Of a stretch of 64,000 nt of DNA, positions 1 through 64,000 are shown piece by piece. The stretch comes from Shewanella pealeana ATCC 700345. GTDB taxonomy: Bacteria > Pseudomonadota > Gammaproteobacteria > Enterobacterales > Shewanellaceae. The stretch covers positions 2,107,001 through 2,171,000 of the forward strand of contig NC_009901.1 of the NCBI RefSeq assembly GCF_000018285.1, read 5' to 3'. The notes below the pieces were generated by a model, which was not told the DNA's origin, searched no databases, and worked only from the letters and a program-made list of their open reading frames with translations. Positions within the stretch are counted from its first letter, which is position 1. Every line of letters begins with the position of its first letter. Position numbers and translations under genes: made by a program.

Positions 1-199
1 AATAGAACTGGGATTTGGGTGTTACATATTTTGAATGCTAGGTAGGCCGTTTTATTTCCCCCACAAACAACCTACTTCAGTAGGGGCCGTTATCATCAAT
101 TAGGCTCTGCAATTATTGAAATGAAGACTGATGAAGACTGATGCAGTCAGAGCCGTGGGGAGACGCGGAATAATAGAGCTGAGCTTGGATTACGAAACC

Positions 200-223
200 A
201 CGAAGGTCGTTAATGACCTTCGT
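200..223 (-). terminator. Inverted repeat after the sulfatase maturase gene
   Basis: A perfect 9-bp stem (ACGAAGGTC / GACCTTCGT) with a 6-nt loop lies 19 bases past the maturase stop codon. There is no T-run on either side, so it is at best a weak intrinsic terminator or an mRNA 3'-end stabiliser. Bases 1-199 hold no convincing gene; I see only a short direct repeat (atgaagactg, twice, near 121-140). Confidence 0.4.
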
Positions 224-241
224 TATCAGTTGTCGATGCTG

Positions 242-1423
242 CTAGCTTCTTTGAAGATACATAGGGTATAGGTTTGCAGGGTAGCCATTATTAATGGTTT
301 CTAACATTGCGCCAAGGTAGGGCATAGAATGCATGAAGAATTGTTTATAGCCGCGACATAGGTGATGTAAACCTGGCTCCAAGTCTGCTGTGATTGCCGT
401 TCGCTCTTTTGGACATCCGCCGTTGCAAAAAGGTCTAAAGTCACACTCTCGGCACTGTTTCGTTAGTGAGTGCCATTTAGCTAAACCAAACTGTGACTGG
501 TTTTCACCACTGGCCATTTTGCCAAGATCGACGATATCGATATTGCCCAGTTTATAGTCATCATAACTATAGTGGTCGCATGAGTAGACACTTCCATCAT
601 GTTCAAGCATGAGTTGCTGCCCGCACGCTTCAGAATGAAAGCACATTTGACTCGGCTGCCCTGCTAAAATAGCGAGTGTATTTTCAAACAATTGTATAAA
701 GACCTTACCAACATCCTCTTTTTTCCACTCGTCGAAGACATCACATAAAAACTTGCCCCATTGTTGTGGGGATAAAGACCAATCTTTGCTAGCTCTTCTA
801 TCGCGGTCATGTTCAACGCAGGGCTGAAATTGAATGACTGTGGAGCCTAATTCTTTTAATTTATTGTAGGTTTGTTTACCTAGGTGGGCATTATCACAAT
901 GTACAACGGTTAGGGTATTAAAATTGACATTATGTTCCTTTAGTAGTGCGAGTCCTCGCATTACCTTGGGGTAGCTATTGTTGCCTTTTAAGTCTGGTCG
1001 ACCGTTGCCATGATTAAGCTCATCGCCATCTATGCTCAAACCGATTAAAAAGTTATTTTTCTTGAAGAACTTCGCCCAGCGTTCGTTGATTAGCGTACCG
1101 TTACTTTGAAAGGTATTGGAGATCTGCATACCAGGGCGAGCATACTGTTTTTGTAACTCGACTGCTCGTTCAAAAAAAGCGAGCCCACGCAGTGCCGGTT
1201 CACCACCTTGCCAGCTAAAATCAACACTGTTTATATGAGACGGCTGAGTTGCAATGTACTGAGAAATATAGCTTTCCAGCAACTCTTCAGACATCTGCAT
1301 CGTCGCATTAGGCTCGTATCGTTCCTCTTTACGTAGGTAATAGCAGTAATGGCAATCGAGATTACACTTAGCACCAACCGGTTTAACCAGAAGGTGAAAT
1401 GGGTATGTAGCTTGTGATGACAT
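242..1423 (-). CDS. Anaerobic sulfatase-maturating enzyme (radical SAM, SPASM)
   Basis: A 393-aa radical SAM protein. The [4Fe-4S]-SAM motif CxxxCxxC is visible at Cys20, Cys24 and Cys27, and the C-terminal third carries a SPASM-type cysteine cluster (CRECDFRPFCNGGC) for auxiliary clusters. Enzymes of this family oxidise the active-site Ser or Cys of a sulfatase to formylglycine without oxygen. The likely client is the Ser-type arylsulfatase encoded divergently at 3589. It is third in a minus-strand run kinase-regulator-maturase, 78 bases behind the regulator. The ATG is preceded by AGAGGAG at good spacing, which supports this start. Family assignment is strong; the client is inferred from context. 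Confidence 0.93.
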   Translation of the reverse strand: MSSQATYPFHLLVKPVGAKCNLDCHYCYYLRKEERYEPNATMQMSEELLESYISQYIATQPSHINSVDFSWQGGEPALRGLAFFERAVELQKQYARPGMQISNTFQSNGTLINERWAKFFKKNNFLIGLSIDGDELNHGNGRPDLKGNNSYPKVMRGLALLKEHNVNFNTLTVVHCDNAHLGKQTYNKLKELGSTVIQFQPCVEHDRDRRASKDWSLSPQQWGKFLCDVFDEWKKEDVGKVFIQLFENTLAILAGQPSQMCFHSEACGQQLMLEHDGSVYSCDHYSYDDYKLGNIDIVDLGKMASGENQSQFGLAKWHSLTKQCRECDFRPFCNGGCPKERTAITADLEPGLHHLCRGYKQFFMHSMPYLGAMLETINNGYPANLYPMYLQRS

Positions 1424-1501
1424 ATAGAAACTCCTCTATTGGGTCCCATTATCTCTTCAAGCTAGCAAGGGATCGACTAGGAAGTCTCCTAATGTCTGAG
1501 G

Positions 1502-2095
1502 CTAAATTAGATTTCGGCTATGAGCGTAGGCCACAAGCGATGAGGCATTGTCTAAATCTAACTGCTCAATCATCTTATATTTATGGTACTCAACGGTTTT
1601 GGCGGAAATATTGAGTGAGAGTGCAATTTTCTTTGCAGACATGCCTTTTGCCAAAAGCTTCAAAATATCCAACTGTCTTGCTGTTAGCACTGTTTTTTGG
1701 TTGAACTTTTCCTGTAATTCTGCGGAGACATATTGCTTTCCAGCCAGTACGGTTTCGAGTGCCTGTAGTAGCTCAAAACCCGCTTGATGTTTCACTATGT
1801 AGCCATCAGCACCATATTCGAATGCAGCCTGTAGGATTTCAGCTTCATCGTGCATGGTGAGGCAGATGATCTTTGCTTCTTTACATGTACGTTTTAGCAA
1901 GCCAAGTGTTTGGTTTAGCTGCATACCTGGCATTGAAATATCTGTGATGATGATATCGGGTTGAAATTGTTTAGCAGCTTGAATTAACTCTTCTGCATTG
2001 GTGGTAATTGATTGAACCTGATAGTTTTTTTCAACAAGCCTTGCGATGCCTTCACTGACTATCTGGTGATCATCTGCAATGATAATGGTGGGCAT
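1502..2095 (-). CDS. Two-component response regulator, NarL/LuxR type
   Basis: About 197 aa. An N-terminal receiver (starting MPTIIIADD, with a DD acidic pair and the probable phospho-acceptor Asp52 in TDISMPG) is followed by a C-terminal LuxR-type helix-turn-helix (LTARQLDILKLLAKGMSAKKIA). The reading frame extends 13 codons upstream to 2134. I prefer the start at 2095 because the receiver begins there and a GAAGGA lies upstream, though the spacing is long and 2134 is not excluded. It sits between the kinase (2241-3434) and the sulfatase maturase, and by position should be the kinase's partner and control the sulfatase genes. The target promoters are not identified. Confidence 0.9.
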   Translation of the reverse strand: MPTIIIADDHQIVSEGIARLVEKNYQVQSITTNAEELIQAAKQFQPDIIITDISMPGMQLNQTLGLLKRTCKEAKIICLTMHDEAEILQAAFEYGADGYIVKHQAGFELLQALETVLAGKQYVSAELQEKFNQKTVLTARQLDILKLLAKGMSAKKIALSLNISAKTVEYHKYKMIEQLDLDNASSLVAYAHSRNLI

Positions 2096-2137
2096 AATTA
2101 ATTGTTCATCCTTCTCGAACTGTACATGATTCATCCT

Positions 2138-2212
2138 ATCACTCTTATTAATATCACTCTTATTTAAATCATTCTTATTAAAATCATTCTTATTAAAATC
2201 ATTCTTATTAAA
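2138..2212. repeat. Tandem repeat, five copies of a 15-mer
   Basis: Five head-to-tail 15-base units of the form ATCAYTCTTATTAAA fill most of the gap between kinase and regulator genes. The last three are identical and the first two differ at two or three positions. The units are A+T-rich. Copy-number change would alter the spacing between the kinase stop and the regulator start. Confidence 0.9.
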
Positions 2213-2240
2213 ATCAATTATATATTTAGTATGCTTGCTA

Positions 2241-3434
2241 TTAGTTAATCATATCTTCTGGAATGGGCCAAACGAGTTTTACCGAAAATCCACATTGATG
2301 ATGACCGACAGTAAAATCGATTGTGCCACCAATAAGCGCCGCCCGCTCGAGCATAGACTCAATCCCTAATGACGAGGAGTTTGCAAGCGCATCCTGAGCC
2401 ATGCCCTTACCGTTATCTTCAATAGTCAGTTTAGCAAACTTGCCCTCACGATTTAGGCAGATGGACAATGCCGTTGCATGGGAGTGTCGCATCACATTAG
2501 CAAGCGCTTCTTGGCTGATGCGATAGATATGTAGCTTTTGTCCCTCACTGTACAAGATCTCTTTACTGAGATTGAGTGACAGAAGAATATTCTTATGCAA
2601 GGTCATTTTTTTTGCTTCAGCCTCAATGGCGGCATACAGACCGACCTTGTCTATTATCGCGGGATGAAGATGGCGAGATAGATGCTGAAGATCTCGGGTA
2701 ATATCAGACAGCTTTGCTGCTACATCATACAGTGCTTTTTGAGATTCATTATCTAATTGGGTATTAATAAATCCCAATTCAAGGTTGAGTGAAGCGAGAC
2801 GCTGGCCAAAGTCATCGTGTAGATCTCTAGCGATAACTTTTAGCTGTTTCTCTCTGTCTTCTATCAGGCGTTTATTTAATGCGACAACTTTCTCTTTTTG
2901 ATGAGATAACTCTTGGTAATGTCGTAGCCGCTCAATACTTGAAGCCATAATATTCCCCAAAATAGTCGAGCAGCGAATAAAGTGTTCATCAAACGCCTTA
3001 TGAGTAACAAAGTTTGCCGCAGCCAAGGCCCCCCATGGCTTACCCATCGCTTGGATCGGGATCAAAATATGATTGAGTGGCTTTTGTTGCTGCAGTTGAC
3101 AGGCAAGCTCGAGTAGTTGCAGATCATCATCGCTATTGAAAACTTCACTGGAATGGATCATCGCTTGATATCGCGCTTTAATTTCGTAGCTAAGGTTGGG
3201 CCTTACATGAGGAATATTTTTTCCTGAAACGGCATAAAACGACCATTCCTGAGCAATATATTTGGTGTTAGGCAAACAAGATATTCTGTCGACACCAAGC
3301 AGTTCTCTACACTCGTCGAGAACTGAATTCATCACCTCCGCTAACGAGCTTGTTGGAGTATCCAGAAGCTGGGTAGATATAGAGAGTAGGGTTTGATTAA
3401 ATTGTGCGAAATCGTAATCGTCTTGATTTTTCAT
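2241..3434 (-). CDS. Soluble GAF-domain sensor histidine kinase (HisKA_3)
   Basis: About 397 aa from the ATG at 3434; the frame continues to 3569 but that extension does not look like a domain, and GGTGAG precedes the 3434 ATG. Residues about 10-170 look like a GAF sensor. A coiled segment leads to a NarX/UhpB-type dimerisation motif (RDLHDDFGQR, phospho-acceptor His206). An HATPase_c domain follows (N box around EALANVMRHSH, G box DNGKGM). There is no signal peptide or membrane segment, so the signal must be cytoplasmic. It is the first gene of the kinase-regulator-maturase run and diverges from the arylsulfatase at 3589. The ligand is unknown. Confidence 0.88.
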   Translation of the reverse strand: MKNQDDYDFAQFNQTLLSISTQLLDTPTSSLAEVMNSVLDECRELLGVDRISCLPNTKYIAQEWSFYAVSGKNIPHVRPNLSYEIKARYQAMIHSSEVFNSDDDLQLLELACQLQQQKPLNHILIPIQAMGKPWGALAAANFVTHKAFDEHFIRCSTILGNIMASSIERLRHYQELSHQKEKVVALNKRLIEDREKQLKVIARDLHDDFGQRLASLNLELGFINTQLDNESQKALYDVAAKLSDITRDLQHLSRHLHPAIIDKVGLYAAIEAEAKKMTLHKNILLSLNLSKEILYSEGQKLHIYRISQEALANVMRHSHATALSICLNREGKFAKLTIEDNGKGMAQDALANSSSLGIESMLERAALIGGTIDFTVGHHQCGFSVKLVWPIPEDMIN

Positions 3435-3588
3435 AGCTATTTTCTCACCACAATTATCCGTTTTGAATTTCTTTATACCTGTAAAAGCACAAATAATACT
3501 AACTGTAATGACTGCTTTAGGAATAGTCCTAGTTCGATTTTGTTTGAGTAGCCTTGATACTAGCTCCATCTAAAATGAGGAGTGAACA

Positions 3589-5115
3589 ATGAAAACATTC
3601 ACCAAAACGATGTTATCAAAAGCGGTACTAGGCATGGCAGTGGTCTCTACTGCTGTCGCGGCCCCAGCTATGGCTAAAAATGAATCTGAAAAGCCGAATA
3701 TTCTAGTCATCATGGCAGACGATATTGGTTGGTCAAATACTTCTGCATATAACATGGGAATGATGGGATATAAAACACCTAACATTGACCGTATCGCCAA
3801 AGAGGGGATGTTATTCACCGACCACTATGGCCAGCCTAGCTCAACCGCAGGGCGTGCTGCTTTTTTAACGGGTCAGCTACCAATCCGTACCGGACTACTT
3901 ACTGTCGGAATGCCGGGTTCGCCAATCGGGATCTCAAAAGAGGATCCCACCCTTGCCGAGGTGATGAAAGATCAAGGTTATATGACGGTGCAACTAGGTA
4001 AAAACCACTTAGGCGACCAGGAGCATATGCTACCTCATCGTCGTGGTTTTGATTATTTCTACGGCAATCTTTATCACCTAAATGCAGAGGAGGAGCCTGA
4101 GAATGAGGATTACCCGAAAGACCCTGAATTCTTAGAGCGTTTCGGACCTCGCGGTATTGTTGAGGGGCACGCAGATGGTGAAACTGGCTCTGGCGGACCA
4201 TTAACGAAGAAGCGTATGGAAACCATCGACCGTGAGTTAACGGATATGGCGGTAGATTACATTGAAGAGAGTGCCAAGAAAGATGAGCCATTCTTCATGT
4301 GGTATAACCCTTCACGTATGCATGTATGGACTCACTTAAGTGAAAAGTGGAAAGGAAAGACAGGTTACGGTCTATATGCTGACGGTATGGCTGAGCTAGA
4401 TAGTTATGTCGGTGAGATTTTAGAAACTCTAGAGAAGACTGGCCAGCGTGATAACACCATTATTATCTTCACGACCGATAACGGTGCTGAGAAGATGAGT
4501 TGGCCAGATGGGGGCAACACGCCATTTAAAGGTGAGAAGGGCTTGACGACCGAAGGTGGCGTCCGCGTACCATTTATGGTGAGCTGGCCAGGTAAGATCC
4601 CTGCTGGTAGCGTCAATAACGGTATTCAGTCCCATGAAGACTTGTTTACGACCTTAGCAACCTTTGCCGGAGAAAAAGACATTCAGGAAAGCTTTAAGAA
4701 GAAGCACGATGTCTATATCGATGGTTATGATCACACCCAAGCTTGGCTAACCAATGAAGATACTCCCCGTAACGAGATCTTCTATTTTGCTGAAACGGGT
4801 AACCTTGAAGCGGTGCGAGTCGGTAAGATTAAGGCGACCTTTATTCAGCCTCTAGAGGAGAGCTGGTTTGCTCCACGCTTAGCAACTCAGTGGCCACAGC
4901 TTGTTGACCTTCGTGCAGACCCTTATGAAGAAGCACCTGAGCACTCAGGCATGTACCTAAAGTGGTTTGCTGAGCGTATGTACAACTTTGTCCCCGTACA
5001 AGTTGAGGTCGCTAAACTACTTGGCACTTTCCAAGAGTTCCCATTAAGACAGGAGCCTGCTTCGTTTAACTTAGAAAGAGTTATTGAGCAACTTCCATAC
5101 CGAGAGAACCGTTAG
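3589..5115 (+). CDS. Secreted arylsulfatase, Ser-type
   Basis: A 508-aa sulfatase with a clear signal peptide (hydrophobic core followed by APAMA, cleavage near residue 29). The metal-binding start NILVIMADDIGWSN is followed by the modification motif Ser85-Thr-Ala-Gly-Arg89 then AAFLTG. This fits the (C/S)x(A/P)xR signature with Ser in the formylglycine position, so an anaerobic maturase, not the oxygen-dependent FGE that needs Cys, should activate it; such a maturase lies at 242-1423. A second metal site appears as TTDNGAE. GAGGAG stands just before the ATG. It presumably removes sulfate esters in the periplasm; the substrate cannot be read from sequence. Confidence 0.93.
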   Translation: MKTFTKTMLSKAVLGMAVVSTAVAAPAMAKNESEKPNILVIMADDIGWSNTSAYNMGMMGYKTPNIDRIAKEGMLFTDHYGQPSSTAGRAAFLTGQLPIRTGLLTVGMPGSPIGISKEDPTLAEVMKDQGYMTVQLGKNHLGDQEHMLPHRRGFDYFYGNLYHLNAEEEPENEDYPKDPEFLERFGPRGIVEGHADGETGSGGPLTKKRMETIDRELTDMAVDYIEESAKKDEPFFMWYNPSRMHVWTHLSEKWKGKTGYGLYADGMAELDSYVGEILETLEKTGQRDNTIIIFTTDNGAEKMSWPDGGNTPFKGEKGLTTEGGVRVPFMVSWPGKIPAGSVNNGIQSHEDLFTTLATFAGEKDIQESFKKKHDVYIDGYDHTQAWLTNEDTPRNEIFYFAETGNLEAVRVGKIKATFIQPLEESWFAPRLATQWPQLVDLRADPYEEAPEHSGMYLKWFAERMYNFVPVQVEVAKLLGTFQEFPLRQEPASFNLERVIEQLPYRENR

Positions 5116-5128
5116 ACCTCTCTTACCT

Positions 5129-5149
5129 GAGGGCGCATTAGGCGCCCTC
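5129..5149 (+). terminator. GC-rich hairpin after the arylsulfatase gene
   Basis: An 8-bp stem (GAGGGCGC / GCGCCCTC) with a 5-nt loop lies 13 bases after the stop codon. It has no T-run, so it is a weak terminator or a processing hairpin separating the sulfatase from the MoxR operon. Confidence 0.45.
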
Positions 5150-5216
5150 TGTTCCCTGCAAATACAAAAACAGTAAACGCACTTTCCCGTACATAATCGA
5201 GTCCAAAGGTGAGCTA

Positions 5217-6179
5217 ATGCATGCATTCACAAGCAAATTTGAGGCGCTGCAAGATAGAATCAATCAACAGATATTGGGCCAAGAGCAGGTGGTCAAGCAG
5301 CTGGTTATAGCCTTACTTGCTAATGGACATGTGTTAATTCAAGGACTACCAGGCCTTGCTAAAACCCGTGCTGTTAATGAGATGGCCAATGAGGTTAACG
5401 CTAAACTAAACCGAATTCAATTTACCCCTGATATGTTACCTGCAGATATTACCGGCAGCGAAGTTTATAGTAATCAAACACAAAGTATCAGCTTTAAACC
5501 GGGCCCTGTATTTAGCCATTTTCTGCTCGCAGATGAGATCAATCGCGCCCCGGCAAAGGTGCAGTCAGCATTACTCGAGTCTATGGCTGAGGGGCAAGTC
5601 TCAGTTGCAGGGATATCGCACCCTCTACCTGAGCTATTTATGGTGTTGGCGACTCAAAATCCTATTGAGCAGGAGGGGACCTATCCGCTACCCGAAGCTC
5701 AGATGGACCGCTTTTTGATGCAGATCCTCATTGATTACCCTGATAAAGATGCTGAAATGAGCATGTTGAAATTGCTCAGAAACCAGCAGAGCAGTGAAGC
5801 GAGCACGCGAGCTGCAACATTAACGGTCGAAGAGGTGCTCTGTGCACGTAAACAGGTGGATGAGGTTTTTGTTAATGACAATATCGATCAATATATTGTC
5901 GATCTTGTTGATGCGACCCGTCAGCCCAAAAAGTATAGCGATGAACTCGGAACATTCATTGAGTTAGGGGCCAGCCCAAGAGCGTCAATTGCATTAGATA
6001 GATGTGCTCGTGCCTACGCTTGGTTATCTGGACGTGATTTTGTCGCACCTGAGGATGTTAAGGCTGTCTGTCATGGTGTGCTGCGCCATAGAATCGTGCT
6101 CTCTTTTAGCTGTATCAACCAAAATATCAGCACAGATGCGGTGATCGATAAGTTACTCGATTGCGTAGCACACGTATAG
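5217..6179 (+). CDS. MoxR-family AAA+ ATPase
   Basis: 320 aa. The Walker A motif GLPGLAKT is near residue 43 and the Walker B region LLADEINRAP near residue 105, followed by the family's LLESMAEGQV and ATQNPIEQEGTYPLPEAQMDRF segments. MoxR ATPases are chaperone-like and act with von Willebrand factor A proteins on maturation of metal-dependent or periplasmic partners. It leads a run of six tightly spaced genes (MoxR, DUF58, DUF4381, VWA, VWA-TPR, BatD-like) of the Bat type. The actual client is not known. Confidence 0.93.
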   Translation: MHAFTSKFEALQDRINQQILGQEQVVKQLVIALLANGHVLIQGLPGLAKTRAVNEMANEVNAKLNRIQFTPDMLPADITGSEVYSNQTQSISFKPGPVFSHFLLADEINRAPAKVQSALLESMAEGQVSVAGISHPLPELFMVLATQNPIEQEGTYPLPEAQMDRFLMQILIDYPDKDAEMSMLKLLRNQQSSEASTRAATLTVEEVLCARKQVDEVFVNDNIDQYIVDLVDATRQPKKYSDELGTFIELGASPRASIALDRCARAYAWLSGRDFVAPEDVKAVCHGVLRHRIVLSFSCINQNISTDAVIDKLLDCVAHV

Positions 6180-6196
6180 ATAATATAGGGGGGGCT

Positions 6197-7117
6197 ATGA
6201 GCAGTGATGAGCGTATATATACCAATTTCTCTCGATTAAGCTTACTGGCTAAAAAGGGTAGAGGCCTCAGTTGGCGCCCCCCCTATAGCAAAATCTCGCC
6301 ACTTAGCGGTCTGCAGAAGAGTAGTCAGCGTGGTCGTGGCCTAGATTTCGTTGAGCTGCGTCACTACTTTGATGGCGATGATGTTCGCTGTATCGACTGG
6401 CGCGTGACTCAGCGTACTGGACAGGCCTTTATCCGTCTCTATAGCGAGGAGAAAGACAAGAGTGCCGTGCTGTTGATTGACCTTCGTAGCAGTATGTTTT
6501 TTGCAAGTGACGGAGTGATGAAGTCAGTTTTAGCCTCTGAACTCGCGGCGATTATTGCGGGTCGTATTCAGGTCGAGGGTGACAGGATCGGTGCGCTTAT
6601 GCTCACAGATACCCATATCGAATCCCATAGCGCCATGCGCGGCGAAAAATCTCTTTTGAGCTTATTGGAAAAAGTGACCCAGTTAGGTGGCCGTTTACCC
6701 GCTCAAGGGCAAATAGAACCCCCGAGCTTAGATGATGCACTCCACCTGCTTTGTCAGCAAAAAATTAAAGAGAGCCAAATCTTTATTATCAGTGATTTCG
6801 TTGATTTCATTGATAAAACCAGTCGCGCACTACTATCTCAACTCGCGAGACACAATAATATTATCGGCTTGAGAGTGAGTGACCCTCTGGAGGATGAGCT
6901 ACCCAATAGTAACGTTTTGATGGGCGATGGTCTGCTACAGCTGGAGATCAATGGTGATAACGGTCAGCTTCGTCAGCGATATAATCGATTTACCATCGAG
7001 CATAATCAAGGGGTAGAGAACGGCTTCTTATCAATCGGCCAGCCTTACTTAGCATTAACGACTCACAAAGAGAGTTGGCAGCAGCTGTTTTCTATGTCGT
7101 CTGCTAGGAGGCGCTAA
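6197..7117 (+). CDS. DUF58 domain protein of the MoxR/Bat operon
   Basis: About 306 aa from the ATG at 6197, directly preceded by an AGGGGGGG ribosome binding site. The frame opens at 6161 inside the moxR gene, but that start has no such site. The DUF58 signature is visible as GRGLDFVELRHYFDGDDVRCIDWRV-type sequence near residues 40-65, and a VWA-like fold follows (VLLIDLRSSM). The protein looks cytoplasmic. DUF58 proteins nearly always accompany MoxR and are thought to bridge the ATPase to the membrane VWA proteins. Confidence 0.9.
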   Translation: MSSDERIYTNFSRLSLLAKKGRGLSWRPPYSKISPLSGLQKSSQRGRGLDFVELRHYFDGDDVRCIDWRVTQRTGQAFIRLYSEEKDKSAVLLIDLRSSMFFASDGVMKSVLASELAAIIAGRIQVEGDRIGALMLTDTHIESHSAMRGEKSLLSLLEKVTQLGGRLPAQGQIEPPSLDDALHLLCQQKIKESQIFIISDFVDFIDKTSRALLSQLARHNNIIGLRVSDPLEDELPNSNVLMGDGLLQLEINGDNGQLRQRYNRFTIEHNQGVENGFLSIGQPYLALTTHKESWQQLFSMSSARRR

Positions 7118-7118
7118 T

Positions 7119-7604
7119 ATGAGTGAACGGATGCAATCAAGTGGGCAGTTGGCAGAATTTGGCTCGCACCTAATTAAAAAGGCGCAGTGGCAAACGCCTC
7201 CCGAAGCGATATCTTGGTGGCCTAACACGCCAGCGTGGAATGTTGTTTTTATCTTGCTTAGCTTGTCGTTGGTTATTTTTGTTATCAGGCAGGGATATCA
7301 CTGGTTACAGCGCCAATATGTGCGGGAAGCAAAAATACTTTTCGTTAAATTGGATGCCAACAATGATCTGCCTGCGATGGCAAGTTTGCTGCGCCAGTTT
7401 TGTCATCAGCACTGGCCTAATGAAAGCCTAGCCACATTTCCGGTTAAGGCGTTTTCAAATCGAGTTGTGGAGCTTACCCAAAGTAGTGACACCACAGCTG
7501 AAGCGATGGCAGCGCTGCTAGTTTGTAACTATCAAGCTAAGGCGAGCCTAACCGATGAATATCGCCTCGCGCTTACGTGCTGGGTTAAGGAGCATGTATG
7601 TTAA
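7119..7604 (+). CDS. DUF4381-type membrane protein
   Basis: 161 aa with one strong transmembrane segment (about residues 42-60, VVFILLSLSLVIFVI) and a mostly soluble C-terminal part. AGGAGG precedes the ATG. It sits at the place where gammaproteobacterial Bat-type operons encode a DUF4381 protein, between DUF58 and the first VWA gene, and overlaps the latter by 7 bases, implying translational coupling. Function is unknown; by position it is a membrane partner in the MoxR/VWA complex. Confidence 0.8.
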   Translation: MSERMQSSGQLAEFGSHLIKKAQWQTPPEAISWWPNTPAWNVVFILLSLSLVIFVIRQGYHWLQRQYVREAKILFVKLDANNDLPAMASLLRQFCHQHWPNESLATFPVKAFSNRVVELTQSSDTTAEAMAALLVCNYQAKASLTDEYRLALTCWVKEHVC

Positions 7605-8584
7605 CGCTAACTTATCCTTGGCTCGCTATCTTGATCCTACTGCCTCTATTGGCCGTTTTACTTCCTAAGCACCGTACCGCTTTACCTGCTATACGCTTCT
7701 CAAAATTTAAACTGTTGGTGAGCTTAAGTCAGCGCAGGCCAAGTGAAGGGGCTGTGGTGCTTCGCCGACTGTTTTGGCAGCGCCTATTGGCGACGCTGAC
7801 CTACCTTGCATTAGTCTGCGCCGCTGTGCGTCCGGTTTGGCTTGGGGAGCCGATTCAAATAGAGCAGGTTGGACGGGAGATGATGATTGCTGTCGATCTG
7901 TCAGGCTCAATGGAGGCGAGGGATTTTGTCGATCCCCAAGGCGAAATACTGCGCCGGGTCGATGGAGTTAAAGCGTTACTGCAATCATTTCTACTCAAGC
8001 GAGACTCAGATCGTATCGGCTTAATCGCTTTTGGTGAGAATGCTTATCTGCAGGCTCCATTTACGCAAGATAAACAGATATTAAGCCAATTACTGCAGCA
8101 GATGGACGTGCGTATGGCGGGGGCTGGCACGGCAATTGGTGATGCGATAGGTGTTGCGGTTAATCACTTTGAGCAGTCAGAGGTTGAAAACAAGGTGTTA
8201 CTGCTGCTCACCGATGGCAATGACACTAGTAGTGAGTTTCCACCACTGGATGCGGCCCATTACGCTGGGGAGCAGGGTGTCGTTATCTATCCCATCGCGA
8301 TTGGAGACCCCAAAAATGTGGGAGAGGATAGCCTTGATATCGCAACACTAGAGCGCATTGCCGATTTAACGCAGGGAAGAGTATTTGAGGCCGATGACGG
8401 TCAATCTCTTATTGAGGTTTATAAGGTGTTAGAGCAGCTGCAGCCGCAACTGTTTGACAGCTACACAATTCGTCCTGAAAAAGATCTCTACTTCTGGCCG
8501 ATCTTATTCATGTTGTGCATTAACCTGTCGATGTTGATGCTGGTTAGCTTTCGAAGAAAGCCGCAGGGGACCAAGTATGAGTGA
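7598..8584 (+). CDS. VWA-domain membrane protein, BatA-like
   Basis: 328 aa. N-terminal transmembrane segments (residues about 3-22 and 62-80) are followed by a VWA domain with an intact MIDAS motif (AVDLSGSMEARD, DxSxS). Further MIDAS residues appear as GTAIGDAIG and LLTDGNDT, and there is a C-terminal transmembrane helix near residues 295-318. It overlaps the DUF4381 gene upstream and the second VWA gene downstream by 7-8 bases each. Bat/MoxR-linked VWA proteins bind a divalent metal and a partner protein at the periplasmic face. Confidence 0.92.
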   Translation: MLTLTYPWLAILILLPLLAVLLPKHRTALPAIRFSKFKLLVSLSQRRPSEGAVVLRRLFWQRLLATLTYLALVCAAVRPVWLGEPIQIEQVGREMMIAVDLSGSMEARDFVDPQGEILRRVDGVKALLQSFLLKRDSDRIGLIAFGENAYLQAPFTQDKQILSQLLQQMDVRMAGAGTAIGDAIGVAVNHFEQSEVENKVLLLLTDGNDTSSEFPPLDAAHYAGEQGVVIYPIAIGDPKNVGEDSLDIATLERIADLTQGRVFEADDGQSLIEVYKVLEQLQPQLFDSYTIRPEKDLYFWPILFMLCINLSMLMLVSFRRKPQGTKYE

Positions 8585-10271
8585 GTTTCATTTTATCAGA
8601 CCATGGGCACTGCTTGCGCTTGCGCCTTATCTATATTGGCTATGGGGAAATTACCGTACTCAGCAGAAACTTGACGCTAAGTTACCTCTCGCGGCGCATT
8701 TAGTGCCTCACCTGAGAACGGATATCGCCTCCAATTTCTGGTTATCACCAAAAGCAATGCTGCCTTTTTTGATCGGACTATTGATCATCATAGTGAGCGG
8801 CCCCACTTGGCAACCCCAAGAGGGGAGTTTAAGTAAAAACCGTTCACCGCTTATTTTTGTTATCGACCTATCAAGCTCAATGGCGGAGTCAGATATTGCT
8901 CCTAGCCGTATAGAAAGCGCCAAATATAAGCTGGCTACCCTTTTGGAAGAAAAACCTGATGGTCTACTCGGTGCTTGGGTATACGCTGGCAGTGGTCATC
9001 AACTATTGCCAGCAACAGAGGATCGCGACGTTTTAGCCCTCTACCTCTCAAGTTTAAATACCCAGCTGGTTCCTCGTCAGGGGAAGAACCTTGCCACTGT
9101 ATTAGAGCAACTAAGAGCTTTAGAACAGCTAAGGACTTTGGATCAAAGTCGGCTACAGCAGGGGGAGCCGTCACTGCCAGCGAGCATCGTTGTGATTAGT
9201 GACGCTATCGACAATCAAGCCCGTGAGGCGTTAATCGCACATCAAGATAATACACAAGATCAGCTACTGTTTTGGAAATTCGGCTTTGCTTCATCTATGT
9301 CAACGCCTAGCGGAGTTCAACAACTGCAGATGAGCAGCGACGATGCCGATATAGATGCAATTATTGACTGGAGTAATAGCGTTAACTTCTTTGATCCTAC
9401 AGACAAGGATATTGTCTGGCAGGAGGTGGGCTACTGGTTGGTATTCCCAACGCTATTGTTAAGCTTGCTCTGGTTTAGGCGGGGCTGGAGTATTCGTTGG
9501 GTAGCAAGCTTAATATTTATCCCTTGGCTAACCCTTTCACCAGTCACTGAAGTCTATGCTACAGAGTTTGCTGAAAGGAGCGTCAGTAGTGAGCAGTGTG
9601 ACAACTTAGTTATGCGGCTTTTTTTAAGTCCAGATCAACAAGGGCTGTGGTTCTACCAGCGACAAAATTACCGCTGCGCAGCCAACAGTTTTGTCGATCC
9701 CCAGTGGAAGGTCGAAGCCTTGATGCGCAGTGAGCAGTGGGAGTGGGCATTAACAATGCTAAATACTCAACCAGACTCTATCGAGCGGAGCTTCAATATC
9801 GCACTGAGTTATATGCATCTAGCAAGGTTTCGCTCTTCACAGCGCTGGTTTATGCAGGTGTTAGCGCTTGACCCTGAGCATAAACAAGCGCAAGCAAATC
9901 TGGTAGTGCTTGAGGAGATATTTGCACTGATGGAGCTGCGCGCCGAGGGGCAGGGCACAGCAGGTGAGGATATGACAGCTGATGTGATTGACTCGCTGCA
10001 GGAGGATATGCAGATTGATGAGCCAGAAGATAAGATTGATGAAATAAACAGCGCCGATCTGATGGCAGAAGAGCACCTGACCAAGATCTGGTTAGAGCAG
10101 GTGAAGCATAATCCTGCCGTGTTTTTACGCAATAAATTTACCATTCAGCTGCAGCAGCTTGAGCAAGCGCCAAATCTTGATCCAAAACTGAGTATTGATT
10201 TAAAACAGAGTCTTGGAGCAAAACAGAGTCAGACGGATGCTGTTAGGGCGACAGAGCAAGGAGATCACTAA
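8577..10271 (+). CDS. VWA-TPR membrane protein, BatB/BatC-like fusion
   Basis: 564 aa. Two N-terminal transmembrane segments precede a VWA domain with MIDAS sequence FVIDLSSSMAESD (near residue 100). Two further hydrophobic segments lie at residues about 283-325, followed by a periplasmic part with at least one TPR-like unit (ERSFNIALSYMHLARFRSSQRWFMQVLALDPEHKQAQANL). The protein therefore combines what BatB and BatC do separately in other bacteria. The C-terminal 100 residues are acidic and low in complexity. Its stop codon overlaps the ATG of the BatD-like gene by one base. Confidence 0.88.
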   Translation: MSEFHFIRPWALLALAPYLYWLWGNYRTQQKLDAKLPLAAHLVPHLRTDIASNFWLSPKAMLPFLIGLLIIIVSGPTWQPQEGSLSKNRSPLIFVIDLSSSMAESDIAPSRIESAKYKLATLLEEKPDGLLGAWVYAGSGHQLLPATEDRDVLALYLSSLNTQLVPRQGKNLATVLEQLRALEQLRTLDQSRLQQGEPSLPASIVVISDAIDNQAREALIAHQDNTQDQLLFWKFGFASSMSTPSGVQQLQMSSDDADIDAIIDWSNSVNFFDPTDKDIVWQEVGYWLVFPTLLLSLLWFRRGWSIRWVASLIFIPWLTLSPVTEVYATEFAERSVSSEQCDNLVMRLFLSPDQQGLWFYQRQNYRCAANSFVDPQWKVEALMRSEQWEWALTMLNTQPDSIERSFNIALSYMHLARFRSSQRWFMQVLALDPEHKQAQANLVVLEEIFALMELRAEGQGTAGEDMTADVIDSLQEDMQIDEPEDKIDEINSADLMAEEHLTKIWLEQVKHNPAVFLRNKFTIQLQQLEQAPNLDPKLSIDLKQSLGAKQSQTDAVRATEQGDH

Positions 10272-11509
10272 TGGCGAGTTTTTCCCGCTTGTTATATGCG
10301 AGTTTTGTAACGGTTTTGAGCTTGCTGCCATTATCTTCCCAAGCAGAAACAGCGCATTTCTCGGCGCAATGGTTAGTGGATGATGTCGTGCTTGCAGAGC
10401 GTGTACAAAACACCGTTTGGCTGGCCATCATCAGTGACGAGGCCATCGCCGCGAATGTATCTATACAGGAGGTCAAAGTTAAGCAGCTATTTATCGAATC
10501 TGCCGATGCACCTATCTATACCACTCGGATGATAGAGGGGAAGCGAAAGCACGTCGCCCAATTTAAATATGATATCTACCCAGCTCAGTTTGGTGAGTTT
10601 GTCTTGCCTAAAACTGAGATAACGCTCGGTCGAGGTGACAAAGCTCAAGTGGTAACCTCTTCAAGTAAGCGTGTTGACATTGCGCAGCAAGTCGATGCTT
10701 CAAGGGGGATGCTCATAACACCCAAGCTAACCCTTGAGCAGAAGCTATCAGCCAGTGAGTTTGTTGCAGGTGGAGCCGTGAGCCGAGAGATCACCATGGC
10801 GGTGGATAACCTGCCTGGCTATTTAATTGCGGAGCTCTCTCTATCACTCGATAGTCGGGATGCTGATCTGCGAGTCACGGCAAATGCGACCCAATCCCGT
10901 GCCTATCGCGGTACGCTTACAGGTAAGAGAGTAACAGAGCTACAATATCGCTTTTCACGTGTCGGTGAGTATCGATTACCTGAGATTAAGGTTAGCTGGT
11001 GGCATCCAGCGCAAGCAGTGGTGAAGCATAGCATTATTCCTGCAATCGATATCGTCGTCACTCCTCCACCTCCTTTACCCTTAAAGCAGCGAGTCGCTAT
11101 ATGGCAGGCGCAGCTCAGTGATTTTCTCGTGCAGTACCAGTTAGCACTAATGTTAGTTTTTATCTGTCTGCTTATTGTTTGGTGGCAGCGTCAGCTTATT
11201 TTCCAAAAGCTAGGCTACTGTTATGTAGCTGCATTAACAAAGTTAAGCACTCCTTTGCTTATGGCATGTCTTATTACATTAAGGGCAGTATTTACCCCTA
11301 AAAAACTGATGCCTAGCCTGCTCAGTCGCTGGCTACAATGTATTGAGCAACCTTTTCAGAGCGCGGCAAAATCTATATTCCTTAGCCTCGAGTACCAAGC
11401 CGACGGTAGGGTTAAGCTTGATAGAGTGGCACTAATAAAAACCATGTGCAGCATTGTTTGGCGTCAATATTGTCAGCCATTTTCCTTACAGCCGTTAAAT
11501 CCAAACTAA
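10271..11509 (+). CDS. BatD-like exported membrane protein
   Basis: 412 aa. A signal peptide (cleavage after SSQA, near residue 25) is followed by beta-rich periplasmic domains, a proline-rich stretch (TPPPPLPLK) and one transmembrane helix (about residues 288-307), then a cytoplasmic tail. This arrangement matches the BatD/oxygen-tolerance family. It is the last gene of the MoxR operon, beginning at the stop codon of the VWA-TPR gene. After it there is a 132-base gap before the next small gene. Confidence 0.82.
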   Translation: MASFSRLLYASFVTVLSLLPLSSQAETAHFSAQWLVDDVVLAERVQNTVWLAIISDEAIAANVSIQEVKVKQLFIESADAPIYTTRMIEGKRKHVAQFKYDIYPAQFGEFVLPKTEITLGRGDKAQVVTSSSKRVDIAQQVDASRGMLITPKLTLEQKLSASEFVAGGAVSREITMAVDNLPGYLIAELSLSLDSRDADLRVTANATQSRAYRGTLTGKRVTELQYRFSRVGEYRLPEIKVSWWHPAQAVVKHSIIPAIDIVVTPPPPLPLKQRVAIWQAQLSDFLVQYQLALMLVFICLLIVWWQRQLIFQKLGYCYVAALTKLSTPLLMACLITLRAVFTPKKLMPSLLSRWLQCIEQPFQSAAKSIFLSLEYQADGRVKLDRVALIKTMCSIVWRQYCQPFSLQPLNPN

Positions 11510-11641
11510 CTAAGCTGCCTAATAAGCTGATTTAAGTTGCTGGGTTAGGCTTGAGATTAGTAAATCTCCCAGTTCTCACAGCAAGCTTCATTGAGGTAAA
11601 GTTTTTATCATTGATGAAAGGTTGATACTGAGAGGACTTTT

Positions 11642-12049
11642 ATGGCAACAGGTATTACGGCTGTTAAGTGGCTATATTTGACTGGGTTGATAGCGGGGAT
11701 ATTCGCTGTTAGCGCTTTTTCGGCGCTTGCAGCGCAGGAGGAGAGCAAAGCAGACCAAACTAAGACACTGCCATTGCTATTTAAGGGGGAGTCTATTCAA
11801 GCGATTAGCGAGAATCATTTTCGAGTAAAAGTGAGTTATTCAGAAGCGGTTAAAGCTCGCTGTATCGGCTTTGCTGGAAAAGAGCCTGTAGCCATTGATT
11901 CAGTCGTCGTGATCCCGCCCTATGGGGTCGCCAATATGATCATCAAAGATGATGATCAGCCTGTCGATTCGGCTCAATGCTGGATCACCAGCACGCGAGA
12001 GCAAGATCTTAACAATGATTATATTAAGCACGATAATATAGAGGGCTAA
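11642..12049 (+). CDS. Small exported protein of unknown function
   Basis: 135 aa with an N-terminal hydrophobic segment (residues about 10-31, ending SALAAQ) that reads as a signal peptide. The mature part is about 100 aa, contains two cysteines, and shows no domain that I recognise. It ends four bases before the TTG start of the PafA-like phosphatase, so the two are probably co-transcribed and translationally coupled. It may be an accessory of the phosphatase or of the MoxR system; this is inference from position only. Confidence 0.7.
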   Translation: MATGITAVKWLYLTGLIAGIFAVSAFSALAAQEESKADQTKTLPLLFKGESIQAISENHFRVKVSYSEAVKARCIGFAGKEPVAIDSVVVIPPYGVANMIIKDDDQPVDSAQCWITSTREQDLNNDYIKHDNIEG

Positions 12050-12053
12050 TATT

Positions 12054-13787
12054 TTGCAATTAAACTCACCGCATCCCCAACTGAAACGCTCTGTAGCAAA
12101 GCGGCTAACACTCGCCGTGACCCTAGCGACTGTGTTTTCATCTCCCCTATATGCAGCAGAGCAACCTAAATTAGTCCTACAGATAACGGTTGATGCCTTA
12201 AGGGGTGATCTGCCAATGCGTTATCTTGAAAATATGCAAGAGGGTGGCTTTCGCTATTTATTAAATGAAGGTATTCATTACACCAATGCCCACTTTGAGC
12301 ATGCAAATACTGAAACCATAGTTGGCCACGTAGCGTTAGCGACAGGTGCGCCACCGTCAGTGAATGGTATGGTAGGAAATGTCTGGTATGACCGGGGCGT
12401 TAATCGCTTGGTATACAACATCGAAGATCCCAATTATAGCCTGTTAACCCAAGGTGGTGGGGTGGATGCGGATACTGAAGTGGATACGACCCAGAAAGCA
12501 GCCGCTACCGATGGGCGTTCTCCGCTGAATATAAAGGGGTCTACATTTTCAGATGAGTTGGTAAAGAGTAATAATGGCCAATCTCGCGCATTTTCAGTCT
12601 CATTTAAAGACCGTGGTGCTGTGTCTATGGGCGGAGAGCTGGGTAAGGCATTTTGGTATTCGAAAGCCTCGGCGGGTTTTGTGACCAGTGACTACTACTA
12701 TCAGCAGTATCCTGCCTGGGTTGAACAGTGGAATGATAAAAAACTGCACCTTAACTATAACAACCAAGCTTGGCAGTTAATGCTCGATGATGAGAAGTAC
12801 CTGTTTCATCAGGAAGCAGAAGAGAGTGATAAAACGGATTTAGCTGGTTTCGGTAAGCAGTTTCCCCATCAATATGGAGCCGCTGATTCGCGTTACTTTA
12901 CCACTAAACTGAGTATCAGTCCGGTTGCTGATGAGCTGGTTGCAGATTTTGCTAAAACGGTTATCGACAAGGAGCAGCTTGGTGCTGGTGATGTGACCGA
13001 TTATCTATCTGTGAGTTTATCTGCGACAGACTACGTTATTCATATGTTTGGCCCGTCGAGTAAGGAAGCTGAAGATAATCTACTTCGACTAGACAGAACC
13101 TTAGCGGAACTATTTAGCTATATCGATAAAAAGGTGGGGTTAGATAACACCTTAATTGTATTGTCTGCGGATCATGGCGCACCAGACATACCCAGTTATA
13201 TTCACCATCACGGTGGTCACAAGGCTGACTACTTTGGAGTGGAGTCGATTACGGCGTCAGGCATATTTGACAGGTTAAAACAGCGTTTTGGCTTAGATGA
13301 GCAAGTTATTTTGCAGTACGCCGATCCCTATCTCTACCTAAATCATGAACTGATTGAAGCTAAGGGGATTTCACTTGCCCAGATACAAACATTTCTGGCT
13401 AATGAGCTTACGACGATTGCAGGGATCGAGCAGGTCTATACCGCCAGTGATATAACAACAGGTAAGCTAGACAGTAGCAGAATTGCTAAGTTGGTTGCGC
13501 AAAATCATCACCATCAGCGCTCAGGGGATCTCTATTTAATTTATGACCCGAGTGTTTATATTAATGATTTTGATGGGTTAAAAGTTGCATCTGTGCACGG
13601 CTCCCCCTGGCGGTATGACACACATGTTCCGGTGATATTCGCAGGCATGGGACTCGAGGGCAAAAAGCTTGCAGATAAGATTACGCCTTATGCCATTGCG
13701 CCGACACTATCATCCCTGCTTAAGATCAGCTTTCCAACAGGTAGCACGGGTAAAGTACTTGAACAGGTTGAGCTTGAGCCCGAATAG
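12054..13787 (+). CDS. PafA-like alkaline phosphatase (sulfatase superfamily)
   Basis: 577 aa starting with TTG, with GAGGG upstream. A signal peptide (cleavage after LYAA, near residue 35) precedes an alkaline phosphatase superfamily domain: metal ligand region QITVDALRGD, nucleophile region NTETIVGH (Thr88 is four residues before His92, as in NPP/PafA), GMVGNVWYD, and later SADHGA and HHHGGH metal sites. The SFKDRGA segment (Lys185, Arg187) resembles the Lys-x-Arg pair that gives PafA its monoesterase preference. I therefore read it as a periplasmic phosphate-irrepressible monoesterase, not a diesterase. Confidence 0.85.
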   Translation: MQLNSPHPQLKRSVAKRLTLAVTLATVFSSPLYAAEQPKLVLQITVDALRGDLPMRYLENMQEGGFRYLLNEGIHYTNAHFEHANTETIVGHVALATGAPPSVNGMVGNVWYDRGVNRLVYNIEDPNYSLLTQGGGVDADTEVDTTQKAAATDGRSPLNIKGSTFSDELVKSNNGQSRAFSVSFKDRGAVSMGGELGKAFWYSKASAGFVTSDYYYQQYPAWVEQWNDKKLHLNYNNQAWQLMLDDEKYLFHQEAEESDKTDLAGFGKQFPHQYGAADSRYFTTKLSISPVADELVADFAKTVIDKEQLGAGDVTDYLSVSLSATDYVIHMFGPSSKEAEDNLLRLDRTLAELFSYIDKKVGLDNTLIVLSADHGAPDIPSYIHHHGGHKADYFGVESITASGIFDRLKQRFGLDEQVILQYADPYLYLNHELIEAKGISLAQIQTFLANELTTIAGIEQVYTASDITTGKLDSSRIAKLVAQNHHHQRSGDLYLIYDPSVYINDFDGLKVASVHGSPWRYDTHVPVIFAGMGLEGKKLADKITPYAIAPTLSSLLKISFPTGSTGKVLEQVELEPE

Positions 13788-14343
13788 ACCACAGGAGGGT
13801 GATATTTTGTATTTATCGTTACTGATTGATACTAGGTAGTTGTCTCCGTGGCCTCGCTAATAACAAAGTCGCGGCGATAAGTGTCTGTATTTATCATTTA
13901 ATATCTTTTCGTCAACGCAAATGTGGAGGTCACTCACGAAAAATACAGAGGTACAATATATTGCATGCTTCCCGGCGACCCTACATATATTTAGCACCTT
14001 TGCTCTCTACTTCAAGCCGCTGTATTGCCTGACTTCTACTGTCGGGTTAGGTAGCGGTTTGCGGGAGAGACGCCTATCTTGCAATAGAGACAGCCTTACC
14101 TAATTCACCGCTTTTCATTTACTCGGCGTATATGCCACACCAACCTGTCCAGCTTGTCGTTTTCTACTCTTTAAACGCAAACTGGCTACGCAGTGAGAGC
14201 CTTAAACTATGTCGGCGCTTGACGCCAACATTGAGAACAACAGACAAGCTGTTAGCGCTACATTGCTATTTCTCCTCAAGTTATATAGTTTACAATTCGT
14301 TAACCAATCTGTTTTCAAATGCCGCTAACCAGAGAGCCTTAAA
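13788..14343. other. Intergenic region without a recognisable gene
   Basis: About 550 bases between the phosphatase and the 2OG oxygenase. Several short open frames exist but none has a convincing ribosome binding site, signal peptide or protein-like composition. I see no strong terminator or riboswitch. It presumably holds the promoter of the oxygenase gene. Confidence 0.5.
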
Positions 14344-15039
14344 ATGGACTTCATAGAGATATACCCAAATGCAATCCCTGATGAATTTTGTGATGAGTTG
14401 ATTAGCCGCTTTGAACGTCACTCTGGCGTCAGTGCAGGCTGTACCGGCAGTGGCGTCGATGAGTCGAAAAAGCGCAGCTTAGATTTGATGTTAGACTCCC
14501 ATGAAGATCTCACTGGGCTTAAGAACAGACTGCTGGGTTATACGTTATCCCATGCGACTCAATATTTTGATAAGTATGCGATGGCGTTGATGGGCGCGGT
14601 AGCGGTTAATGTGGCTGATGAACAGGGTCAATCTGTAACGCTAACACCTGAGAACTATGAGCGCTATGGCAAGGGGCGAGCCGAAGCCATCGTTAAATAC
14701 CTTTACCGTAGTGGTAGTATCAATATCCAAAAGTACCTACAAGCCAAGGGCGGTTATCCTCACTGGCATTCGGAGCAATTTCCTCAGGCCGGTCATAGCG
14801 AAGCGTTGCACCGAGTTGTTTTATATATGTTTTATCTTAACGATGTGGAAGAGGGCGGTGAGACGGAGTTCTACTATCAAAACAAATTGATCAAACCCAA
14901 AAAGGGCACCATGGTGATAGCGCCAGCGAGTTTTACTCACTCCCATCGGGGCAATGTACCAACAAGTGGCAACAAGTATATTGCCACCTCTTGGATCATG
15001 TTTAATCGCGCCGAGCAGTTATATGGGGCTGCTAAATAA
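14344..15039 (+). CDS. 2OG-Fe(II) oxygenase, prolyl-4-hydroxylase type
   Basis: 231 aa. Candidate iron ligands His142-x-Glu144 (PHWHSEQ) and a distal His199 or His201 (FTHSHRG), together with Lys211 as a possible 2-oxoglutarate anchor, fit the prolyl 4-hydroxylase-like fold; the Asp of the usual HxD is Glu here. The central VLYMFYLNDVEEGGETEF strand is typical of this family. No signal peptide, so it is cytoplasmic. It stands alone, convergent with the PhoQ-like kinase. The substrate is unknown; it may hydroxylate a protein or a small metabolite. Confidence 0.85.
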   Translation: MDFIEIYPNAIPDEFCDELISRFERHSGVSAGCTGSGVDESKKRSLDLMLDSHEDLTGLKNRLLGYTLSHATQYFDKYAMALMGAVAVNVADEQGQSVTLTPENYERYGKGRAEAIVKYLYRSGSINIQKYLQAKGGYPHWHSEQFPQAGHSEALHRVVLYMFYLNDVEEGGETEFYYQNKLIKPKKGTMVIAPASFTHSHRGNVPTSGNKYIATSWIMFNRAEQLYGAAK

Positions 15040-15126
15040 TATTAAGGCAATTGAAGCAGGGAGAACACGCATTCAGTGCCGATGTTATCCCCGTGTGTTA
15101 AGTGAATGCTGAGACTCGAGTCCGAT

Positions 15127-16479
15127 TTAAATCGGAATGGAGATCCTAAAGCAGGCGCCTTCAAGCTCGGAAGTTTCGATACTGAGTCGTCCGCCATAAC
15201 TGATGACAATCTCATTACAGACCGCGAGGCCAATGCCCTGACCGGCTTTTTGAGTGTCGGCGCGTACACCTCGCTCAATGATGTTTTGGCGAATGCTTTC
15301 TTCTACACCCGGACCATCATCTTCAACTAGAAGTTCAAACTCTCCGGCATCGTTATAGTATGACGACACTCTGACTGTTGAAATACACAGCTTAAAGGCA
15401 TTTTCCATCAAGTTGCCGCAAAGTTCCATCAAGTCGCCTTTATCACCCGGGAACACATGCTCTTTAGGGATCACGGCTTCAAATTGAACTTGTTTGTCAC
15501 GATAAACTTTGAATAACATCTGCGCCAGTTGATCGACCAAAGGTGCAATTTGGGTTTGCTCCTGCTTTAGACCTTTACGGCCTAACATGGCGCGCTTCAA
15601 TTGGTATTTCACCAATTGATCCATCTGGCTTACTTGCTCCATGATTTTCTCGCTGCAGGCATCTTTATCAAGCGTTCTGTCATCGGTAATCGCATGTACC
15701 GCCGCTAGGCGTGTTTTAAGGCTGTGAGCCAAATCATTCATTGCGTTTTGATAGCGTTGCTGCTGAGCACTGGATTGATTCAGTAGTTGGTTGAGTGCCT
15801 GAGTCACCCCTTCTAGCTCAACTGGGTAGCCATCAGAAAGTGATTTGGCTTTACCATTGTTGACCGATTGGAGTTCGTTTTTAAGTCGTACCAAGGGTCT
15901 CATTCCCCAATAGGCGGCACTGATTAAAAGCACTAGAGCCAAGGCTAGAACGAAGGCTAAACGTATATAGGTTAGGCGACTGAACTTACTGTATTCTTCT
16001 TCGAGTTTCTCAGCATCTTTCAATACCAGTAGATTGTACTTATTACTGGCGATATCTAACGATAACAGATAGATGAAGTAGCCTTTGTTGTCCGCCAGTG
16101 ACAGGTAGTAAGGAGGAGAGCTATTTCTTATCTCGTTAAAGCGTTCGCAGGTGTCGAATAAACCACGGTCTACCGCTAAGGATGAGGTCCAGACTTGATT
16201 AAAGGTGTTATCACAGCTGGCGATGATATAACGCTGGGCGGCATTATTCTCTTCTAGCCATTCATCACTGGTGTCGGGAATAAGATCGTGTTCCCTAAGC
16301 TCGGCTGCTACTTTTGGGATCTCAGAGATAAGTTCAGCTGTCTCTTCGTTATAGCTATTTTGGGCGTGGAGAATATTAACCATCCACGCTAAGCCAAAGC
16401 CTACGAGAGCAATAATGGATAAAGAGGTGAGAAACATCCGCGTTAGCAGACGCTTCTTAGGCTTAAATTTTAATTGCAT
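15127..16479 (-). CDS. PhoQ-like sensor histidine kinase
   Basis: 450 aa. A transmembrane helix at residues about 15-36, a periplasmic domain of about 135 residues, a second helix at about 172-192, a HAMP-like linker, the phospho-acceptor His252 (NDLAHSLKTRL) and an HATPase_c domain (EDDGPGV, GQGIGLAV). The layout and the NDLAHSLKTRLA motif resemble PhoQ. The start overlaps the end of the regulator gene by 10 bases, so the pair is translationally coupled. The ligand is unproved; PhoQ proteins sense Mg2+, acid pH or cationic peptides. Confidence 0.87.
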   Translation of the reverse strand: MQLKFKPKKRLLTRMFLTSLSIIALVGFGLAWMVNILHAQNSYNEETAELISEIPKVAAELREHDLIPDTSDEWLEENNAAQRYIIASCDNTFNQVWTSSLAVDRGLFDTCERFNEIRNSSPPYYLSLADNKGYFIYLLSLDIASNKYNLLVLKDAEKLEEEYSKFSRLTYIRLAFVLALALVLLISAAYWGMRPLVRLKNELQSVNNGKAKSLSDGYPVELEGVTQALNQLLNQSSAQQQRYQNAMNDLAHSLKTRLAAVHAITDDRTLDKDACSEKIMEQVSQMDQLVKYQLKRAMLGRKGLKQEQTQIAPLVDQLAQMLFKVYRDKQVQFEAVIPKEHVFPGDKGDLMELCGNLMENAFKLCISTVRVSSYYNDAGEFELLVEDDGPGVEESIRQNIIERGVRADTQKAGQGIGLAVCNEIVISYGGRLSIETSELEGACFRISIPI

Positions 16480-17144
16480 GGCAGATTGAATTTATACCCT
16501 TGGCCTCGAATGGTTACAATAGGGTTTTCGATACCGCCTTTGGTGAGTTTCTTACGTAGGCGGCTGACCATGACTTCGATAGTATTGGGGTCACCTTCCT
16601 TATCGCCATAGATCACATCCAGCAGGCGCTGTTTAGCCACTACCTCATGGCAGTGTCGCATCAGGTACTCAAGAATCAAATATTCAAATGCTGTCACTTC
16701 CATAGGTTGCTCGTTGAGGCTGACTTGCTTGGCTGCAAGATCAAGCTCAAGTGCACCGCTGGTGATTTGGGGTTTTACAAAGCCAGCACTACGACGCACG
16801 AGGGCATCTAAGCGAGCGACTAACTCTTCTTTCTGGAAAGGTTTAACTAGGTAGTCATCGGCGCCAGCATTCAGTCCTTCTACCTTATCTTGCCAATTAA
16901 CCCGAGCGGTTAAGATCAATACCGGGGCTTTTAAACCCTCGTCACGAAGACTTTGAATTAGGCTTATACCGTCTTGGTCTGGAAGGCCTAAGTCGACGAT
17001 AGCCACATCGATAGGATAGTTAGTGGCTTGATAAAATCCCTCTTTCGCTGTTAGCGCAACTTGAACTTGATTGCCTAATTCGCTGAGTTGCACTTTTAGG
17101 TGGTGAGATAGAATCGGGTCATCTTCAACAACTAATATTCGCAT
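16470..17144 (-). CDS. PhoP-like OmpR-family response regulator
   Basis: About 224 aa from the ATG at 17144; the frame opens at 17204 but the receiver starts MRILVVEDD at the downstream ATG, preceded by AAGGAT. The receiver has Asp51 as probable phosphorylation site and a KPF motif, followed by a winged-helix domain (EVMVSRLRKKL, IRGQGYKF). Its kinase partner is the overlapping downstream gene. It diverges from the ABC transporter genes starting at 17429, separated by 284 bases that may contain its operator, but I could not identify a PhoP direct repeat with confidence. Confidence 0.9.
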   Translation of the reverse strand: MRILVVEDDPILSHHLKVQLSELGNQVQVALTAKEGFYQATNYPIDVAIVDLGLPDQDGISLIQSLRDEGLKAPVLILTARVNWQDKVEGLNAGADDYLVKPFQKEELVARLDALVRRSAGFVKPQITSGALELDLAAKQVSLNEQPMEVTAFEYLILEYLMRHCHEVVAKQRLLDVIYGDKEGDPNTIEVMVSRLRKKLTKGGIENPIVTIRGQGYKFNLPCN

Positions 17145-17428
17145 AGTCACAATATCCTTGAATTCAATACAGATTAGTTTACGCAGAATTAACACTCCTG
17201 CCAACTAAGTGTTTCTAAATAGAGGAAGTTTACGCTCAAGAAACTTAACCTTGGCTGAACTTTACTCCCTATCGTTCATTTTTGCTGCTAGTTGGAACTA
17301 AATCATGATATTTGGCTATAAAGTTCACGATTTATTCAGTTAGACGTTATTTCGTACCGTTATCTCTGGGTTTATTGCTGCTTTTTCGTTAAGATTCCGT
17401 AAATTTTTTTAAGCTGAAGGATTAAGGT

Positions 17429-18283
17429 ATGTCGTTTGTTAGGCTACTTACTGGGTTAGCACTGCTTTTACTCGCACCGAGTGTAATGGCCACAACGTTT
17501 ACGTTTACTGCAATTCCCGATGAAGATGAGAGTCAATTAAGAACGCGATTCGATAAAGTTGCTGTCTACCTAGAGGAAAAGCTTGGGGTTGAGGTTAAGT
17601 ATGTTCCGGTTAAATCATACTCTGCAGCCGTTACTGCTTTTCGTAATAACCAAGTCCAATTAGCCTGGTTTGGCGGTCTATCTGGCGTACAGGCACGTCG
17701 TTTGGTGCCAGGTTCAGAGGCCATAGCACAAGGCTATGAAGATCAGTTTTTCAAGAGCTACTTTATTGCCCACTCCTCAGCGGAGATCATCCCAAGTGAT
17801 AGTTTTCCTAATTTAAACGGTTATACCTTTACTTATGGCTCTAAAAATTCAACTTCCGGTCGCCTGATGCCGCAGTTCTTTATCGAGCGAAATCTAGGTA
17901 AGAACAGTAAGGATATCTTTAAACGCATAGGTTATTCCGGTGACCATAGCCGTACCATTGCTCAGGTACAGGCGGGGGTCTATCAAGTCGGTGCGGTTAA
18001 TTACAAGGTATGGGAAACTGCCCTATCAAACGGCAAAGTGGATCTCAATAAGGTCAGTGTTATTTGGGAAACCCCAGCGTACCCCGATTATCAGTGGACC
18101 ATACGTGGTGATATTGACGGCAAATTTGGTGCAGGTTTTAGCGAAAAAGTGACAGCAGCACTCATCGGTATGAAAGATCCTGAGCTGTTAGAGAGCTTTC
18201 CTCGCCAGTCATTTGTCCCCGCTGATAACCGAGACTATGAAGCGATTGAAGACGTTGCTAAAGCAATTGGCCTAATTGACTAG
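17429..18283 (+). CDS. PhnD-like substrate-binding protein, putative selenate ABC transporter
   Basis: 284 aa with a signal peptide (cleavage after SVMA, near residue 22). The mature start TFTFTAIPDEDES and the stretch AAVTAFRNNQVQLAWFGGLSG match the PhnD-like group annotated as putative selenate (or phosphonate/phosphite) binding proteins. It is followed at once by an ATPase and a fused permease. The substrate is not certain: the family name rests on genome context in other bacteria, and no selenium gene is visible in this window. Confidence 0.85.
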   Translation: MSFVRLLTGLALLLLAPSVMATTFTFTAIPDEDESQLRTRFDKVAVYLEEKLGVEVKYVPVKSYSAAVTAFRNNQVQLAWFGGLSGVQARRLVPGSEAIAQGYEDQFFKSYFIAHSSAEIIPSDSFPNLNGYTFTYGSKNSTSGRLMPQFFIERNLGKNSKDIFKRIGYSGDHSRTIAQVQAGVYQVGAVNYKVWETALSNGKVDLNKVSVIWETPAYPDYQWTIRGDIDGKFGAGFSEKVTAALIGMKDPELLESFPRQSFVPADNRDYEAIEDVAKAIGLID

Positions 18284-18289
18284 GCTACC

Positions 18290-19135
18290 TTGGGTAAATT
18301 TAGCTTGGGCAAGCCTAAGTTGGCTAAGCAGATGTCGATTCACTCCAAATTGGCTCATTCAGAGTTGAATCGGCCTATGTTGACCTTAAACCAGCTAGTC
18401 ATTCAGTTTGAAGACAAGACAGCCGTCAGTATCGATAAGCTGTCTTTTCACCATGGTGAAAAAACGGCCATTATTGGTCGCTCTGGTTGCGGTAAATCAA
18501 CCTTAATCAATCATGTTTTTGAACAGCTTAAGCCAACAGCTGCATTGTGCTCTCAACGGCAGGGATTGGTTGAGAATTTAAGTGTATTTCATAATATTTT
18601 TATGGGGGCGCTAAATCAGCATAGTTGGATATACAACCTTGCTAACCTTGTATCTCCATTTAAAGGGCCTCGGCAAGCCATACAGCAAATTGCAGATTCA
18701 CTAGAACTCGATTGCCCTCTGTCTCAGCCCGTGTCTTCGCTTTCGGGGGGCCAAAGGCAGCGTGTAGCGCTTGGGCGCGCCCTTTATCAGCGTCAGGCTC
18801 TGTTTATTGGCGATGAAGCTTTCTCGGCACTCGATCCTGTGATGGGACAGCGCCTATTAACTCAGGTTTTGGCTAGCCATGAAACTGTTATCATGGTTTT
18901 ACATGATATGGACATGGCATTGACTCATTTTGACAGGGTTATCGGCCTACGAGAGGGCAAAAAAGTCCTCGATATCGATGCCAAGTATCTCGATCTTAAT
19001 ACTCTCGAGGCCTTCTATCAAAATAGCTCTGATACAGACACTGCTGGTGGCGTCAATGTGGGCGACAAGCGTGTTAATGAAAAGTCTGAATCTCCCCAAA
19101 TAGAGCCACTTAACAGCGTCGTTAAGCGTTATTAG
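18290..19135 (+). CDS. ABC transporter ATP-binding protein (PhnC-like)
   Basis: 281 aa from a TTG at 18290. The start is uncertain; ATG codons at 18332 and 18377 are alternatives, and the domain begins MLTLNQLVIQFED at 18377. Walker A GRSGCGKST, signature LSGGQRQRVALGRAL, Walker B LFIGDEA and the H-loop VLHDMD are all present. The ATPase domain is short, about 210 residues, followed by a non-conserved tail. It lies 6 bases behind the binding-protein gene and one base before the permease, so the three form one operon. Confidence 0.88.
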   Translation: MGKFSLGKPKLAKQMSIHSKLAHSELNRPMLTLNQLVIQFEDKTAVSIDKLSFHHGEKTAIIGRSGCGKSTLINHVFEQLKPTAALCSQRQGLVENLSVFHNIFMGALNQHSWIYNLANLVSPFKGPRQAIQQIADSLELDCPLSQPVSSLSGGQRQRVALGRALYQRQALFIGDEAFSALDPVMGQRLLTQVLASHETVIMVLHDMDMALTHFDRVIGLREGKKVLDIDAKYLDLNTLEAFYQNSSDTDTAGGVNVGDKRVNEKSESPQIEPLNSVVKRY

Positions 19136-19136
19136 T

Positions 19137-20687
19137 TTGCCAATACACCCCCCCGTAATGCCACGCCTATTTCCTTTTGTAGGTTACTGGAAAAAAGTGA
19201 CCTTAGCGCTGTGGGCTGTTTCGCTGCTGTGTTTTTATTTTGCCGATACCGAGGTGATAGCACTCGATCCATGGAGTGAATTGTTACTGATAGGCAAAGG
19301 CTTTATTGCGCCCGATTTTTTTGCTACCGAATACCTGATTGAAGCGCTGTGGCAAACCGTGAGTTTTGCACTATTGGGAGTGATTATCGCATTGGTGTGT
19401 GGGGCGCCACTGGCTTTGGTGTATCACAAACCCTTTATCGCTGCGATGTGTTCGTTTATTCGCTCAATTCATGAGATCTTCTGGGCGTTACTTTTTCTAC
19501 AGATCTTTGGCTTGTCACCACTTACTGGGATCTTAGCTATCGCACTGCCTTATGGCGCGACGTTTGCGCGAGTATTCAGTGATATCTTGCAGCAAGCGCC
19601 TACAACAACATTGCAAACTTTACCTTATCGAACCGACCGAATTAGCCGTTATCTCTATGGAAGACTGGCCCATGTGTTGGTGCCCGTACGCGCCTATGTG
19701 CGCTATCGGTTTGAGTGCGCATTAAGAAGCAGTGCTGTGCTGGGCTTTGTGGGGATGCCAACCTTAGGTTTTTATTTAGAGACGGCTTTTCGCCAAGGCC
19801 ATTATCACCAAGGCGCAGCGCTGCTGATGCTGTTTATCGCCTTAATTGGTACCATCCCTTATTGGTGTAGAGTCAAGGCGTTACCGGTTTATTTTGTACT
19901 GGCAATATGGGCGCTGCCTGAGATGCCAAATATCGATGGCGCATTGATTTGGCGTTTCTTAAGCCAAGATATTTTACCGCCAATGTTTCAAAACCAAATG
20001 TTCCAAAGCGAGATGTTGCAAGCCAGTACAATGAGTAGCAGCGAGGTGTTTAGCCAGTTCTTTGATTGGTTAAGCAAGCTACTAACAGATCAAGCGCTAC
20101 CAGGAATTATTGCGACCTTATTGTTAGCGCTAGCGGCTCTCGGGTTGAGTCATGTTTTAGCCCTAATTGGCAGTGCCATTAGTGACAAGCGTCTGAGTGG
20201 TGGCGTGGTAGCGAGCGTAAATCGTTTGTTGTTACTTATTTTAAGGTCGGTGCCTGAGTATATCTTGGCCTTCGTGTTTATGTTGCTGCTCGGTCCGTCG
20301 ATGTTACCAGCCATATTGGCATTAGCCATCCATAATGGCGCGCTGATAGCGTATCTCAGCATTAGGCATGCCGATAACGTGGCTTTCTCAGCACATTTTA
20401 CTCATCGAATCGACGGATATGGATTCGAAGTTATGCCAGCCATATATCCGAATATGATGGCACTGCTGTTTTATCGCTTTGAGGTGATTTTAAGAGAGAC
20501 TGCTATTTTGGGGATGCTTGGCATTGCCACTCTGGGATTTTATATCGACAGTAATTTTGCGGAAATTCGTTTTAACGGCGCCTTAGTGCTGATGTGTGTT
20601 ACCGCTTTAGTGAATATATTGGTCGACATTTTGAGTCGGCGGTTACTGTATTCAAAAGACAAAAGCCAGCTAGGCTGCGCACATTAG
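19137..20687 (+). CDS. ABC permease, two PhnE-like modules fused
   Basis: 516 aa, probably from TTG 19137 or ATG 19158. Two homologous halves each carry about six transmembrane helices and an EAA-type loop region: residues about 60-240 (ending GFVGMPTLGFYLETAF) and about 320-500 (ending GMLGIATLGFYIDSNF). Each half corresponds to one PhnE-type permease, so the usual homodimer or heterodimer is made as a single chain. It completes the transporter with the two upstream genes. Confidence 0.86.
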   Translation: MPIHPPVMPRLFPFVGYWKKVTLALWAVSLLCFYFADTEVIALDPWSELLLIGKGFIAPDFFATEYLIEALWQTVSFALLGVIIALVCGAPLALVYHKPFIAAMCSFIRSIHEIFWALLFLQIFGLSPLTGILAIALPYGATFARVFSDILQQAPTTTLQTLPYRTDRISRYLYGRLAHVLVPVRAYVRYRFECALRSSAVLGFVGMPTLGFYLETAFRQGHYHQGAALLMLFIALIGTIPYWCRVKALPVYFVLAIWALPEMPNIDGALIWRFLSQDILPPMFQNQMFQSEMLQASTMSSSEVFSQFFDWLSKLLTDQALPGIIATLLLALAALGLSHVLALIGSAISDKRLSGGVVASVNRLLLLILRSVPEYILAFVFMLLLGPSMLPAILALAIHNGALIAYLSIRHADNVAFSAHFTHRIDGYGFEVMPAIYPNMMALLFYRFEVILRETAILGMLGIATLGFYIDSNFAEIRFNGALVLMCVTALVNILVDILSRRLLYSKDKSQLGCAH

Positions 20688-20774
20688 TCACGTCAGCCAC
20701 AGATTCATTATCTCGCTTTCGAAGCACACGAACCGCTTTATGAAGCGCAAACGGTGTCCATTTAAGAAGACTGA

Positions 20775-21119
20775 CTAGCTAAAAATTCTACGCTGATTAC
20801 GTTTTTTAATGATGCCGTTGCCGCACCAAGCTGCAATTAGTGTAAAGGCGATAACACCCGCCATAATCGCACTCAAGCGATACCAAGGCGCCTCAGCAAT
20901 AATTCTCATCTGTACATATTCAAAGCTACTCACGCCCCACACTAGAACTGCAGAAATGATAAGGCCTAGTTGCAGTAGTCGAGTCGCCCAGCTGGCTTTA
21001 ATAAACAATAGCAAGGGGCTAAGGGCAAAAGCGACACAAGCCGCGTTTTGGCCAAAACGTAAAAAGTGTGCGCCAATAAGAAGATAGGCTAAACAGATGA
21101 GCAGAATTCGCCACCACAT
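20775..21119 (-). CDS. Small integral membrane protein, unknown
   Basis: 114 aa with about four hydrophobic helices (residues roughly 3-20, 24-40, 46-66, 82-100) and a basic C-terminus (KKRNQRR). I recognise no family. It is convergent with the ABC permease gene. The high hydrophobicity and regular helix pattern argue that it is a real membrane protein and not a chance frame. Confidence 0.65.
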   Translation of the reverse strand: MWWRILLICLAYLLIGAHFLRFGQNAACVAFALSPLLLFIKASWATRLLQLGLIISAVLVWGVSSFEYVQMRIIAEAPWYRLSAIMAGVIAFTLIAAWCGNGIIKKRNQRRIFS

Positions 21120-22016
21120 AACAAGTTACCTTATTTATTTTTTATAGTGGATAGAGCTTACGTGAAAGCATAAGGGGTATTCTATAGGCGGCTTCACAAT
21201 AATGAGAATTAGCCTGTTAGGAAAACTTGAGCTGTGACATTAGAGTAGGGCAGAGCTGGACTGATTAGCTTGGCGTACTTGTGTAATTTCTTTGCAATAA
21301 TTAGCGCTTTGGAAAGCGTCAACCTTACCCCAATATGCTCAGCGTAAGCTACATCGTTTCTGGATAAAAACCATTTAGAGTGCAAGTTCTAATCACGCCG
21401 CGTTGATTAGAATAAGTTTCATGGTTTATTCTGCCCTCTAATTGGAACCGACTTTTCTATCTCTTTTAGCCTCAGTGATTTAGGGCTATGGGGGCAGTGC
21501 ATGGCTATAGGATTTAACTTTACACCCATCTTCGCGATTAGCCCTGCGGGCAATATCTTCATTGAGGCATCTCAACTTCCCATTAAATCAATAGCAAGAG
21601 ATACTCGATAAACGCTCATTCTATTCTGCAAGTAAACTCTCGAGGAGCATACGTTCACCTTCAATCAAGATGTTGCCATTCAAATATAGTCACCCCTTCA
21701 TGCCCCCGATGTTTTTCAAGATAGTTAGCAGACTCCTCAGAGTAATGGTTTCGCGGTTAGTCAGTTACTTAGCTTTATCAATGTCAATGATGAGTCGCAA
21801 CTACCGGAATATACATTAACTTTTGTTTGATATTTGAATAGCTCATCCAAACGGACCATTTATTGAACATAAATACCTGTATGTTAATTAGGCACTCCTG
21901 GTTGGAATTCCAACAGGGCGGCAGGGGCTGTAATCAGTGTTTAACAAACAGTGGCACAAAGCTACTGCCACAAGGCGTTACTTAATTCGGAACTAAACCA
22001 ACACAAGGGAATTTAC
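21120..22016. other. Long intergenic region upstream of phaP
   Basis: About 900 bases without a convincing gene. The clearest structure is an inverted repeat at 21387-21412 (TTCTAATCA, 8-nt spacer, TGATTAGAA) with no T-run. The part nearest phaP (21820-22016) is A+T-rich and should hold the promoter of the PHA operon. I found no sigma-54 GG-N10-GC signature there. Confidence 0.5.
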
Positions 22017-22367
22017 ATGTCTAGTCAAGAAACGTTCAAAGCATTTACTTCACAAGTTGAATCTGTCGTTAACCCATTTTACAGCTTCAATCAATTGGTC
22101 AGCAAAAACATAGAAACGCTTTCAAAGATCCAGCTAGAAAGTGTTCAAGCTTACAGTACGCTTGGAAATGAGACTCTGCAAAGCTTAGCGAATATTAAGC
22201 AGCCTCAAGATCTTGCATCACATAGTACAAAACAGATGGAAGTGATGAGCAAGTTCAGTCAACAGTTGCTTAAAGATGGACAAAAGCTGTCTCAGCTCAG
22301 CCAAGACTTCAAAACAGCTGCTGACGAATTGGCTGCATCTTCTATTCCTGCGACAAAAAGTGCGTAA
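22017..22367 (+). CDS. phaP: Phasin family protein
   Basis: About 116 aa from the ATG at 22017, which is preceded by AAGGGA; the frame opens earlier at a GTG (21951) without good support. It is helical and amphipathic with the phasin-like segment NPFYSFNQLVSKNIETLSKIQLESVQAYSTLG. Phasins coat polyhydroxyalkanoate granules. It is the first gene of a phaP-phaC-phaJ cluster, 95 bases ahead of the synthase. Confidence 0.87.
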   Translation: MSSQETFKAFTSQVESVVNPFYSFNQLVSKNIETLSKIQLESVQAYSTLGNETLQSLANIKQPQDLASHSTKQMEVMSKFSQQLLKDGQKLSQLSQDFKTAADELAASSIPATKSA

Positions 22368-22462
22368 AGGGTAATAGTGTGGCGTGCTGCTTGGCTAAGA
22401 ACTGCACGAGCAAAAGTGCGTCACCTTTTTATTAGTTTTAATTTGCCACTAAGGACGCCATC

Positions 22463-24217
22463 ATGGAAAGTAAATCGCCCTTTCAAGACGCGATCGACAA
22501 TGCAATGCAATTTGGCCAAGCATGGATGGATAGCTTCGGGCAGTCGGCTCAATCCTCTATCGTAGAAACACAAGCGGAAGATTGGGCACAATGGATGCGC
22601 TCATCGGTTGAACACCCTGTTAACTCTATTGAACAACAAATGGATTGGTGGGGGCAACAAGTCAATCTATTTAACGATTGCATTATGAGCAGTCCCGCAG
22701 AAAAAGAGACAGATCGACGATTTAAAGACCCTGCGTGGAATGAACAGGCACTTTATAAATACATCAAAGAAAGTTATAAGTTGGCTTGTAATAATATTCA
22801 AGCATCAATCAATAACACCGAAGGGCTAGATGACGAAACTCGTCAGCGATTATCCTTTTTTTCTCGCCAGTATCTTAATGCTATGTCACCGAGCAATTTT
22901 GTTGCCACCAACCCTGAAATAATGAAGCTAACCATTGAGAGTAAAGGCCAAAACCTAATTAAAGGGCTAGAGCAACTTCAGCAAGATTTAGAGCAAAGCG
23001 TCGATACCTTGAATATTCGCATGACAGATAAAACGGCTTTCACTGTAGGAAAAAATATTGCCACAACTCCTGGTAAGGTTGTCTTTAAAAACGATCTGTT
23101 TGAACTTATTCAATATCAAGCCACAACGGAGCAAGTGTACAAACGACCTCTGCTTGTTGTACCGCCATTTGTGAACAAATTTTATATCATGGATCTAAGC
23201 CCTGAGCGTTCTTACACGCAATGGCTAGTGAGCCAAGGGCATACAGTATTTATGATCTCTTGGGTTAACCCCAATGCCGAGATGGCAGCAACTGATTTTG
23301 GTGACTACGTTACTCAGGGGGTTATCCTTGCGTTAGATGCAATAGAAGCTGAAACCGGTGAACGTGAAGTCAACGGTATTGGTTATTGTATCGGTGGGAC
23401 ACTGTTAACTGCAGCAATGGCTTATTTAGCCGGCAAACGCCGCAAGCAAAGAGTCAAATCAGCAACCTTACTCACCACCATTCTAGACTTTGGCCAACCT
23501 GGCGAACTTGGTGTGTTCATCAACGACCCACTGATTAGCAGTATCGAAGCGCAGAATAATGCTCGTGGCTACATGGATGGACGACAGATGGCTGTGTCAT
23601 TTAGCCTGTTAAGGGAAAATAGCCTGTATTGGAATTACTATGTGACCAACTACCTTAAAGGCGAAAGTCCAGTGGCGTTCGATCTACTTCATTGGAATTG
23701 TGACAATACCAACATAACTGCTGCGACACACAATCAGATATTACGCCAAATGTACCTTGAAAATAAGCTGAAGGAACCTGGTGGCATCACAGTTGATGGC
23801 GTTAAAGTCGACCTGAGTAAAGTTAAGTCTCCGTGCTATTTCCTCTCCGCTATTGAAGATCATATTGCAGTCTGGGAAGGCACTTTTCGTGGTACAGAGT
23901 TACTCAATGGCGATAACACCTTTGTGCTGGCCGAAAGTGGCCATATTGCAGGACCCATGAACCCGCCAAGTTCTAATAAATATGGTTTTTGGACCAATAG
24001 CGATAATGCGCAGAGCCCGGCGAAATGGCTGGCTGAGGCGGATAATCATTCTGGTTCTTGGTGGCCCCACTGGCAATCTTGGGTCGATGAACGAAATTTC
24101 TCTGACAAAATAGCAGCACGTTCATTAACTGGGAAGTTAGATGCTCCGGGGGAGTACGTAAAACAACGAATCGAAGATGTGATAGCACCAAAAGAGGAGG
24201 TACGCCATGACACTTAA
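22463..24217 (+). CDS. phaC: Poly(3-hydroxyalkanoate) synthase, class I
   Basis: 584 aa. The lipase-like box GYCIGG places the catalytic cysteine at residue 309; the Asp (AIEDHIAVWEG) and His (ESGHIAGPMNPP) of the triad are visible. The N-terminal domain of about 200 residues and the total length fit class I enzymes (no PhaE partner needed). It polymerises hydroxyacyl-CoA at the granule surface. Its end overlaps the start of phaJ by 11 bases. Confidence 0.95.
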   Translation: MESKSPFQDAIDNAMQFGQAWMDSFGQSAQSSIVETQAEDWAQWMRSSVEHPVNSIEQQMDWWGQQVNLFNDCIMSSPAEKETDRRFKDPAWNEQALYKYIKESYKLACNNIQASINNTEGLDDETRQRLSFFSRQYLNAMSPSNFVATNPEIMKLTIESKGQNLIKGLEQLQQDLEQSVDTLNIRMTDKTAFTVGKNIATTPGKVVFKNDLFELIQYQATTEQVYKRPLLVVPPFVNKFYIMDLSPERSYTQWLVSQGHTVFMISWVNPNAEMAATDFGDYVTQGVILALDAIEAETGEREVNGIGYCIGGTLLTAAMAYLAGKRRKQRVKSATLLTTILDFGQPGELGVFINDPLISSIEAQNNARGYMDGRQMAVSFSLLRENSLYWNYYVTNYLKGESPVAFDLLHWNCDNTNITAATHNQILRQMYLENKLKEPGGITVDGVKVDLSKVKSPCYFLSAIEDHIAVWEGTFRGTELLNGDNTFVLAESGHIAGPMNPPSSNKYGFWTNSDNAQSPAKWLAEADNHSGSWWPHWQSWVDERNFSDKIAARSLTGKLDAPGEYVKQRIEDVIAPKEEVRHDT

Positions 24218-24608
24218 AGTGGGCCAGAGCTCGATGATTGAAAAATGCTTAGATCAACAATCTGTAGTACAGTTTGCATCGTTAGCTGAGGATTATAACC
24301 CTGTGCATTTGGATGCCAACTTTGCTGCCAGCACACCGTTTGAACGTCCAATCGTTCACGGTATGTTAGCATCCAGCCTTCTCTCAGGATTACTTGCATC
24401 AGAACTACCTGGCTCAGGCACCATTTACCTTGGTCAGACACTAAAGTTCGTTTGTCCTATCTTTGTTGGTGAAACCATTACCGCTAAAGTAGAGGTGAAA
24501 CATATCCGCGAAGATAAACCCATCGCCACCCTAACAACTCAGGTCTTCAATCAAGACGGTAAGCTTGCCGTCGATGGCGAAGCAACTGTCAGATATATCG
24601 TTGGCTAA
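24207..24608 (+). CDS. phaJ: (R)-specific enoyl-CoA hydratase, MaoC-like
   Basis: 133 aa hot-dog-fold protein with the hydratase-2 motif: DYNPVHLD (Asp and His catalytic pair) followed by FERPIVHGML. PhaJ enzymes convert enoyl-CoA from beta-oxidation to (R)-3-hydroxyacyl-CoA, the substrate of the synthase next door. GAGGAGG lies inside the end of phaC just before the ATG, so translation is probably coupled. Its presence suggests that fatty-acid oxidation feeds polymer synthesis here; no phaA or phaB is in the window. Confidence 0.9.
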   Translation: MTLKVGQSSMIEKCLDQQSVVQFASLAEDYNPVHLDANFAASTPFERPIVHGMLASSLLSGLLASELPGSGTIYLGQTLKFVCPIFVGETITAKVEVKHIREDKPIATLTTQVFNQDGKLAVDGEATVRYIVG

Positions 24609-24729
24609 TATAGATTAACAGCGACATCCACAATTGTTAGCTACTTCAGTATTTGGGCTTTAACCCAGCAAGAACTGAAGACATTCAACATAAATGGCAC
24701 TATTAATTTTTATTATGACAAATAACTTA

Positions 24730-24799
24730 GCGAGCAATAAGTCGCCAAAATTTTTGAAAGAGCAGGATTGCTGATTTTACAAATTTTGGCGTTGCTCGC
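24730..24799. repeat. 70-bp interrupted inverted repeat
   Basis: Left arm GCGAGCAA (24730-24737) plus CGCCAAAATTT (24743-24753); right arm AAATTTTGGCG (24781-24791) plus TTGCTCGC (24792-24799). All 19 arm bases pair, with a 5-nt bulge on the left and a 27-nt loop. It lies downstream of phaJ and could be an exported RNA hairpin, a small palindromic repeat or a relic of a mini transposon. Confidence 0.75.
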
Positions 24800-24850
24800 T
24801 CTCTATTTCAGATAAGGTTCAATAGGGCAAAATTAGAGGGGGGCACAAGC

Positions 24851-24962
24851 GGTTCACTACGAAGGACACTGAAGGCACGAAGAACTCAAACTACTCAAGC
24901 CGTTTGAGTTTTTTATCTTCACCTTGGTGCTCATCGTGAAAGCATAGCGCTTCGTGGTGAGC
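24851..24962. repeat. Imperfect palindromic repeat element (REP/MITE-like)
   Basis: The left side (TTCACTACGAAGGACACTGA) and the reverse complement of the right side (CTCACCACGAAGCGCTATGC) resemble each other, flanking the terminator hairpin at the centre. CACGAAG-rich elements of this sort recur in many gammaproteobacterial genomes, to my knowledge. Whether other copies exist here cannot be checked from this window. Confidence 0.4.
24883..24914 (+). terminator. Rho-independent terminator downstream of the pha operon
   Basis: A 9-bp stem (AACTCAAAC / GTTTGAGTT) with a 10-nt loop runs directly into six T residues on the plus strand. It lies 275 bases beyond phaJ and is the first good intrinsic terminator after it. 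Confidence 0.7.
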
Positions 24963-25077
24963 TTCACGCTTTGTGAGTAGCCACTCTAGCCCCATTTGTA
25001 AGTGGTAAGCAAAGCCGCTTTGGGACCTTACAAAGTTAAAACGCGAAGCATTAAATCTAAAACTAGAGTCGACCCGA

Positions 25078-25845
25078 TCACTTCTGCGCTAATGCTTCAC
25101 TCAATTTTTGCTTATCTTCATCGCTCAATTCAGCCCGTTCAATTAGGTCGAGAATATCTGAGCTATTCGGTTTACCTTGGCCTTGAATGATAAGTACCCG
25201 CGAGGCTTCGCCATTGAGTCCGTGGCGCTCTAATTCCAGTTCGGTTATTTGCTCGGTGAGCACTTCGATATCATCACCAAGATTGTCTATATGGACCTCA
25301 AACTCGCCTTCATTTTGTTCAAAAATCACTTCCAGCTCGCGAGCTTTCTCTTCTAACTCTATAGCCTTAGATTCAAGTTTCATAGCATGAACTTCAATTG
25401 CAGCTTCTTTACTGCTTAACTGCTGATGCAGCTTCTCAAGCTTTATTTTAATGGCTTGCTCAACTCTAGGGTCTAGTGGTTGCCTCGGATTTGCTGCATG
25501 TCGTTGGACTCGTTCAAGCATCTTCGCAACGGGCTTTTGTACCTCTTTAGGCAGTTCACTGATTTTCTGTTGAACGTTCTCCTTATTACTGAGCTCTTGA
25601 GTTGTAAATGACATTTCATAGGGAGTGCCATCTTCGCCATCGACAACAACTGTGACATGGGTGATATCGTTTTCATCGGTATTAATCTTGGTGATCAAGC
25701 TGTGGCTATTTTTGTCAATAACTTGGGTTTTATCGATAGCCTGAGTTTTATCAATAGCCTCGATATCGGTGGGGGCGCTAGAGGCCAGTTGAGATAGGGT
25801 TAAGCAGCCTGCTACTACAGCGATGGCGATTGGTTTTAAGTTCAT
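25078..25845 (-). CDS. Secreted coiled-coil protein under a sigma-54 promoter
   Basis: 255 aa. A signal peptide (about 23 residues, ending ASSA) is followed by a short internal repeat (AIDKTQ twice), a small beta-type domain (THVTVVVDGEDGTPYEMSF), and a long charged coiled coil (residues about 125-210). The C-terminal part has RVLIIQGQ at 216-223. I recognise no family. The gene has a strong GGGG ribosome binding site and a near-consensus sigma-54 promoter (25908-25924). It diverges from a kinase/NtrC-type regulator pair, its likely controller. The kinase's periplasmic coiled coil carries a matching RVLIVEGQ, so the two may be functionally linked. Location should be periplasm or outer membrane surface. 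Confidence 0.75.
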   Translation of the reverse strand: MNLKPIAIAVVAGCLTLSQLASSAPTDIEAIDKTQAIDKTQVIDKNSHSLITKINTDENDITHVTVVVDGEDGTPYEMSFTTQELSNKENVQQKISELPKEVQKPVAKMLERVQRHAANPRQPLDPRVEQAIKIKLEKLHQQLSSKEAAIEVHAMKLESKAIELEEKARELEVIFEQNEGEFEVHIDNLGDDIEVLTEQITELELERHGLNGEASRVLIIQGQGKPNSSDILDLIERAELSDEDKQKLSEALAQK

Positions 25846-25907
25846 ATTGTTCCCCTTTTAATGGTATTCGTCGTGATTGACTTGCCAAGATTTTCACTTT
25901 CAAGAAG

Positions 25908-25924
25908 TGCGAAGATTGTGCCAA
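25908..25924 (-). promoter_or_regulatory. Sigma-54 promoter of the coiled-coil protein gene
   Basis: On the minus strand the sequence TTGGCACAATCTTCGCA matches the sigma-54 consensus TTGGCAC-N5-TTGCA at all but one position and keeps the strict GG-N10-GC spacing. Transcription would start near 25898, giving a leader of about 50 bases to the ATG at 25845. The neighbouring sigma-54 activator gene (27969) makes this functionally plausible. Confidence 0.85.
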
Positions 25925-26238
25925 CTCTTTGAAATTCAGTCTTGTAGGGCTTTGGAGTTGATTAGGATTATCGGTCTAGCAAGCTGTTGTAAATAATATT
26001 ACGGATATGGGAAGGTCACTTCCTGATATGAGGATATTGATTCGATTTATGTTAGGTTTATCCATGATTAGCTTGAGTCGGTTATGAGTTTTTGAGAATG
26101 AAAGCCGCTTTTTTGCACAGGACAGCATAAGATTGGGCGGCCTAGAGTTTTGGTATCAATCTTGTATAAACAAACGGGTTAAGAGTCTTGTACATATAAG
26201 ATATGCTCGAATTGAAATAGGGAAATAAAATAAGAATT

Positions 26239-27972
26239 ATGTCGATAAAACGCTACGTGTTTATGCTATTTGGTGCGTTAATCCTATTGCTGGCGATGAG
26301 CCAGCTATTTGTGGCGCAGTATTTTAAGACTCAACTACAGGCAGAGCTTGAGCAAAGCTCAAAAAGTTTATCAAAGAGCTTAGTCAGCGTGGTAATTGAG
26401 AACGCTGCAGAGCTTGAACGCATGGAGTTTTCATTTCCACAGACGCCAGCTAGGGTCGCTGAGCTCATGCCCAAAGCTGAGGTGGATAGCATCGATTGGG
26501 TTGAGAGCAGTGAGCTGATAAACGAAAGGTTTGAGCATGAGGTTGAACGGTTGACTGACGAGGCTGAGCAGGAGATTGATATCCAGCTAGATAGCTTAAA
26601 TAGTGAAATCGATCAGCTCGCGTTTGAGCTTGCTAAAGGTGTGTCCGAGGGAGGGAAGTCACAACTTAAAAGCGATGCATTTAAGACAAAGCAGAAAGCA
26701 TTGAAAGAGAAAGTGCAAGCCTTGTTAGAAAAAGAACGGGTGCTATTGGAAAGCAATCGCGAGAATATGCAGCAACTGCGCAAGCAAGCGGCGCGAGAAT
26801 ATCAGCAACGAGTAGAGCGGAGTCTAGAGAGTATTGAGATCCATACCGATGAGTGGCTTAAAGAGGGGCGAGTCCTCATTGTTGAGGGGCAGCACAGTAA
26901 TGGCGGATCCATTGAGCAGAATGAAGAGCGCAGTGTTGACTTACCCAGTGGTGGTACAAATCATCTTTTAGAACGCTTTAGCGAATCGGTTTTGCTAGCC
27001 ATTCTTATCACGAGTGTGATGGCTCTACTACTGGCCTACTGGCTTAGCCACCATGTGACAGGGCCCTTGAGTGAGCTGGCTGGTGGTCATCAAAAATTGG
27101 CAAAGGGCGAATTTGGTGTGCAACTTAAAGAGCAAGGGGTTAAAGAGTTAAAGCAGATCTTAACGGGTTTTAATCGCATGAGTCTGGCATTAGCGAACTT
27201 GAGTAAGAAAGAGCAACAGATGTCGCAGCAGCAACACTTGGCCGATCTTGGTCAAATTACCCGGGGTATTGCCCACAGCTTGAGAAACCCGTTACATACT
27301 TTGGGATTACTCTCAGAGCAGAGCACTTGCAGTGAAACCTTGGCCGAGCGCGAGAAACTTAATAATAAGATGCAGCAGAAAATTGCCTTGATGGATAAAA
27401 GCATTCAGTCGCTGTTGACGCTTTCGAGCCATGAGGTGGCACGTGACAAAGCCATCCCGTTAAACGCCATCATTCAAGATGTACTTTTGGAGTTATCGAT
27501 CACCGGGATTAAACCGAAAGTCATGTTTGACCCACAAAGCATTAAGCTTTTCGTCAATGGAGCAGAGTCTGAGCTTAGAAGTATCTTACATGCGGTGATG
27601 ATTAACGCGGTAGAAGCCGATCCGGATGCTAAGCAGATAAAAATCGAGTTGACTCAAGATGTGAATGCCAAGAAAGTCATCATTACCGATTGGGGCAAAG
27701 GGATTGATCCTTTGGTTAAGACGCAGATGTTTAAGCCTCATGTTACCACTAAAACAGAAGGCTCGGGCATGGGGATCTATATCGCGAAGCGCTTAATCGA
27801 GAGCCACTATGATGGCGAAATCCAGTTTGATGACAACCCCCAAGGAGGCACCATCGTGACGCTTATCTTTTGTCGTGGTGAACCAGGGCCTGACTCAAGC
27901 GCCAAATCAAACATAGACTCAAACTCTGACTCAAACAGAAAGCCTTCGTATCAAGGTAAGGTGAAACCATGA
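26239..27972 (+). CDS. Membrane sensor histidine kinase with coiled-coil periplasmic domain
   Basis: 577 aa. Transmembrane helices at about 7-26 and 250-268 enclose a large, highly charged, mostly coiled-coil periplasmic domain with RVLIVEGQ at 211-218. Then come a HAMP domain, the phospho-acceptor His346 (GIAHSLRNPL) and an HATPase_c domain (DWGKGID, GSGMGIYIAKRL). The motif around the His is of the NtrB type, which agrees with the NtrC-type regulator whose start overlaps its end by 4 bases. A coiled-coil sensor facing the periplasm suggests sensing of an envelope protein or envelope state. Confidence 0.9.
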   Translation: MSIKRYVFMLFGALILLLAMSQLFVAQYFKTQLQAELEQSSKSLSKSLVSVVIENAAELERMEFSFPQTPARVAELMPKAEVDSIDWVESSELINERFEHEVERLTDEAEQEIDIQLDSLNSEIDQLAFELAKGVSEGGKSQLKSDAFKTKQKALKEKVQALLEKERVLLESNRENMQQLRKQAAREYQQRVERSLESIEIHTDEWLKEGRVLIVEGQHSNGGSIEQNEERSVDLPSGGTNHLLERFSESVLLAILITSVMALLLAYWLSHHVTGPLSELAGGHQKLAKGEFGVQLKEQGVKELKQILTGFNRMSLALANLSKKEQQMSQQQHLADLGQITRGIAHSLRNPLHTLGLLSEQSTCSETLAEREKLNNKMQQKIALMDKSIQSLLTLSSHEVARDKAIPLNAIIQDVLLELSITGIKPKVMFDPQSIKLFVNGAESELRSILHAVMINAVEADPDAKQIKIELTQDVNAKKVIITDWGKGIDPLVKTQMFKPHVTTKTEGSGMGIYIAKRLIESHYDGEIQFDDNPQGGTIVTLIFCRGEPGPDSSAKSNIDSNSDSNRKPSYQGKVKP

Positions 27973-29321
27973 ATAAAGCGCCGTTACAGATCTTAGTGGT
28001 GGAAGACGAGCCCGATCAACGAGAGTTAATTTGTCAAATACTTGCCTCGAATCAATATCAGATCACCAGCGCTGAAAGCGTTGAAGAGGCGATTTTATCA
28101 ATAAAGTCGAGTGTACCGGATCTGGTTTTTTCTGATTGGAAGCTTGGACAGTTAACAGGGATGGATCTGCTGACATACGTAAGACGAGAGCACCCCGATA
28201 TGGGATTTATTATCGCCACGGCTTACGGCACTATTACCCACGCGGTGGACGCCATGCAAGCAGGGGCAGATGATTACCTGTCAAAACCTTATCAACGTCA
28301 GTCGTTACTGATGGCTATAGATAAGGTCGCTAAATCGTTAACGTTAAAACAGCAAAATCGACGTCTAGCATCAGAGCTATCTCAGCAACAGGAGCTCGTG
28401 GGGCTAGTGGGTAAGGCGCCGTGTATGCAGAAGGTTTATGCTCGAGTACAAAGAGTGAGTGCCACCGACGCAACGGTGCTAATTGGCGGCGAGAGTGGCA
28501 CAGGTAAAGAGCTAGCGGCTCGGGCCTTATATCAATTATCGAGTCGTCAACATAAGCCGTTTGTCGCTATCAATTGCGGCGCCATTCCCGAAACTCTTGC
28601 GGAATCAGAGCTCTTTGGCGCAGAGAAAGGGGCATTTACTGGTGCCAATACGCTGAAAATCGGTAAGCTTGAGGCGGCTAATGGCGGTACTATCTTTCTC
28701 GATGAAATAGGCGAGTTACCTCTGTTACAGCAGACAAAGTTGCTCAGGTTTTTACAAGAAGGCGTGATTTCTAGGCTAGGGCAAAACGGTGAAATTAAGT
28801 TGGATGTTAGGGTCATTGCCGCGACCCACCGCAACCTTAAAGAGGAAGTCGAGAAGGGCAACTTTAGAGAAGATCTATTCTATAGGCTCAACGTGGTCCC
28901 CATCGATATGCCACCACTGAGAGAGCGCAAAGAAGATATTGGCCGGCTCATAGAGCATTTCTTAAAAATTCATGCAGGTCAGTATGGCGTCGAGGCAGTT
29001 AAGTTAAGTGCGGAAACCATGAAGTCTCTGCTCGATTATCCTTGGCCGGGCAATGTGCGAGAACTCTCTAATCGAGTTGAACGTTTCGTATTACTGGCAG
29101 ATGAGCAAGAGCTGGTGGCCGAACTGGCGTCAGGACTGGTCGCGATTAATCCGAGTCAGTTTGTGCTTCCTGAGGCGGGATTTGAGTGGGAAGCGTTTGA
29201 GAAAGACTGCTTACAGCAAGCGATGTCGCGCCATGAGGGGAATCGAACCCAAGCGGCAAAGCAGCTAGGCTTGAGTTATAAAGCGTTTTTGTATCGCTTA
29301 GAGAAGTATCAACTAGTGTAA
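27969..29321 (+). CDS. Sigma-54-dependent response regulator, NtrC family
   Basis: 450 aa. The receiver has acidic residues VEDEPD and probable phospho-acceptor Asp56. The AAA+ domain has Walker A GGESGTGK (173-180), the sigma-54 contact loop GAFTGA (221-226) and Walker B GTIFLDEIGEL. A Fis-type helix-turn-helix ends the protein (GNRTQAAKQLGLSYKAF). All features of an active enhancer-binding protein are intact. Its target should be the divergent sigma-54 promoter at 25908-25924. The gene start overlaps the kinase stop. Confidence 0.95.
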   Translation: MNKAPLQILVVEDEPDQRELICQILASNQYQITSAESVEEAILSIKSSVPDLVFSDWKLGQLTGMDLLTYVRREHPDMGFIIATAYGTITHAVDAMQAGADDYLSKPYQRQSLLMAIDKVAKSLTLKQQNRRLASELSQQQELVGLVGKAPCMQKVYARVQRVSATDATVLIGGESGTGKELAARALYQLSSRQHKPFVAINCGAIPETLAESELFGAEKGAFTGANTLKIGKLEAANGGTIFLDEIGELPLLQQTKLLRFLQEGVISRLGQNGEIKLDVRVIAATHRNLKEEVEKGNFREDLFYRLNVVPIDMPPLRERKEDIGRLIEHFLKIHAGQYGVEAVKLSAETMKSLLDYPWPGNVRELSNRVERFVLLADEQELVAELASGLVAINPSQFVLPEAGFEWEAFEKDCLQQAMSRHEGNRTQAAKQLGLSYKAFLYRLEKYQLV

Positions 29322-29333
29322 CCTTTAGGTATG

Positions 29334-29353
29334 AGCCGCTTATCATAGCGGCT
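29334..29353. terminator. Hairpin between regulator and LysE genes
   Basis: A 7-bp perfect stem (AGCCGCT / AGCGGCT) with a 6-nt loop lies 12 bases after the regulator stop and 24 bases before the convergent LysE gene end. No strong T-run, so a weak bidirectional terminator at most. Confidence 0.4.
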
Positions 29354-29377
29354 TGTACTAAAAGTTAGTGCTAAAGG

Positions 29378-30022
29378 TTAGTGCGATGTCACGAGGCCAG
29401 AGATAATCATCAGGGCCACCCCTATAAACACCAACCCAGTGACGAGATTAATTAGCGGACTGACCTTTTTCATTTTAAGCTGAACTCTGGGCTTCGACAG
29501 CACTATTGCAATAAAACTGAACCAGATAAAGGATAAGGAAAACAGCAAGAAAGCCGCCATGCTCTTGGTGGAAAAGCTAACCTGAGGTGTAATAAGGGTT
29601 GAAAATAGGGTGATAAAAAACACTAAGGCTTTGGGATTCAAAATATTGGTATAGAGCCCCTGCATAAAGCCTTTATAAGCGGTTACTCCTTCCCCTTGTA
29701 CACATGTCTCAATCGATACTGGATCTTGCCAGTGTAGCCATGCCGATTTTATTGCGCCAACGCCCATCAAGGCTAAATAACTGGCACCAGCTAACTGAAC
29801 GATGGTGAATAAAACATCTGAGCTTTGAATGATAAGACTAACCCCAGTTAAACTAAGCAGGGTGTGCCCAAGAATCGCTACTGCTATGCCAAATGCTGAG
29901 GCAACGGCTGCCACGCGAGACTCTTGAGTCGCGAGGCGAACCACTAAAGCAAAATCTGGCCCAGGGCTGGCTAGAGCAATAAGGTGTATCATGGACAGTG
30001 ATATAAGTAATTGAAATTCCAT
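29378..30022 (-). CDS. LysE/RhtB-family amino acid exporter
   Basis: 214 aa with about six hydrophobic helices. The N-terminal HLIALASPGPDFALVVR segment is the family signature (SPGPD near residue 20). Such proteins export amino acids such as lysine, threonine or homoserine lactone. It is a single gene, convergent with the NtrC-type regulator and divergent from nadE. The exported substrate cannot be told from sequence. Confidence 0.88.
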   Translation of the reverse strand: MEFQLLISLSMIHLIALASPGPDFALVVRLATQESRVAAVASAFGIAVAILGHTLLSLTGVSLIIQSSDVLFTIVQLAGASYLALMGVGAIKSAWLHWQDPVSIETCVQGEGVTAYKGFMQGLYTNILNPKALVFFITLFSTLITPQVSFSTKSMAAFLLFSLSFIWFSFIAIVLSKPRVQLKMKKVSPLINLVTGLVFIGVALMIISGLVTSH

Positions 30023-30232
30023 CTGAGACCTAGTTGTTTAATTTGCTACTGATTAATTGCGGAGTGACTAAAAGTTCGAGCAGCTTTAGTGCAGAATTTA
30101 GTGCAGTGAGGTTTTATTTAACGCTGCTTTTAGAAATTAACACGATTGCTATCATTCAGCCCGTGAATTGTCGCAAGAATTCACCCATAATATAAACCGA
30201 TTTTTCTGCCAACTACCATCGGAGTGTAGAAC

Positions 30233-31063
30233 GTGAAAGGACAGATCCTAAGAGAAATGAAGGTGCTTAACGCTATTGACCCTGGTTTCGAAGTTCAAAG
30301 GCGCGTCGCATTTATTAAGTCAAAGCTTAAGCAATCAAGTACCTCCACTTTAGTCTTGGGTATTAGTGGTGGTGTAGACTCTTCTTTAGCGGGACGCTTG
30401 TGTCAACTAGCCGTTGATGAGCTCAATAGCGACGCCAGCGGTAACCATTACCAATTTATCGCGGTTCGTTTACCTTACGATGTGCAAAAGGATGAAGATG
30501 AAGCTCAGTTGGCTTGTCAGTTTATCCAACCTTCAAAGCAAGTCACTGTGAATGTGAAGCAGGGGGTGGATGGTGTTCATTGTGAAACACTAGCGGCTGT
30601 TGAAGCTGCGGGTATCGCGTTACCCGAGGCCGATAAAATCGACTTTGTTAAAGGCAACGTAAAGGCAAGAATGCGTATGGTTGCCCAATATGAGATTGCG
30701 GGTCTAGTTGCAGGTTTGGTGGTGGGAACCGACCATAGTGCCGAAAATATTACCGGTTTTTATACCAAGTGGGGCGATGGCGCCTGTGATTTAGCGCCTT
30801 TGTTCGGTCTTAATAAGCGTCAGGTTCGCCAGCTTGCCGCATTCTTAGGTGCGCCAGATAAGTTGGTTATCAAGGCGCCTACAGCAGATTTAGAAGAGAA
30901 CAAGCCTCAGTTAGAAGATGAGGTTGCCCTGGGGTTAACCTACGAGCAGATTGATGACTTTTTAGAGGGTAAAGAGGTCAGCGAATTTGTTAATGACAAA
31001 CTGGTTGGGATCTACCGCGCCACTCAGCATAAGCGTGAGCCAATTCCAACGATTTACGATTAA
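30233..31063 (+). CDS. nadE: NH3-dependent NAD+ synthetase
   Basis: 276 aa from a GTG start. The ATP pyrophosphatase P-loop SGGVDSSL is near residue 46; [26 protein letters not shown] and the C-terminal KREPIP are typical of the ammonia-dependent bacterial enzyme, which lacks a glutaminase domain. It converts deamido-NAD to NAD. A terminator follows 23 bases after its stop codon. Confidence 0.96.
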
Positions 31064-31086
31064 CATTTCCTACTTCTACAATAAAT

Positions 31087-31105
31087 GGCGCTTCGGCGCC
31101 TTTTT
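31087..31105 (+). terminator. Rho-independent terminator of nadE
   Basis: A GGCGC/GCGCC stem closed by a TTCG tetraloop is followed by five T residues, 23 bases after the nadE stop. Confidence 0.85.
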
Positions 31106-31179
31106 CATTTTCAGCCATAAACGCCTTTTTGCAGTAGGTGGATGCTTACTTTTAGCCTTTACTGGTTTGTATTTTAGGA

Positions 31180-31659
31180 TCAATTCAGTGGCGGAAGATT
31201 TAATGCGGCTCTTAGTATATTAATCTGTAGGTTTGGAAATTGACGGTAGTCTAAGTAAGGACAAAGGTAGATTTCTTGGTGTGTGTGCTTGCTAACATAA
31301 TTTGAGTTTAGGGCTATTGGCTTGAAAAGCTCTGAGTTTAGACTTAACTTCAGAGCGCTTTGTTGACCACAAATAATGTGTAAACTGGCATTGGGGTTTA
31401 GCTTATTGCCATTAATACTGATACATTCATCTTGTTTTAGTAGTAGGTGATCGCGGTAATACTTCCAGTTTTTATCGGTAACAGACAATTTTGCCATGAT
31501 GGTTAAAATTTTTCGCCAGTGATTGCCGTTTGCCTCAATAAAGTGCTGTACTGCATTGGGGGCTGTATGACTCCAATTGTCGGGAAGAATAGGTGGTGTC
31601 GGTAGGTAGAAGCAGGTTTTTGCGCCATCGAAACCAATTATCTGTTTATTTTTATTCAA
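31180..31659 (-). CDS. Conserved hypothetical cytoplasmic protein (possibly DUF6942)
   Basis: 159 aa, no signal peptide or membrane segment. The sequence is protein-like, with a tryptophan-rich centre (NGNHWRKILTIMAKL) and a C-terminal YLCPYLDYRQFPN segment. I associate it loosely with the DUF6942 group seen in Shewanella and Vibrio, but this is from memory and not firm. It lies convergent with nadE and divergent from the hydrolase at 31746; no function is suggested by context. Confidence 0.65.
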   Translation of the reverse strand: MNKNKQIIGFDGAKTCFYLPTPPILPDNWSHTAPNAVQHFIEANGNHWRKILTIMAKLSVTDKNWKYYRDHLLLKQDECISINGNKLNPNASLHIICGQQSALKLSLNSELFKPIALNSNYVSKHTHQEIYLCPYLDYRQFPNLQINILRAALNLPPLN

Positions 31660-31745
31660 TTTTCAGCCTATCTTTACCGTTTCGGCGTAAGAGTGTGTAA
31701 TTTATCTTATATTACATTGCTTGTTTAGGGAGAAACGCAACGATT

Positions 31746-33185
31746 ATGAAAACCATTATTATTGGGTCGACAAAACACCTAGCTTTTGCCCTATTTTACG
31801 CCTCTTTAGGAACCTTTATTGCATTAATTGCGATGGCTGTTTGGTTTCTTAATTCACGCCCCGATCTGTCGATTTGGCACACAACCAAATTAACCTCTGA
31901 ATACCGCGCACAAAGTGAAGTTAGCACTTTTTCTGACTATATGAAGCTTGAAGATAAGCTGTTCACTGAGCTAGAGACTAAGGTTTATCTTGAACCATCA
32001 GAGCCTCAGCCTTTCGATATTCTAAACCGTTATGTGCATGGCAGCTATTCTGATCCTGGTCATTGGACACAGGATTGGAATCGCAGTTATGAATGGCCAA
32101 CAGATAATGCTGAATTCGGGGTACTTTTACTCCATGGCATGTCTGACTCTCCCTATGCCTTGTCGCATTTCGCTAACCACTATAAAGACAGGGCGCATAT
32201 TTTAGGACTTAGGCTACCGGGGCATGGCACCTTACCATCGGCGTTAACGAATATCGATTGGCAAGATATGGCGGGAGCAGTGGCTCTGGCTACAAGGCAT
32301 ATGAAGCAAGTGTTAGGTGAAAAGCCTTTGTATTTAATTGGTTTCTCTACGGGGGCGGCATTGGCTCTTAATCATGAACTTGAGCGCATAGCTGCCAATA
32401 AGGACGCTGATTACTCGGCCATGGTGCTGATCTCTCCAGCCATAGGCTTACCAGCTGTTGCCGCTGGAGCTAGGTGGCAAGCAAGACTTGGGATTGTACT
32501 GGGTTTAGATAAGCTGAGTTGGAATAGCATTCAAGCGGAATACGACCCTTTTAAGTATGGCTCTTTTGCCGTCAATGCTGGAGATGTGGTTTATCAACTT
32601 TCTATGCGTAACCATGATCTAATCCTGCGACAGGGGCGGGAGCGACTCAAGGGGTTACCACCAATATTGACGTTTCAGTCACTTACCGATGATACCGTTG
32701 ATACCAGTGCCGTGATCAGTGCGCTATATGGTCAGTTACCCGATGCGGGCCACGAGTTAGTGTTATTTGATATCAACAGGACGAAGGTGAATTTGAGTCT
32801 TATCTTGAATGATCCCTTGAAGCCGTATCGAGAGATGATGACACAAGGGGAATTTAACTATGAGTTCACCTTAGTTGAAAACGAGAGCCTTGAGAGTCGG
32901 GATATTCAGGCTCGCCGATTAAATGACAATAGTACAAGCTCTCTTGGGCTCAGCTGGCCAAAACAGATCTACTCCTTATCACATGTTGCGTTGCCATTTC
33001 CGAAAAGCGATGCGTTGTATGGCCCTATTTGGAATAGCGATAAACCTCATATCCAGATAGGCACGGGAGCATCCCGGGGGGAGCGAGGCGTGATAAGTGT
33101 ATCTGCTAGTGAGATCTTAAGACAAAAGTGGAACCCATTTCATCCTTACATGCTAAGCAAAATGGATGAAGTGATAGTTCCTTAA
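31746..33185 (+). CDS. Membrane-anchored alpha/beta hydrolase
   Basis: 479 aa. One N-terminal transmembrane helix (residues about 13-35), then an alpha/beta hydrolase fold: oxyanion region LLLHGMSDSPYAL, and the nucleophile elbow GFSTGA with the catalytic serine near residue 201. The rest, including a DALYGPIW segment near the C-terminus, is longer than in simple esterases. It is probably anchored in the inner membrane facing the periplasm. The substrate is unknown; it may be a lipase or carboxylesterase. Confidence 0.8.
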   Translation: MKTIIIGSTKHLAFALFYASLGTFIALIAMAVWFLNSRPDLSIWHTTKLTSEYRAQSEVSTFSDYMKLEDKLFTELETKVYLEPSEPQPFDILNRYVHGSYSDPGHWTQDWNRSYEWPTDNAEFGVLLLHGMSDSPYALSHFANHYKDRAHILGLRLPGHGTLPSALTNIDWQDMAGAVALATRHMKQVLGEKPLYLIGFSTGAALALNHELERIAANKDADYSAMVLISPAIGLPAVAAGARWQARLGIVLGLDKLSWNSIQAEYDPFKYGSFAVNAGDVVYQLSMRNHDLILRQGRERLKGLPPILTFQSLTDDTVDTSAVISALYGQLPDAGHELVLFDINRTKVNLSLILNDPLKPYREMMTQGEFNYEFTLVENESLESRDIQARRLNDNSTSSLGLSWPKQIYSLSHVALPFPKSDALYGPIWNSDKPHIQIGTGASRGERGVISVSASEILRQKWNPFHPYMLSKMDEVIVP

Positions 33186-33309
33186 TTGTGGTACTTGTTT
33201 GGCTAACAAGCCTGATTAACGGTTAAAGATTAAAATGTGCGCTTTCGTAGTGGCTTCGCTACATTTTGCTTGGCAGACCCATTTAGAGCTTTAGTTTTTA
33301 CTTTGTCGA

Positions 33310-35472
33310 TTAACCTTCTAAGGTCGTGAACACCAGTTTATTTCGCCCAGCCTTTTTGGCTTGATATAGATTAATATCGGCTTGTTTAACCCACTGTTCC
33401 AGTGAGTCGCTATAAGTCCCGTTGCCAATCACAGCCCCTATGCTGGTCGTCACCTTAAATTGCTGCTTATCCTGCTGACTTTCGATGACAATATTATCGA
33501 GTTTTTTTCTAAAGCTTTCCAAATGATTCTCAATTTTTAAGGCATTACACAGCGGCATGATGAGTAAAAACTCTTCGCCGCCATATCGTACTATGATGTC
33601 TGAATCGCGCTTAAACTCTTGGCTTAGAAGCTCGGCGACTCGCTTAAGAGTGAGATCGCCGCCATCATGACCGTAGGTATCATTAATGAACTTGAACTTA
33701 TCAAGATCCAGCAGCGCAATTGCAATAATCTCATCGCTTCTTTTACATAGCTGCTGAATTCCAGGAAACTTATCTTCGGCATAACGGCGATTATATAACC
33801 CTGTAAGAGGGTCTTTTTCTGCCAGAGCTTTTAATTGACTGTTAGCGTGCTCAAGCTCCAAGGTCCGCACGGCGACTTTCTCTTCAAGCTCCAACTGATA
33901 ACCAATAAGCTGGCTTTTACTTTGCTTTAGGCGCTGAAAGAGGGTGTAAATTTCCTCCGGTGACTCTTCATCTACGGCATAATTCACATAGTTATTATCT
34001 GATTGAGTGCTGAATTTGTTGGCGATATTCTCAAGCGGCAGTGTGAGGCGGCGGCTAATAACACGTGAGATATAGATGGTGACAGACAATGCGACAAATA
34101 GAATGGCAAATGTTGCTAGGTACATACTTTCAACCAAATCAACTAGAGGCCGAAAAGGATTGAGTACAAATAGTTGCCAATCATTTTCTAATGTCACGCT
34201 TGCATAGACGTACTCTGGCGCCATCGTATCGCTATGGGAAATATTGAGCATTGGAAAGGGCGTTATATAATTTTTACTGGGTAGCGAGTAATTAAACTCA
34301 GATAGTGGAGTAATACCAAGGTTGTCAGTGGCGTATATGACTCTGCCATTTTTATCTATAAGCACAATGGACTGATTATTCTGATTGGTTTTGATGTTAT
34401 CTATCACCTTGAACTCTTTTAAATCTAACGAGCCTTCAATGATCCCTATTGGCTGGTGGGGCGTATCTGCTCGGTAAATGGGAGCACTTATTGCGACAAT
34501 CGGATCTTGGCCAAAGCCTTTGCCAAGAAATGCTGGAGAGATAAAGTTACGCTGGTTAATAAAGGCTTGTACAAAGTAATCCCTATCACGGATTGAGAGT
34601 TCTTTCCTTTGTGACTCGAGGCTTGAAAGTAACGACGCTGGACTTGCGCCTATGACAACACCTTGGCTATCGGCAAGGAGCATGGTGATAAACCCAGGAT
34701 AATTTTCATGTAAATGAGACAATAAAATTTGCTCTTCTGTCTCAGAGTGCTGATTTAAGCTGAGCCATGCTGCAGCGTTCTTAATCGCTTGGGTGTGTGA
34801 GTCAATATAGGCTTGAGTCGAGAGCCCTAAATGCGCTGCTGAGCTTTCTATATTGTGATAGAGCAAGGCCTGTTGGCGTTCGATAAATTGATTATTGAAC
34901 AATAATGCTGCCAAAAGCAGGGCGACGGTTATCACTAATGTAAAAGTGTAAGTCAGCTGGCCATTGAAAGTACGTCTCTGTCGGTCTTTTATCTTACTTT
35001 TGAAGTGCCAAAAAGAGGGCGTTAAGGTAATCATCAGCGAGCCTATGCAGGCATAGACCAAACCATTAATCCCTTGCTTTAGGATGATAAAGGCGATGTG
35101 ACTGCTGGGGAGATCGGTAAATAGAAAGATATAAAGATAAAAAAGTGGCATACCGATAAACAGCCAAAAACCAAAGCTTGCGTATAACGCGTAAATATCT
35201 TTTTTTCTGGCTAAACCTAAGAAGAGGGCTTCTACGCCGAATAAGAAGTAAACATGCGGGCTGTCCCAGGCGACCATTAGGCCCGTAACGGTAATCATAG
35301 CAGTATAGAGTGCATACCAAGGGCCAAGCAATACAGCGGCAATAACGTAGGAAACGTTGCCGAGGATCAGCTGTATGTTAGCAAATAGGTGTATAGGATA
35401 AAGGTTTACCAGTAAACCAATTAAGCCTAACACTGAGGCTAACAGGAGTTTATTCTTTTCTATTCTCTCCAA
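33310..35472 (-). CDS. Membrane diguanylate cyclase with dCache sensor
   Basis: 720 aa. Five or so N-terminal helices (residues 1-160) resemble the 5TM region of LytS-type receptors. Another helix at about 175-195 leads to a periplasmic dCache-like domain, then a helix near 440-460, a HAMP-like stretch and a short coiled coil. A C-terminal GGDEF domain follows (DPLTGLYNRR; active site RYGGEEF, intact), so it should make c-di-GMP. An RxxD-type inhibitory site is not evident. An FNR-like box lies 77 bases upstream. Confidence 0.92.
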   Translation of the reverse strand: MERIEKNKLLLASVLGLIGLLVNLYPIHLFANIQLILGNVSYVIAAVLLGPWYALYTAMITVTGLMVAWDSPHVYFLFGVEALFLGLARKKDIYALYASFGFWLFIGMPLFYLYIFLFTDLPSSHIAFIILKQGINGLVYACIGSLMITLTPSFWHFKSKIKDRQRRTFNGQLTYTFTLVITVALLLAALLFNNQFIERQQALLYHNIESSAAHLGLSTQAYIDSHTQAIKNAAAWLSLNQHSETEEQILLSHLHENYPGFITMLLADSQGVVIGASPASLLSSLESQRKELSIRDRDYFVQAFINQRNFISPAFLGKGFGQDPIVAISAPIYRADTPHQPIGIIEGSLDLKEFKVIDNIKTNQNNQSIVLIDKNGRVIYATDNLGITPLSEFNYSLPSKNYITPFPMLNISHSDTMAPEYVYASVTLENDWQLFVLNPFRPLVDLVESMYLATFAILFVALSVTIYISRVISRRLTLPLENIANKFSTQSDNNYVNYAVDEESPEEIYTLFQRLKQSKSQLIGYQLELEEKVAVRTLELEHANSQLKALAEKDPLTGLYNRRYAEDKFPGIQQLCKRSDEIIAIALLDLDKFKFINDTYGHDGGDLTLKRVAELLSQEFKRDSDIIVRYGGEEFLLIMPLCNALKIENHLESFRKKLDNIVIESQQDKQQFKVTTSIGAVIGNGTYSDSLEQWVKQADINLYQAKKAGRNKLVFTTLEG

Positions 35473-35548
35473 ATGAGCACGCCTTTGTTGCGGTGGACGT
35501 TATTATTTTTTTATCTCGGCAGAGATTAGTTACAATTTATTAACTTTA

Positions 35549-35562
35549 TTGAGATAGATCAA
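35549..35562. promoter_or_regulatory. FNR/EtrA-like box
   Basis: TTGAGATAGATCAA matches the FNR consensus TTGAT-N4-ATCAA in 9 of 10 fixed positions. It lies 77 bases upstream of the diguanylate cyclase start and about 350 bases before the cytochrome gene. The match is suggestive, not proof. Confidence 0.4.
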
Positions 35563-35912
35563 CTTTTAATGATATATCTGATTCTGGATGTGCAAAAAAA
35601 CGGCGGATTTTGAGACTGTTTAATCTCAGAACTTAAGGTTTTAATTTGTGACCAGTGAAAGAAAAATGTGTAAATTTGATGATATGTCAGACCTTGCTCA
35701 CATCCTTTGCAAGTCATCGAGTCCTTGTTCAGCTTTTGTTCAACTATCTGGAGGGATTTAAGTTTCAATTAAGGTTAAGTCATATCATGGTACTCAAGAG
35801 CTGCCGAGACGATAAGTCTTTCATTTATTAGGCAGCATAAACAAAAATAAGCCTTAACAGTTCTGTGACAACACAACATTAAGTGCGATAACTCCGATAT
35901 TAAGGAATGCAT

Positions 35913-36137
35913 ATGAAATATTTAACTTTGGTTGCTGCGTTAGCATTTTCTGCTTCAGCTATGGCTGTAAACTGTACTGACTGTCATGAGACAATTAATG
36001 TTGAAGAGCATACAGAAATGGAAGCAACCATTGCTACTTGTAATGATTGTCACGATATGGGAAGTGCTCACGAGTTAGATAAAGAAATCCATACTCCAGA
36101 ACTAACTATGAAAGAGTGTGCTGACTGTCACGAGTAA
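35913..36137 (+). CDS. Mini tri-haem periplasmic cytochrome c
   Basis: 74 aa from the ATG at 35913 (AAGGA six bases upstream; an ATG at 35907 is less well placed). A signal peptide of 18 residues (ending ASAMA) leaves a mature chain of about 56 aa with three CxxCH sites (residues 21-25, 43-47, 69-73). Three further histidines (33, 53, 60) could supply the distal ligands, so all haems could be bis-His. It resembles a shortened class III/small tetrahaem cytochrome and would be a periplasmic electron shuttle. It is monocistronic with its own terminator. Confidence 0.88.
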   Translation: MKYLTLVAALAFSASAMAVNCTDCHETINVEEHTEMEATIATCNDCHDMGSAHELDKEIHTPELTMKECADCHE

Positions 36138-36153
36138 ATACTCTGGCAAGATT

Positions 36154-36180
36154 AAAAGCGCTGCATGTCAGCGCTTTTTT
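36154..36180 (+). terminator. Terminator of the cytochrome gene
   Basis: AAAAGCGCTG and CAGCGCTTTT form a stem around a short loop, followed by a run of T residues, 17 bases after the cytochrome stop. Confidence 0.8.
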
Positions 36181-36233
36181 TATTTATAAGCATTTATAAC
36201 TTATAGATAGCGCATTTATAAATCGTGCAGTAA

Positions 36234-36266
36234 CAAAAAAGCCAGCTTATTAGCTGGCTTTTTTGT
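36234..36266 (-). terminator. Terminator next to tRNA-Pro
   Basis: AAAAAAGCCAGCT / AGCTGGCTTTTTT form a long stem with T-runs on both strands. It lies immediately 3' of the tRNA on the minus strand and can also serve as a second stop for transcripts arriving from the cytochrome gene. Confidence 0.8.
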
Positions 36267-36273
36267 ATTTATT

Positions 36274-36350
36274 TGGTCGGGATAACAGGATTTGAACCTG
36301 TGATCTCTTGTCCCCCAGACAAGCGCCTTACCGGACTAGGCCATATCCCG
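36274..36350 (-). tRNA. tRNA-Pro (anticodon GGG)
   Basis: A 77-nt cloverleaf on the minus strand, starting CGGGAT and ending ATCCCG-A-CCA, with the CCA encoded. The anticodon stem CTTGT/ACAAG encloses the loop CTGGGGG, giving anticodon GGG, and the T arm contains GGTTCAAATCC. Identity is clear from the anticodon. Confidence 0.96.
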
Positions 36351-36484
36351 AGATATTCAACAGAACAAGTTATAAAAACTTATAACGAAGGGGGAATTCT
36401 GAAGAGCCAGCACTTTATCAAGTCAATTTTGATTGCGCAAGCTCTTCGTACGTTCAAGCGATTCATTTGCTTAGTTTATAATCT

Positions 36485-38269
36485 TTAATGGTTATAGAGT
36501 CTACGTCCTTCACGCATCACTTCAACAAGCTCTGGGGCGCTTAATTTCTTCTTCAAGCGCTTATGGTACTCACTGTCGTAAATACGATACTTGCCGTGAC
36601 GATCAATCACAGTGATTTCTGACTCTTGATAGATAGCAAATATGCGATGGTCACCAACATATACCCATGTCTTGTCGCTTGGTTGCATAAGACTCTGATC
36701 CGAACTGTAGTCAGATGCGGGGTTAGTACATCCTAAAGTTTGAGTTAAAATAGCAGGTACTAGGCCATTGTGTGTGGTGCGATACTTTATCTGTTTAGCT
36801 GACTCTTCGTTGGGCCAGTGAATGATCATTGGCACACGGACACTGTCTGGAGACAGGTTAACGCGTTCCTCGTCAGAGTTACTGGTAAACATTTTACCGT
36901 TAACGCCCGTAATCACCACCATAGTGCCTTTAGGCAGATTATTAACAACCGATTCAATCTGTTTATCAATAAAGTTAAGCGATTGGCGGTATTGGTTAAA
37001 TAGCACTTTTTGAGCAGGCTTTAACTTAGAGGAAGACTGAACTGTTTTGATCCCTAGAAAGCCAATCGGCGTATCATAACTATCGGGAGATTTGAGATTG
37101 AGTAAACTAAACCAAGGTTGGCTCGCCGAGCCAGTCCATTGCTGCCAGTTAGCGATAGATTGCAGATCCGATATTGCATAGCTATTGATGTGCTCGGCGT
37201 CGACTCGCTCGAAATCATCAAATATGGCCAGAGGCGCAGGGAGTGTATCTTGGGTGGTAAATAGGCCTAAGTCATAACCTTTAGCGGCTAGCTCCTGGGT
37301 TAATACCGGGCTTTGATAATGTAGATCGACTGCATTGGAGTAGCTGCCTTGCAGTGCATAAAGTAGGCTAAACATACCACTGTTAAACTGATTTCCACCA
37401 CTGAGATGCTTAGTGAAATTCATGTTTTGTTGCGCGTAGGACGACAGAAATGGCATCGTAGACTCATCGACAAGATCGGCACGCAAGCTATCTACCGCAA
37501 TGACTAAAATATTTGGCAGGCTATCGGCAGTGCACTGCATAGGTGACAAGGGATACTGCAGGCTAGCCTTAGGAGGCGTCTGACTTCTATGGTCCCGACT
37601 ACCTTCAATACCGTAGCTTTCCATTAAGCTTTTTGCCGTTGCAGGATAAGACAGTGGGTAAGCGTCATCGAAATGGGTAATTTCGGTCACATCGGCAGCG
37701 TCACCCCAGATATGAATAAGGTGACTGGCGACAAAGCAGATCCCCACTAAAACAACGACCTTGTTGCCAACGTTGCGCTTACGGATCTTCTCGACACGCT
37801 TCCATAGGAAGTTAGCCAGCGTTAGCTCTATCACCAAAATGGCAAGAGGCGTAATAATGTATGAGGTGCCTCGGAGTAGGGCATTTAAGTCAGCCCAGGC
37901 GAGGTCAAAAACAAAAGGACTTAGGTGAAGGCCGTAATCGTCATAAATTACCGTGTCATAGAGCAGTAAGCATAGGCTCAGTGTTGCGACCGTGGCGGCA
38001 TAACCTCTAAGGATCCTTGAGTAAGGCAGTAACAGGGTTATTGGGAAAATAAACACCAAATAGACCATAAAAGCCAGGAAGCTAAAATGGCCTATTGTGC
38101 TGATCACTAAATAGCCCCAGCCAATAAATGATTCGGGAAGCCCAATGGTGTCGAGATAGCGATAGCCAACGATAATGGCAAGTAGGCCATTAATAAAGGC
38201 AAACCAATGTCCCCAGCTTACTAGGCGGGAAACGCGATCACGTCCAATCTGTTTTTGTCGCTCGACCAT
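36485..38269 (-). CDS. yejM: YejM/PbgA-like inner-membrane sulfatase-fold protein (DUF3413)
   Basis: 594 aa. Five N-terminal helices (DUF3413, residues about 20-190) are joined to a periplasmic sulfatase-superfamily domain (ILVIAVDSLRADLV near residue 255). In enterobacteria the protein (YejM, also PbgA or LapC) controls LPS synthesis by restraining LapB/FtsH degradation of LpxC. The metal-site nucleophile is not a canonical sulfatase motif here, agreeing with a regulatory role. It follows yejL on the minus strand with an 83-base gap, and yejK is divergent, the order known from E. coli. Confidence 0.92.
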   Translation of the reverse strand: MVERQKQIGRDRVSRLVSWGHWFAFINGLLAIIVGYRYLDTIGLPESFIGWGYLVISTIGHFSFLAFMVYLVFIFPITLLLPYSRILRGYAATVATLSLCLLLYDTVIYDDYGLHLSPFVFDLAWADLNALLRGTSYIITPLAILVIELTLANFLWKRVEKIRKRNVGNKVVVLVGICFVASHLIHIWGDAADVTEITHFDDAYPLSYPATAKSLMESYGIEGSRDHRSQTPPKASLQYPLSPMQCTADSLPNILVIAVDSLRADLVDESTMPFLSSYAQQNMNFTKHLSGGNQFNSGMFSLLYALQGSYSNAVDLHYQSPVLTQELAAKGYDLGLFTTQDTLPAPLAIFDDFERVDAEHINSYAISDLQSIANWQQWTGSASQPWFSLLNLKSPDSYDTPIGFLGIKTVQSSSKLKPAQKVLFNQYRQSLNFIDKQIESVVNNLPKGTMVVITGVNGKMFTSNSDEERVNLSPDSVRVPMIIHWPNEESAKQIKYRTTHNGLVPAILTQTLGCTNPASDYSSDQSLMQPSDKTWVYVGDHRIFAIYQESEITVIDRHGKYRIYDSEYHKRLKKKLSAPELVEVMREGRRLYNH

Positions 38270-38352
38270 GTTGTTCCATTTATTGTTTAGGCTTTTTACA
38301 GGCTAATTGTTATCCATTAGCCTTAACGAGTTCAGCTTAATTTGTATCTTAG

Positions 38353-38568
38353 TTAGCTTTTTACTGAGCGTGACAAAGCTTTAGCAAATTGCTCTGCAAC
38401 TACTTCACGTGCTTCAGCTGGTACTTTCTTCTGTAAAAGATGGGTCACGCAATTACCTAGTGCCATTAAGCTTAGGTCTGTTGGAGATTGGTGTTTCTCT
38501 AAAACTGCAAGTAATTCAGCAATAATTGACTCGACTTGAGCGTTAGAATATTTAGATTGAATAGCCAT
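38353..38568 (-). CDS. yejL: YejL/UPF0352 family protein
   Basis: 71 aa, helical, with the characteristic start MAIQSKYSNAQVE and KHQSPTDLSLMALGN. Its function is unknown. It is upstream of yejM in the same direction and divergent from yejK. Length equals that of the family. Confidence 0.93.
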   Translation of the reverse strand: MAIQSKYSNAQVESIIAELLAVLEKHQSPTDLSLMALGNCVTHLLQKKVPAEAREVVAEQFAKALSRSVKS

Positions 38569-39032
38569 AATGATAAAGGTTCGCTTTAAAACTTAATTAA
38601 CGGCATATAATAACGGATTTTTTGCAGAAGCTCCGCACTTTTTGTTCTCCTTTTTGGGATGACAGCTTAATTGCAGTAGATTATTCGCTAATTAAGGCGT
38701 TGCTTTTCCCTGCCTCGGCTGTTTACTCAGTGTGTACATCAAATTCACTATAAAATCGTTTTATTGAAAGCTGAGGCGCTTTTAGTGGAGGATTTATACT
38801 TTTTAAACCTTGATGTAGGAACGATTCTTAGCGGTTGGAGCGTAATTATTACGCTAGCTTCGTCATTCAAGATATATAGATTTTTAGCGCCTCTCTGGTA
38901 TGATATCCGTCGCTAGGTTGTGAGTGGCTGAAGCGTTAAGAAATGCTCCTATTTCGGCTGCAAAAAACAATCATTTTATATTTTTGAGCGCAGGCCATTC
39001 GCTTCGCTCCTTGCCAAACTTATCGAGGCTCA
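38569..39032. other. Divergent intergenic region yejL/yejK
   Basis: About 460 bases without a gene. It should contain promoters for both directions; I do not see an operator or riboswitch that I could name. Confidence 0.5.
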
Positions 39033-40061
39033 ATGAGTATTAACGTCGAACAAGCCATTATCCACTCCATTTCTCAAGATGGTGAAGGTCAACTTAGTTG
39101 TCGATTACGTCCACAACCTTTGCTAAATAGCCAAGCAGTTGAGGCGATGCTAGAAGAGTTGCATCAAACCTACACCACCAAAGCGGGAAAAGGGTTTGGT
39201 CACTTTGGCATTAATGGAGAAGATGGCGAAGCAAACACTAAGTTTGAAGAAGCGCTAACTACCTACCGTAGTGGTGAGCTTGGATTCGTCGAGTTTTCGG
39301 GCATAGCCGGCAAGTTATTACAAGAGGAGCTGGCTAAATATGACTTTAGCACTGGCGGCTTCCTATTGCTGTCTTGCTATACCTACATGACTAGCGATTA
39401 TCTATTTGTGTCTTTGCTCAATGCAAAATCGTCAATGACAGTACTCGATGATATGGAGCTGTCGCAAAACACTCATTTAGACCTTAATAATGTGCAATTG
39501 GCTGCACGTATTGATCTGACTGAGTGGCAAGCCGATCCTGAGTCGAAAAAGTACATCTCTTTTATCCGTGGTCGTGCGGGTCGTAAAGTGGCCGACTTTT
39601 TCCTCGACTTTATGGGCTGTGTCGAAGGTGTTAATACTAAGGCGCAGAATAAGTCGCTGATGAATGCGGTTGAAGATTTTGTCGGTAACAGTGAGCTGAC
39701 TAAAGATGAGCGTCAGCAAGCCCGTGAGCGTGTATTCGATTATTGTACCGAGCGTTGCGATGAAGGCGCGTCGATTCAGATTAAAGACCTGGCCGATGAG
39801 TTAGCTGATCAAGGCATGGACTCTTTCTATGACTTCGCCCAAGGGGGCAATTATGAGTTAGAAGAGGAGTTCCCTGGTGATAAGCCAACATTAAGACAGT
39901 TGAAGAAATTCTCAGGCACTGGCGGCGGGGTAACATTAAGTTTTGACGGTCAGCACCTTGGTGAAAGAGTGATCTATGATCCTGTATCAGATACCATCAT
40001 CATTAAAGGTGTGCCTGCCAACCTTAAAGATCAGCTAGATCGTCGTCTGAAAGGGGAATAA
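39033..40061 (+). CDS. yejK: Nucleoid-associated protein YejK (NdpA)
   Basis: 342 aa with the family start ([22 protein letters not shown]) and the conserved middle [23 protein letters not shown]. YejK is an abundant nucleoid protein that interacts with topoisomerase IV and gyrase in E. coli. It is cytoplasmic, monocistronic, and followed by a strong terminator. Confidence 0.95.
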
Positions 40062-40105
40062 TTGCCTTAGCCGTCCTCAGTGGCGATTAACGTAATGAAC
40101 CAGAG

Positions 40106-40134
40106 AACCGAGCCATAAGTGCTCGGTTTTTTTT
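40106..40134 (+). terminator. Terminator of yejK
   Basis: An 8-bp stem (AACCGAGC / GCTCGGTT) with a 7-nt loop runs into eight T residues, 45 bases after the yejK stop. Confidence 0.9.
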
Positions 40135-40345
40135 CGGACATAATTTTTAGTGCCATTCGATTGGGGGAAATGGACTCTTGAGAGAGTAAATCAACACTTA
40201 ATTGTCGAATGTTATCTCTGTTCATTGTAAGCTACAGCTATTATTCGAGGAGTCATTTTATTTGACTCAACTTAAGTACGATTATCCTGCGGCCATTGCT
40301 GTTTGGACTTAGGAAGGTAGACTGTTTTTCTACCTAGGAGCACAA

Positions 40346-41221
40346 ATGCAACTGTTTGTTAAAGATTTAACTGTTATCGATTTCTCATATCTTTGTCCTA
40401 TTCGTGGCATGGTAGGAGAAAGCTGGATTGTCGACGTTCTGCTTGATGGTGGGTTAGATGAGCAAAATATGGTGCTCGATTTCGCTAAAGTGAAACGTAC
40501 CATTAAAAGCACCATAGATAATGTGGCCGATCACCGCCTGTTGATCCCAACTGCCTGCAGTGAAGTGCGCTGGCAGCAACAAGGTGACAGAGTCTGGATG
40601 GATTTCAATAGTCAACAAGGCGACATCCACTTAGCGTGTCCTTCAGAGGCTTTTGCACTCATTCCTAGTGAATTGATAGACTTTGAAAGCGTGAATAAAT
40701 TTCTGCAGCAAGCACTAAAACAAGCATTGCCAGCCAATGTTGAAGGCATTTCGCTGACATTAAGAAATGAGATCCACGAGGCGCCTTACTACCATTACAG
40801 TCATGGTTTGAAAAAGCATGATGGTAATTGCCAGCGAATTGCACACGGACACCGTAGTCCGGTCACCGTATTTGAAAATGGTGTCGCCGCACCTAAATGG
40901 GATGAGTATTGGGCCAAACGCTGGCAGGATATTTACCTAGCCACCGTAGAAGATGTGGTGTCAGTAAGCTCATTAAGCCTATCGCCTCAAGCAAGCATCA
41001 ATGATGGCAGCCATTACGGGTTTCACTATCAGGCACCACAGGGTGACTTTCAGTTAGCCATGCCTAAGGGGCGCTGCGATATTCTTCCACACGATACAAC
41101 GGTGGAGTTATTAGCGGATTATATGGCGCAAACATTGTTTGAAAAAGTGCCGAGTAGCGATTTTAAGGTAATTGCCTATGAAGGCGTAGGTAAAGGGGCG
41201 ATTGCTAGCCGAAATGCCTAG
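40346..41221 (+). CDS. Tandem PTPS-like (6-carboxytetrahydropterin synthase family) protein
   Basis: 291 aa made of two PTPS/QueD-like modules. The second (from about residue 150) has the zinc and nucleophile elements: YSHGL, then a Cys (GNC) and HGHRS. The first half has lost the His-x-His (GMVGESW stands where HGHNY is expected) but keeps the GGLDEQNMVLDF loop and VADHRLL that normally complete the active site. Usual PTPS proteins are 120-150 aa with one module. Spacing between Cys and HGH is one residue longer than in E. coli QueD. Function in pterin or queuosine metabolism is inferred from the fold only. Confidence 0.75.
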   Translation: MQLFVKDLTVIDFSYLCPIRGMVGESWIVDVLLDGGLDEQNMVLDFAKVKRTIKSTIDNVADHRLLIPTACSEVRWQQQGDRVWMDFNSQQGDIHLACPSEAFALIPSELIDFESVNKFLQQALKQALPANVEGISLTLRNEIHEAPYYHYSHGLKKHDGNCQRIAHGHRSPVTVFENGVAAPKWDEYWAKRWQDIYLATVEDVVSVSSLSLSPQASINDGSHYGFHYQAPQGDFQLAMPKGRCDILPHDTTVELLADYMAQTLFEKVPSSDFKVIAYEGVGKGAIASRNA

Positions 41222-41258
41222 CAAGCCCACTCGTTCATAAAGTATCTAAGGAGTGGCT

Positions 41259-42101
41259 TTGAGACCATTTACTCGTATCATCTTTAGTAGTGTGTTGACC
41301 AGTATGGCCTTTCAGGTTAGCGCGGGTGTTGAGCTAAACGGCGAGTTATCCCAAGGGGCGCTCGTACGAGCAAAGGTACAACCCGGTACACAGGTATTTT
41401 TAAATGATGAAGCCGTTAAGGTGAATGAGTTCGGTCAGTTTGCCTTTGGCTTTGCCCGTGAAGCCGAGCTTGAGCAGATGCTTAAATTAGTTTATCCCGA
41501 TGGTTTGACCGAGCTTAAGCCATTAAAACTGAAACAGCGTCAGTATAAAATCCAACAAGTAAATGGGATCAGTAAAAAGATCATGAAGCCCGATCCTAAG
41601 GCACAAGAGCGTGCAGCCAAGGATTCAAAGCAAGTTAAGGCGGCTAGGGCGCAGTTTACTGAGAACGATGCCTTTAACCAAAATTTTATCTGGCCGTTAA
41701 CAGGCAGGATCTCTGGGGTTTATGGTAGTCAGCGTGTCTATAACGGTAAGCCGGGGACGCCTCACTACGGAGTCGATGTTGCTGCCAAAACTGGCACTGT
41801 GGTTGTGGCTCCTGCTGATGGGGTGATCTCGCTTTCAGTACCCGATATGTTTTACTCCGGCGGTACTATGATCATCGACCATGGCTATGGGGTGAGCTCC
41901 AGTTTCTTACACTTGAGTAAGTTGTACGTCAAACAAGGTCAGCTTGTTAAGCAGGGTGATAAAGTGGCTGAAGTGGGTTCGACAGGCCGCTCCACCGGCC
42001 CGCATCTTGACTGGCGAGTAAACTGGTATCAGGTGCGACTGGATCCAACTACAGTCGTTCCTTCGATGAAGAGTGTACTGGCTAAAGAAAATGCTAAGTA
42101 A
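41259..42101 (+). CDS. Secreted M23-family peptidase (LytM domain)
   Basis: About 280 aa from TTG 41259. AAGGAG at 41248-41253 is correctly spaced for this TTG and overlaps the GTG at 41253 that would otherwise serve. The signal peptide ends at SAG. The LytM/M23 domain in the C-terminal half has HYGVDVAAKTGTVVVAPADG, the MIIDHG strand and the second zinc motif HLDWRV (HxH-like, PHLDW). These endopeptidases cut peptidoglycan cross-links or activate amidases. It follows the PTPS-like gene by 37 bases and may be co-transcribed. Confidence 0.9.
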   Translation: MRPFTRIIFSSVLTSMAFQVSAGVELNGELSQGALVRAKVQPGTQVFLNDEAVKVNEFGQFAFGFAREAELEQMLKLVYPDGLTELKPLKLKQRQYKIQQVNGISKKIMKPDPKAQERAAKDSKQVKAARAQFTENDAFNQNFIWPLTGRISGVYGSQRVYNGKPGTPHYGVDVAAKTGTVVVAPADGVISLSVPDMFYSGGTMIIDHGYGVSSSFLHLSKLYVKQGQLVKQGDKVAEVGSTGRSTGPHLDWRVNWYQVRLDPTTVVPSMKSVLAKENAK

Positions 42102-42117
42102 GATCTTCTAAGCAATG

Positions 42118-42171
42118 CGTTCGACCCAATAAAAAAGCAGTCATTAGACTGCTTTTTTATTGGGTCGAACG
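42118..42171. terminator. Bidirectional terminator with a perfect 25-bp stem
   Basis: Two perfectly complementary 25-base arms flank a 4-nt loop (ATTA). The inner part AAAAAAGCAGTC / GACTGCTTTTTT gives T-runs in both directions. It sits between the convergent M23 peptidase and DUF2062 genes and will stop transcription both ways. Confidence 0.92.
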
Positions 42172-42177
42172 ACAGCG

Positions 42178-42687
42178 TTACTTATAACGCTTCTTCCATT
42201 TAAACAGTACCGAATATTTCCAAAGGTTCTTAATTATAAAATAACCGACTAGGCCGAAAATGCCTGCCAAAACAAAACATCCCAATAAGAATGGCGGGCC
42301 AATTGTTTCGAGCGATGCTTGAATCCAGTGCCAGCTAGCTTCAAAGTTAAACGCTTGTGGTTCATGGCCTAGCAGTTTTGCCCCTAGAAGATAAGCGACA
42401 TAAAACATAAAAGGCATAGTGATGGGGTTGGTGACCCACACCAGCGCGACAGCAAGAGGCAAGTTTACGTTGAATAAGATTGCTAGGGCTGCAGCTAATA
42501 CCATTTGAAACGGCATCGGGATCCACGCCACAAATAAGCCTACTGCAAACGCACCGGGTGCTGAGCGGCGATTTAATGACCATAAATTGGGTTTTAGTAG
42601 TAGATCGCCAAACATGCGCAGGTGCTTATGTTCACGCAATGTTTCAGGCTTGGGCATAAATTTTTCAATTAATTTTTTTGGCATAAC
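42178..42687 (-). CDS. DUF2062 membrane protein
   Basis: About 169 aa from ATG 42687 (MPKKLIEKF); a GTG nine codons upstream at 42714 is also possible. Hydrophobic helices with the DUF2062 hallmark WIPMPFQMVLAA and WVTNPITMPFMFY. Function unknown, though such proteins are found beside comEC or glycosyltransferases. It diverges from comEC with almost no space (its upstream GTG lies two bases from the comEC ATG), so the promoters must overlap the coding regions. Confidence 0.85.
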   Translation of the reverse strand, partial: VMPKKLIEKFMPKPETLREHKHLRMFGDLLLKPNLWSLNRRSAPGAFAVGLFVAWIPMPFQMVLAAALAILFNVNLPLAVALVWVTNPITMPFMFYVAYLLGAKLLGHEPQAFNFEASWHWIQASLETIGPPFLLGCFVLAGIFGLVGYFIIKNLWKYSVLFKWKKRYK

Positions 42688-42715
42688 TTCAATTTGCTGT
42701 CTTAACTTATTCACT

Positions 42716-45154
42716 ATGAATCGATTTATGTGCGGTTACTGCGTCACCATTGTTTCAACGATGCTTTGGCCCGCTCTGGCTAATCTTTATTTGCTACCTT
42801 TACTAATAGTAGTGGTTATTACCGCCTGTAAGCGTGTGCCATTCATTGCCGGAGGCTTATTTGCAATCTGCTGGATTAGCCTTTTTTATGCGTTATTAAT
42901 GGGCTGGGACACAGATGAACGAGTCGATACACTGAATGTTGAGGGCGAGATAGTATCACTTGTTCATACAAACGGCGACTGGATTAGTATGGATATTGTG
43001 CTGATTGATTCAATTTCCCCCCATTTGTTTAGTCGAAAGCTTAGATTGACTTGGAAGGAACCTCCGTCGCTAACCCCCGGCCAGCATTGGCTGTTAACCA
43101 TAAAACCTAGGCCCATCACCAGCACCTTAAATCAGGGGAGTTATAACCAGCAAAAGAACTTGTTGGCTAAACACATTATAGGAAAAGGTAGAGTCGTTAG
43201 TGGGAAGTTATTAAGCCATGAGCCAAATTATCGCACTCAGTTAATCGCTGAACTCAAGCATACACTTAAGACCCATGCCAGTGGTGACCTGTTACTTGCG
43301 CTGGTGGCGGGAGACAGGACTATGATCTCAGCAGAGCGCTGGCAACAGCTGAGAAACACTGGAGCTGGCCATCTCTTTGCCATATCAGGGTTACACCTTT
43401 CAGTGGTTTCACTTTGGCTATTAATTGGCGCCCGTTTTTTGTTATACCGATATAGCGCAGTAAATAGCCGCAGAAATTGGCTGCTGTGCCTGACGTTGTC
43501 GGCAGTGGGGGCCGTTGCCTACGCATATCTAGCCGGTTTTTCTGTGTCGACACAGCGGGCGATGATCATGCTGCTCGCATTTATCTGTTTTAGTGTATTG
43601 CAAAGGCACTCTTCCAGTTGGGAGCGGTTGCTGTATGCGCTTTTTGTGGTGCTACTCATGGACCCATTGAGTATGTTAAGCGCCAGCTTCTGGTTATCCT
43701 TTAGCGCCTTGGGAATTATTCTCCTTACGGTGACGAGGCATACTTTTACACCAAAAAACCTAAGTGCCAGTCTCGATAGTGGGGCAATGGCGCAAGCTAA
43801 CCTGAGTGAGCATGCAACTTTATGGCTTAAGTTTCGCAACGCTTGTGTGGCATTTTGGGCTGTGCAGTGGCGGTTAACCCTTGGCTTGTGTTTGGTTCAG
43901 GCGATATTTTTTTCAGGAACATCGCTAGTGAGTCTAGCGGTTAATTTACTGCTGGTCCCATGGTTTACGCTGCTTGTTATTCCTCTGTGCTTGTTGTCGC
44001 TGTTGGTCTTTATATTTGCAACGAGCTTGGGGTTGTCAGCTGCGGGAATATTTTGGGTTGCGGCAAAGTCAATGGTGCCGGTGACAGCCATTTTGAACTA
44101 CAGCAGTCAATTCGAATTTGTCTGGCTTGCACTATCCGATCAAGTTATTGCTGCCTTGATGGTCGCGTTCATTGGCCTCTACCTGACGATAAACGTAAAG
44201 GATATTCTCTGGCGGCTGGTACTATCAGTGATGTTAATGCCTCTGCTATTAATGAATCTGTTTATGTTTGCACCCATTGAAGATAAGCGCTGGCAAGTGC
44301 ATCTGCTCGATGTTGGCCAAGGTCTTTCCTTGGTGATAGAGAAGGGTAATCGGGCCATAATCTATGATACGGGGGCGCGATATGGTGATAGTTTTAGCTA
44401 TGCCGAGCGTGTGGTGTTGCCTTTCCTTATTAGTCAAGGCATAGAACAGCTTGATTATCTGGTTGTGAGTCATGGCGATAATGACCATGCCGGTGGAGCT
44501 GAAATTATTATTCAGCGTTACCCTAAAACTCTGCTTATTTCAGATCTTGATATGGGGGGGGAGTCAGCACTTGCATCTGAATTTGATCATAAATTTGCTC
44601 ATGAAATCGCTTTAGCACAGCAATACAGTTGCAGACCCAAGATACTCAAATGGCAAAATCTCACCCTTGAAGTGCTAGCTCCTAGTGAAGCGAGAGAGGG
44701 CAACAACGGTTCGTGTGTGATCAGAGTGAACGATGCCAGTAACTCTGTGCTATTAAGCGGAGATATCGAAAAACTCGCTGAGCGGGCACTGCTTGGTATG
44801 ATTGAGGAAAAGGGTAAGGCTGATGGTGAGAATAATCTAAACTTACAGAGTCGATTGCTAATAGCGCCTCATCATGGCAGTAAAACGTCATCGACAGAGG
44901 CTTTTATCGATGCAGTATCCCCTGAGCTAGTTTTATTCCCCGCAGGCTTTAAAAACCGCTATCGATTTCCAAATTCTGAGGTGGTTTTACGCTACCATCA
45001 GCGGGGTATTGCCACCTTAACCAGTGGAGAACAAGGACAGATAAGTATTATATTTAATCAACAAACAATGAAAATTCGTACATATCGGTCGGATTTCGCA
45101 CCATTTTGGTATAACCAAGTGTTTAGGTTTGGTCAGATTAACAATCCGGAGTAG
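42716..45154 (+). CDS. comEC: DNA internalisation protein ComEC/Rec2
   Basis: About 812 aa from ATG 42716; the frame is open further upstream but there it lies across the divergent DUF2062 gene. A DUF4131-like N-terminal part, the Competence domain with many helices (LFAISGLHLSVVSLW, AYLAGFSVSTQRAMIML) and a C-terminal metallo-beta-lactamase domain (VSHGDNDHAGGAE; LLSGDIE; APHHGSKTS) are all present, so it is complete. It forms the inner-membrane channel for single-stranded DNA in natural transformation. It is followed by msbA 32 bases later. Confidence 0.93.
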   Translation: MNRFMCGYCVTIVSTMLWPALANLYLLPLLIVVVITACKRVPFIAGGLFAICWISLFYALLMGWDTDERVDTLNVEGEIVSLVHTNGDWISMDIVLIDSISPHLFSRKLRLTWKEPPSLTPGQHWLLTIKPRPITSTLNQGSYNQQKNLLAKHIIGKGRVVSGKLLSHEPNYRTQLIAELKHTLKTHASGDLLLALVAGDRTMISAERWQQLRNTGAGHLFAISGLHLSVVSLWLLIGARFLLYRYSAVNSRRNWLLCLTLSAVGAVAYAYLAGFSVSTQRAMIMLLAFICFSVLQRHSSSWERLLYALFVVLLMDPLSMLSASFWLSFSALGIILLTVTRHTFTPKNLSASLDSGAMAQANLSEHATLWLKFRNACVAFWAVQWRLTLGLCLVQAIFFSGTSLVSLAVNLLLVPWFTLLVIPLCLLSLLVFIFATSLGLSAAGIFWVAAKSMVPVTAILNYSSQFEFVWLALSDQVIAALMVAFIGLYLTINVKDILWRLVLSVMLMPLLLMNLFMFAPIEDKRWQVHLLDVGQGLSLVIEKGNRAIIYDTGARYGDSFSYAERVVLPFLISQGIEQLDYLVVSHGDNDHAGGAEIIIQRYPKTLLISDLDMGGESALASEFDHKFAHEIALAQQYSCRPKILKWQNLTLEVLAPSEAREGNNGSCVIRVNDASNSVLLSGDIEKLAERALLGMIEEKGKADGENNLNLQSRLLIAPHHGSKTSSTEAFIDAVSPELVLFPAGFKNRYRFPNSEVVLRYHQRGIATLTSGEQGQISIIFNQQTMKIRTYRSDFAPFWYNQVFRFGQINNPE

Positions 45155-45186
45155 AATGCTTCTTTTGCCAATATGTTAATCTCTCA

Positions 45187-47010
45187 ATGACAACATCTCC
45201 TAAAAATGAAGTCTGGACTGTATTTAAGCGTCTGCTGGGCTATTTAAAGCCTCTTAAAGCAGTATTAGCTTTTGCCATCATTGGTCTAATGATGTACGCC
45301 CTTGTCGATGCCACTTTTATCGCGGTGATCAAACCATTTATCGATGAGGGATTTGGCGGCCAGGCTGGTCAAGCAGCGCAAGCTGCTGGCGGTATTACAA
45401 GTGTTGATTTTGGCACCAGCGGCGGATTTAACTCAAGCAATGATGTATTGTTAATGGCGCCGTTTGTGGTAATCGCCTTATTCTCGCTACGCGGTCTAGC
45501 AAACTTCCTATCGACCTACTGTATCTCTTACATGAGTGCGCGGGTGATTATGGATATGCGCCAAGAAGTGTTCGAACATTACTTGACCCTACCCGTCAGC
45601 TATATGGACCAAGAAAATACCGGTAATTTGATCTCACGTGTCACTTACGACACTGAACAGATTGCCCGTGCATCGGGTAGTGCACTTATCACCATAGTAC
45701 GTGACAGTATTACTGTGATCGGCATGATCGCCATCATGTTCTACTTCTCATGGAAATTATCATTAGTTATCTTAGTTATCGGCCCAATCATCGGGCTGGT
45801 TATCGCAGTAGTTAGTCGTCGTTTCAGAAAGGTCTCTAAACAAATTCAAACTGCTATGGGTGGGGTCACTGCAGCCACTGAACAGATGATTAAGGGCCAT
45901 AAGAATGTGCTGTCTTTTGGTGGCCAAGAAACAGAGGCAAAACGCTTTGCTAAAGTAAACGACCAAAATCGTTATCAAACTATGAAGCTGGCAACGGCTC
46001 AGGCTATCAGTCAGCCATTGGTGATGATTATCGGCTCGTTTGCGTTGGCATTTGTACTTTATGCCGCCAGCATTGATAGTATGAAGGCCGAGCTAACAGC
46101 GGGTACGTTTGCTACCATCCTAGGTGCGATGCTTGCCATGTTACAGCCGATTAAAAACTTAACCCGTGTTAATGCTGAGTTCCAGCGCGGTATCGCCGCC
46201 TGTACAACGGTTTTTGAGCTGTTAGACACCAAGCCTGAAAGTGACACGGGTACTCTAGATGTAGAGCGTGTTAAGGGGGAGCTTGCCTTCAATCACGTGA
46301 ACTTTAGCTACCCTGGTCATGAGAAGTTGGCGCTTAACGATATTGACTTTAAAGTTGAGCAAGGCCAAACCTTAGCCTTAGTCGGTCGTTCAGGATCTGG
46401 GAAATCAACGATTGCGAGCCTAGTTACTCGTTTCTATACTGGCCTTAAAGCGGGCGATATCACCCTAGATGGGCAAAACATCGATGACTATAAGCTTAAA
46501 ACCTTACGAAGTCAGGTTGCGTTAGTCTCACAGCAAGTGACACTGTTTAATGACAGCATCGCCAATAATATCGCCTATGCGTATCCCGGTGTTGCGACTC
46601 GTGAACAGATCATCGAAGCGGCAACCTTAGCCCATGCGATGGAGTTTATCGAGCCAATGGAGTTGGGATTAGATACCCAAATTGGTGAGAATGGCGTAAT
46701 GCTTTCTGGCGGTCAAAGGCAACGTATCGCGATTGCACGTGCGATATTGCGTAATGCGCCAGTGTTAATTCTTGATGAGGCCACATCCGCGCTCGATACC
46801 GAGTCTGAGAAGGCTATTCAACAGGGACTTGATAATCTACGTCAAAACAGAACTTCAATCGTGATTGCACATCGCTTATCGACCATTGAAAGTGCCGATC
46901 AAATTTTAGTGGTTGATCAAGGTAAGATTGTCGAGCGTGGCACCCATGAGTCGCTGCTTGCCAAAGGCGGCGTTTACGCTAACCTGTATCAGATGCAGTT
47001 TGGTAGCTAG
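45187..47010 (+). CDS. msbA: Lipid A flippase MsbA (ABC exporter)
   Basis: 607 aa. A six-helix transmembrane domain (residues 1-340) is fused to an ATPase with Walker A GRSGSGKST, signature LSGGQRQRIAIARA, Walker B VLILDEATSALD and an H-loop (IAHRLST). MsbA moves lipid A-core across the inner membrane. The usual neighbour lpxK begins one base after its stop codon. An insertion rich in Gly, Ala and Gln lies in the first periplasmic loop (residues about 55-80). Confidence 0.96.
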   Translation: MTTSPKNEVWTVFKRLLGYLKPLKAVLAFAIIGLMMYALVDATFIAVIKPFIDEGFGGQAGQAAQAAGGITSVDFGTSGGFNSSNDVLLMAPFVVIALFSLRGLANFLSTYCISYMSARVIMDMRQEVFEHYLTLPVSYMDQENTGNLISRVTYDTEQIARASGSALITIVRDSITVIGMIAIMFYFSWKLSLVILVIGPIIGLVIAVVSRRFRKVSKQIQTAMGGVTAATEQMIKGHKNVLSFGGQETEAKRFAKVNDQNRYQTMKLATAQAISQPLVMIIGSFALAFVLYAASIDSMKAELTAGTFATILGAMLAMLQPIKNLTRVNAEFQRGIAACTTVFELLDTKPESDTGTLDVERVKGELAFNHVNFSYPGHEKLALNDIDFKVEQGQTLALVGRSGSGKSTIASLVTRFYTGLKAGDITLDGQNIDDYKLKTLRSQVALVSQQVTLFNDSIANNIAYAYPGVATREQIIEAATLAHAMEFIEPMELGLDTQIGENGVMLSGGQRQRIAIARAILRNAPVLILDEATSALDTESEKAIQQGLDNLRQNRTSIVIAHRLSTIESADQILVVDQGKIVERGTHESLLAKGGVYANLYQMQFGS

Positions 47011-48003
47011 ATGCAGTCTTGGGTTAATAAACTATGGTATCAGAGCCATCCGCTTAGATTTGCGCTATGGCCTCTGACCCTGCTATTTGGTGCTGTCAGT
47101 TGGCTAAGACGGTTGCTCTTTAGCTTAGGGCTCAAAAAAGCGACTAAATTACCCGTTCCCGTTATTATCGTGGGAAATATTACCGTTGGTGGCAGTGGTA
47201 AAACTCCCACTGTGATCTATCTTATCGAGTTACTCAGAAGTCACGGCTTTAAGCCAGGCGTGATAAGCCGTGGTTACGGCGTCGAAATCGAGGGCGTAAG
47301 ATCGGTATTGCCTGAAGACAAGCCTGCCAGCGTAGGCGATGAGCCTGCGATGATAGTGTCGCGCACCGCAGTGCCCATGGTCGTTGGTGCTAAGCGAGTC
47401 GATGCGGCTAAACATCTGTTGGCAGAATTTGATGTCGATATTATTATCAGTGACGATGGGCTGCAGCATTACCAATTGGCTCGAGATATCGAGCTTATTA
47501 TTCTTGATGGAGAGCGGCGGTTAGGCAATGGCATGTTACTACCAGCAGGACCGCTGCGCGAAGCGGCTTGGCGGTTAAAAAGCGTCGATCAGGTTATCGT
47601 TAATGGAGGTATTGCCCAGAGCGGCGAGCAAGCGATGCTGCTTGAGCCTTCGAAATGGCTACCGGTTTCACCTGTGCATAATGGCAGTTTGCCACCGAGT
47701 CAGTCACAGCCTTTAGTGGCTATGGCAGGTATTGGTAACCCACAGCGCTTCTTTGATACGCTACAAGCACTGGGCTATTGCGTCGAACAAGCGCAAGCAT
47801 TTGACGATCATAGCGCTTATAGTGAAACAGCGCTTAATGAACTGGCAAATGGTCGTTTGTTGGCGATGACAGAAAAAGATGCGGTGAAATGTCGCGATTT
47901 TGCAAAAGATAACTGGTGGTCTCTCGCGGTAGATGCGAAGCTATCTCCCTCATTTGATAAACAACTACTGGCCAAAATTGATAGGTTGGTAGCAGATAAG
48001 TAA
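47011..48003 (+). CDS. lpxK: Tetraacyldisaccharide 4'-kinase
   Basis: 330 aa. An N-terminal membrane anchor is followed by the P-loop [12 protein letters not shown] and the LpxK motifs SRGYG, GDEP, DDGLQH. It phosphorylates the lipid A precursor at the 4' position. It abuts msbA without a gap and is followed by ycaR 11 bases after its stop, a conserved envelope operon. Confidence 0.96.
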
Positions 48004-48014
48004 AGGCATTCGAA

Positions 48015-48188
48015 ATGGCATTTGATAAAAAATTACTCGAAATCGTTGCGTGTCCAGTGTGTAAAGGCAAACTTGAATTCAACAAAGAAGCCCAACAGCT
48101 GATCTGTAAAGCCGATAAGCTGGCTTATCCAATCAATGACGGTATTCCGGTATTGCTAGAGAATAAAGCAGAGCCATTGGCCGAATAA
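48015..48188 (+). CDS. ycaR: Trm112/YcaR family small protein
   Basis: 57 aa, starting [20 protein letters not shown]. The CPVC motif with later Cys31 and the ending [15 protein letters not shown] are those of the YcaR/UPF0434 group. Function is unclear; the eukaryotic Trm112 is an activator of methyltransferases. Position after lpxK is conserved in gammaproteobacteria, though the usual following gene kdsB is missing here. Confidence 0.92.
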
Positions 48189-48202
48189 GTTTTGAGACCT
48201 AA

Positions 48203-48230
48203 TAAAAAAGCGCCTTTTGGCGCTTTTTTA
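48203..48230 (+). terminator. Terminator of the comEC-msbA-lpxK-ycaR run
   Basis: AAAAAAGCGCC / GGCGCTTTTTT form a stem with a TTTT loop and T-run, 14 bases after the ycaR stop. Confidence 0.9.
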
Positions 48231-48490
48231 TATTTCATATCAATAGACATGAATTATCGCGTCACCGTTTTCCAGTTTTTAAGATAGCAGCACCATTACC
48301 TCATCTTTAAGACCATCTGAAAAATCCAGAACCACTCTCCGTACCATTCTTCATAAATTCGCATTTTTTACTCAATAAATCGTTTCAATTACTTAGAAGT
48401 GGAAATGATTAAAAAATGCACGATCGATCAAAAAATGATCAACTACTGTTTGTAATTTAATCTCGCACTTTGGTAGTATGCCGCCAAGTT

Positions 48491-48527
48491 GCTCTGGCTA
48501 TCCCAGAGCCTGCGTGGGCTACGGCTC
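48491..48527 (+). promoter_or_regulatory. Two overlapping hairpins upstream of the metalloprotease gene
   Basis: A 7-bp hairpin (GCTCTGG / CCAGAGC, 48491-48509) shares its right arm with a second possible stem (GAGCC at 48506-48510 / GGCTC at 48523-48527). The two cannot form together. It lies within the 445-base gap ahead of the metalloprotease gene and could be a leader switch; no known riboswitch family is recognised. Confidence 0.3.
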
Positions 48528-48633
48528 CTTGAATATGATCTTGTCATCATTTTCATACTTGTAATTCCAAAATATAAAATTTGTCATTAGACAGGTTTAA
48601 TTAAGTTCGTTCGACTCTTAGGGGTAATGATAT

Positions 48634-51600
48634 TTGAATAACGAAAATGTCACATTGGCATCGCATTCGGCTGCCAGTCTTTTGAAGCTATCAGCCACAA
48701 CATTATTGGCTTTTTCAGCCTTCACCTTTTCTACATTTTCTATTGCCGCTCCTGTAAGTGATGCTAGTTTTTCTAGCAGCCTGAGGAATAATAGCTCGGC
48801 CAGTCATGCCCATGGCTATGCTCAAGGTCATGCTAATGGCCGAAAAGCAAATCCTCATAAGCAACAAGCTGAAGAGCAGACCTTAGCTCTTGCCAGTCGT
48901 ATGGCTGAGTTTCGTCAAGCGAGTAAATCAAACAAGCAGCAGCTTAAACAAGAGCTGATGTCACAAGCTAGAGCGCGTCAGTCTCTGCTGGCTGAGCTGG
49001 TTAAAACCGATCCTGAAGCAGCTGTTCGTGCGGTATTACCTGAGTCAGCTAGAGCGGGTATGCCAAAAGATGTTTTGGCTATGCTAACGCAAAAGCGTGA
49101 GCTTACTGGTGAACTTGAACTGTCATATGTCGATTATGAGGATGCTAGTCAGAGTAAGCTGCGTCACTCGTTAATGACCGATAATGGCTCTGTAGAGCTA
49201 CATCTTCCTGAGGGAGTAAAGTTTGAACAACTTAAAACAGGCTCTCGCATCAAAGCTAAAGGCTGGATGTTTAAAGGGGCTAGTGCTGAGAAAACTCGAT
49301 CCAGTGCGTTAGTGCTTAACGATGAGAGTGATAGTTTAGCGCTTCTTGCTAGTACAAATACAATGAGCGTTTCAGCATCTAGCTTGCCTAATACAATAGG
49401 TGAGCAACGCACATTGGTCGTGCTGATTAACTTCCAAAACAATACCAATCAGCCTTGGACTGTAGAGGAAGCGAAAGAGCTCGTCTTCGGTACAGTCAAT
49501 GACTTTTATCAAGAGGCCTCATATGGGCAAACTTGGCTAAGCGGTGATGTGCTAGGTTATTTGACTTTACCGATTGATGCGACATGTAGAACTAATGATA
49601 TAGATAATTATGGTCGTCAGGCGGTAATCGATAGTGGCATTGACGTTTCTGACTATGACCGCTGGGTTTACATCTATCCTGAAAATACGGATTGTGGCTG
49701 GACTGGGCAAGGGACAATCGGTGGCAGTCCATCGCGCGCCTTCATTAATGGCTCAATGACGTTACGTACCGTTGGCCATGAACTAGGGCATAACTTTGGT
49801 TTGCATCATGCGAAGGATTATGACTGTTCAGAAGGTGTATTAACGGGCCGCTGCATGTCATTTGAGTATGGCGACACCATGGACATTATGGGGAAATCCG
49901 AGGTAACGGGTCATTTCAATGCGTTTAGCAAGCAGCAACTTGGCTGGATCACCTCATCAGCAGGTGAAGTTATCACTGCTGAAAATGATGGAAGTTATCA
50001 ACTTGAGCCTTATGAAACTTTACCAGCAGGTAAAGCGAAAGGAATAAAAGTAAGGCGTGGAACCGATTCCGATACCGGCTTACCTCTGTGGTATTACCTT
50101 GAGTATCGTCAGGCGATAGGCTTCGATGATTTTCTTGCGGGTAAAAATGGTATTACCGACGGTGTGGTATTGCACCTTGCAACGGAAAACGATATGCAGA
50201 GCAATCTGCTCATCGATATGACACCAAACAGCGGTATTTATGATTTCGATGATGCTGCTTTACTGGCGGGAACTAGCTATACCGATCCTGATGCAGGTGT
50301 AACTATCACCACTGAATGGGCCGATGCTTCGGGGGCGAGTATCAATGTTAGCTATTCAGGTTTGAGCTGTGTTAAGGCTAACCCTAGCTTGTCATTATTA
50401 CCTAATGAAAGTGCATGGGTAGAGGCGGGGGAGACTGTTAGCTACCAAGCGACAGTAACCAACAACGACAGTGAGGGCTGTGCAACATCGGGGTATGAGC
50501 TTACAGCACTGGTACCTAGTGGCTGGGCAGCGACACAAGACAATCTCAGCTTGGCGCCAGGGGCGAGCAGTACAGTAAGCTTGAATGTGACCTCGGCTGA
50601 TACCGCTACGGATGGTTTCTACGATATCGCCATAACTGCGGTTGACACTAGCGACAGCGAGTACGCTCAGACAGGCATCGTCAGCTATGTTGTTGACTCG
50701 CCAGCGGAGGCCTGCGTAATGGCAAGCCCAAGATTTGTCTTGTCGGTCGATAACAGTGGTGAACTGGCTGCGGGAGAGGTTGCAACTTATAGTGGAACCC
50801 TAACTAGCCAAGATAGCAGTAGCTGTTCAAGCAGTAATTTTGATGTGACTGCGAATGTACCTGCTGGTTGGAGTGCTGATACCCTTGGCGTGAGTTTAGC
50901 CCCGGGTCAGAGCCAAGTTATTAGCTTAAATGTAGAGTCATCTATTGATGCACAGGATGGCACCTATGATTTCGACCTTAATGCCCAGAATCGTGCCGAT
51001 AGCCGTTATATGGGTCATGATATCGCAAGTTATAGGGTTAAGAGTCCACTACCTACTTGTACATTAGCCGCACCTTCGATTGTGATTTCTAATCCTCAGG
51101 GGGCTGAAGTTATCGCTGGGACGCAGGTGAGTTACAGTGCGACAGTGACTAGCCAAGATAGTGAGGCGTGTTCAGAGGCTGTATTTGATGTGTTTGCCGA
51201 TGTGCCGAGTGGTTGGAGCGCGAGTCGGGCACAGGTGACGTTAGCACCGGGAGCTAGTACTAAAGTCAATATTAGTGTGACATCGGATACAGAAGCCGAG
51301 GCTGGATCATTTAACATTGGCATTAATGCTCAAAATGCGAGTGAAACTGCGTATTTAGGTAAAACCAGTGTGAGCTATACGGTTAAGTCTGCTCCTAATA
51401 CGGCGCCTGTGGCGGTAAATGATAGCGTGACTATGTCATCTAAAACATCTGTGGTTATCGATGTGCTAGCAAATGACAGGGATGCTGAGAATGATGAACT
51501 GACCATTGTTTCTGTGAGTCAGGGGGCAAAAGGAAGCGTACAGATAAACGGAAATGGCCAAGTGGTATATTCACCAGCCAAAAGTTTTAAAAGCAGCGAT

Positions 51601-51717
51601 AGCTTCAGTTACACCATTAGTGACGGTGATAAGACCGCTACTGCAACGGTTAGTCTAAGCTTAAGTGGCTCAGGTGGCGGCGGAAATGGTAACGGCCATG
51701 GTAACGGTAAAAAATAG
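48634..51717 (+). CDS. Secreted M11-like metalloprotease with repeat domains
   Basis: 1027 aa from a TTG start (AGGGG upstream). A long signal region ends near SIAAPVS. A propeptide-like part (to about 240) precedes the protease domain with the zinc motif HELGHNFGLHH (His382, Glu383, His386, His392) and a Met-turn region GDTMDIMG, as in gametolysin-type M11 peptidases. Three NEW3-like beta repeats of about 105 residues follow (about 585-910), each with two conserved cysteines, then an Ig/cadherin-like domain (925-1010) and a Gly-Asn-rich tail. No GlyGly-CTERM helix. Secreted and probably surface or matrix degrading. Confidence 0.88.
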   Translation: MNNENVTLASHSAASLLKLSATTLLAFSAFTFSTFSIAAPVSDASFSSSLRNNSSASHAHGYAQGHANGRKANPHKQQAEEQTLALASRMAEFRQASKSNKQQLKQELMSQARARQSLLAELVKTDPEAAVRAVLPESARAGMPKDVLAMLTQKRELTGELELSYVDYEDASQSKLRHSLMTDNGSVELHLPEGVKFEQLKTGSRIKAKGWMFKGASAEKTRSSALVLNDESDSLALLASTNTMSVSASSLPNTIGEQRTLVVLINFQNNTNQPWTVEEAKELVFGTVNDFYQEASYGQTWLSGDVLGYLTLPIDATCRTNDIDNYGRQAVIDSGIDVSDYDRWVYIYPENTDCGWTGQGTIGGSPSRAFINGSMTLRTVGHELGHNFGLHHAKDYDCSEGVLTGRCMSFEYGDTMDIMGKSEVTGHFNAFSKQQLGWITSSAGEVITAENDGSYQLEPYETLPAGKAKGIKVRRGTDSDTGLPLWYYLEYRQAIGFDDFLAGKNGITDGVVLHLATENDMQSNLLIDMTPNSGIYDFDDAALLAGTSYTDPDAGVTITTEWADASGASINVSYSGLSCVKANPSLSLLPNESAWVEAGETVSYQATVTNNDSEGCATSGYELTALVPSGWAATQDNLSLAPGASSTVSLNVTSADTATDGFYDIAITAVDTSDSEYAQTGIVSYVVDSPAEACVMASPRFVLSVDNSGELAAGEVATYSGTLTSQDSSSCSSSNFDVTANVPAGWSADTLGVSLAPGQSQVISLNVESSIDAQDGTYDFDLNAQNRADSRYMGHDIASYRVKSPLPTCTLAAPSIVISNPQGAEVIAGTQVSYSATVTSQDSEACSEAVFDVFADVPSGWSASRAQVTLAPGASTKVNISVTSDTEAEAGSFNIGINAQNASETAYLGKTSVSYTVKSAPNTAPVAVNDSVTMSSKTSVVIDVLANDRDAENDELTIVSVSQGAKGSVQINGNGQVVYSPAKSFKSSDSFSYTISDGDKTATATVSLSLSGSGGGGNGNGHGNGKK

Positions 51718-51769
51718 CCTGTGATATGGCTTTGGTATTGAGTTTATCTCTCCTAGCGAATGATAAATA

Positions 51770-51801
51770 AAGAGGGCGACGGTATATACCGTCGCCCTCT
51801 T
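51770..51801. terminator. Perfect 32-bp palindrome between convergent genes
   Basis: Two 16-base arms without spacer (centre GGTATATACC) form a perfect palindrome rich in GGGCGAC. It lies 52 bases after the metalloprotease stop and 55 bases beyond the end of the minus-strand surface protein. T-runs are short (CTT); it likely works as a bidirectional terminator. Confidence 0.65.
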
Positions 51802-51856
51802 GCTAAGTTAAATATTAACACTGACCTGAGTTCTAGTTAATTTCCTTTGTTAACTG

Positions 51857-54196
51857 TTACTCAACTGTATTAACTTCAACAGCCACGCCATTGACAATCG
51901 GCGTACCTTCATCATCTTCTACCACAGCGACAACTCCGTCGACTCCAGCAGATAGGAAGGATATTGGGTCTGTGTTTTCCACACCAGGTGTGAGCTCAAT
52001 CGTAAAGGCACAGGTATAGTTTTCACTACCTGAACCGCTATAACCAAGTACCGTACCTATAACACAAGGTGAGTATGCCACGCCTGCATGCTCTCCACTG
52101 GCCGCATTGAGGATCATAAACTCAGCGTGTGGATTGTTATGGGCAACTGTTACACCCTTCACAGTGAGTTCTGTTAAGGTCACATTCTCGACACCGGCAT
52201 TAGTTAGCTCTAACACCACTAGCATACTGGTTGCGAACGCCATATCGGTATCAGGGGCTTGCGGTGTAAAGGTCACAGTTGCATCATTGGATGCATCGAC
52301 ATTTTGGCCGTCTTCATCGACACCTCTAATGGTGGCGATATTGGTATGAGTATCACCCGCATTACCCTGTAATCCTTTGGTGATATCACAGCTTGCGTAC
52401 TCGCCAGGCTCTAATATAAAGCCGTTAAGTGCAGTCGGAGAGATAGGATTACCATTTTTACTGTCGACCGTACATTGGCCTGTAAGAATGCCGAATTTAT
52501 CATCGGTCAGAGTGGTGAAGCTTACATCATCGACACCGGACGAATTGACGCTAAAGGTAAAGTTATAACTAACATTACTGTAGTTAGTTGGATCGTCACC
52601 GGTCTCTAGCACCTCTGTTGGAGTTGCAGTCTTAACTAGTGTGATTGACGATGGTACATCACGGATATCGACCATTGCCGAGTCATTACCTGTGGCCTGA
52701 TCATTTTCATCATCGATCGCAGTCGCGGACACTGTATTGGAGTGCAGATCGCCAGCATCACCAGCAATAAACTTAGTGAACTTACAGGTATAAGTGCCAC
52801 CGAGCGCGATACTTGTAGAAATACCTGTACACTCATCGGTGAGGAGATTACCAAAGTCGGTATCATTTAGCACTGTGAGAGCTAGAGGTGAGTCCCAGAA
52901 CGCCGCATCATTGTCGACCGTAACGGTAAACTCAACATTTGCTCCAGGCTCTAATACTTCCGTAGGGTTTGCCGTCTTGGTCACGGTAATAGCGGGTGGT
53001 AGGTTAGTGATCTGCACTGTGATCTCGTTACTACAGTGATCGCCTGCAATACTATTAACGGCCGCACAGCTATCACCATCAACGACAGCATCACCGTTCT
53101 TATCTATTAGTGCTAGCTTGACGAGGTCATCATAAAACTGCGGACTCTGATCATTAGGCAAGTCTCTGTCAACAATATGTACCGTGAAGGCACAACTGTA
53201 GGAGCCGCTTGGTAATATCTCACCACCGTTAGCAGGCATTGAACAGTTTGTCGCGGTCATGTACACGCCATCTACATTAGGGTTAACAGCGACAGGACTG
53301 CCCCAAAGATTGATAGAGGTATCGAAACCACCTTCTCCGCCGATATCAATCTCATCACTTAGTGACGTGATAAACAGTGAGGTTTGTGGATTGGGGTTGG
53401 TAAAGCTTACGGTATAGCTAAATGTTCCACCGGGCTCACTACGTGAGGATTGGCTGGTTAGGGCTTTTACCACGGTAGGCGGGGTAGGCTTGATAAATAC
53501 ATCAATATTAAAGGTGTCACAGTTACATTTTGATTTGTTATTAGGGATCTGACCCGCGTAAGGGTCTTCTTCATAGGTACAATTGCTGCGTTCGATATTA
53601 TCCCAGGCCGCACAGTAGGTGAAGTCGGCTTGATTGTTGCCATCGGCGTCAGTACACAACATGGTGATTGGCTCGTTGGTGAGCACATATTCATCAGGGC
53701 CTAAGGCCTTAGTGATATCACCACATTGGTCGCCGTCTAGCTGAACATCGGCTGTCTGAGTGCTGTCACCTGGGATAGGTAAGATCATGCTACAGTTACG
53801 AAGACCTTGACCTTGTACAACCTGTGGGCTTTGCTCGGTCAAAGGCAGATAGAAAGTGGTGTCCCAACGTTCATTCGCGTTAGTTCGCACTGTCACATCG
53901 GCATTGAAGGTGAACACTTGTCCTAGGTTACACTCGGCGTTAGGGTCAGTAGGAGTAACTCTCGTGATCTCGACGTCATTCGCGGTACAGTTTAATGCGT
54001 CCTGAGCAAGTTTATTACCCGCTTTCATCAGGTAGGCGTCGGCCATACAGAATTTCGTGGGGTCTTCGCTCATGCCGAGCCAGTCATAGGCCGCAGCATT
54101 TGCTGTGCTTAGACTCGTCACCCCATAGAGGGTCGTTGAGCTTATGAGCGCAATACCTAGTGCGCCAATAAGTTGTTTGCATTTAAATCGTTTCAT
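51857..54196 (-). CDS. Large Cys-rich exported protein with DUF11-like repeats
   Basis: About 779 aa from ATG 54196 (the frame opens at 54271, but the signal peptide MKRFKCKQLIGALGIALISS begins at 54196). The N-terminal 200 residues are rich in cysteine (about a dozen). Then come at least four DUF11/NEW3-like units, recognisable by the VKTATPTEVLE, VTKTANPTEVLEPG and VKALTSQSSRSEPGG starts and repeated TLTD segments. There is no LPXTG, PEP-CTERM or membrane helix at the C-terminus, so it is released or bound by other means. Upstream are a sigma-54-type promoter and an operator shared with the gene at 57510. The many cysteines fit with the DsbA-like lipoprotein encoded behind it. Confidence 0.8.
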   Translation of the reverse strand: MKRFKCKQLIGALGIALISSTTLYGVTSLSTANAAAYDWLGMSEDPTKFCMADAYLMKAGNKLAQDALNCTANDVEITRVTPTDPNAECNLGQVFTFNADVTVRTNANERWDTTFYLPLTEQSPQVVQGQGLRNCSMILPIPGDSTQTADVQLDGDQCGDITKALGPDEYVLTNEPITMLCTDADGNNQADFTYCAAWDNIERSNCTYEEDPYAGQIPNNKSKCNCDTFNIDVFIKPTPPTVVKALTSQSSRSEPGGTFSYTVSFTNPNPQTSLFITSLSDEIDIGGEGGFDTSINLWGSPVAVNPNVDGVYMTATNCSMPANGGEILPSGSYSCAFTVHIVDRDLPNDQSPQFYDDLVKLALIDKNGDAVVDGDSCAAVNSIAGDHCSNEITVQITNLPPAITVTKTANPTEVLEPGANVEFTVTVDNDAAFWDSPLALTVLNDTDFGNLLTDECTGISTSIALGGTYTCKFTKFIAGDAGDLHSNTVSATAIDDENDQATGNDSAMVDIRDVPSSITLVKTATPTEVLETGDDPTNYSNVSYNFTFSVNSSGVDDVSFTTLTDDKFGILTGQCTVDSKNGNPISPTALNGFILEPGEYASCDITKGLQGNAGDTHTNIATIRGVDEDGQNVDASNDATVTFTPQAPDTDMAFATSMLVVLELTNAGVENVTLTELTVKGVTVAHNNPHAEFMILNAASGEHAGVAYSPCVIGTVLGYSGSGSENYTCAFTIELTPGVENTDPISFLSAGVDGVVAVVEDDEGTPIVNGVAVEVNTVE

Positions 54197-54414
54197 AATA
54201 TTTACCATCATAATTAAGTGAATATGGATAAAACGTGCTTGGTTTTGGTCAATTATTTCCAATAAAAACATTACTTTTTGTGTGTCAAAGTTTGACGTAA
54301 CACCATCGTCACGTCACAGTCGGAGCTTTGCCGATAAGACTGATTACCTAACTGAATAGAGCGCTAGCTATTTACTTCAGAAAGGGCGAATTCAAACTTA
54401 TGCTAAGAGAGTAA

Positions 54415-54430
54415 GCAAGCCCTAAGCCAT
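54415..54430 (-). promoter_or_regulatory. Putative sigma-54 promoter of the Cys-rich surface protein gene
   Basis: On the minus strand ATGGCTTAGGGCTTGCTT shows TGGC and TTGCT with exact GG-N10-GC spacing (GG at 54428-54427, GC at 54416-54415). It departs from consensus at the AC of TGGCAC. The transcript would start near 54403, with a leader of about 205 bases. The operator at 54493-54510 lies about 100 bases upstream, the usual distance for an enhancer. Confidence 0.6.
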
Positions 54431-54492
54431 AACCGTATGTTAATGAATTCATTGGTAAATACTTGGGTTTTCATTGTTTTCTTGGAAGGATA

Positions 54493-54510
54493 TGTTTCAG
54501 GGGTGAAACA
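54493..54510. promoter_or_regulatory. Palindromic operator, copy 1 (TGTTTCA-N4-TGAAACA)
   Basis: A perfect 7-bp inverted repeat with spacer GGGG. A near-identical sequence occurs at 59987-60004 in front of the second large exported protein, and a weaker one at 60078-60095. I take these as binding sites for the enhancer-binding protein encoded at 55881. Confidence 0.6.
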
Positions 54511-54616
54511 GGAATAATTAGGGCGTGGGTTTAACTGATTGTTTGTATGAGAGTTCTTTTGTAATAGTGTTCAACTTGAGGCTGTAACGCCTGTTACACT
54601 TGGTGCAACTCTTTAC

Positions 54617-54650
54617 TGAACTCTGAACTCTGAACTCTGAACTCTGAACT
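54617..54650. repeat. Heptanucleotide tandem repeat (TGAACTC, 4.9 copies)
   Basis: Almost five perfect copies of the 7-mer TGAACTC in the intergenic region between the DsbA-like gene and the operator of the Cys-rich protein gene. Heptamer repeats are prone to slippage; since it is non-coding it could only change spacing. Confidence 0.9.
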
Positions 54651-54820
54651 TAGTACTCGGCCTCTAAGAATAAGTGTGTTTAATAATGGAAAACCAGATC
54701 TAAATATTGCTTAGCAAATCATAAGTTGAACTTACTAACTGATTTAATTTAATAAGCTGTTTCCAGCAAGTAATGGCAAGATATATTGCGGTAAAACAGG
54801 TGTTTAAATACAGGATTTAA

Positions 54821-54889
54821 AGATGGGCAGTTAAAGATGGGCAGTTAAAGGGGGATAGTTAAAGGGGGATAGTTAAAGATGGCATTTAA
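54821..54889. repeat. 14-mer tandem repeat, five copies
   Basis: Five units related to AGATGGGCAGTTAA: two identical, two of the variant AGGGGGATAGTTAA, and a degenerate last one. It lies in the same 850-base non-coding stretch (54197-55046), whose other contents are the sigma-54-type promoter, operator and heptamer repeat. I see no gene in this stretch. Confidence 0.85.
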
Positions 54890-55046
54890 AGCCCTTGTCT
54901 AGCCAAAGGGGCTATCACGGGGAAGGAGTTATTATCAGAAAGGAGCTGTGGCTCCATACTGGTATCATGAGTTCTAAGCTGGAGTTGTAGAGTCTCGCGA
55001 TGTATTCACGGACTTTTCACGGACTATTCATGGGCTATATAGCTTA

Positions 55047-55838
55047 TTAGTCACTTTTCTGGGGATTTGCGAGTAGCTCATCGATCAATAACGCGAAAGT
55101 TTGATAGCTCTGAGCGCCGACAACCAGTTTGGGTGAGATTAATTGACCGTTTTCGACCCTACCAATCACGAAACTTGGCGTTCCTCGGATCCCTAAAGAG
55201 GATCCATAGGCCACATCTTGATCAACCTTACTGGAGACTGTTTCATCGATAAGGCAATCTGCAAACATAGTCATGTCTAGCGATAAGTTACTGGCCGTTT
55301 GTTGATACAGTGCATCATCGAGTTGCTGCATATTCTTGAACAGTGAGTCACGCATCGGCCAGTATGCATTTTGTTGTAGGCTGCAGTTTGCGGCAATGGC
55401 GGCGCCTTTAGCTTTAGGGTGGAAGCCCAGTGGAAAGTCGCGAGTGAGATACTGAATCTTGCCTGTATCAATATAATTTGATTTTAACTTGGTGAATGTT
55501 TGATCGATAAAACGTTTGCAGTAAGGGCACTGGTAGTCTGAAAACTCGATAATTGCCAGTTGAGCTGCGGTGTCACCCAGCAAGGGCAGTCTTCCATCGT
55601 CATTAAAGTTTGTTTGGGTGGGGAGGGTTTTATACTGCGGCTTTTGAGATCTCATCGCAATGGTATGAATATCTTTAACTTGGTTCCCAATCGTAACCAT
55701 ATCGCTTTTCAGCTGTGTGATCTCCTGCTTGAGGGAGGTTATCTCTTGTTGTAACTGGGCATCATTTTGTGGCTGACAGCCTGTGATAAACAGTGGTGTC
55801 AGCATTAACGCTATAAACAGGCGCTTATATATTAACAT
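55047..55838 (-). CDS. DsbA-like thioredoxin-fold lipoprotein
   Basis: 263 aa. An N-terminal signal with lipobox LFITGC (Cys near residue 21) is followed by a coiled coil (residues about 26-60) and a DsbA/Thioredoxin_4 domain with the redox site CPYC (FSDYQCPYCKRF near residue 105) and the cis-Pro loop RGTPSFVIG. It should be an outer- or inner-membrane-anchored oxidoreductase or isomerase in the periplasm. It follows the sigma-54 regulator gene by 42 bases and lies between two genes for large Cys-containing exported proteins, its likely clients. Confidence 0.88.
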   Translation of the reverse strand: MLIYKRLFIALMLTPLFITGCQPQNDAQLQQEITSLKQEITQLKSDMVTIGNQVKDIHTIAMRSQKPQYKTLPTQTNFNDDGRLPLLGDTAAQLAIIEFSDYQCPYCKRFIDQTFTKLKSNYIDTGKIQYLTRDFPLGFHPKAKGAAIAANCSLQQNAYWPMRDSLFKNMQQLDDALYQQTASNLSLDMTMFADCLIDETVSSKVDQDVAYGSSLGIRGTPSFVIGRVENGQLISPKLVVGAQSYQTFALLIDELLANPQKSD

Positions 55839-55880
55839 TGTGGGGTCCTCGACTATTCAAGTGGATTCGAACAGCCATCG

Positions 55881-57251
55881 CTAGAGTTTAATTTTGCATT
55901 TCTTGATCAGACGATAGAAGGTGGTTCTGGAGATCTTGAGCTCGCGCGCCGCAGCCGAAATATTGTGGTTATTGCGTTTGATGGCATCGAGTAGTAGCTC
56001 GGTATCGATCACCACCCTATGCTGAGCTAAGTCAACCACATCGTGTTCATCCGGGTTAATATTGGTGATTTTGATCCCTAAATCCGCTGCAGTTAATTGA
56101 TCGCTACTCGCCATGATAATGGCTCTATGTATGCGGTTCTTGAGTTCCCTCACATTGCCAGGCCATTCATAATCGAGCATGGTATCCAGTGCTTTTGGGG
56201 TCAGGGTGTATTTGTGATGTTCGGGACTGAACAGATTAAGGTACTCATTCGCGAGCAGCGGAATGTCCTCTTTATGCTGCCTAAGACTCGGTGCGTGTAG
56301 GTGCAGTATATTGATGCGATAATAGAGATCTTCACGAAAGCGCCCCTCTTCGACAGCGGTTTCAAGATTAACATGGGAAGCGAAGATTATTCGACAATCA
56401 ATGGCTATGTTCCTGCTGCCGCCGAGGCGCTCGATAATATGCTCTTCGAGAAATTGTAGCAGGTTCACTTGAGACTCTAATGTAAGATCACCTATCTCAT
56501 CTAAAAACAGGGTACCTTTATTGGCTCTTTCTATATGGCCTATGTATTGTTTGTCGGCGCCAGTAAAGGCGCCTTTTTCGTGGCCAAAGAGTTCAGAGTG
56601 GATCAAGCTTTGAGGTAAGGCTCCACAGTTGATAGTGATGAAGGGACCAATTTTTCGCCTTGACTGATTATGAATTAAATGTGCACACAGTCCTTTACCC
56701 GTACCGGTTTCGCCACTGATCAGCACGGCCTCATCTGATGTGGCTACTTTGGTTATGTTGCTTCTTAAATTGTTGATGGAACGAGAGTCACCCAATAATG
56801 GTGTTTTTTGGCCGAACTCAGTGCAACCCTTTTGCTCTTTCTGTTTTAACAGTGCCATGCCATAAGCATGCCCAAGAGTCTGGTTAAGATGGTTCCAGTC
56901 GACGGGAAGGTGGTGATAGTCGGTAAAATAGTAGGGTAGGCGAGAAGTGAACTTTACATCTACTGCGTCGATATCGATTAATACGGCTACCCAGATAATG
57001 TTCTGTTGACGCTGATTGAGCTCATTGATACAACTTAGAACCTGATGCTGAATTCCTTTGGATATGACTGCTACAGCAACCTGAAAATTGTATGCTTGCG
57101 CTGCCTTTTTCGCACAGGAAAGTGTATCGGCGACAATGCAGTGCCAACGAAACGGTTTGAGTTCTTTATCATAGCCAAAAAACTCACCAGCAAGGTCAAG
57201 CACAAGGAGTTCTCTACAAGCAATGGGCCTCTTATTTTTAAATTTATTCAC
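55881..57251 (-). CDS. Sigma-54 enhancer-binding protein, VpsR-like architecture
   Basis: 456 aa. The N-terminal domain (about 1-140) looks like a receiver fold that has lost its acidic pocket and phospho-acceptor (AVAVISKG where Asp is expected). The AAA+ domain has Walker A GETGTGKG (180-187), a complete sigma-54 contact loop GAFTGA (227-232) and Walker [13 protein letters not shown] Fis-type helix-turn-helix ends the chain ([18 protein letters not shown]). The plan recalls VpsR of Vibrio, a biofilm regulator that responds to c-di-GMP; that is resemblance only. By position it should drive the two flanking surface protein genes, which share an operator and sigma-54-type promoters. Confidence 0.9.
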
Positions 57252-57509
57252 GGTTCTCCTTTAGAGAAACTCTGTGTCGGCGCCCTCAATGGCTAACTAT
57301 CGATGTTTAAATTTTAGGTAGGATCTGGCGGAACGCAAGTCGAAAGGTAGGTAAAAATGTCGTATTGTTGACGTTTGGTGATATTTTGACGTTGCGTGTG
57401 TCGATGTTGGCTTTGAATCAGATTTTATCTTAGTTCCACCAGATTTAAGCTGAGGTAGAAGTGAAGCTCATCCCTGAGCTAGGTTTAGGTATTTTACCAA
57501 TTGCTGGTA

Positions 57510-59825
57510 TTAATATGCGACGGGCAGTGCTGGGCACTGACTAGGATTGCTTGGTACGTACTTAACTCCGTTTCCATCGGCAACTTTCATGTTATTAAAG
57601 GTATCTAACAAGGTTTTGTAGTGATTTTGCGCTGCGGCATCTGTACCTTGCCACGCAGCGATTGCAGCAGAAACGATATCTGCGGTAGACATAGTGCCTC
57701 CACCTGGCATCATTAACACGGCGTCACCACCGAGGCGATACTCAATATTGAACAAAAATGCCAGTAATTGCTGAGCGAGCTGCTCTCTTGGATCGCCGCC
57801 GCCATTGCTATCAATCAAGAAATGAGACACCTCGGCCTTGACCGTACCGGCACCTGCAGAGATCCCGTCAGTGACTTTGTCATTCTTGTAAGCGGGATCG
57901 ACTAAAGTACCATTAGTGAACATGCCATCAAATGGCTCATCACCTTTACCGAAATAGCTAGTCTCACTGTCATAAGGATCTAATGTATTGATATAACTTG
58001 TGACAAAGGCTGTCTCCATTTCGCCTAAGCCATTCTTGTTATGCCAATAACCTTTAGTACCGAAACTCGCTTCGTTGAAGCAGATATTGGTGAATACCAC
58101 ATCACCGAGAGGGTCGCTGCTATTGTCTAGATAGGCATTACCCATAATAGGTGGTTGCCTACCATCGGGGCCGCTGGCCTCGGAGCGCACATCAAACTCA
58201 ATGGTGATACTTGATGTCGCCATCCAGCCTTGCGCTGTTGCTTCCTCTACTTGATAGTAGTCTGATGGATACTGAGTAAGCGGTGCATCACCATAACCGT
58301 TTGGTAATAGTACGCCAAAGGTCATCTCACCGTTGGCATCGGTCATTCGATTTGCATAACCGTTTTCTAGGATCGGGTCTGCAGTGAGTCCAAAACGTGC
58401 AACCACTTCGGCATACACATCACTATTTACTGTGCTACTAATTGTATCGGGGACTGGTCCACCATTGGATTCCAACAAACTTGGGGCATATTTTAATCTA
58501 ACAGGCCAGTTGGCTAGCCCAACTTCGTTACCATCTTGGATACCGTTATTGTTAGTATCGAAGATTTTTTTCACTTTAATATTGGCAAAACCCACCTGAC
58601 TTAAGGTGATAGTAATTTGCGGGTCACTACTGACCAAAGGCTCAACACCTAAGGCTGCAGGTATAAAGTCAGAGAACTCATTACTGGTATGAGGCGCTAA
58701 ACCATCATCAAACAGGTCTGGACAAGGCATTTCCATGACAAAGCGCTGAATAAAGTCATTAGCGTCGTCGCCATCCCAAAGATTAGGGTCCTCGGGGCCG
58801 GTATTGAGTGAACTGAAAGCCTGGTAGTCATGAACATAGCCAGAAGTGGTGAAATACTGACTGTTAAGGTTTTTGTCTTGATCTTCGGTCCATCTGAAGT
58901 GGTCTAAAGACCAGATATCATTTAACTGGCCTAGAGCTTCTTTGAGCAAAATAGTGGTTGGATCGCCACTTGACTCATCATTGGTATTATCGGCATTACG
59001 GACATTTAAACCATCTTCGATACCATATTGCCATTGCCAGATAAACTTCTCGCCTAGGTCTAAACGGCAGTTTAAGTTGGCGTCGTGATAGTTACGTAGT
59101 GCAATAATACCAAACTGCGGTTTTTTCTCTTTTACCTTAAAATTATCGGTCTTGGCGAAACGAGGAATAAAGCCGTGGAAGTTTCCTGCTTGATAACCCT
59201 CTTGGTTAGGCTGATTCGCAGCTCCCATACCGCCACCGTCATCAAACTCATTAATGGGATCATAATCACCAACAGGTGTTATCCATGCTTTATAAACGCC
59301 ACCATTATTGGGTGTATCGTCATAGGGGTAGAGTTGAATAACCATGGCATGCAGGGGATCGCCGCCGTGATCTATATCGGAATTAAATTCGTGAACCGCC
59401 ATGGTTTTGTTACCATTGGTCGGGTATTCAGTACAGGAAACTGCTTGCCAAACGCCTTTTTGTTTGACGTAGTTTGTTCCGCCCGCACCTGGGTACTCGG
59501 TGATGACACCATTTTCGATTTTAATCTCACGGCAACTAATATGGTCTCTAGAGAGTAGATCTTTACCGCTGGGATCGGTAACTTGGAAGTAGTAATTGCC
59601 ATCAGGAAGTGCTGCGGCAGAAGCCGGAGCATTCATTCTCGGTCCACCATCAAGATAGACTTCGAGTTTACTGCCATATCTCACATTCTCATTAACTATG
59701 CCACCGTCGTCAGTGGTCGTGAAAATTGCACCCGATAGAGCGTTAGCCCCTATCGGCAGCCCTGCAAGGACAAGCGCTGCGAACATAGGTAAGACTGAGA
59801 ATCGAGGTTTACTGCGAATATTCAT
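57510..59825 (-). CDS. Large exported protein with SdrD B-like domain
   Basis: About 771 aa from ATG 59825 (GAGGTG upstream; the frame opens six codons earlier). The signal peptide ends near GANA. A middle region (residues about 420-560) has the SdrD/Cna-B signature IKVKKIFDTNNNGIQDGNE followed by a beta-sandwich and GYANRMTDANGEMTFGVL. The C-terminal 190 residues start at TKGYWHNKNGLGEME and look like a separate helical domain. Several paired cysteines occur. No LPXTG or PEP-CTERM is seen. I recognise no whole-protein family. It shares operator and promoter style with the gene at 51857, so both probably act together, perhaps in an extracellular matrix. Confidence 0.8.
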   Translation of the reverse strand: MNIRSKPRFSVLPMFAALVLAGLPIGANALSGAIFTTTDDGGIVNENVRYGSKLEVYLDGGPRMNAPASAAALPDGNYYFQVTDPSGKDLLSRDHISCREIKIENGVITEYPGAGGTNYVKQKGVWQAVSCTEYPTNGNKTMAVHEFNSDIDHGGDPLHAMVIQLYPYDDTPNNGGVYKAWITPVGDYDPINEFDDGGGMGAANQPNQEGYQAGNFHGFIPRFAKTDNFKVKEKKPQFGIIALRNYHDANLNCRLDLGEKFIWQWQYGIEDGLNVRNADNTNDESSGDPTTILLKEALGQLNDIWSLDHFRWTEDQDKNLNSQYFTTSGYVHDYQAFSSLNTGPEDPNLWDGDDANDFIQRFVMEMPCPDLFDDGLAPHTSNEFSDFIPAALGVEPLVSSDPQITITLSQVGFANIKVKKIFDTNNNGIQDGNEVGLANWPVRLKYAPSLLESNGGPVPDTISSTVNSDVYAEVVARFGLTADPILENGYANRMTDANGEMTFGVLLPNGYGDAPLTQYPSDYYQVEEATAQGWMATSSITIEFDVRSEASGPDGRQPPIMGNAYLDNSSDPLGDVVFTNICFNEASFGTKGYWHNKNGLGEMETAFVTSYINTLDPYDSETSYFGKGDEPFDGMFTNGTLVDPAYKNDKVTDGISAGAGTVKAEVSHFLIDSNGGGDPREQLAQQLLAFLFNIEYRLGGDAVLMMPGGGTMSTADIVSAAIAAWQGTDAAAQNHYKTLLDTFNNMKVADGNGVKYVPSNPSQCPALPVAY

Positions 59826-59865
59826 AATAGACACCTCATTCATCGCATTGTTTGTACAGATTTAA

Positions 59866-59882
59866 TACATATATGGTGCCAA
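59866..59882 (-). promoter_or_regulatory. Putative sigma-54 promoter of the SdrD-like protein gene
   Basis: On the minus strand TTGGCACCATATATGTA has a perfect -24 element (TTGGCAC) and, at the correct N10 spacing, GT instead of GC at -12. The start would be near 59855, about 30 bases before the ATG at 59825. Confidence 0.55.
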
Positions 59883-59974
59883 TAATTTATTTGATATTAT
59901 TCAAATGGTTATGTTTTTCTTGGATGAGGGAGTGTAACAGGTAGAAGTTGTTTTGATTTATCTTGATTTTTTTC

Positions 59975-60016
59975 AGTTACTTAAACTGTTTCATAAGTGG
60001 AACAGTTTAAGTAACT
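59975..60016. promoter_or_regulatory. Palindromic operator, copy 2, inside a 16-bp-arm inverted repeat
   Basis: AGTTACTTAAACTGTT (59975-59990) and its exact reverse complement (60001-60016) flank a 10-nt spacer. The core at 59987-60004, TGTTTCA-TAAG-TGGAACA, matches the operator at 54493-54510 with one change in the right half. The centre lies about 140 bases upstream of the predicted sigma-54 start site, a typical enhancer position. Confidence 0.65.
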
Positions 60017-60077
60017 AAGAGGTATTTGGATTTTGATGTTAGCAAAGTACAGGGTAAGTGATGTGGTATTATATTCA

Positions 60078-60095
60078 TGATTATAGGGTGAAACA
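60078..60095. promoter_or_regulatory. Possible third operator half-site
   Basis: TGATTAT-AGGG-TGAAACA keeps the right half TGAAACA and the GGG spacer of copy 1, but only about four of seven bases of the left half. It lies some 230 bases upstream of the predicted start of the SdrD-like gene and could be a second, weaker site. Confidence 0.35.
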
Positions 60096-60161
60096 GCCTT
60101 AAATATTCATAAATAGCCATGTGCTCTTACTGTATGTTGCAATGGCGAGTTAACTTCTGTG

Positions 60162-61601
60162 TCAGTAATAAAAAACGGCTAATTCATAAAGTTCAGCGTT
60201 ATCGTCATATGATTCATACTTTGCTTGTATAGTGAACTTCTCTGTCTCAATATCAACCTGTTCAAAATTATCTATCGCATCACTGAAATAGGCTAGCATT
60301 CCTTGCTTATCAAGAGGGAGTTTCATGGCATTTATTGACTTGATAAAGGCACTTTCACTAGCATTTGCGAATAGAGGCTCTGTTAACTTTATTTCTTCAA
60401 GCTGCTGATGATTAAATCTCAATAAAATATGATTCCCGACTAACCACCAAGCGTTATCGTCACTGGCAATATTGATTTTAATGGCTAGAGGAACTTGGCT
60501 TGTTAGCTCATCTAATGTGAGAAGAGAGGGGGCGCTAAGTGATAGGCGTTTAAATAGCCATTCTTGTTGTGATGCAGTCAAACTTGCGGGCTTATCGACC
60601 TTAAATGAGGTGTTTATTTGGCTTAGTGTGAAATGCGTTAGCAAGTGTTCTGGCTCAGACGCCATCTCAGGATGAAATGTTTCAAACTCAAGAAGTAAGT
60701 TTTGTTGATTATCTTTAACAAGCAGCTGATTCCTCTTTGCGTTAACTTGTTTTGATGCGAGTGCCAATTTTACTTGGTTAATATCGCTTTTTTGAGCTGA
60801 TACTCCCTCAATTCTCCAATGAGTATCATCAAAGCCTTCTCTGAACCCAATAGTGTTAAGTCCCGTGCTGTTTAACAAATCAAGTTTGGTGCTGACTATT
60901 TCCAGTTTATTTTGGGTAAATAAGTACCAAAGGTTTCTGCCGTAGCCAAGAACAAGCTGGTTCCGCTCTAATTTGATTTCAATACTAGCAGGGCCAAGTG
61001 TCTTAACGACATCTTGTATAGTGCTTCCAAGCTTTAGGCTGTAAACAGCTTCAGAAACAGAGACATTTGCTGGTGGAAGCGCAATTTTTTGAGCCAGTTG
61101 GTAAGGGGAGGGAGACGATAATTCATCTACATCGAATGTATACTCGTATGAAAGCTTGTGTACCTTGTAGCCTTCAGCGTTATAAGGTGCAGCTATCGTT
61201 GAAAGGGCCTTATTGTCTACACACATTTTAAAAGCTTGAGCTTGGATATGAGTGTTGAGCGTTTTGCGTACGTATTCATCTGATGCCGGTTTAAATCTGC
61301 TGCTATAGTTTGTCACCCTATGGTTAACATGAGTGATAATAACCGCATCAGCTCCATTCCCAATAGCCTTTTGACTAAGTTGTGCCACAGCGAGCGATAA
61401 GGACTTCTCCTGCGGGTTACCCTCTTGGTCTAACATTTCAAGATCTTCTGTTTTTAGGCTAATGACACCTAAATCTTTTTCGATACAGCTGGGTTTATGA
61501 TTAAAAATAACTTTATTAGGTACTGCATTTGCTTGTGTTAATGGTAGGAGTAAGCCGCCAAAAATTATAGTGCTTAACTTGGTTATTAATTGCATTTCCA
61601 T
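60162..61601 (-). CDS. Exported protein of unknown function
   Basis: 479 aa with a signal peptide (cleavage near TQANA, residue 26) and two cysteines (Cys38 and one near 127) that may pair. The first 130 residues contain a GNGADAVIITHVNHRV segment that recalls small envelope-stress or metal-binding folds; the remainder, about 350 residues, has two similar parts with KLGSTIQDVVKTLGPAS and DDTHWRIEG-type strands. I recognise no family. It is a single gene on the minus strand, upstream of the surface region. A1 AAGGAA precedes the ATG by 12 bases. Confidence 0.7.
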   Translation of the reverse strand: MEMQLITKLSTIIFGGLLLPLTQANAVPNKVIFNHKPSCIEKDLGVISLKTEDLEMLDQEGNPQEKSLSLAVAQLSQKAIGNGADAVIITHVNHRVTNYSSRFKPASDEYVRKTLNTHIQAQAFKMCVDNKALSTIAAPYNAEGYKVHKLSYEYTFDVDELSSPSPYQLAQKIALPPANVSVSEAVYSLKLGSTIQDVVKTLGPASIEIKLERNQLVLGYGRNLWYLFTQNKLEIVSTKLDLLNSTGLNTIGFREGFDDTHWRIEGVSAQKSDINQVKLALASKQVNAKRNQLLVKDNQQNLLLEFETFHPEMASEPEHLLTHFTLSQINTSFKVDKPASLTASQQEWLFKRLSLSAPSLLTLDELTSQVPLAIKINIASDDNAWWLVGNHILLRFNHQQLEEIKLTEPLFANASESAFIKSINAMKLPLDKQGMLAYFSDAIDNFEQVDIETEKFTIQAKYESYDDNAELYELAVFYY

Positions 61602-61803
61602 ATGCTGAGTTGTTCCTTTTAATTACTCTACTTCAATATCAAAGAGTTAGAAATTACTTAGTAGATTGTATATAGCCCCCACTTCTAAATGGTATTCAAA
61701 TAGAGAGCAACCTGCGCTAGTCATATCAGTTAAGGTCTTTGTTTATGTCTATGAAGTCAAATGAGAATTTCGATAGTTTGTATTTATGGTATCGATCTAA
61801 ATA

Positions 61804-61829
61804 AAAAAGGCTGAATGAACAGCCTTTTT
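61804..61829 (-). terminator. Terminator of the RND pump gene
   Basis: AAAAAGGCT / AGCCTTTTT stem with T-run on the minus strand, about 47 bases beyond the pump's stop codon. The same hairpin carries T residues on the other strand. Confidence 0.85.
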
Positions 61830-61875
61830 AGTTTTTCAAGTGTGAGTTTTATCTAGGTGTTGCTCTGCTCCAATT

Positions 61876-64000
61876 TTAGCTCATCCAAGGTAACAACTTT
61901 CTAGAGAAACTGTCTGCTTGTCCGAGGCGAATCGCGCTGCGATGGCGCATTCTATAAAGCGCCTGGTAACATAGCGGAACCAAATACAGGCTAGTCACGG
62001 TTGAGAAGGTGAGGCCACCGATAATGGCAATCGCCATCGGTGAATATGACGGGCCGCCGCCTCCGAGTTGGGTATCTCCCATGGCAAGTGGCACTAGACC
62101 AAGTACAGTCGTACCTACTGTCATCAGCACCGGACGCAATCGGGTATAACACACGGCGCTGATGGTGTCAGATAGCTTGTCTAGCTCGGGTGAAAGCTGA
62201 TTTATCTGATCAACCAATACAATGCCGTTATTGACCACAATTCCCATCAAAATCAAAATACCTATCATCGCCATAATTGACATAGGTGTGCCGGTAAACA
62301 GCAGTGCCCAGAACACGCCGGTAATAGAGAACAGAATCGAGGTGATAATCGCCGTTGGTAATAGTAGTGACTCAAACAGCGCCGCCATGACGATATAGAT
62401 CATCGCAATGGCCAATATCATATTGGTTGCCATCACCGCTTCATCTTCGTCTTGCTTTTGAAAACCGCCTCTAAGTGAGTAACCATAACCGGCTGGGAAG
62501 TTAATGTTTTCCATCACTTGGGTGATTTTGTCCTGAGCTTCCTCTGTTGTCAGCTCGTCTAAGTTGGCCCCAATCGATAATGCGGTTTGTCTGTCGTAAT
62601 GCCTAATGGTGTCAAATCTTGGCAAAATTTCGATTTTGGCTAAGCTGTCTAAGGTATAAACGCGGTTATCAATTCTGATCACTGGTAGCTGCTTTAACTT
62701 TTCAAGTGACAGTCGCCACTGTTGCTCAAAGGCCATCTCGATGCGCAGCTCTCCACTGGGATCGTGACGAAATGAGCGTAAGGGGCTACCTCTAAGGGCC
62801 ATAGAGATGCTTGAGGCGATTTCATTGAGTTTTAAGTCCAGTCTGGCCGCCATCTGGCGGTCGATACGGATCACCACCTCTTGCTGCGCACCATTTAGCT
62901 CTGAGCGTACATCGGTAAGGCCATCAATATTGCTCAGCAGAGGGATAACTTGCTCACTAAGGTGAATTAACTCTGTAGTCGAGCGTCCGGTAAGCGACAC
63001 CCGTACCCCATTGTTTTCCCCACCCCAACCAAATTGCGGCTTAGCAATGGCAAATTTGGGGAAGCCTTCACGTATGGTTTTCTTAAGTGCCTTCATATCG
63101 ACTTCGGTATCTTCTTTTAAAATCAGAGTCGATTGACCTCTATCGGCAGCAAAATAGCTGTATACCGAGTCAATTTGGAACTCGTCCTTATTGGCATAAA
63201 GGTAGGTTTCCATGCGAGTTATCATCGCCTCGGTAACATCTAAGCTATGGCGGCCCTCGACTTGGTAGTTGATATACAAGCGGTTATTGCCTTCACCGTC
63301 GGACTGATCTTGCTTCACCATGCTCAGTGGTAGCGCCGTCGAAGCTAGAATAACAATGGCTAGTACGCCTGAAATACGCGGGTGCGCCAATATCCAGTTG
63401 AGGCTAGTTTGGTATCTCGCTTGAAGCTGACTCTTTTTAGGCGCCTTCTTTTGGCTAAAGCTCATCCTACTGAGCATTAACGGCAATAGGGTCTTAGCGA
63501 CCAACAAAGAGGCGGCAAGGGAGATACAGATGGCGATGGCCACATGTTCTAAGAAGATGGTCAGCTCGACTTTTACACCAAAGATATTGGGCAAAAACAC
63601 AATGGCAGTCGTTAGTGTGCCAGCAAGCACGGCAAGCGAGACTTTATCGACGCCGCGAAGAATGGCGCTGCTATTTATCTTGGCCACTCCCACTTCTTGT
63701 ACTGAGCCATCTGCTATTTGAGCCTGTTTCTGCTGCAGCACGCTTTCGGTGACCACCACGGCATTATCAATTAGCATACCGACGGCTAGCAATAGTCCCA
63801 TCATCGACAAGATATTAAGGCTATAACCTAAAAAGTACATGGCGGCCAGAGTCATACAGATGGCGATAGGCACTGATGAGACGATAACTAAGGTCATCTT
63901 CAGATCCCGCAGGAACAGATATAAGACCACAAACGAGAGCAGGGCACCGATAAGTCCGGCTGTGAGCAAGTCGCGCAGCGAAGAAGTTACGCCGTAGGCC
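61876..64000 (-). CDS. RND efflux pump permease, N-terminus cut by the window edge
   Basis: The visible part is about 708 residues, and the frame continues open past base 64000, so the start lies outside the window. The segment RDLLTAGLIGALLSFVVLYLFLRDLK is the middle of an AcrB/HAE-1-type permease: first visible helices, then a periplasmic porter region (residues about 250-500) and a last block of six helices with GIVVNNGIVLVDQI and ALRGSP. RND pumps extrude drugs, dyes or metals with a membrane-fusion protein and an outer-membrane channel. The adaptor gene would lie to the right. Confidence 0.92.
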   Translation of the reverse strand, partial: AYGVTSSLRDLLTAGLIGALLSFVVLYLFLRDLKMTLVIVSSVPIAICMTLAAMYFLGYSLNILSMMGLLLAVGMLIDNAVVVTESVLQQKQAQIADGSVQEVGVAKINSSAILRGVDKVSLAVLAGTLTTAIVFLPNIFGVKVELTIFLEHVAIAICISLAASLLVAKTLLPLMLSRMSFSQKKAPKKSQLQARYQTSLNWILAHPRISGVLAIVILASTALPLSMVKQDQSDGEGNNRLYINYQVEGRHSLDVTEAMITRMETYLYANKDEFQIDSVYSYFAADRGQSTLILKEDTEVDMKALKKTIREGFPKFAIAKPQFGWGGENNGVRVSLTGRSTTELIHLSEQVIPLLSNIDGLTDVRSELNGAQQEVVIRIDRQMAARLDLKLNEIASSISMALRGSPLRSFRHDPSGELRIEMAFEQQWRLSLEKLKQLPVIRIDNRVYTLDSLAKIEILPRFDTIRHYDRQTALSIGANLDELTTEEAQDKITQVMENINFPAGYGYSLRGGFQKQDEDEAVMATNMILAIAMIYIVMAALFESLLLPTAIITSILFSITGVFWALLFTGTPMSIMAMIGILILMGIVVNNGIVLVDQINQLSPELDKLSDTISAVCYTRLRPVLMTVGTTVLGLVPLAMGDTQLGGGGPSYSPMAIAIIGGLTFSTVTSLYLVPLCYQALYRMRHRSAIRLGQADSFSRKLLPWMS

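Follow-up and report, generated by a model that had tools for sequence, protein, structure and literature searches.

A putative sigma-54 circuit with exchangeable exported cargo in Shewanella pealeana

Two large exported proteins of Shewanella pealeana ATCC 700345 are encoded on either side of a sigma-54 activator gene and a gene for a DsbA-like lipoprotein. Does this activator switch on both exported proteins through its own operators, and does the lipoprotein fold them, as had been predicted from a single 64,000-nucleotide stretch of contig NC_009901.1 (the window)? On the first point, comparison with related genomes indicates that the locus probably encodes a small dedicated sigma-54 regulon, a regulatory circuit deduced from sequence.

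Organization of the locus

The exported proteins are referred to as cargo 1 and cargo 2. The features, in window positions, are:

48634..51717, plus strand: exported M11 (gametolysin-type) metalloprotease gene, convergent with cargo 1; start codon uncertain
51857..54196, minus strand: cargo 1 gene, 779-aa exported protein with a string of Ig-like domains (DUF11/DUF7507-like) and 21 cysteines
54414..54429, minus strand: predicted sigma-54 −24/−12 box of cargo 1, TGGCTTAGGGCTTGCT, GG-N10-GC, score 12.1
54493..54510, no strand assigned: operator 1, TGTTTCA-CCCC-TGAAACA, a perfect palindrome
55047..55838, minus strand: DsbA-like (Thioredoxin_4) lipoprotein gene, 42 bp downstream of the activator gene
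55881..57251, minus strand: sigma-54 activator gene, with VpsR-type N-domain, AAA+ domain with GAFTGA, and Fis-type HTH
57510..59825, minus strand: cargo 2 gene, 771-aa exported "GYW" protein
59866..59881, minus strand: predicted sigma-54 box of cargo 2, TGGCACCATATATGTA, GG-N10-GT, score 9.8
59987..60004, no strand assigned: operator 2, TGTTCCA-CTTA-TGAAACA on the strand of the gene, with one asymmetry

The four genes of the original prediction (two exported proteins, activator, and lipoprotein) are thus present, all on the minus strand. The M11 metalloprotease gene at 48634–51717 was absent from that description. In the comparison of loci, many occupy the same slot, with acrB-type genes on one side and lpxK/msbA-type genes on the other, and the locus proteins of the nearest relatives are 80–95% identical. 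A search of Rfam gave sub-threshold matches only, which we read as chance or terminator-like.

The activator carries the domains expected of it (Sigma54_activat, PF00158, 7e-66; HTH_8, PF02954, 8.5e-9) together with the GAFTGA motif, and rpoN is present in the genome. Its N-domain matches the VpsR domain (PF20161) with 29.8 bits against a cut-off of 23.7. Inspection by eye of 28 aligned activators with an N-domain revealed no conserved phospho-acceptor aspartate at the expected strand end, so the activity of the protein probably depends on a ligand, on a partner protein, or on how much of it is present; by analogy with VpsR, c-di-GMP would be the obvious candidate ligand. The domain composition resembles that of Vibrio cholerae VpsR (PF20161; structures 7v2b and others), which also combines a VpsR-type N-domain, AAA+ domain, and Fis-type HTH. 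V. cholerae VpsR acts on sigma-70 promoters and governs matrix genes, including rbmA; unlike it, the activator of S. pealeana has an intact GAFTGA motif and predicted sigma-54 boxes at its targets.

Operators, boxes, and their conservation

Gene content, operators, boxes, their geometry, conservation, linkage, co-occurrence, and the exchange of cargo were read from the sequences. The proposed operator TGTTTCA-N4-TGRAACA occurs in its exact form at two sites in the whole 5.17-Mb genome, both upstream of the exported-protein genes. The predicted GG-N10-G[C/T] element lies downstream of each operator, at a distance (start to start) of 81 bp for cargo 1 and 123 bp for cargo 2, which agrees with the earlier estimates of about 100 and 140 bases if these are counted to the expected start site. 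Operator 2 is embedded in a longer inverted repeat. Scored with a weight matrix for the sigma-54 consensus, the boxes of cargo 1 and cargo 2 are equalled at 4 and 22 of 127970 window positions, respectively. With up to two mismatches, the operator pattern is not rare in the window: it matches four times, where shuffled sequence averages 1.26 matches and gives at least four in 9 of 100 cases; a chance origin of the operators is nevertheless very unlikely because they are conserved in relatives.

Allowing one mismatch makes the pattern unspecific genome-wide (present in 28 of 30 genomes, with backward controls of at most 4 per strand). Six such operators in the S. pealeana genome were rejected as further targets, as none is followed at 40–220 bp, whichever strand is read, by a sigma-54 box (highest score 6.6). 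The M11 protease, lipoprotein, and activator genes were likewise rejected, having neither operator nor box in the window (box scores 3.2, 1.5, and −0.2). Neither element was found before the corresponding genes of relatives, among which five protease upstreams only passed the filter that the match begin within the first 60 residues.

Across Shewanella loci plus two Ferrimonas-like ones (L263 and L264; L031, L193–L199, L254–L262, and Vibrionaceae loci were left out), 48 of 53 distinct cargo upstreams contain operator and box versus 0 of 96 neighboring genes, with an operator consensus refined on the very loci later counted. By cargo family, operator and box are present at 23/25 DUF11-type, 11/11 GYW, and 14/17 ELDGN-type upstreams. 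A simple swap shuffle of the cargo upstreams passes the same test in 62 of 1060 cases; 5 of the 53 real ones fail it. Two strict composite patterns searched in 38 genomes hit cargo promoters exclusively (14/14 and 7/7, together 21/21; backward controls 2 and 0). This strict code is specific enough for members of the regulon to be recognized in Shewanella from their sequence, although its matches in just 14 and 7 of the 38 genomes mean that it misses many promoters counted by the looser test. All five GYW genes located on a different contig from the activator have an operator-like palindrome and a box, three of them with one mismatch.

A scan of related genomes for co-occurrence of motif and activator had been suggested. 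The activator is present in 40 of 152 family genomes, in each case with a cargo family (40/40), and in 38 of the 40 a cargo gene lies within 10 kb of it. Cargo without activator occurs in 7 of 112 genomes (Fisher 7.7e-30, the genomes not being independent). Homologues of cargo 1 were detected in 30 of the 152 at E ≤ 1e-10.

The two arms of the palindrome vary jointly (score 0.113, versus up to 0.095 for slid versions) among 29 hand-chosen operators, most of them palindrome-filtered, so that the paired-cell percentage is biased. Among the columns listed in an alignment of DUF11 upstreams, the well-conserved ones belong mainly to the operator, to a tCA...TA element, to the box GG, and to the final bases preceding the ATG. 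About half of the examined boxes are immediately preceded by an IHF-like site. Its consensus is found without mismatch at 13 of 52 boxes and with at most one at 36 of 52, compared with 0.6 and 13% in mononucleotide shuffles, an excess that AT-rich promoters may partly explain.

Binding, activation, and signal are inferred from these features. The enhancer bound by the VpsR-type activator would be the TGTNNCA-N4-TGNNACA palindrome, with ∼63 or ∼105 bp between its near end and the −24/−12 box downstream. DNA looping would bring the activator to the RNA polymerase–sigma-54 complex, and the GAFTGA loop and ATPase would open the promoter, in response to a ligand (c-di-GMP being a candidate), a partner protein, or the level of the activator itself. 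In S. pealeana, the activator would drive two exported proteins only, and the predicted arrangement, in which a single sigma-54 activator has an operator of its own and these two targets, appears conserved and specific by sequence comparison.

Outside Shewanella, the circuit, as far as sequences indicate, is patchier and the operators differ; we looked at it in 19 of 78 distinct loci (Shewanella, Ferrimonas, and Vibrionaceae), the other 59 including many from other phyla. None of seven loci from other genera of the family (L193–L199) has the operator in place; they include four Ferrimonas-like DUF11 copies (30–37% identical), with no activator detected, and a GYW copy (G003). In other families, the activator adjoins DUF11-type cargo in five of nine loci and was not seen in the stretches covered for the other four, of which G407 and G382 break off at contig ends but G245 and G428 do not. 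The operator filter gave no match at two Moritella loci, G382, and G245. In G285, from another family, two cargo genes have an operator of the Shewanella type. In their AAA+/HTH part, Vibrio activators show 43–52% identity, a level that is common among activators of this kind; they lack the N-domain in 4/4 aligned cases and are accompanied by differently spaced repeats, which leaves common descent of the whole circuit unproven.

Cargo proteins, lipoprotein, and protease

Both modeled cargo proteins (pLDDT 88.5 for cargo 1) contain Ig/CnaB domains, the fold type of surface fibers and scaffolds. In DUF11-type cargo, 19 of the 21 cysteines are invariant or nearly so among 61 sequences. Cargo 2 features an SdrD B/CnaB-like domain at residues 411–584 (SdrD_B match below cut-off) and a TKGYWHNKNG C-domain. 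In other species, a third exported family (ELDGN-type) takes the place of the cargo. RbmA, CnaB/SdrD-type adhesins, and pilins are likewise exported and built from Ig-like or CnaB domains in tandem; unlike RbmA, cargo 1 is much longer and Cys-rich, and structure matches to RbmA and pilins concern single domains or score no better than those to integrins and transglutaminases. Profiles of both cargos found nothing in PDB sequences at E ≤ 0.1. The Pfam/NCBIfam and PDB searches returned no anchor, sorting signal, or characterized homologue, inspection by eye no LPXTG anchor or C-terminal sorting signal, and GYW gave no plasmid match. It is the folds alone that favor the predicted role in matrix or adhesion; given the circuit, the chances that the exported proteins are surface or matrix scaffold/adhesion proteins appear about even on the models.

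The lipoprotein shows the predicted DsbA-like features, namely a Thioredoxin_4 domain (PF13462, 2.5e-27) and, by eye, CPYC and a lipobox-like FITGC. Its gene has its own operator and box in 0 of 25 distinct upstreams and follows the activator gene at 42 bp, suggesting that it is a passenger of that gene and probably cotranscribed with it. It was not found in 11 of 17 ELDGN-type loci (two more have a 27%-identical match only), and the cargo of four counted ELDGN-type loci lacking it has 14–19 cysteines; it is also absent beside two divergent DUF11-type copies (G107 and G123). The lipoprotein may help to form disulfides in the cargo, which the 19 invariant or nearly invariant cysteines of the DUF11-type cargo render possible, but the folding role assigned to it is not required.

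The M11 family takes its name from gametolysin, a protease that acts on algal walls. The convergent protease likewise possesses a Peptidase_M11 domain (PF05548, 3.6e-11; 43.1 bits versus a cut-off of 21) and, by eye, the zinc motif HELGHNFGLHH (HExxHxxGxxH). Unlike gametolysin, it is bacterial, carries NPCBM_assoc/Big_9 repeats and a Gly/Lys-rich tail, and is paired with cargo type: in a hand-picked comparison of 18 genomes (16 pairs), protease type tracks cargo type between species, and cargo and protease differ together while the activator remains 95% identical. This exchange, which lay outside the single-window prediction, recurs on the activator tree (42 rows; G055 and G046 left out). One genome has two cassettes in tandem. 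Trimming or release of the cognate cargo is the probable role of the protease.

Relation to known systems and alternative explanations

We found no description of this locus in the open-licence literature, which does not imply its absence from print. The original claim that no system of this composition has been described is nearly right, as the PrsR/PEP-CTERM regulon (Haft 2006, PMC1569441) follows the same logic with other parts. That regulon combines an enhancer motif, a spacer of ∼63 nt on average, a −24/−12 box, and long intergenic regions (PMC1569441); its targets are often solitary genes whose exported products are connected with exopolysaccharide or flocs (PMC1569441, PMC9850573), such as the RpoN-dependent pepA, which encodes a floc-forming protein (PMC9850573). 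Both systems place a Fis-type sigma-54 activator, enhancer, spacer, and box before exported-protein genes, and PEP_resp_reg (TIGR02915) is the best NCBIfam match of the activator. However, that match reaches 354.2 of the required 502.6 bits, the genome has no exosortase match (PF09721, E ≤ 0.001), all 29 PrsK matches (TIGR02916) stay below the 300-bit cut-off, the highest at 90.6 bits, and neither the Pfam/NCBIfam matches nor inspection by eye showed a sorting signal in the cargo. In addition, the PrsR motif is 17 nt long and ends in TTTACA (PMC1569441) instead of TGTNNCA-N4-TGNNACA. Here there are only two targets, both beside the activator, whose receiver lacks the phospho-acceptor, and cargo is exchanged together with a protease. 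We therefore rejected PEP-CTERM/PrsR membership, and even a divergent version of that regulon is very improbable.

Slightly less improbable is that the boxes are coincidental and that the activator either serves sigma-70 promoters, as VpsR does in V. cholerae, or acts as a repressor. The VpsR-type N-domain would fit this, as would the GSFTGA or GAFTDA that 6 of 32 aligned relatives carry in place of GAFTGA; VpsR of V. cholerae reportedly lacks the motif (PMC3162934). Yet GAFTGA is intact here and in 26 of the 32, and a box score of at least 8.5 is reached at 52 of 53 cargo upstreams but at 13 of 96 neighbor genes. A genomic island passed on as a unit, with operators and boxes conserved through kinship rather than functional regulation, is unlikely as well: the shared acrB-type–lpxK/msbA-type slot and the high identity of the nearest proteins are in its favor, but the well-conserved columns listed for the DUF11 upstreams lie mainly in the elements named above, unlinked GYW copies and the two G285 cargo genes carry operators, and palindrome arms change symmetrically. 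The most serious alternative accepts the regulon, so that its regulatory part overlaps our preferred explanation, and assigns the cargo another secreted or surface task (host or alga interaction, phage decoy, protease substrate), with a nutritional protease. Conditional on the regulon, this is a real if minority possibility. It draws on the searches having found no anchor, sorting signal, or characterized homologue, on the algal wall protease that is the M11 namesake, and on S. pealeana being a squid-gland bacterium (PMC2100407); the Ig/CnaB domains of both cargos and the floc-forming product of the closest regulatory analogue (PMC9850573) argue against it.

Returning to the dedicated regulon, we tentatively consider that it may belong to an unnamed Gram-negative surface-protein system, in which a VpsR-related sigma-54 "expression slot" has its Cys-rich Ig-chain scaffold and M11 release protease exchanged as a cassette, GYW-type scaffolds join in trans via the operator, and V. 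cholerae VpsR/RbmA would be a sigma-70 descendant. The DUF11-like, GYW, and ELDGN families, mostly "hypothetical" in databases, would in Shewanella have a regulator and a promoter code in common and, likely, a protease as partner, and related arrangements occur in other marine Gammaproteobacteria. The locus offers a compact natural experiment in how a regulator persists while the genes under its control are replaced, and the activator a sigma-54 relative for studying how VpsR-type regulators work and have changed.

Organization of the locus and the activator

The window covers bases 2107001-2171000 of a single 5,174,581-base contig of Shewanella pealeana ATCC 700345, described as a bacterium from the squid accessory nidamental gland (PMC3107185, PMC2100407). 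The locus consists of four minus-strand genes and a convergent protease gene, and we refer to the large exported proteins predicted to be driven by the activator as cargo.

57510..59825, minus strand: GYW (cargo 2), exported protein of 771 aa, rightmost of the four genes, named after its conserved TKGYWHNKNG stretch
55881..57251, minus strand: sigma-54 activator of 456 aa, next gene leftward of GYW
55047..55838, minus strand: DsbA-like lipoprotein, 42 bp downstream of the activator gene
51857..54196, minus strand: DUF11-like exported protein (cargo 1) of 779 aa, leftmost of the four genes
48634..51717, plus strand: M11-type metalloprotease, convergent with the DUF11-like gene

Neither exported protein matches a Pfam or NCBIfam model at its cut-off, and export of both was called by eye from their N termini. 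The convergent protease and cargo-1 genes are separated by a GC-rich hairpin (51770-51801), probably a two-way terminator, with a sub-threshold Rfam match to CsrC on both strands. A 479-aa protein without a family match adjoins GYW (60162-61601); diverged homologues lie near the activator at loci where GYW is not linked (L167, L168, and L171). The window also contains an adjacent pair of histidine kinase and NtrC-family sigma-54 response regulator (26239-29321; TIGR01818, 426.7 bits, under cut-off) and a diguanylate cyclase (33310-35472; GGDEF, 1.5e-45).

The AAA+ domain, GAFTGA motif, and Fis-type HTH of the activator are all intact. Of the 32 activators aligned, 26 retain GAFTGA and the others read GSFTGA or GAFTDA. 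PF20161 (VpsR, a Vibrio cholerae regulator) scores above its cut-off on the N-domain, in which no phospho-acceptor Asp is recognizable. The best NCBIfam match of the activator is TIGR02915 (PrsR), under cut-off, and its structure-solved sequence relatives include ZraR, FleQ, and VpsR.

Predicted operators and sigma-54 boxes

The palindromic operators TGTTTCA-N4-TGRAACA of the original prediction are present as exact matches at 54493-54510 and 59987-60004, each followed by a -24/-12 box (81 and 123 bp away, respectively, start to start). With a weight matrix built from the sigma-54 consensus, the boxes score 12.1 (cargo 1) and 9.8 (GYW); among 127,970 positions in the window, 4 reach the first value and 22 the second. 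Neither operator nor box was found upstream of the activator, lipoprotein, and protease genes within the window. That the motif might be common and random is contradicted for the exact form, which occurs genome-wide only at these two sites. With one mismatch allowed, the pattern is not specific, being present in 28 of 30 genomes (backward controls, 0-4 per strand); at its six other sites in S. pealeana, no box lies within the 40-220 bp downstream, whichever strand is read. A shuffle test of the window alone was weak (two mismatches; count reached in 9 of 100 shuffles), and the weight therefore falls on the exact match across the whole genome and on the comparative tests.

Operator 2 lies within a near-perfect inverted repeat (59972-60018) with arms of ∼19 bases (AGTTACTTAAACTGTT...). 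The predicted cargo-1 leader (54197-54413) spans ∼200 bases; in most of the DUF11 loci aligned, conservation is high over its final ∼45 bases ahead of the ATG, a hint of post-transcriptional control. Between the promoter of cargo 1 and the gene for the lipoprotein (54620-54890), short tandem repeats (CTGAACT..., GGGCAGTTAAAG...) were seen by eye.

As anticipated, the operator is kept at most orthologous loci in Shewanella. Distinct upstream regions from Shewanella and two Ferrimonas-like loci were scored for an operator that departs from TGTNNCA-N4-TGNNACA at no more than one position and has four or more of its 7 arm pairs intact, accompanied 55-170 bp away by a box scoring 8.5 or higher. The two elements occur together at 23 of 25 DUF11, 11 of 11 GYW, and 14 of 17 ELDGN genes, the last encoding an alternative exported cargo that occupies the same slot in other species. 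The combination occurred at 0 of 96 neighbor genes (39 activator, 25 lipoprotein, 5 protease, 24 acrB-type, and 3 lpxK-type) and in 62 of 1060 swap-shuffled cargo upstream regions. Seven loci from other genera of the family (L193-L199), outside this count, have no operator in place.

Two stricter composite patterns, searched in 38 whole genomes, proved specific, not sensitive, the remaining genomes having no match. The DUF11/ELDGN pattern gave 14 matches in 14 genomes, all cargo promoters (12 DUF11 and 2 ELDGN; backward control, 2), and the GYW pattern gave 7 in 7 genomes, all GYW promoters (control, 0). The operator arms covary, with both-sided changes in three pairs and eight cells, a cell count reached by 0 of 500 shuffles in a sample that carries selection bias. 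Operator-box spacings mostly cluster at 69-71, 79-82, 90-92, 121-124, and 146-148 bp. Steps of about one helical turn separate the three shortest clusters, and 28 of 52 promoters have an IHF-like motif (at most one mismatch) 17-19 bp upstream of the box.

Co-occurrence of activator and cargo

The 152 family genomes include 40 with a homologue of the activator (E ≤ 1e-95), 30 with one of the DUF11-like protein (E ≤ 1e-10), 17 with one of ELDGN, and 13 with one of GYW. The expected co-occurrence is borne out: all 40 activator genomes carry at least one cargo family, and 7 of the 112 others carry cargo (Fisher, 7.7e-30, genomes taken as independent). Of these seven, two have a more divergent activator nearby (G010 and G016), in one the activator reads in two frames (G046), and four have Ferrimonas-like DUF11 copies without a recognizable operator (G002, G003, G004, and G012), G003 also carrying a GYW copy. 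Activators reading in two frames near an open cargo frame were seen at L265:6004-7016 and L178:6021-7357, possibly pseudogenes or assembly errors.

In 38 of the 40 activator genomes, a cargo gene is no more than 10 kb away from the activator (DUF11, 24/24; ELDGN, 15/16; GYW, 7/12). Five GYW copies are on another contig than the activator (G022, G035, G036, G124, and G127). In each, a palindrome resembling the operator precedes a box by 121-148 bp, with one mismatch in the first three, which argues for regulation in trans.

In other families of the order, an activator lies near the DUF11-type gene in five of nine loci examined. Two Moritella loci of the same genus (G287 and G249) hold activator, lipoprotein, protease, and cargo together, and three genomes of one genus, Aeromonas-like by guess (G261, G285, and G392), combine DUF11-type and ELDGN-type genes with the activator; in G285, near-identical operators lie 159 bp upstream of boxes at both cargo genes. 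Lipoprotein and cargo are present in G407 and G382, where the stretch covered stops at a contig end; G245 and G428 show no activator within the stretch covered. The operator filter gave no match in G287, G249, G382, and G245.

In Vibrionaceae, a sigma-54 activator stands beside GYW at 8 of 8 loci examined, with 43-52% identity to the S. pealeana activator in the AAA+/HTH part, a level that does not by itself prove orthology. A GTTACA-N3-TGTAAC-like repeat lies 98-114 bp upstream of the box at seven of these loci, the Photobacterium locus being the one without it. Four aligned Vibrio activators lack the N-domain, and the Photobacterium activator has a similar N-domain under the VpsR cut-off.

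Exchange of cargo and protease

The activators of genomes G073 and G030 share 95% identity and their lipoproteins 84%, yet the cargo is DUF11 in G073 and ELDGN in G030, and the two proteases share 34% identity across 433 residues. Across 16 hand-picked genome pairs, protease identity is 47-99% for the same cargo (9 pairs), whereas it is 31-35% for different cargo (7 pairs). In G099 (L179:18-11862), tandem DUF11+M11 and ELDGN+M11 cassettes follow one activator, each protease convergent with its own cargo. On the activator tree (42 rows), the DUF11 label requires seven changes and the ELDGN label eight, the starred branches forcing both. In G107 and G123, which encode a divergent DUF11-type protein, lipoprotein and protease were not found beside the DUF11-type gene.

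The predicted sigma-54 regulation of the cargo is strongly supported by comparison of sequences. A surface or matrix role of the cargo is about as likely as not, its pairing with the protease is less certain, and the lipoprotein may, more tentatively still, act on the exported proteins. The S. pealeana regulon shares its logic with the PrsR/PEP-CTERM regulon, the nearest known analogue, but is without the sorting machinery of the latter. In our reading, the locus is a self-contained regulon under sigma-54 whose products are exported scaffold proteins, and in which cargo and protease are exchanged as a cassette.
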